A stretch of 16,780 nt of DNA from Candidatus Delongbacteria bacterium (GTDB lineage: Bacteria > UBA4055): the NCBI GenBank assembly GCA_013139625.1, contig WTAK01000410.1:1-16780 (forward strand), in the 5' to 3' direction. The translations under genes were made by a program, and so were the position numbers. Of the stretch, positions 1 through 16,780 are shown in pieces. The notes under the pieces are model-generated. The model made no database searches. It was not told the origin of the DNA and worked only from the letters and a program-made list of their open reading frames with translations. Each line of letters begins with the position of its first letter. Within the stretch, counting starts at the first letter, position 1.

Positions 1-1491
1 TTGCATTTGAGTACAAGGATCAGTATATCAATAATATCTGATTTCTTGATTAAACTTATGAAACTTCCTCTTCGTTTTTTTGATGTAAAGATGACAGGTG
101 ATCTCTTGCAAAGAATAAACGATCATCACAGGATAGAATCATTTCTCACAAACTCTACTTTGAGTATACTGTTCTCTGCTGTAAATTTTGTTATTTTCAG
201 CATTGTAATGATTATTTATGATGTAAAAATATTTACAGTGTTTCTAATTGGTAGTATCCTATACATAGTTTGGATTAGAATATTCTTGAAGAAAAGAAAA
301 GAATTGGATGTTAAAAAGTTTAAAGTAATGTCTGATAACAATAGTAACTTGATCCAGATGATTAACGGAATGCAGGAAATAAAACTTAATACCTGTGAAA
401 AACAAAAAAGATGGGAATGGGAGAATATACAAGCAAAGTTGTTCAAATTGAATGTTAAAAGTCTTACTTTAGAGCAATATCAGAATTCAGGTGGAATGAT
501 CATTAATGAAGGAAAGAATATATTAATCTCATTTCTTTCAGTGTATGGTGTGATCAAAGGTGATATGACACTGGGGATGATGATATCAGTTCAATATATA
601 ATCGGGCAATTGAACAGCCCGATTTCACAGTTCATACACTTTATGCATTCTATGCAAGATGCTAAGATCAGCTTAGAAAGGCTTGGAGAGATACACAACA
701 AAGAAGATGAAGAGAATATTAATGCGAATAAGATTATAGATATTGGTGAAAATAAAACTTTACGAGTAAACAATCTATCATTCCAATATGACGGACCTGA
801 ATCAGAAGTTGTTCTCGATGATGTGAATTTAGTAATACCTGAAGGAAAGATAACTGCAATAGTTGGTTCAAGTGGCAGTGGTAAAACTACTTTAATAAAG
901 TTATTATTGGGATTTTACAAGCCTCAAAAAGGAAATATAATCGTAGGATATAATGACTTAAAGAGTATTAATAGTACCTCATGGAGAAAAAAATGTGGTG
1001 TTGTAATGCAGGAAGGTTATATTTTTTCTGATACTATTGCAAATAACATATCTATAAGTGACGAAAAACCTGATAAAAAAAAATTAAAACATGCGGTACA
1101 TGTTGCCAATATCGAAGAATTCATTGAAACCTTACCATTAGGTTATAATACTAAGATCGGTGCAGACGGTCATGGCTTAAGTCAGGGACAAAAGCAGAGA
1201 ATGCTTATAGCAAGATCAGTTTACAAAAATCCTGAGTTTATTTATTTTGATGAGGCGACTAATGCTTTAGATGCAAACAATGAAAAAGTAATAATGGAAA
1301 ATCTTGATCAATTCTTCAAGGGTAAGACTGTTGTAGTTGTAGCTCACAGATTAAGTACAGTAAAAAATGCTGATCAGATCGTAGTTCTTGAAAAAGGGAA
1401 GATAATTGAACAGGGAACTCATAAAGAACTAGCTGATTTGAAAGGAGCATATTTTAATCTTGTGAAAAACCAATTGGAATTAGGGAATTAA
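1..1491 (+). CDS. Peptidase-containing ABC exporter (bacteriocin/peptide type), 5'-truncated by window edge
   Basis: Inner-membrane ATP-driven exporter with fused membrane and ATPase domains. The 496 visible residues begin inside the transmembrane domain. The family-typical segment LPLRFFDVKMTGDLLQR is at 22-38, and hydrophobic helices follow at about 54-73, 77-95 and 170-200. The ATPase domain is complete: Walker A GSSGSGKTT at 289-297, Q-loop Q337, signature LSQGQ at 393-397, Walker B with DE at 417-418, D-loop ALD at 422-424 and H-loop H449. By family knowledge, this type of exporter (about 700-730 aa) carries an N-terminal C39 peptidase that cleaves a double-glycine leader. That part would lie upstream, so its presence is inferred. 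The frame is open at base 1, and the TTG there is just the window edge. The stop is one base before the next gene, which resembles an HlyD adaptor N-terminus; this supports a type I secretion unit. The cargo is not visible. Confidence 0.9.
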   Translation: MHLSTRISISIISDFLIKLMKLPLRFFDVKMTGDLLQRINDHHRIESFLTNSTLSILFSAVNFVIFSIVMIIYDVKIFTVFLIGSILYIVWIRIFLKKRKELDVKKFKVMSDNNSNLIQMINGMQEIKLNTCEKQKRWEWENIQAKLFKLNVKSLTLEQYQNSGGMIINEGKNILISFLSVYGVIKGDMTLGMMISVQYIIGQLNSPISQFIHFMHSMQDAKISLERLGEIHNKEDEENINANKIIDIGENKTLRVNNLSFQYDGPESEVVLDDVNLVIPEGKITAIVGSSGSGKTTLIKLLLGFYKPQKGNIIVGYNDLKSINSTSWRKKCGVVMQEGYIFSDTIANNISISDEKPDKKKLKHAVHVANIEEFIETLPLGYNTKIGADGHGLSQGQKQRMLIARSVYKNPEFIYFDEATNALDANNEKVIMENLDQFFKGKTVVVVAHRLSTVKNADQIVVLEKGKIIEQGTHKELADLKGAYFNLVKNQLELGN

Positions 1492-1492
1492 T

Positions 1493-1696
1493 ATGCCTGA
1501 TAAAAGTAAGATTAATAATATTATAGACAGAAGTGAAAAGACTCAGGAGATACTGACTTATTCTCCTCATTGGGTCGTAAGATTTGGTATAAGTTTTATT
1601 GCTGTGATGATAATGATTCTAATTTATTTAAGCAGATATATAGAATATTCGGATGGTAAAACTGTTTTTGATGTGATTTTTGAGAAGATATTTTAG
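1493..1696 (+). CDS. Truncated HlyD-type adaptor N-terminus (67 aa membrane protein)
   Basis: A 67-residue protein with a soluble N-terminus (about 1-25), one membrane helix (about 29-46, rich in I, M and L) and a short tail. The segment SEKTQEILTYSPHWVVRFGI resembles the start of Bacteroidetes-type HlyD adaptors that pair with peptidase-containing ABC exporters (S-E-x-x-Q-E-I-L followed by W-x-x-R-x-G-I). Full adaptors are about 400 aa or more with lipoyl and coiled-coil domains. Here the protein stops about 20 residues after the helix, and no lipoyl or coiled-coil coding was recognised in the following 450 bases. The start is supported by AGGGA at 1482-1486 and a one-base gap from the exporter stop, so it is in the same operon. 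It is either a deletion remnant or a genuine small exporter-associated protein; a remnant seems more likely. No function can be assigned from sequence. Confidence 0.6.
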   Translation: MPDKSKINNIIDRSEKTQEILTYSPHWVVRFGISFIAVMIMILIYLSRYIEYSDGKTVFDVIFEKIF

Positions 1697-1784
1697 ATTC
1701 AAAAACTATATAGCTAAATAAATTTTATAATACTTTCATTTTAAACCTAAATTGTTTATTTTATTCAAGGTTAATATTATATCT

Positions 1785-1809
1785 TTAATTTAATTTACAA
1801 TTAAATTAA
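1785..1809. repeat. All-A/T perfect palindrome
   Basis: Arms 1785-1795 and 1799-1809 are perfect 11-base inverted repeats around the spacer TAC, made only of A and T. No T-run follows on the + strand, so it does not look like a terminator. It could be a regulator site or chance in AT-rich DNA. Confidence 0.5.
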
Positions 1810-1866
1810 TAATAAGACAACCAATTGACTGATTCTGGGTCTAAAGACAGTGATAAGTGATGAGTT

Positions 1867-1892
1867 GTAGAGACGACGATTTATCGCGTCTC
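1867..1892 (+). repeat. GTAG-headed hairpin repeat, copy 1
   Basis: GTAG at 1867-1870 leads into a hairpin: GAGACG (1870-1875) pairs with CGTCTC (1887-1892). After a bulged A at 1876, CGA (1877-1879) pairs with TCG at 1884-1886, with a loop of about four bases. It is the first of several hairpins in the window that begin with GTAG or a close variant. Confidence 0.65.
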
Positions 1893-1974
1893 ATAACATA
1901 AAAAGCCATCTATCCCTGTAAAAGTGCAGTTCATCGTAAATAAATAGGCATATAGGTATAATTGATATATTATC

Positions 1975-2001
1975 GTAGGGAACGCAGGAATGCGTTCCCT
2001 A
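1975..2001 (+). repeat. GTAG-headed hairpin repeat, copy 2
   Basis: GTAG (1975-1978) runs into a perfect stem: TAGGGAACGCA (1976-1986) pairs with TGCGTTCCCTA (1991-2001) around the loop GGAA. The 11-base stem is strong for AT-rich surroundings. It lacks a following T-run on either strand that would mark it clearly as a terminator. Confidence 0.75.
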
Positions 2002-2007
2002 AACGAA

Positions 2008-2039
2008 AAAAAAAGATCCTGAAATAAATTCAGGATGAC
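2008..2039 (-). repeat. REP-like repeat (GTCATCCTGAA type)
   Basis: On the minus strand this reads GTCATCCTGAA, a short spacer, TTCAGGAT, then CTTTTTT. The stem is ATCCTGAA (2016-2023) with TTCAGGAT (2029-2036) and a five-base loop. The same pattern recurs at 13907. Such elements are dispersed in many FCB-type genomes and often surface as spurious peptides containing 'LNLFQDL'. Confidence 0.7.
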
Positions 2040-2048
2040 GACCACCCC

Positions 2049-2083
2049 GTCAGCTTGTAGCTGACACCCCTCCATGGGAGGGG
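2049..2083. repeat. Tandem pair of short hairpins
   Basis: Two adjacent perfect stems lie here. GTCAGCT (2049-2055) pairs with AGCTGAC (2059-2065), loop TGT. CCCCTCC (2067-2073) pairs with GGAGGGG (2077-2083), loop ATG. Only one base separates the two stems. Confidence 0.65.
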
Positions 2084-2099
2084 AATAAAAGACAGTGAA

Positions 2100-2120
2100 C
2101 AAGGTGGCTTCAGCCCCTTG
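2100..2120. repeat. Short hairpin upstream of the lipoprotein start
   Basis: CAAGG (2100-2104) and GGCT (2106-2109) pair with AGCC (2112-2115) and CCTTG (2116-2120), leaving T2105 bulged and a two-base gap at the tip that would have to open. It ends 17 bases before the AAGGAG ribosome-binding site (2138-2143), so it lies in the lipoprotein leader if transcription starts upstream. Confidence 0.45.
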
Positions 2121-2149
2121 TAGTGTAGAGAAATAAAAAGGAGTCAAAG

Positions 2150-3304
2150 ATGAAAAGAATAATAGCAATTTTAATCGTAGCGATAATCGTCCTTATTTCA
2201 TGTGGTAAGAAATCAGGGTTTGAAGAAACAACTGTAAATGGAGTAACTCAGTACAAAAATACTGATATCCCATCTGATCCAAATGCAAAACTTGATCTTA
2301 AGAAACTTTATACGATCTCAACAGAAGATCAATCAGATTCTACAGCTTTTTTTAAAAGACCTATTTCATTGTCTGTCGATAAAGATGAAAATCTGTATGT
2401 TCTCGATTTGTTATCAATGAGTGTGAAAAAATTTGATAAAACAGGTGGATTTGTTAAGAGTATAAGCAGGCAGGGAAGAGGCCCTGGAGAATTATTCTAT
2501 CCTTCTGTAATGTTTATTGATAATGACACTTTGAAGGTGATGAGTATTGCATCAAGAAAGATATCAAAATTCGATCTTGATGGAAACTTTTACAAAGATG
2601 TTATGATCGATCAAATGCAATTACAAAATACAAAAATGTCACCTAATGGGCAAAGAATGGTAACTTTCTTAACCAATCAGATAGATAAAGGAGAAGGACA
2701 ACAACCTGATCTTGAGTTCTCACTTGTATCTATGGACAGAGATAGTATGAAAGTGAATGCAACTCTGCACAGTACTATTATATCTCTTCAAGACCTTATG
2801 GCAGGTAAAATGGATTTTAATGATTTGATGATACCTTTCTCACCCGGAGATGACATCGTTTATGTGTCAGAAAATTCGGATGCTCAATATCGAATATTTG
2901 CTTATGATTATAACGGAGATAAGAAATCTGAGATCAGGAAAAGTTTTAAAAAGATCAGATATGGGAAAGTGGAAAAAGGTGAGTACAGAGAAGAATTAAA
3001 GAAAATGGCACAGGGAATAAAGAACATAAAGGTAAGTAATTTCAAAAAAGCTATCAGTAATATTCATACTGACAAATATGGAAGATTATTGATCGTGCCT
3101 AGTATTGATAGAAAGCTGGACGCAGAAGGTGTATACATTGACATCTTCAAAGACGGTAAATTCTTGAACAGAGTTGAGTATAATATAATGGATAAGATGA
3201 GTTTAGGTATTTTAAGCATGGCAAAATCATCAGAATATTTCATAGGTGATAAGCTGTATGTAATGAATATTGAAGAATTAACGATAGATGTTTATGATTA
3301 TTAA
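2150..3304 (+). CDS. 6-bladed beta-propeller lipoprotein
   Basis: A 384-residue exported lipoprotein. The N-terminus has lysine/arginine, a hydrophobic stretch and the lipobox LISC, so lipidation would be at C18. The mature part carries NHL/6-bladed-propeller repeats. The clearest is an 'DKDENLYVLD' strand followed by 'VKKFDKTGGF' and the hallmark GRGPGELFYP at 109-118; similar D-x-x-G strands occur further on. Length and layout fit the 6-bladed beta-propeller family common in Bacteroidetes and relatives, whose members are mostly uncharacterised surface or periplasmic proteins. AAGGAG at 2138-2143, six bases from ATG, supports the start. The gene lies 107 bases upstream of the efflux operon on the same strand, with a hairpin between. 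A role as an accessory of the pump is possible but only positional. Ligand and partner are unknown. Confidence 0.8.
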   Translation: MKRIIAILIVAIIVLISCGKKSGFEETTVNGVTQYKNTDIPSDPNAKLDLKKLYTISTEDQSDSTAFFKRPISLSVDKDENLYVLDLLSMSVKKFDKTGGFVKSISRQGRGPGELFYPSVMFIDNDTLKVMSIASRKISKFDLDGNFYKDVMIDQMQLQNTKMSPNGQRMVTFLTNQIDKGEGQQPDLEFSLVSMDRDSMKVNATLHSTIISLQDLMAGKMDFNDLMIPFSPGDDIVYVSENSDAQYRIFAYDYNGDKKSEIRKSFKKIRYGKVEKGEYREELKKMAQGIKNIKVSNFKKAISNIHTDKYGRLLIVPSIDRKLDAEGVYIDIFKDGKFLNRVEYNIMDKMSLGILSMAKSSEYFIGDKLYVMNIEELTIDVYDY

Positions 3305-3358
3305 AAAGCAGGTATGAGGTATTTAGGTATGAAGTATAAGGTGAAAGATTAAAATACC

Positions 3359-3385
3359 GTAGGGGACGCCTTCAAGTCGTCCCCA
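3359..3385 (+). repeat. GTAG-headed hairpin repeat, copy 3 (between lipoprotein and efflux operon)
   Basis: GTAG at 3359-3362 leads into GGGGACG (3362-3368), which pairs perfectly with CGTCCCC (3378-3384) across a nine-base loop. It matches copy 2 in its flanks (CGTAGGG at the start, CCC then A-rich at the end), but the arms and loop differ. Upstream, AGGTATGA occurs twice (3310-3317 and 3325-3332) as a short direct repeat. The hairpin ends 14 bases before the ribosome-binding site of the channel gene. Confidence 0.7.
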
Positions 3386-3411
3386 TAACGCATTAAAGAA
3401 GGAGAGAAAAT

Positions 3412-4671
3412 ATGAGAATAATAATTTTACTTTTAGCATTCCAATTGGCAAGTGCAGTTACATTTGACTTAGGTCAATGTTTGGATTTTGCTGAGAAGAA
3501 TAACAAAAGTATAGAAATATCGAACTATCAGAAAGATATATCCGGTATGAATGTGAAGGATGCCAGGAACAGGTTCTTTGATGCAAGTGCTAACGGTAGC
3601 TATAGATTATCCGGAGATGATGATGATAATCTGAGTACAAACTTATCATCATCAATAGGAGTAACAGGAACTTTAAGTCCATATCTGATACATAACTATA
3701 AGTACAATAAAGTTTCATCGGCAAATACTTCTTTAGATCATATCGACAATGTAAATAATCTGAGAAATTATGTTACTTCTGCATTTTTTAGTGTTTTGAT
3801 TGCAAAGGAAAATCTGAAACTTCAAATAGACAAACTTGAATACAGTCAGAAGAAATTTGAAGAAGCTGAACTTAGATTTTCTATGGGAAATATGTCTCAG
3901 TCTGATCTATTAAGTTTTGAAGTTACTCTTTCTGAAGATACTATAGATTTAAAGAATAAAGAATCTGACTTGAAGAAAAGAAAGCAGAGTTTATTATATT
4001 TGATGCACAATCAGATAAAGGATGAAGAATTCGAGATCGAATATAAAGAAGAGCTAGATACGAAGTTTGATTTCAATAAAAAAGAATTGATAGAAGAAGC
4101 TTTGAACAATAGACCGGATATTAAGAAGTATCAGAATTATCTAGGTCAACAGGGTTTATTACTTAAGATGCAGTATGATAATTATTTACCGTCGTTAACA
4201 GGTGGATTGAACTATGAATATGGTATTACGGATATATTAAGCTATGATGAGACATCACCTTATGGTAAACCTTTCGAAGGAGTGACTACTGACGGTGTTA
4301 AAGGTTCGCTTACTCTGTCACTAAACCTTAGCTATTCTAATCTAAATGGAATAGACAAGAATAAGGTCGAAGTAAAGAAAAGCAAATTATCACTTGAATC
4401 TAAGATACTTGAAGTAAAGAATGATATCACTTCAAAGCTATTAGATCTTCAAAATCAGAAGAATAATTTAGAGTTGGCTGATAAGCATATTCAACTGGCA
4501 GAGAAAAACTTAGAGCTGGCTGATAAGCTATTTGCAATAGGTGATAAGTCTGTCTCAGATTACTTGAAAGCAAGGAATGATTTTATCAGTGCAAAGAATA
4601 GAAAGATAAATTATCTGTATAGTTTTATCATTTCAAAATATGACCTTTATAATTCCGTAGGGAGAAGATAG
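3412..4671 (+). CDS. TolC-family outer-membrane efflux channel
   Basis: A 419-residue outer-membrane factor, the exit duct of a tripartite pump. A short signal peptide (residues 1-15) ends in ASA, a good signal peptidase I site. The mature protein starts with the TolC-type 'LGQCLDFAEKNNKSIEIS' helix. It then alternates long amphipathic coiled-coil helices (about 110-160, and again about 325-375 with repeated A-D-K-H/L-x-L-A-E-K patterns) with beta-strand segments that would form the barrel ('GSYRLSGDDDDN', 'LTGGLNYEYG', 'GSLTLSLNLSYS'). Two similar halves are typical of the family, and the length is normal. AAGGAG at 3399-3404 with seven-base spacing supports the ATG. Its stop overlaps the adaptor's GTG by one base (TAGTG), so it opens a tightly packed operon with adaptor and RND permeases downstream. 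Confidence 0.9.
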   Translation: MRIIILLLAFQLASAVTFDLGQCLDFAEKNNKSIEISNYQKDISGMNVKDARNRFFDASANGSYRLSGDDDDNLSTNLSSSIGVTGTLSPYLIHNYKYNKVSSANTSLDHIDNVNNLRNYVTSAFFSVLIAKENLKLQIDKLEYSQKKFEEAELRFSMGNMSQSDLLSFEVTLSEDTIDLKNKESDLKKRKQSLLYLMHNQIKDEEFEIEYKEELDTKFDFNKKELIEEALNNRPDIKKYQNYLGQQGLLLKMQYDNYLPSLTGGLNYEYGITDILSYDETSPYGKPFEGVTTDGVKGSLTLSLNLSYSNLNGIDKNKVEVKKSKLSLESKILEVKNDITSKLLDLQNQKNNLELADKHIQLAEKNLELADKLFAIGDKSVSDYLKARNDFISAKNRKINYLYSFIISKYDLYNSVGRR

Positions 4672-5891
4672 TGAAGAACAAAACCTATATAATTTTGACC
4701 GTTATTATCATAGCTGTAATAACATATTTAATAATGAAACCTAAGGCAGAAGATAAAGATGCTAAGATGAAGGAATTGAAAGATTCTGCAAAGGAAGTTA
4801 AGTCCTTTGTAAAGGTCAAGACAGTAAAATTATCTAAGCAGAATTTGGTAATGCATATAAATACCACCGGAACTGCAAAAGCTGAAAGATCAGTAGATAT
4901 ATACCCTCAGGTAAATGGGTTTGTGGAAAAGGTGTATGTTTCTGAGAATTCCCAGGTTTCAAAAGGGGATCTTCTGTTTACTTTAGATAATGAACAGTAT
5001 AAGCTGAATTTGGAAAGGGAGCAGGATAATCTACTTAAAGCTAAGATAGCTTATGGGATCAGAAAGAGTGAGATCAAAGACCAGAGTTCAAAAGAACATG
5101 ATGATAAATTCCAAGAAGAGCTGAATAAGCTTAAGGAACTAAAAAGATCAGGTAAGATATCTTCAAAAGAATATGAGGATCAGAAACTTGAACTTGAAGT
5201 TGACCTTATTTTTAATCAAGGTGGAAGTGTCGAAGTGTTAAAATCTTCTACAGGTTTAACTCAGGCTATGATAAGCTACAAAAAAGCCAAACTTGATTAT
5301 GAGTATGCCACTGTTAGAGCACCTTCTTCAGGATATGTTGCAGACCTTAATATCGTAAAAGGTCAACATTTTAACACAGGGAATAAATCAATGACTATCG
5401 TTGATTATAATATGATAGAAATGGAGATACCTGTTTTAGAAAGTGAAGTTGGTGACTTGGAGGATGATAGAAAGGTTGAAGTTAAATTTGAAGCACTGAA
5501 AGATGTTGTATTCAATGGTATTATTGAAACTATTTCACCGATAATTGACCAGAATACGGGTACTTGTAAAGTATTAGTAAATATTCCTAACGGAGATCTT
5601 AGGATAAAATCAGGGATGCGTGGAAATGTTAAAATTGAAAGTAAGATATATTTTGATAAGATCATCGTGCCTAATGAGGCAATTCTTACCAGAGATAACA
5701 GAAAGCTTGTGTTCATCGTTCAAGATAGTAAAGCTAAATGGATCTATGTAAAGACAGGGCTATCGAATTTCAATTATACAGAGATCATTCTTGATAAAAA
5801 AGATCCTAAGTTGAAATTGGGTGATGATGTTGTTATTACGAATAATTATACATTGGCTCATGACGCGGACGTTAAATTAATTGGTGATTAA
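4671..5891 (+). CDS. RND-pump periplasmic adaptor (membrane fusion protein, HlyD/AcrA type)
   Basis: A 406-residue adaptor linking an RND permease to the TolC channel. It has an N-terminal membrane anchor (about 6-22) without a lipobox. A beta-barrel strand precedes the first lipoyl half ('PQVNGFVEKVYVSENSQVSKGD', about 80-100). A charged coiled-coil hairpin follows (about 110-215), and the second lipoyl half 'ATVRAPSSGYVADLNIVKGQ' then leads to beta-barrel and membrane-proximal domains. Order and length match the family. The start is GTG, overlapping the channel's TAG, with AGGGAG at 4659-4664 six bases upstream; no better ATG lies near. The gene ends one base before the next start. As the only adaptor in the operon, it presumably serves both downstream permeases (inference). 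Confidence 0.92.
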   Translation: MKNKTYIILTVIIIAVITYLIMKPKAEDKDAKMKELKDSAKEVKSFVKVKTVKLSKQNLVMHINTTGTAKAERSVDIYPQVNGFVEKVYVSENSQVSKGDLLFTLDNEQYKLNLEREQDNLLKAKIAYGIRKSEIKDQSSKEHDDKFQEELNKLKELKRSGKISSKEYEDQKLELEVDLIFNQGGSVEVLKSSTGLTQAMISYKKAKLDYEYATVRAPSSGYVADLNIVKGQHFNTGNKSMTIVDYNMIEMEIPVLESEVGDLEDDRKVEVKFEALKDVVFNGIIETISPIIDQNTGTCKVLVNIPNGDLRIKSGMRGNVKIESKIYFDKIIVPNEAILTRDNRKLVFIVQDSKAKWIYVKTGLSNFNYTEIILDKKDPKLKLGDDVVITNNYTLAHDADVKLIGD

Positions 5892-5892
5892 A

Positions 5893-7062
5893 ATGGCATT
5901 TGAAAGCATAAAAAAAGATTACGAACTATATAAATCGAATTATTTCGCAGGAAATGAATTATACTGCCCGTTCTGTGGAAAATTTTACAGAATGGATTTC
6001 TATGGTAAATCAGGTGCCAAGAGTAATTACTGTCCTATTTGTGCCTCTTCAAAAGAAGAGCGAACACTTCTTTTATTTTTACAGTCGAGTACAGAGCTTT
6101 TAAAAGGTGAATTGAAAATTTTAGTAATCAGTGAAAAGAATGAAATTACTGAATATTTCAAGAATTTCCCAAATACGGATGTAAAAATATTTAATGTTAC
6201 AGGTGACTTTTCTATCAGAGATGAAGAACTGAGAGATAAATATCCTGATGATCATTTTGATGTGATCATTTGTAATTATATTTTAGAAAAATTACCATCT
6301 TATAAAATGGTGATAAAAGAGTTGAATAGGATCATTACTTTTGATGGTTTCATAATATTACAGGCAAACATTGATATAAATATAGACAAAACACTGGAGG
6401 CGCCACTTACTTCATATAAGGATAGACTCAAATTATATGGAATACTGGGTAATTATAGAAGATTTGGTACAGATTACGTTAAGGTTCTTAATGATAACGG
6501 TTTGGATGTTCTTGAATATGATTTCGAATTAGGATTGGAAGATATTCCTCATGAAACGGTGTATGATAAATATAAATTTTACTTGGGTTATAAAAATCCT
6601 CCACCTATTATACAAAATTATAATGATTTGGTGGATGAAGCTATTAACGAACATTTCAGATCAAGTAAGAAGAGTTTGTTTAAATCGATGACATATAAAT
6701 ATTTGTTCCTTGTACCTGAATTGTTGAAGAAGAGGATTGATACTTTTGGTAGTAAAATTAGTGAGAAAAAAGAAAACAAGAATAATATCGTATATATGAT
6801 TTATATCCTACTATTCGGACTAGTTCTTTACTGGGGTACTTGGATATTATTTAAAGGGACAGGCCATACCGAAAACTATTTTGTAGGGATATTACATTGG
6901 CTTGTGTTCTTACCATTGTATGTAGTTGGTGGATTTGGAGGCTTATCAATTTTGGGTGGATATGCATTTGGAAATGATGATGCTGGAGGAATAAAAAAAA
7001 TAATTGTGGGGGCATTTTTAATGGTTACACTAATGTTAACAACTTTGCTAGCCTTAGCTTAA
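5893..7062 (+). CDS. Zinc-ribbon, SAM-methyltransferase-like protein with C-terminal membrane helices
   Basis: A 389-residue protein inserted between adaptor and permease genes. A zinc ribbon comes first: CPFC at 25-28 and CPIC at 47-50, then 'SSKEERTLLLFL', like the CPxCGS-LERHRLL motif of a methyltransferase family. A Rossmann-like region spans about 74-165, with 'HFDVIICNYILEKLP' at 121-135 matching the D-V-I-I-C-N-H-x-L-E-H-I-P pattern, then 'DGFIILQANID' and later 'RRFGTDYVKVLNDNGLDV'. The usual glycine-rich SAM motif I is absent ('LKILVISEKNE'), and the family's LEH is LEK here, so catalysis is uncertain. The C-terminus adds about three membrane helices (297-320, 328-354, 368-389). ATG 5893 is one base after the adaptor stop, with GGTGA at 5883-5887; the in-frame TTG at 5881 is less likely. 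Its function in an efflux operon is unknown. Confidence 0.75.
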   Translation: MAFESIKKDYELYKSNYFAGNELYCPFCGKFYRMDFYGKSGAKSNYCPICASSKEERTLLLFLQSSTELLKGELKILVISEKNEITEYFKNFPNTDVKIFNVTGDFSIRDEELRDKYPDDHFDVIICNYILEKLPSYKMVIKELNRIITFDGFIILQANIDINIDKTLEAPLTSYKDRLKLYGILGNYRRFGTDYVKVLNDNGLDVLEYDFELGLEDIPHETVYDKYKFYLGYKNPPPIIQNYNDLVDEAINEHFRSSKKSLFKSMTYKYLFLVPELLKKRIDTFGSKISEKKENKNNIVYMIYILLFGLVLYWGTWILFKGTGHTENYFVGILHWLVFLPLYVVGGFGGLSILGGYAFGNDDAGGIKKIIVGAFLMVTLMLTTLLALA

Positions 7063-7081
7063 GTTTATAAAAGGAAAAATT

Positions 7082-10000
7082 ATGCTTAAAAATATATTAC
7101 TGAGACCTATTACGATAATAATGATATTCACTGCAGTGACAGTATTCGGTATCATATCGTATAATAAATTACCTGTAAACTTATTACCTGATATAAAGTA
7201 TCCGTCTGTAACCGTTTGGACAGAGATGGAGGGAAGTAGTCCTGAAGAGATAGAAAGACTTCTCACTGAACCTTTAGAAGCTTCTATTGCAGGTCTAAAA
7301 GGTATTAAAAGTATAAAATCTGAATCAAAAGAAGATATAAGTTTAATAACGATAGATTTTATCTGGGGAACTGATATGGATTTCACAGTCCTTTACCTCA
7401 GAGAAAAGTTAGATGCTGCCTATTTACCTGAAACAGCAGAAAGACCGAATATTCTCCGTATTGATCCGGGTAAAAAGCCAATTATGATCTTGTCTGTCAC
7501 CGGAAAAGATACAAAAGCCGCAAGAGATGTATCCGAGCATATTATCAAGAAGCGAATTGAGCAGATAGATGGTGTTGCAATGGCAGATGTTATCGGTGGA
7601 GAAGAAGTTGAGATCAGGGTCGAAGCAGATATCGACAAACTTAATACTTTCGGTATCACATTTAACACTCTAACAAATGCTGTGAAAAGTGCAAATACGA
7701 ATTCATCCGGTGGTACTGTAAAAGATGATGTTTATATCTACGACCTTGTAATTTCATCAGAGATAACTGATCTTGCCGACATTGAAAATACTCTGGTAAA
7801 ACAATTAAGGAATAAAAGAAATATCTATATCAAAGATGTGGCAGAAGTAGGCTATTCTGACAAAGAGAAAAAATCTTTCACAAGGTACAACGGAGAAAAT
7901 TCTACAGGTATTCTGATCCGTAAGGATGGAGACGCGAATGCCGTTATAGTGTCAGGGTTGGTGAAGGAAGTAATGGCAGAGTTCAAAGAGACCCTTGATG
8001 TTGATCTTAACATTGTTTATGATCAATCAGATTTTATTTCAGAATCAATAAATAATGTTGTTACAGCTATTCTTCTCGGTGGAATATTATCTTTCTTAAC
8101 ATTATTTCTATTCCTAAGAGACTTTAAGTCACCGTTGAACATTTCTTTGGCGATGCCGATAAGTATATTCGCAACATTCTCATTATTATATTTCTCTAAG
8201 ATATCACTGAATTTAATGTCATTATCAGGATTTGCCCTCGGAATAGGTATGCTGGTGGATAACTCCATTGTTGTATTGGAAAATATCACCCGGCATCGGA
8301 ATCTCGGGAAAAACATCTTCAATGCCTGTCATGACGGAGTGAAAGAAGTTATCCTACCTGTGTCGGCTTCAACATTTACAACGATAATCGTATTTATGCC
8401 GGTAGTATTTGTATCAGGAGCAGCAGGAGTTCTTTTCAAAGATCAATCGATCTCAGTTGCATTTGCTCTGATAAGTTCTCTATTTGTATCGCTGACACTG
8501 GTTCCGGTACTTTATTCAAAATTCTCAATAGAAAAGAAAGCGTCAATATCTGAGGATACAAGTGTTCCGAGTGATAATGGAGTAGTATTCAAAACTGGAA
8601 TATACTGGGCTATAATGATAGCAGTATTCTTCATCATAGTAAAGATAAGTAAGATACCTATTGATGAGCATGCACTGGTATATGTAATGTTCCTTGCACT
8701 GATAACAGATCCAATATTGAAATCAATTGAATTCTTTATCGGTAAAAATAAAGATCTGAAGATGAAGGCAAAGGTAAATTTCTATCTGATAAACTCTATT
8801 TGGCTGATAGTAATATTTTTATTAAGTATTCCGGCAGCATTTATAACTAAGATAGACTATTTTGAGCCTATTCATCAGCTGATATCTCTGACTGATATTT
8901 CTTTCTTGATCGATACAGTGGATAATTTTCTATATGATATTTCAACATTCATAAATGATCTTCTTCAATCTTATGAAGAGGAGTTGAGTACAAATGGATT
9001 CATGTTGTATGCATATATACTCGGTGGAATAGTATTTGTGATAAATCTGTTCGGTCTATTCAATCCTGCTAAATTATACAAAGTGGACAAAGAAACTATT
9101 AAGAAAGTATTCTACCTAACAAGGATAAGAAAATTCTTAAAATTAGTGATCTTTGGTTCAGTAGGTATTCTAATAGGTTTATTTATTTTCTGGGGAAAAT
9201 TATTTGTTAAATTTGTTCTCTTTATTTCTAAACCTATACTGGTTGCATTCGATAAATTTTATGCATGGTTTGAAGAGAAATATCATATTGTACTATTGAA
9301 AGCATTGGACAATAAAAAGATCACTTTAGCATTGGCAGTTGGAGTTCTAGCAGTTTCACTATTGATCTCCTTAGGTATAGAAAAACGAATGATGCCTGAT
9401 GTTGACAGTCACGAATTTATACTATCTGTTGAATTGAACCCGGGAACAAGTATTTTCAGGACAGAGAAAATTATCACGGACTATGAAAAGTTAGTCAATG
9501 ATATGGAAGGAGTTGTATCAGTGTTTTCAACAGGTGGTATTTACGATGAAAAATCTTTACTTACGGGTGCTACGGTATATAAAGGCGATATTCAGGTAAA
9601 ACTTGCAAATGATATTTCCACAAAGAAATTCATAAATGAACTCAGACCTAATATCTCAAGCTATAATTCAAGTTTAGACTCAGATATAAAGCTAAATATA
9701 AATACGGATGTATCTATCCTTGGTGAAATGATAAAACCCGAACAGGGTGATATAAGTGTGAAAATATCCGGCAATAATTTGGAAGATCTGATAGCAATCT
9801 CTGAAAAGGTTATGCAAGAATTAAAAAGCTTGGATAATTTGAGTGAGATCAAATCAGACTTTTCCGGTAACAAACCTCAGATCCAAATAGAATTCAATAC
9901 TAAATTGATGGAAGATTATAACCTTTCAAAGCGTGAAATATCTGATTTTATCAAGATAATGATCAAAGGTGAAATAGCTGTTCAGATCACGGAGAACAAT

Positions 10001-10810
10001 AAACCTGTTGATATTATTGTTGGTACGAATGAAGCTCTTGGGCAAAACATCAAAGAAGTTCTAAAGACTGTTTACAGTAAGAATGACATTGTAATACCTT
10101 TAGATAGATTGGTGTCAATTAATTTTGAGAATGGTCCTGAAGCTATCAAACATGAAAGTCAAAACAGAGTTATTACGATCACTTCAAACATTGTTGAAGG
10201 AAGATTTGATAGGGTTATTGCCGATGTTGAGGAAACTTTATCATCTGTAGAACTTTACAAAGGAATGAGATTAGTGATAGGTGGACAGAATAGCGAGATG
10301 CAGGAATCAATGCAGCAGATCATTTTCATGTTCTTACTATCTTTCGTATTGGTCTATATGGTACTGGCTTCACAATTCGAATCTCTACTCAGCCCGTTCA
10401 TAATAGTTTTTAGTGTACCTTTTGCTTTCATAGGAGTTACAATTGGATTGTATCTAACTGGTCAATCATTCAATATTCTTTCAGGTATAGGTATGATAAT
10501 GTTGATCGGTATCGTAGTAAATGATGCGATCGTTAAAATTGATTTCATCGAGAACGGAGTAAAGGCAGGTAAATCGATCAGAGATGCGATCATTGATGCA
10601 AGTAAGAAAAGGTTAAGACCTATATTGATGACCACAGTTTCAACAGTATTCGGTATGATCCCGATGGCAATTGGCTGGGGTGGATCTTCAGAGATTAGAA
10701 AACCATTAGCTGTGACTGTTATCTTTGGTCTTTCGGCTGCGACTATGTTGATATTGATAATATTACCGGTTGTATTTGAATCGTTAAAAAAAGAGAAGAA
10801 GAATGCTTGA
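7082..10810 (+). CDS. RND efflux permease 1, enlarged by a central multi-helix insertion
   Basis: Inner-membrane RND permease (HAE-1/AcrB-like, proton-driven), 1242 aa against the usual 1030 or so. The start 'MLKNILLRPITIIMI', the porter-domain motif 'LPDIKYPSVTVWTEMEG', TM4 'GIGMLVDNSIVVLENI' (D393, N394) and TM6 ending in 'LVPVLY' (about 478) are all typical. The second half resumes at about 734 and has 'MMPDVDSHEFILSVELNPGTS', TM10 'IGIVVNDAIVKIDFIENG' (N1147, D1148) and 'RPILMTTVSTVFGMIPMAIG'. Where AcrB has D407/D408 and K940, this has D/N and N, as in other LVDN-type pumps. Between TM6 and TM7, residues about 482-733 replace a short cytoplasmic linker and hold several extra hydrophobic segments (about 507-520, 531-553, 567-588, 639-661, 685-723). 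AAGGA at 7071-7075 supports ATG. The substrate cannot be told. Confidence 0.9.
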   Translation: MLKNILLRPITIIMIFTAVTVFGIISYNKLPVNLLPDIKYPSVTVWTEMEGSSPEEIERLLTEPLEASIAGLKGIKSIKSESKEDISLITIDFIWGTDMDFTVLYLREKLDAAYLPETAERPNILRIDPGKKPIMILSVTGKDTKAARDVSEHIIKKRIEQIDGVAMADVIGGEEVEIRVEADIDKLNTFGITFNTLTNAVKSANTNSSGGTVKDDVYIYDLVISSEITDLADIENTLVKQLRNKRNIYIKDVAEVGYSDKEKKSFTRYNGENSTGILIRKDGDANAVIVSGLVKEVMAEFKETLDVDLNIVYDQSDFISESINNVVTAILLGGILSFLTLFLFLRDFKSPLNISLAMPISIFATFSLLYFSKISLNLMSLSGFALGIGMLVDNSIVVLENITRHRNLGKNIFNACHDGVKEVILPVSASTFTTIIVFMPVVFVSGAAGVLFKDQSISVAFALISSLFVSLTLVPVLYSKFSIEKKASISEDTSVPSDNGVVFKTGIYWAIMIAVFFIIVKISKIPIDEHALVYVMFLALITDPILKSIEFFIGKNKDLKMKAKVNFYLINSIWLIVIFLLSIPAAFITKIDYFEPIHQLISLTDISFLIDTVDNFLYDISTFINDLLQSYEEELSTNGFMLYAYILGGIVFVINLFGLFNPAKLYKVDKETIKKVFYLTRIRKFLKLVIFGSVGILIGLFIFWGKLFVKFVLFISKPILVAFDKFYAWFEEKYHIVLLKALDNKKITLALAVGVLAVSLLISLGIEKRMMPDVDSHEFILSVELNPGTSIFRTEKIITDYEKLVNDMEGVVSVFSTGGIYDEKSLLTGATVYKGDIQVKLANDISTKKFINELRPNISSYNSSLDSDIKLNINTDVSILGEMIKPEQGDISVKISGNNLEDLIAISEKVMQELKSLDNLSEIKSDFSGNKPQIQIEFNTKLMEDYNLSKREISDFIKIMIKGEIAVQITENNKPVDIIVGTNEALGQNIKEVLKTVYSKNDIVIPLDRLVSINFENGPEAIKHESQNRVITITSNIVEGRFDRVIADVEETLSSVELYKGMRLVIGGQNSEMQESMQQIIFMFLLSFVLVYMVLASQFESLLSPFIIVFSVPFAFIGVTIGLYLTGQSFNILSGIGMIMLIGIVVNDAIVKIDFIENGVKAGKSIRDAIIDASKKRLRPILMTTVSTVFGMIPMAIGWGGSSEIRKPLAVTVIFGLSAATMLILIILPVVFESLKKEKKNA

Positions 10811-13800
10811 TAATATATTAAAAAGACCTGTTACGATCATAATGTTCTTTATAAGTATCATTATACTGGGTCTAATATCATTTTATAATATTCCACTTGA
10901 ATTAAAACCGGATACGCAATATCCAAGTTTAGTTGTAAATGCCTATTGGAGAAATGTATCACCTGAAACAATGGAAACGAAGGTTATATCTCCGATAGAA
11001 TCTCAAGTATATACTTTAGAGAATATACATAAAGTATCATCAACTTCCCGAAGTAGTTCAGGTTCAATTACAATAGAATACAAAAGAGATACCGATATGA
11101 ATTTCGCGTATCTAGCTTTGAATGAAAAATTATTTCAGGTTAAAAAAGATCTTCCAGATGCTGTAAAGAACTCAGTAAATATTAGAAAATATGTGCCTAG
11201 AGATGAAATTGATGAAAGTAGAGAATTGATAAGTTATAATATTTTCGGAAATCTTCCATTAGATGAAACAGGATTGATAATTGAGAAAGATCTAAAGAAT
11301 CAACTTCTATCAATTGAAGGTATAAACAGTGTTGAGATAAATGGTATTCCTGATAATGAGATCAGAGTTTTAGTTGACAGAGAAAAGGCAGAATTTTATC
11401 AAATAAGTACATTTACATTAAATAGTACTTTATATGAATTGGACAATATTACAAATGCAGGTACTGTTGACGGGTTTAATAAAAATTATGAATACACAGT
11501 CACGATTAGTAATAAATTCAGTAGTATTGAAGATGTTGATAATGCTATAGTTGAGTACAGAGATGGAATTCCGATCAAAATAAAAGATATAGCTGAAGTT
11601 ATCGTTGGTAAGAAAGAACCGACAAGCATAAATAGGATAAATGGAAAAGCATCGGTCAATGTTGTAATAATGAAAGAACCGGGTGCTAATGCTATAACTA
11701 CAGCAGACCTTGTAGAAGAGGTCGTTCAGAATTTTAGAGATAAACATCCTGATGGCACAATTGAAGCGGAAACTAATTTTGATTCTACTGAAACTATCAG
11801 GGAAGAACTCGATGATATAAAGGTCAGGGCATTATTTAGTATAGTTGTTATAATGCTTGTTCTAATGATCTTCCTATTAAATATAAAACTTTCGATAGTC
11901 GTTATAGTCTCTGTTGGTCTAAGCTTGTTAATGAGTGGGTTCTTCCTATATTTTGCAGATTATTCATTGAATATTGTTACGCTGTCAGGATTGATCCTTA
12001 GTTTTGGTCTTCTTGTTGATAATTCAGTTGTTGTATTGGAAAATATCATCAGGCTTTTCAATGAAGGTATGGATAAAGTAAAAGCTTCTATTGAAGGAAC
12101 TAAGGAAGTGATCTTACCTGTTGTAAGTTCAACTCTAACAACATTGGTTGTATTTATACCATTCTTGTATATGTCAGGAGAAAGAAGATTATACTGGATC
12201 CCTTTAGCAGTAGCAGTTGGTACAAGTTTAGTATCTTCACTGATAGTATCAATAACTTTTATTCCTATTTTAACCAGAATATTCTTAACTGAAAAGTATA
12301 GAAAAAAGGCAGAAAAGAAAGGGAATGGTAACTTTACCGGTTATAAAAAATTTCTCACTGTTTTTGTAAATAATAGAAAGATTGTTCTCATATTAACCGG
12401 AATTATCTTTTATTTATCATTCTTTCTTTTTGACAATTATGTTGATCAGGGTAGAAGATTTAATTGGAACCCTGAAAATAATGTAACAGTCTATATTGCT
12501 ATGCCGGTTGGATCAACTGTTGATATGTCTGATAAAATAATTAAGAAATTTGAGAAAAGAGTTATTGAAGTCGGTGGATATGACACATTTACAACAAGCG
12601 TAGGACCACAGCATGCTTATATGCAAATAAAATATACGGACGAAGAATTCTATACTATAGCTCCATTTGATATGGAAAATGAACTTGTTTCAATGGCTGT
12701 AAATTTCCAGGGACCGTTTATTAGCATTAGAAATCCATTAAATCAGTCTAGTAGCTACAGATCAGGCGGTACAACTTCTAAATCGTACAATTCTACGATA
12801 TTGCTCAAAGGTTATAACTTTGATGAGCTTAAAAAAGAAGCTAAAAAGTTAGAGAAATATCTCTTATCAAATAAAAGGGTCAGTGATGTGGATATTGCAG
12901 CTACTACACGATGGTGGAGAAGTTCTGATCTGTTTAATTATACCATAAATATTGATAGAAAGAAATTAGCTGAGTATGACATTAATATAAGAAATTTAGT
13001 CTATGAAATTTTGGCTTCTAGCGGTAGCAGAGGAAGAAACATAATGTTCAATGATGAAGAGATCGAGTTGAATATTAAATATGCTGATTATGAAGATTTC
13101 AATATTAAAGATCTTATGGACAAGATAATTTATTCTAAGGGGCGAGGCTTTAGATTAAAAGAGATAGCTGATATTCGTAAGATCCCTGTGATGAGTGAAA
13201 TAGGCAAGGAAGATCAAAGTTATACAAGGAATATTAGATATGATTATAACTCATCATCCAAGCAGGTCGAGAGATTCAAAAATTCAGTACTGGATACATA
13301 TCCTTTACCTCCGGGATATTCTTTTGATACGACAGATGATAGATGGATGAGTGATGAAGAGGAAGAAGAGGTCATGGGGCTGCTTCTATTAGCTATCATA
13401 CTGGTGTTCATGGTAACAGCATCACTATTTGAGTCTGTGCTGCATCCATTCGTGATCATTTTAAGTATTCCATTGAGTTTGACCGGAGTATTTTTAATCT
13501 TCTTAGTTCTTGGTGAACATTTCGGTGAAGATGCTTACATGGGAGTTATTCTTCTGGAGGGTATAGTCGTAAATAATTCTATTATTTTGATATACCATAT
13601 AAATTCTAAGAGAAAACAAGGCTTTGACCTGATGACCTCTATCATCGTTGGTACTGCTGAAAGGGTAAGACCTGTGCTGATGACATCGATCACTACGATA
13701 CTTGGAGTAATGCCGTTGATAATCAATTCTGATTCGGATAAGAATTTTTGGTATTCATTCTCAGTAACAACTATCGGTGGTTTGACAGCTTCCACTATTT

Positions 13801-13898
13801 TCGTGCTTACCGTTGTGCCTGTGATGTATGCGTTTTTTGAAAGAGGGAAGATGGTTGTTGGTGATTTGATCAGGAATCGATCAGGCTTTTTGGGGTAA
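10803..13898 (+). CDS. RND efflux permease 2, standard length
   Basis: The second RND permease, 1031 aa, normal for the family. It starts 'MLDNILKRPVTIIMFF', then 'PLELKPDTQYPSLVVNAYW', TM4 'GLLVDNSVVVLENI' (D406, N407), the conserved 'EVILPVVSSTLTTLVVFIPF', a short TM6-TM7 linker (about 497-525), TM10 'GIVVNNSIILIYHINS' (N924, N925) and 'RPVLMTSITTILGVMPLI'. It overlaps the end of permease 1 by eight bases (ATG 10803, TGA 10808-10810) and lacks a strong ribosome-binding site, which suggests translational coupling and matched amounts. Two dissimilar permeases sharing one adaptor and one channel recall MdtBC, where the two form a mixed trimer; the same is plausible here but unproven. The operon seems to end here: a REP-like island follows, with a T-run at 13899-13906 but only a weak five-pair stem before it. 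Confidence 0.9.
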   Translation: MLDNILKRPVTIIMFFISIIILGLISFYNIPLELKPDTQYPSLVVNAYWRNVSPETMETKVISPIESQVYTLENIHKVSSTSRSSSGSITIEYKRDTDMNFAYLALNEKLFQVKKDLPDAVKNSVNIRKYVPRDEIDESRELISYNIFGNLPLDETGLIIEKDLKNQLLSIEGINSVEINGIPDNEIRVLVDREKAEFYQISTFTLNSTLYELDNITNAGTVDGFNKNYEYTVTISNKFSSIEDVDNAIVEYRDGIPIKIKDIAEVIVGKKEPTSINRINGKASVNVVIMKEPGANAITTADLVEEVVQNFRDKHPDGTIEAETNFDSTETIREELDDIKVRALFSIVVIMLVLMIFLLNIKLSIVVIVSVGLSLLMSGFFLYFADYSLNIVTLSGLILSFGLLVDNSVVVLENIIRLFNEGMDKVKASIEGTKEVILPVVSSTLTTLVVFIPFLYMSGERRLYWIPLAVAVGTSLVSSLIVSITFIPILTRIFLTEKYRKKAEKKGNGNFTGYKKFLTVFVNNRKIVLILTGIIFYLSFFLFDNYVDQGRRFNWNPENNVTVYIAMPVGSTVDMSDKIIKKFEKRVIEVGGYDTFTTSVGPQHAYMQIKYTDEEFYTIAPFDMENELVSMAVNFQGPFISIRNPLNQSSSYRSGGTTSKSYNSTILLKGYNFDELKKEAKKLEKYLLSNKRVSDVDIAATTRWWRSSDLFNYTINIDRKKLAEYDINIRNLVYEILASSGSRGRNIMFNDEEIELNIKYADYEDFNIKDLMDKIIYSKGRGFRLKEIADIRKIPVMSEIGKEDQSYTRNIRYDYNSSSKQVERFKNSVLDTYPLPPGYSFDTTDDRWMSDEEEEEVMGLLLLAIILVFMVTASLFESVLHPFVIILSIPLSLTGVFLIFLVLGEHFGEDAYMGVILLEGIVVNNSIILIYHINSKRKQGFDLMTSIIVGTAERVRPVLMTSITTILGVMPLIINSDSDKNFWYSFSVTTIGGLTASTIFVLTVVPVMYAFFERGKMVVGDLIRNRSGFLG

Positions 13899-13906
13899 TT
13901 TTTTTT

Positions 13907-13936
13907 GTCATCCTTGGACTTGCTCCGAGGATCCAG
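13907..13936 (+). repeat. REP-like repeat (GTCATCCT type), second copy
   Basis: It begins GTCATCCTTGGA. ATCCTTGGA (13910-13918) pairs with TCCGAGGAT (13924-13932) around the loop CTTGC, a nine-pair stem with one G-T wobble. Head and overall design match the minus-strand copy at 2008-2039, with different arm bases. A related head, GTCATTCTCG, occurs at 14001. Confidence 0.7.
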
Positions 13937-13945
13937 GGGTTATTT

Positions 13946-13993
13946 GTTGCACAGGCTATACCTGACAAGGGGATCGGATCCCCTTGTTGCAAC
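13946..13993. repeat. Nested palindrome / possible three-way junction
   Basis: Outer arms GTTGCA (13946-13951) and TGCAAC (13988-13993) enclose two inner stems: CAGG/CCTG (13952-13955 with 13961-13964) and CAAGGGGATC/GATCCCCTTG (13966-13975 with 13977-13986). The innermost pairs of the last stem must open to form a loop. The segment ATCGGATCC (13973-13981) also has an exact inverted copy at 14058-14066, offering an alternative fold. Confidence 0.65.
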
Positions 13994-14030
13994 AATATTT
14001 GTCATTCTCGTGACTGCCCGTATTTGGCTA

Positions 14031-14060
14031 ATGGGCGACCACAAGGGTAGCCCTTACGGA
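14031..14060 (-). repeat. GTAG-like hairpin repeat, copy 4 (minus strand)
   Basis: Read on the minus strand it begins GTAAGGGCTACCC and continues TTGTGGTCGCCC. GGGC at one end pairs with GCCC at the other. Thirteen bases (14036-14048) are an exact inverted copy of 15760-15772, so this and the repeat at 15750 are clearly members of one family in opposite orientation. Confidence 0.65.
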
Positions 14061-14199
14061 TCCGATTTGGCAGGTAAGTCAAAAGATTAAAATCCCGTAT
14101 CTTCTAAATATTTCACTTGATTATTTTCAAGTCAGGGCATACTATGTAATTATCTTTTGTGTAAATAAATATTTGAGGTAATAAAATAGGGAGTATGTA

Positions 14200-15588
14200 A
14201 TGGCAAAGAAAAAGCTAACAAAGATAGAAGGGTTAAAGAAATCTGTATTTGATGAAATTTTGGTTGATCAAGAAGCAAATCCCAAAGAAATAACTGTTCA
14301 AGAAGCTAGGCTAATTCCAGTGGCAAAACAAGGAAGTGAAATTGCCTTAACTTCTGTCTTTTTGAGTACTCTTAGGCTAGTTAAAGAATTTAGAGAAATG
14401 TTCTTCTCTAAAATTGGGATTTCACAAAAAACAGGTAAATATTATACATTTACAGAAGTGAACTTTTCACAATATGGTGAAAAAGATGCTAGACCTGATG
14501 GGCTGATTTTACAAGTCTCAGGTGGCACTATAAAGAATGCAATACTTTTTGAAATGAAAAATAAAAACAACTCATTAGACTTACCCCAAATTGAGACGTA
14601 TTTGAATATAGCCAAGGAGTTTAAAATTTCTAAAATTATAACTATTTCAAATGAATTTGTTTCTAAACCGACACAATCTCCATTAGCACTGAAAAAGATA
14701 CCGAAAGGGATAGAGCTGTATCATTTTTCTTGGTCTCACATACTTACGATGGCGCATATCTTGTTATTCAAAAATAATACCAATATTGAGGATGAAGATC
14801 AAGTTGAGATAATGAAAGAAGTAGTTTTATATTTAGAGCATGAAATATCAGGAGTTTGTGGGTTTTCACAAATGAAAAAAGGTTGGAAAGAAGCAATTAC
14901 AAAATTGGATACTAATCCAAAAATCAATCGAAATGATGAAGATATTTTAAATGCAGTTACAAGTTGGCAACAAGAAGAAAAAGATATGGCTTTAATATTG
15001 AGTAGAAAGTTAGGTTTGTTTGTTAAAACAGGTTCAAAGAAATATAAAAACAACCTACAACAGAGAATTAACGAAGATGTTGTCAATCTAATTAATAAAA
15101 AAGAGTTAGTATCAACATTTAAAATAAATGGAATTGTATCGGATCTAATAATTAGAGTTGCATTTGATACAAAATATGTAAGAATGGAAGTCAGAACAAA
15201 TGTTACTCAGGATAAGAAAACTATTAAAGGTCAATTAGGTTGGTTTGAAAAACAAATTTTAAAAGCTAAGAAATTTGGTGAAGAAAAATTTACAGAATTA
15301 TCGAATGACTTACATATCGAAATCAATGTAAAACATGCTAAAGATCTTGCTCATAATACATGGGACGATTTTGAGAATTTTTACGAAGAATTGAAATTTA
15401 TTAAAGGTATTAATGATTTTCGAATAATCCTAAATAAAAAATTTGGCAGGAAATTTATATCTCCTAAGATATTTGTTGAAACAATAGAGAAAATGATAAT
15501 TGATTTCTATAAAGTTATTGTGCAACACTTAAAGAATTGGGAAAAACCAACACCCAAGATTACGGATACAGTAGAAGAAGAAAATTAG
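14200..15588 (+). CDS. PD-(D/E)XK nuclease-like protein, uncharacterised family
   Basis: A 462-residue soluble protein with no signal peptide or membrane helices. Residues about 44-140 show a PD-(D/E)XK-type core: E47 in a helix ('GSEIALTSVFLSTL'), D100 in RPDG (98-101), E118-x-K120 in 'LFEMKNKN', then Q130 and Y134 in 'LPQIETYLNIAK'. 'ISKIITISNEF' and 'GIELYHFSWSHILTMAH' follow, both features I recall from a widespread hypothetical family. The C-terminal half (about 250-440) is alpha/beta with no motif I can name. The core suggests a nuclease, perhaps in defence or DNA repair, but activity is inferred. The start is supported by AGGGAG at 14188-14193; an ATG at 14195 stops at once. The gene stands alone between two repeats, with a strong terminator just after it, so it is probably monocistronic. 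Confidence 0.65.
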   Translation: MAKKKLTKIEGLKKSVFDEILVDQEANPKEITVQEARLIPVAKQGSEIALTSVFLSTLRLVKEFREMFFSKIGISQKTGKYYTFTEVNFSQYGEKDARPDGLILQVSGGTIKNAILFEMKNKNNSLDLPQIETYLNIAKEFKISKIITISNEFVSKPTQSPLALKKIPKGIELYHFSWSHILTMAHILLFKNNTNIEDEDQVEIMKEVVLYLEHEISGVCGFSQMKKGWKEAITKLDTNPKINRNDEDILNAVTSWQQEEKDMALILSRKLGLFVKTGSKKYKNNLQQRINEDVVNLINKKELVSTFKINGIVSDLIIRVAFDTKYVRMEVRTNVTQDKKTIKGQLGWFEKQILKAKKFGEEKFTELSNDLHIEINVKHAKDLAHNTWDDFENFYEELKFIKGINDFRIILNKKFGRKFISPKIFVETIEKMIIDFYKVIVQHLKNWEKPTPKITDTVEEEN

Positions 15589-15610
15589 ATATAGTATGAT
15601 AAACCATTGA

Positions 15611-15640
15611 AAAGTTCGAAGAAATTCGAGCTTTTTTTTA
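15611..15640 (+). terminator. Intrinsic terminator after the nuclease-like gene
   Basis: AAAGTTCGAA (15611-15620) pairs with TTCGAGCTTT (15625-15634) around the loop GAAA, with one G-T wobble. A run of eight T (15632-15639) overlaps the end of the stem. It lies 22 bases past the stop codon, which is the layout of a rho-independent terminator. It is the clearest terminator in the window. Confidence 0.85.
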
Positions 15641-15749
15641 TTTGTACAAGCCTAATAAATCCAAATAAATATTCAATTTTCGAGCAAAGGGTCACTATTT
15701 GACACTGTGCTCTGTTTATATTCCACAAATACACATGAACACCACGAAT

Positions 15750-15776
15750 GTAGGGTCGAACCCTTGTGGTCGACCT
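15750..15776 (+). repeat. GTAG-headed hairpin repeat, copy 5
   Basis: It begins GTAGGGTCGA. GGTCGA (15754-15759) pairs with TCGACC (15770-15775). An alternative fold pairs AGGGT (15752-15756) with ACCCT (15760-15764), closed outside by ACCAC/GTGGT (15741-15745 with 15766-15770). It shares 13 exact bases, inverted, with copy 4. Confidence 0.7.
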
Positions 15777-15812
15777 GAAGGCTCCCACGCCTTCCCAGAT
15801 GTGGAATTAAAT

Positions 15813-15819
15813 GGAGAGG
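15813..15819 (+). promoter_or_regulatory. Ribosome-binding site deciding the start of the ORF6N gene
   Basis: GGAGAGG lies five bases before ATG 15825. The reading frame stays open upstream to 15699, but that 42-codon stretch runs through the hairpin repeat at 15750 and has no ribosome-binding site. The ORF6N domain needs only the part from 15825, so this start is preferred. Confidence 0.8.
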
Positions 15820-15824
15820 ATGTT

Positions 15825-16721
15825 ATGAAAAATGAGATTAAAGTTTTAAAAGATGGAGAAATCCAAAGCAAAATTTATTCAATTCGGGGATATCAGGTAA
15901 TGTTGGATAGTGATTTGGCTGTATTGTATGATGTTAAGACAAAGAATCTTAATTTAGCTGTTAAACGAAATATCGAAAGGTTTCCCAATAGTTTTAGGTT
16001 TCAACTTACGGAAGAAGAGTATAAAAGTTTGAGGTTGCAAATTGAAACCTCAAAAGAAAAACGTGGCGGAAGACGATATCTTCCTTTCGTTTTTACAGAG
16101 CAAGGCGTTGCTATGCTTTCTGCTGTATTACGCAGTAAAACTGCGATTAATATGAGTATTCAAATTATGCAGGCATTTGTCAGAATAAAAAAAATTCTAT
16201 CAACAAATGCCGGTGCCTTTCAACGATTAGACAAAGTAGAGCAAAAACAATTAGAATATAAGATTGAAACAGATACAAAATTCGATAAAGTATTTTCTGC
16301 TTTAGAGAGTAAAGATACTATTCCTAAGCAGGGAATTTTCTTTGATGGTCAGATATTTGATGCATATAATTTTCTTTCAAATCTGTTTAAAAGAGCCAAT
16401 GAATCTGTAACTATTATAGATAATTATATAGACAATTCAGTCTTGATACATCTTACGGAAGTCAAAAAAAATGTCAAAGTGAAGATATTAACAAGATCAA
16501 TTTCGCCAAAATTAAAACAGGATATCAAAAAATTTGAAAATCAGTATTTCTCCTTAACTTTGAAAATTGTTAAAAATTACCATGACAGATTTATTATTAT
16601 TGATAAAAAAGAAGTTTATCACATAGGTGCATCTCTAAAAGATTTAGGTAAGAAATTATTTGGTTTTTCCAAAATGGATAAAACAGCACTAAACATATTA
16701 TCTTTAATCGAGGAGATTTGA
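15825..16721 (+). CDS. ORF6N-domain DNA-binding protein with C-terminal phospholipase-D-like domain
   Basis: A 298-residue protein. Residues about 14-100 form an ORF6N domain, a phage-antirepressor/KilA-N-associated DNA-binding module: 'SIRGYQVMLDSDLAVLYDV', then 'KNLNLAVKRNIERFPNSFRF', then 'YLPFVFTEQGVAMLSAVL'. A charged, probably helical linker (about 130-175) follows. The C-terminal domain (about 190-298) has 'VTIIDNYIDNSVL' and 'NVKVKILTRS', then H253-x-R255-(x4)-D260 in 'YHDRFIIID', followed by 'EVYHIGASLKDLGKK'. This matches the HxKx4D motif of the phospholipase-D superfamily with R for K, and there is only one copy. Chromosomal ORF6N proteins with this tail are common and uncharacterised; a role in phage or mobile-element regulation or defence is inference. 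The start at 15825 is chosen from GGAGAGG. No partner gene is visible downstream. Confidence 0.8.
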   Translation: MKNEIKVLKDGEIQSKIYSIRGYQVMLDSDLAVLYDVKTKNLNLAVKRNIERFPNSFRFQLTEEEYKSLRLQIETSKEKRGGRRYLPFVFTEQGVAMLSAVLRSKTAINMSIQIMQAFVRIKKILSTNAGAFQRLDKVEQKQLEYKIETDTKFDKVFSALESKDTIPKQGIFFDGQIFDAYNFLSNLFKRANESVTIIDNYIDNSVLIHLTEVKKNVKVKILTRSISPKLKQDIKKFENQYFSLTLKIVKNYHDRFIIIDKKEVYHIGASLKDLGKKLFGFSKMDKTALNILSLIEEI

Positions 16722-16780
16722 TTTTGCTGAGATACTACGGAAAAAAGAGATAATGAAACATATAACTAAATCCTCTCCTC

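Follow-up and report, generated by a model that had tools for sequence, protein, structure and literature searches.

A gene for a zinc-ribbon, methyltransferase-like membrane protein lies between the adaptor and the permease genes of an RND efflux operon in a Candidatus Delongbacteria genome, and its position raises the question of whether the protein is a part of the pump or has a function of its own. The window, by which we mean the whole stretch of 16,780 nucleotides analysed, is contig C97 of genome G000, a 2.6 Mb metagenome assembly in 486 contigs. We coined the label MTTM for the tailed zinc-ribbon methyltransferase-like protein. Here we put a probability of about 0.5 on the reading that MTTM is a membrane-anchored ligand-binding protein, likely an enzyme, whose work is independent of the RND pump and whose place in the operon is due to a lineage rearrangement. 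On the + strand, an ABC exporter gene cut by the contig start is followed by the genes listed below and then by two others.

2150 to 3304, + strand: 6-bladed beta-propeller protein (PF17170, Pfam) with a lipobox-like N-terminus
3412 to 4671, + strand: TolC-like outer membrane protein (profile match)
4671 to 5891, + strand: RND periplasmic adaptor (PF16576, TIGR01730)
5893 to 7062, + strand: MTTM, tailed zinc-ribbon methyltransferase-like membrane protein, 389 aa, ATG start
7082 to 10810, + strand: RND permease 1, 1242 aa (PF00873), residues ~485-712 forming an additional membrane stretch
10803 to 13898, + strand: RND permease 2 (profile match)

The remainder of the window holds several observations in their own right. 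The ABC exporter (1-1491, type I or bacteriocin-export-like) is 86% identical over 398 residues to a copy in genome G005. The RND operon genes of the same genome pair are only 53-68% identical, and because of this difference the sequences suggest that the exporter was horizontally transferred. Immediately past the exporter gene, and likewise in G005 (L045, ~1445-1650), is an ORF for a small membrane protein of 67 aa (1493-1696), which we take to resemble the beginning of an HlyD-type adaptor. Downstream of the pump, a 462-aa protein (14200-15588) matches no Pfam, NCBIfam or PADLOC family significantly, and an ORF6N protein (15822-16721) strongly matches the candidate defence family PDC-S05 (E 5.4e-121).

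The ORF at 5893-7062 encodes a genuine conserved protein, because a search of 5.8 billion proteins gives 24 homologous clusters at E 0.001 or better, and 21 of these are full length and tailed. The other three (P0004, P0005 and P0009) are shorter, P0004 and P0005 being named partial, and were excluded from alignment A1, which contains 22 full-length tailed members with a mean column identity of 59%. An organism is shown for seven of the 24 homologue rows, six being Delongbacteria and one Clostridiales (P0014), and the latter pairs in the tree with Delongbacteria genome G011. An alternative in-frame TTG start at 5881 would lengthen MTTM to 393 aa. The protein is laid out as follows.

Residues 25-50, 5965 to 6042, + strand: Cys4 zinc ribbon, CPFC ... 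CPIC (alignment)
Residues 73-110, 6109 to 6222, + strand: rebuilt motif I-III region, LKILVISE ... TGDFSIRD (alignment)
Residues 122-135, 6256 to 6297, + strand: motif IV-like segment, FDVIICNYILEKLP (alignment)
Residues 186-195, 6448 to 6477, + strand: family signature, GNYRRFGTDY (alignment)
Residues 302-320, 330-348 and 370-388, 6796 to 7056, + strand: membrane tail of 3 hydrophobic segments (hydropathy)

Ribbon, domain and tail are kept in all 22 aligned tailed members, the three shorter matches among the 24 being excluded. The initial annotation had described a four-cysteine zinc ribbon, a methyltransferase-like fold lacking the glycine-rich motif and about three C-terminal membrane helices, and the analysis agrees with it on each point. 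Cys25, Cys28, Cys47 and Cys50 are invariant in 22/22, and the tail appears as three hydrophobic segments. The match to PF08241 is marginal (21.3 bits against a Pfam cut-off of 21.2) and spans residues 110-155 only, and two further methyltransferase models match below cut-off. The pattern [DEH]xGxG is absent from all 51 rows of a joint alignment (22 tailed, 2 distant tailed and 27 soluble), the scan of tailed rows covering their first 240 residues. Further residues are fixed throughout the tailed family: E81, D105, I108 and R109 in the rebuilt region; Cys127, Asn128, Glu132 and Lys133 in the motif IV-like segment; and, elsewhere, E56-R57, Q157-A158, T167, E169, R178 and the N295-K296 pair directly ahead of the first membrane segment. 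Y268, P275, Y301 and Y357, in the tail part of the protein, are invariant as well. Eight of the ten signature residues are invariant in the 22 members.

MTTM can be compared with the general class I SAM-dependent methyltransferases. Profile comparison gave weak matches to YcgJ (1xxl; residues 116-155, E 0.00081) and to the putative methyltransferase 3cc8 (residues 80-154, E 0.003), and relative to general class I enzymes MTTM lacks the glycine-rich motif I and carries an added zinc ribbon and membrane tail. In the zinc-binding rRNA methyltransferases of the RlmA type, a zinc ribbon also precedes a methyltransferase fold, but these proteins are soluble and have a canonical SAM site; we found no sequence link between them and MTTM. 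An anamorsin-like reading (PF20922) was rejected, since the matches of 17 of the 22 members (best E 1.3e-05) are weaker than those to general methyltransferase models (best 5.3e-10). No relative of MTTM was found in viral contigs, no PADLOC family matches it, and the open-licence literature yielded no paper on a zinc-ribbon methyltransferase that lacks the SAM-binding motif and has a transmembrane part.

The closest comparison is with a large family of soluble proteins. A 269-aa Bacteroidota relative, 32% identical to MTTM, finds 2001 further proteins when used as a query. Our soluble sample of 27 comprised three other sequences plus 24 drawn from the 120 listed of these matches (every fifth), and its consensus therefore leans to the neighbourhood of one query. 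The soluble relatives are ~269 aa long and stop soon past their RxYGxDY region, as the initial annotation had stated, and the tail is indeed an addition: MTTM is a tailed offshoot of the soluble family. Shared between MTTM and the soluble family (labelled PF08241/PF13489, e.g. Bacteroidota L049 9920-10729) are the Cys4 ribbon, whose four cysteines are present in 27/27 sampled soluble relatives, R57 after it, the elements FDxIxCN, LE and TxE, R178, R189 and the GxDY of the signature. In the tailed counterpart of RxYGxDY, R189, G192, D194 and Y195 are invariant and the Y of YG has become F. The soluble proteins differ in having no tail, in carrying an LHxAP-type motif where MTTM has LVISE, in possessing an LDIT segment that is aligned to a gap in MTTM, and in having EH where MTTM has EK. 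Neither the LHxAP variant of motif I nor the LDIT segment occurs in the tailed family. In one genome, G030, soluble relatives adjoin LicD, FkbM, glycerophosphotransferase-like and glycosyltransferase genes, a hint, from that genome only, of surface-polymer chemistry.

The missing glycine motif had earlier been taken as a hint of a dead enzyme. That hint is not supported: the absence is inherited and no sign of decay in the MTTM gene, because all 27 sampled soluble relatives also lack the motif. At its position, 26 of the 27 soluble rows carry LHxAP and the remaining one (G030b) has LHFAAP; some GxG does occur in 23 soluble rows, with all but two instances in or just past the ribbon region.

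One indication of lost function comes from positions with at least 90% conservation among the soluble rows. Of these, 11/19 are retained by the tailed family in the ribbon region, 10/19 in the motif IV region and 11/16 past motif IV, but 0/6 in the motif I-III region, where two of the six are aligned to gaps (0/6 versus 32/54 elsewhere, Fisher p 0.0075). Of the soluble LDIT segment, DI falls opposite a gap in 22/22 tailed rows, and in the segment corresponding to soluble CNHVLEH, EH has become EK in 22/22 rows and CNH has become CNY in most. These changes raise the possibility that MTTM is a pseudo-methyltransferase that has lost methyl transfer and, bound to the membrane, acts as a sensor or scaffold for a small ligand or a partner, not necessarily the pump. 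The new residues are, however, themselves conserved, since 18 of its 53 columns reach at least 90% conservation within the tailed family in this rebuilt region, as would suit a working pocket; in addition, the soluble family also lacks GxGxG, and some sources label that family methyltransferase. Because the region has lost the soluble residues and yet holds new ones constant, a remodelled working pocket would fit both observations better than a dying one. We therefore regard the loss of catalysis as the lesser, though a real, prospect, and the altered motif I-III and EH/CNH residues, which count against the working, pump-independent protein that we favour, leave its enzymatic activity putative.

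Selection bears on the same point. In the comparison of the window with G002, MTTM residues 1-235 have a dN/dS of 0.066, against 0.151 for the tail and 0.040 for permease 1. In that with G001, the tail has 0.257, the domain value not being computable with dS saturated. These values are rough, since dS is high. The MTTM domain is thus under constraint close to that of the pump, and the tail drifts faster than the domain, behaving like an anchor. The tail is nonetheless a constant part of the tailed family. A hydrophobic segment at a threshold of 1.6 was present in 24/24 tailed rows and 0/27 soluble rows (1/27 soluble at 1.3), and a tail profile run over the 13 Delongbacteria genomes recovered 11 of 12 close tailed loci plus one marginal stretch (E 0.009). 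The twelfth locus, G008b, is cut by a contig end, and the profile did not match either of two distant tailed genes in G007. A protein search with the tail alone returned only the query; it also missed known tailed members and so is a weak test. Lysines precede the first segment and separate the second from the third, and by the positive-inside rule the zinc domain would be cytoplasmic.

Taken together, MTTM may be described as an anchored offshoot, so far from Candidatus Delongbacteria only, of a large soluble zinc-ribbon class I methyltransferase-like family. Its N-terminal domain (residues 1-235) would face the cytoplasm and bind a ligand there: probably a nucleotide cofactor, SAM or one related to it, and with it a substrate located in the inner membrane or close by. 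The three helices would hold the domain at that membrane. Compared with the soluble family, its pocket seems to have been rebuilt, and selection to have maintained the new form since; MTTM would therefore be a working ligand-binding protein, and it most likely still acts as an enzyme on a membrane-associated or exported molecule.

Whether that activity serves the pump was examined through gene order in a comparison set of 13 Delongbacteria genomes. As the initial annotation had it, MTTM sits between adaptor and permease 1 with spacers of 1 nt and 19 nt, and a gene in that place is not usual: in all nine readable genomes outside the window's genus (G003, G004, G005, G006, G007, G008, G010, G011 and G012), no gene separates adaptor from permease 1, which range from an 8 nt overlap to 41 nt apart. 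The G009 junction was excluded, as its contig ends inside permease 1. Permease 1 is present in 13/13 genomes, versus 3 of 12 readable genomes with MTTM between adaptor and permease (G000, G001 and G002); these three belong to one genus and form one clade among the labelled tree rows (100/100). The seat of MTTM in the operon is thus a single lineage-specific rearrangement, one genus wide. Even the tight spacing to the adaptor is private to the window's genome, because the relatives G001 and G002 have 139 and 154 nt there; the spacer to permease 1 is 18-21 nt in all three. The longer spacers hold a hairpin repeat, with a 25-base pattern that has 6 occurrences in G001 and 5 in G002 (0 matches for a reversed control) and a 17-base part of it occurring once in G000 and not in the window.

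In the window's genus, MTTM is probably co-transcribed with the pump. On this point a promoter and terminator scan carries no information, as it gave no excess over shuffled sequence in the window at 1400-14300 (57 versus 65.6 promoters; 4 versus 4.1 terminators), in L039 at 8800-10500 (10 versus 7.8; 1 versus 0.7) or in L043 at 6800-8300 (2 versus 2.8; 0 versus 1.6).

Outside the window's genus, the tailed gene occupies several settings. In G005 (contig C11) and G006, it lies directly upstream of the propeller gene of the operon, at distances of 164 and 134 nt. For G010, a propeller sequence starts 135 nt past the tailed gene and runs to the contig end, and a separate contig starts inside a propeller and continues into the RND operon; because one contig ends and another starts in a propeller, we infer that the G010 gene is also upstream of the operon. 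Six of the 12 close tailed loci are therefore at the RND operon (3 inside and 3 just upstream, one of the latter inferred), and six are elsewhere, namely in G003, on contig C51 of G005, in G008 (two in tandem), in G009 and in G011. The tandem pair of G008 lies at 2731-4531 of L033 (G008:C6), the second gene being cut by the contig end ahead of its tail. The distant G007 genes (30% and 29% identity) are both away from the operon as well, making 8/14. No full-length tailed gene was found in G004 or G012, and a close one is absent from G004, G007 and G012. The gene-neighbourhood comparison that had been proposed for homologues keeping the tail thus came out half-way, with half of the close loci at the operon and the other half, or the larger share once the distant genes are counted, showing that the tailed gene is not confined to RND operons.

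A tree of the first 240 residues (32 rows, 18 of them lacking a known gene order, with three rows identical to loci excluded) places the genes at the RND operon in three branches: inside in G000-G002, upstream in G006 (with G010 inferred) and upstream in G005. Genes labelled upstream do not form a single clade, since at least two changes are forced (96/500 shuffles as low), and the three gene-order labels together are clustered on the tree (0/200 shuffles as low). Three branches at the same operon are, in our judgement and with no probability computed, more than chance would readily give. This recurrence speaks for viewing MTTM as a dedicated accessory of the RND pump that modifies or senses cargo ahead of export by permease 1 and permease 2, and a precedent for such cargo comes from 5-methylphenazine-1-carboxylate, a methylated compound that leaves through the RND pump MexGHI-OpmD (PMC9272787). 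We nevertheless hold a dedicated accessory to be unlikely. Half of the close loci are away from the operon, the pump is present in G004, G007 and G012 without a close tailed gene, the upstream arrangement leaves 134-164 nt to the first gene of the operon, and spacing to the adaptor is not conserved. Moreover, the tail, which would have to dock, changes faster than the domain. The pump-component role first envisaged for MTTM is thus unsupported, the gene being absent from most pump operons and present elsewhere, and MTTM is probably a neighbour of the RND pump rather than a working part of it. A functional link with the pump is made conceivable by the recurrent nearness in separate branches; in its most specific form, in which a membrane-anchored, rebuilt methyltransferase-like domain was repeatedly brought to a phylum-wide pump whose permease has about five or six additional membrane segments, and modifies or senses membrane-embedded cargo through a cofactor pocket that differs from known SAM sites, we think it rather improbable.

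In Burkholderia, the first gene of the BpeEF-OprC operon encodes the putative lipase/esterase LlpE, which is conserved throughout the genus and is co-transcribed with the pump yet dispensable for efflux (PMC4396416). LlpE and MTTM are alike in being enzyme-like genes inside an RND operon, and the parallel counts against an accessory role. MexG is likewise an extra gene in an RND operon. The methyltransferase PhzM is soluble and canonical, and its gene is not inserted between adaptor and permease. We found no paper in the open-licence literature that joins Delongbacteria with RND efflux.

Permease 1 has a peculiarity of its own. An insert at 8534-9217 (residues 485-712) adds ~230 residues and about 5-6 hydrophobic segments between its halves and lies beyond the parts of permease 1 to which RND models match. 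All 13 Delongbacteria genomes conserve the insert, and 0/48 other genomes searched gave a match to it. The insert had been put forward as the partner of MTTM. We rejected it as evidence of a docking site, since its presence in all 13 genomes includes the three without a close tailed homologue.

The neighbours at other loci offer another account of position. Propellers (PF17170) are greatly expanded, with 4 to 30 matches in each of the 13 genomes, often in tandem, and one also heads the RND operon in G001, G005, G006, G008, G011 and G012. Outside the window's genus, the tailed gene often comes shortly after one for a protein that looks secreted. A propeller gene lies directly upstream of the tailed gene in G010 (12 nt), on contig C51 of G005 (7 nt) and in G011 (8 nt), and a serpin gene lies 15 nt upstream of it in G009; in G003, a serpin gene is the second gene upstream. 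Serpins are few: 11 of the 13 genomes have matches, nine of them with 1-2 complete copies and G010 and G012 with nothing but fragments, and one is beside or two genes from the tailed gene in G003, G005 and G009 (L027, L030 and L031). In G006, the gene 3 nt upstream of the tailed gene resembles a type IIG restriction enzyme-methyltransferase identified on contig C51 of G005. Directly past the tailed gene on the latter contig is a stem-loop with a T run (-19.9 kcal/mol, z -7.16, 0/200 shuffles as good), strong by folding though absent from the consensus scan output, and because of it the tailed gene there probably ends a propeller-propeller-MTTM unit.

It is conceivable, then, that the tailed gene is a passenger of recombining arrays, traveling with propeller and serpin genes, and that propeller paralogues make the RND operon a landing place. 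The abundance of propellers and the dispersed repeats seen at the junctions in G001 and G002 are in keeping with this, and a recombination-prone neighbourhood of propeller paralogues could yield the same pattern of nearness to the operon. The proposal accounts for position, not for function, which purifying selection shows to exist; moreover, the loci on contig C51 of G005, in G009 and in G011 have the same opposite-strand flanking gene and amount to one locus within a single genus, leaving few independent cases. As a full explanation of MTTM, we consider it highly unlikely.

The membrane-anchored, pump-independent protein proposed here has implications for its family and for the reading of operons. 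Sequence searches of solved structures returned short matches to general methyltransferases only, and the family's own pocket thus looks unsolved. If the rebuilt pocket works, MTTM would be a membrane-bound branch of an abundant family (2001 matches in one search), and membrane anchoring would narrow its range of substrates. MTTM also cautions against taking one operon as a functional unit, because comparison shows that an insertion which looks integral to the pump in the window is one genus wide.
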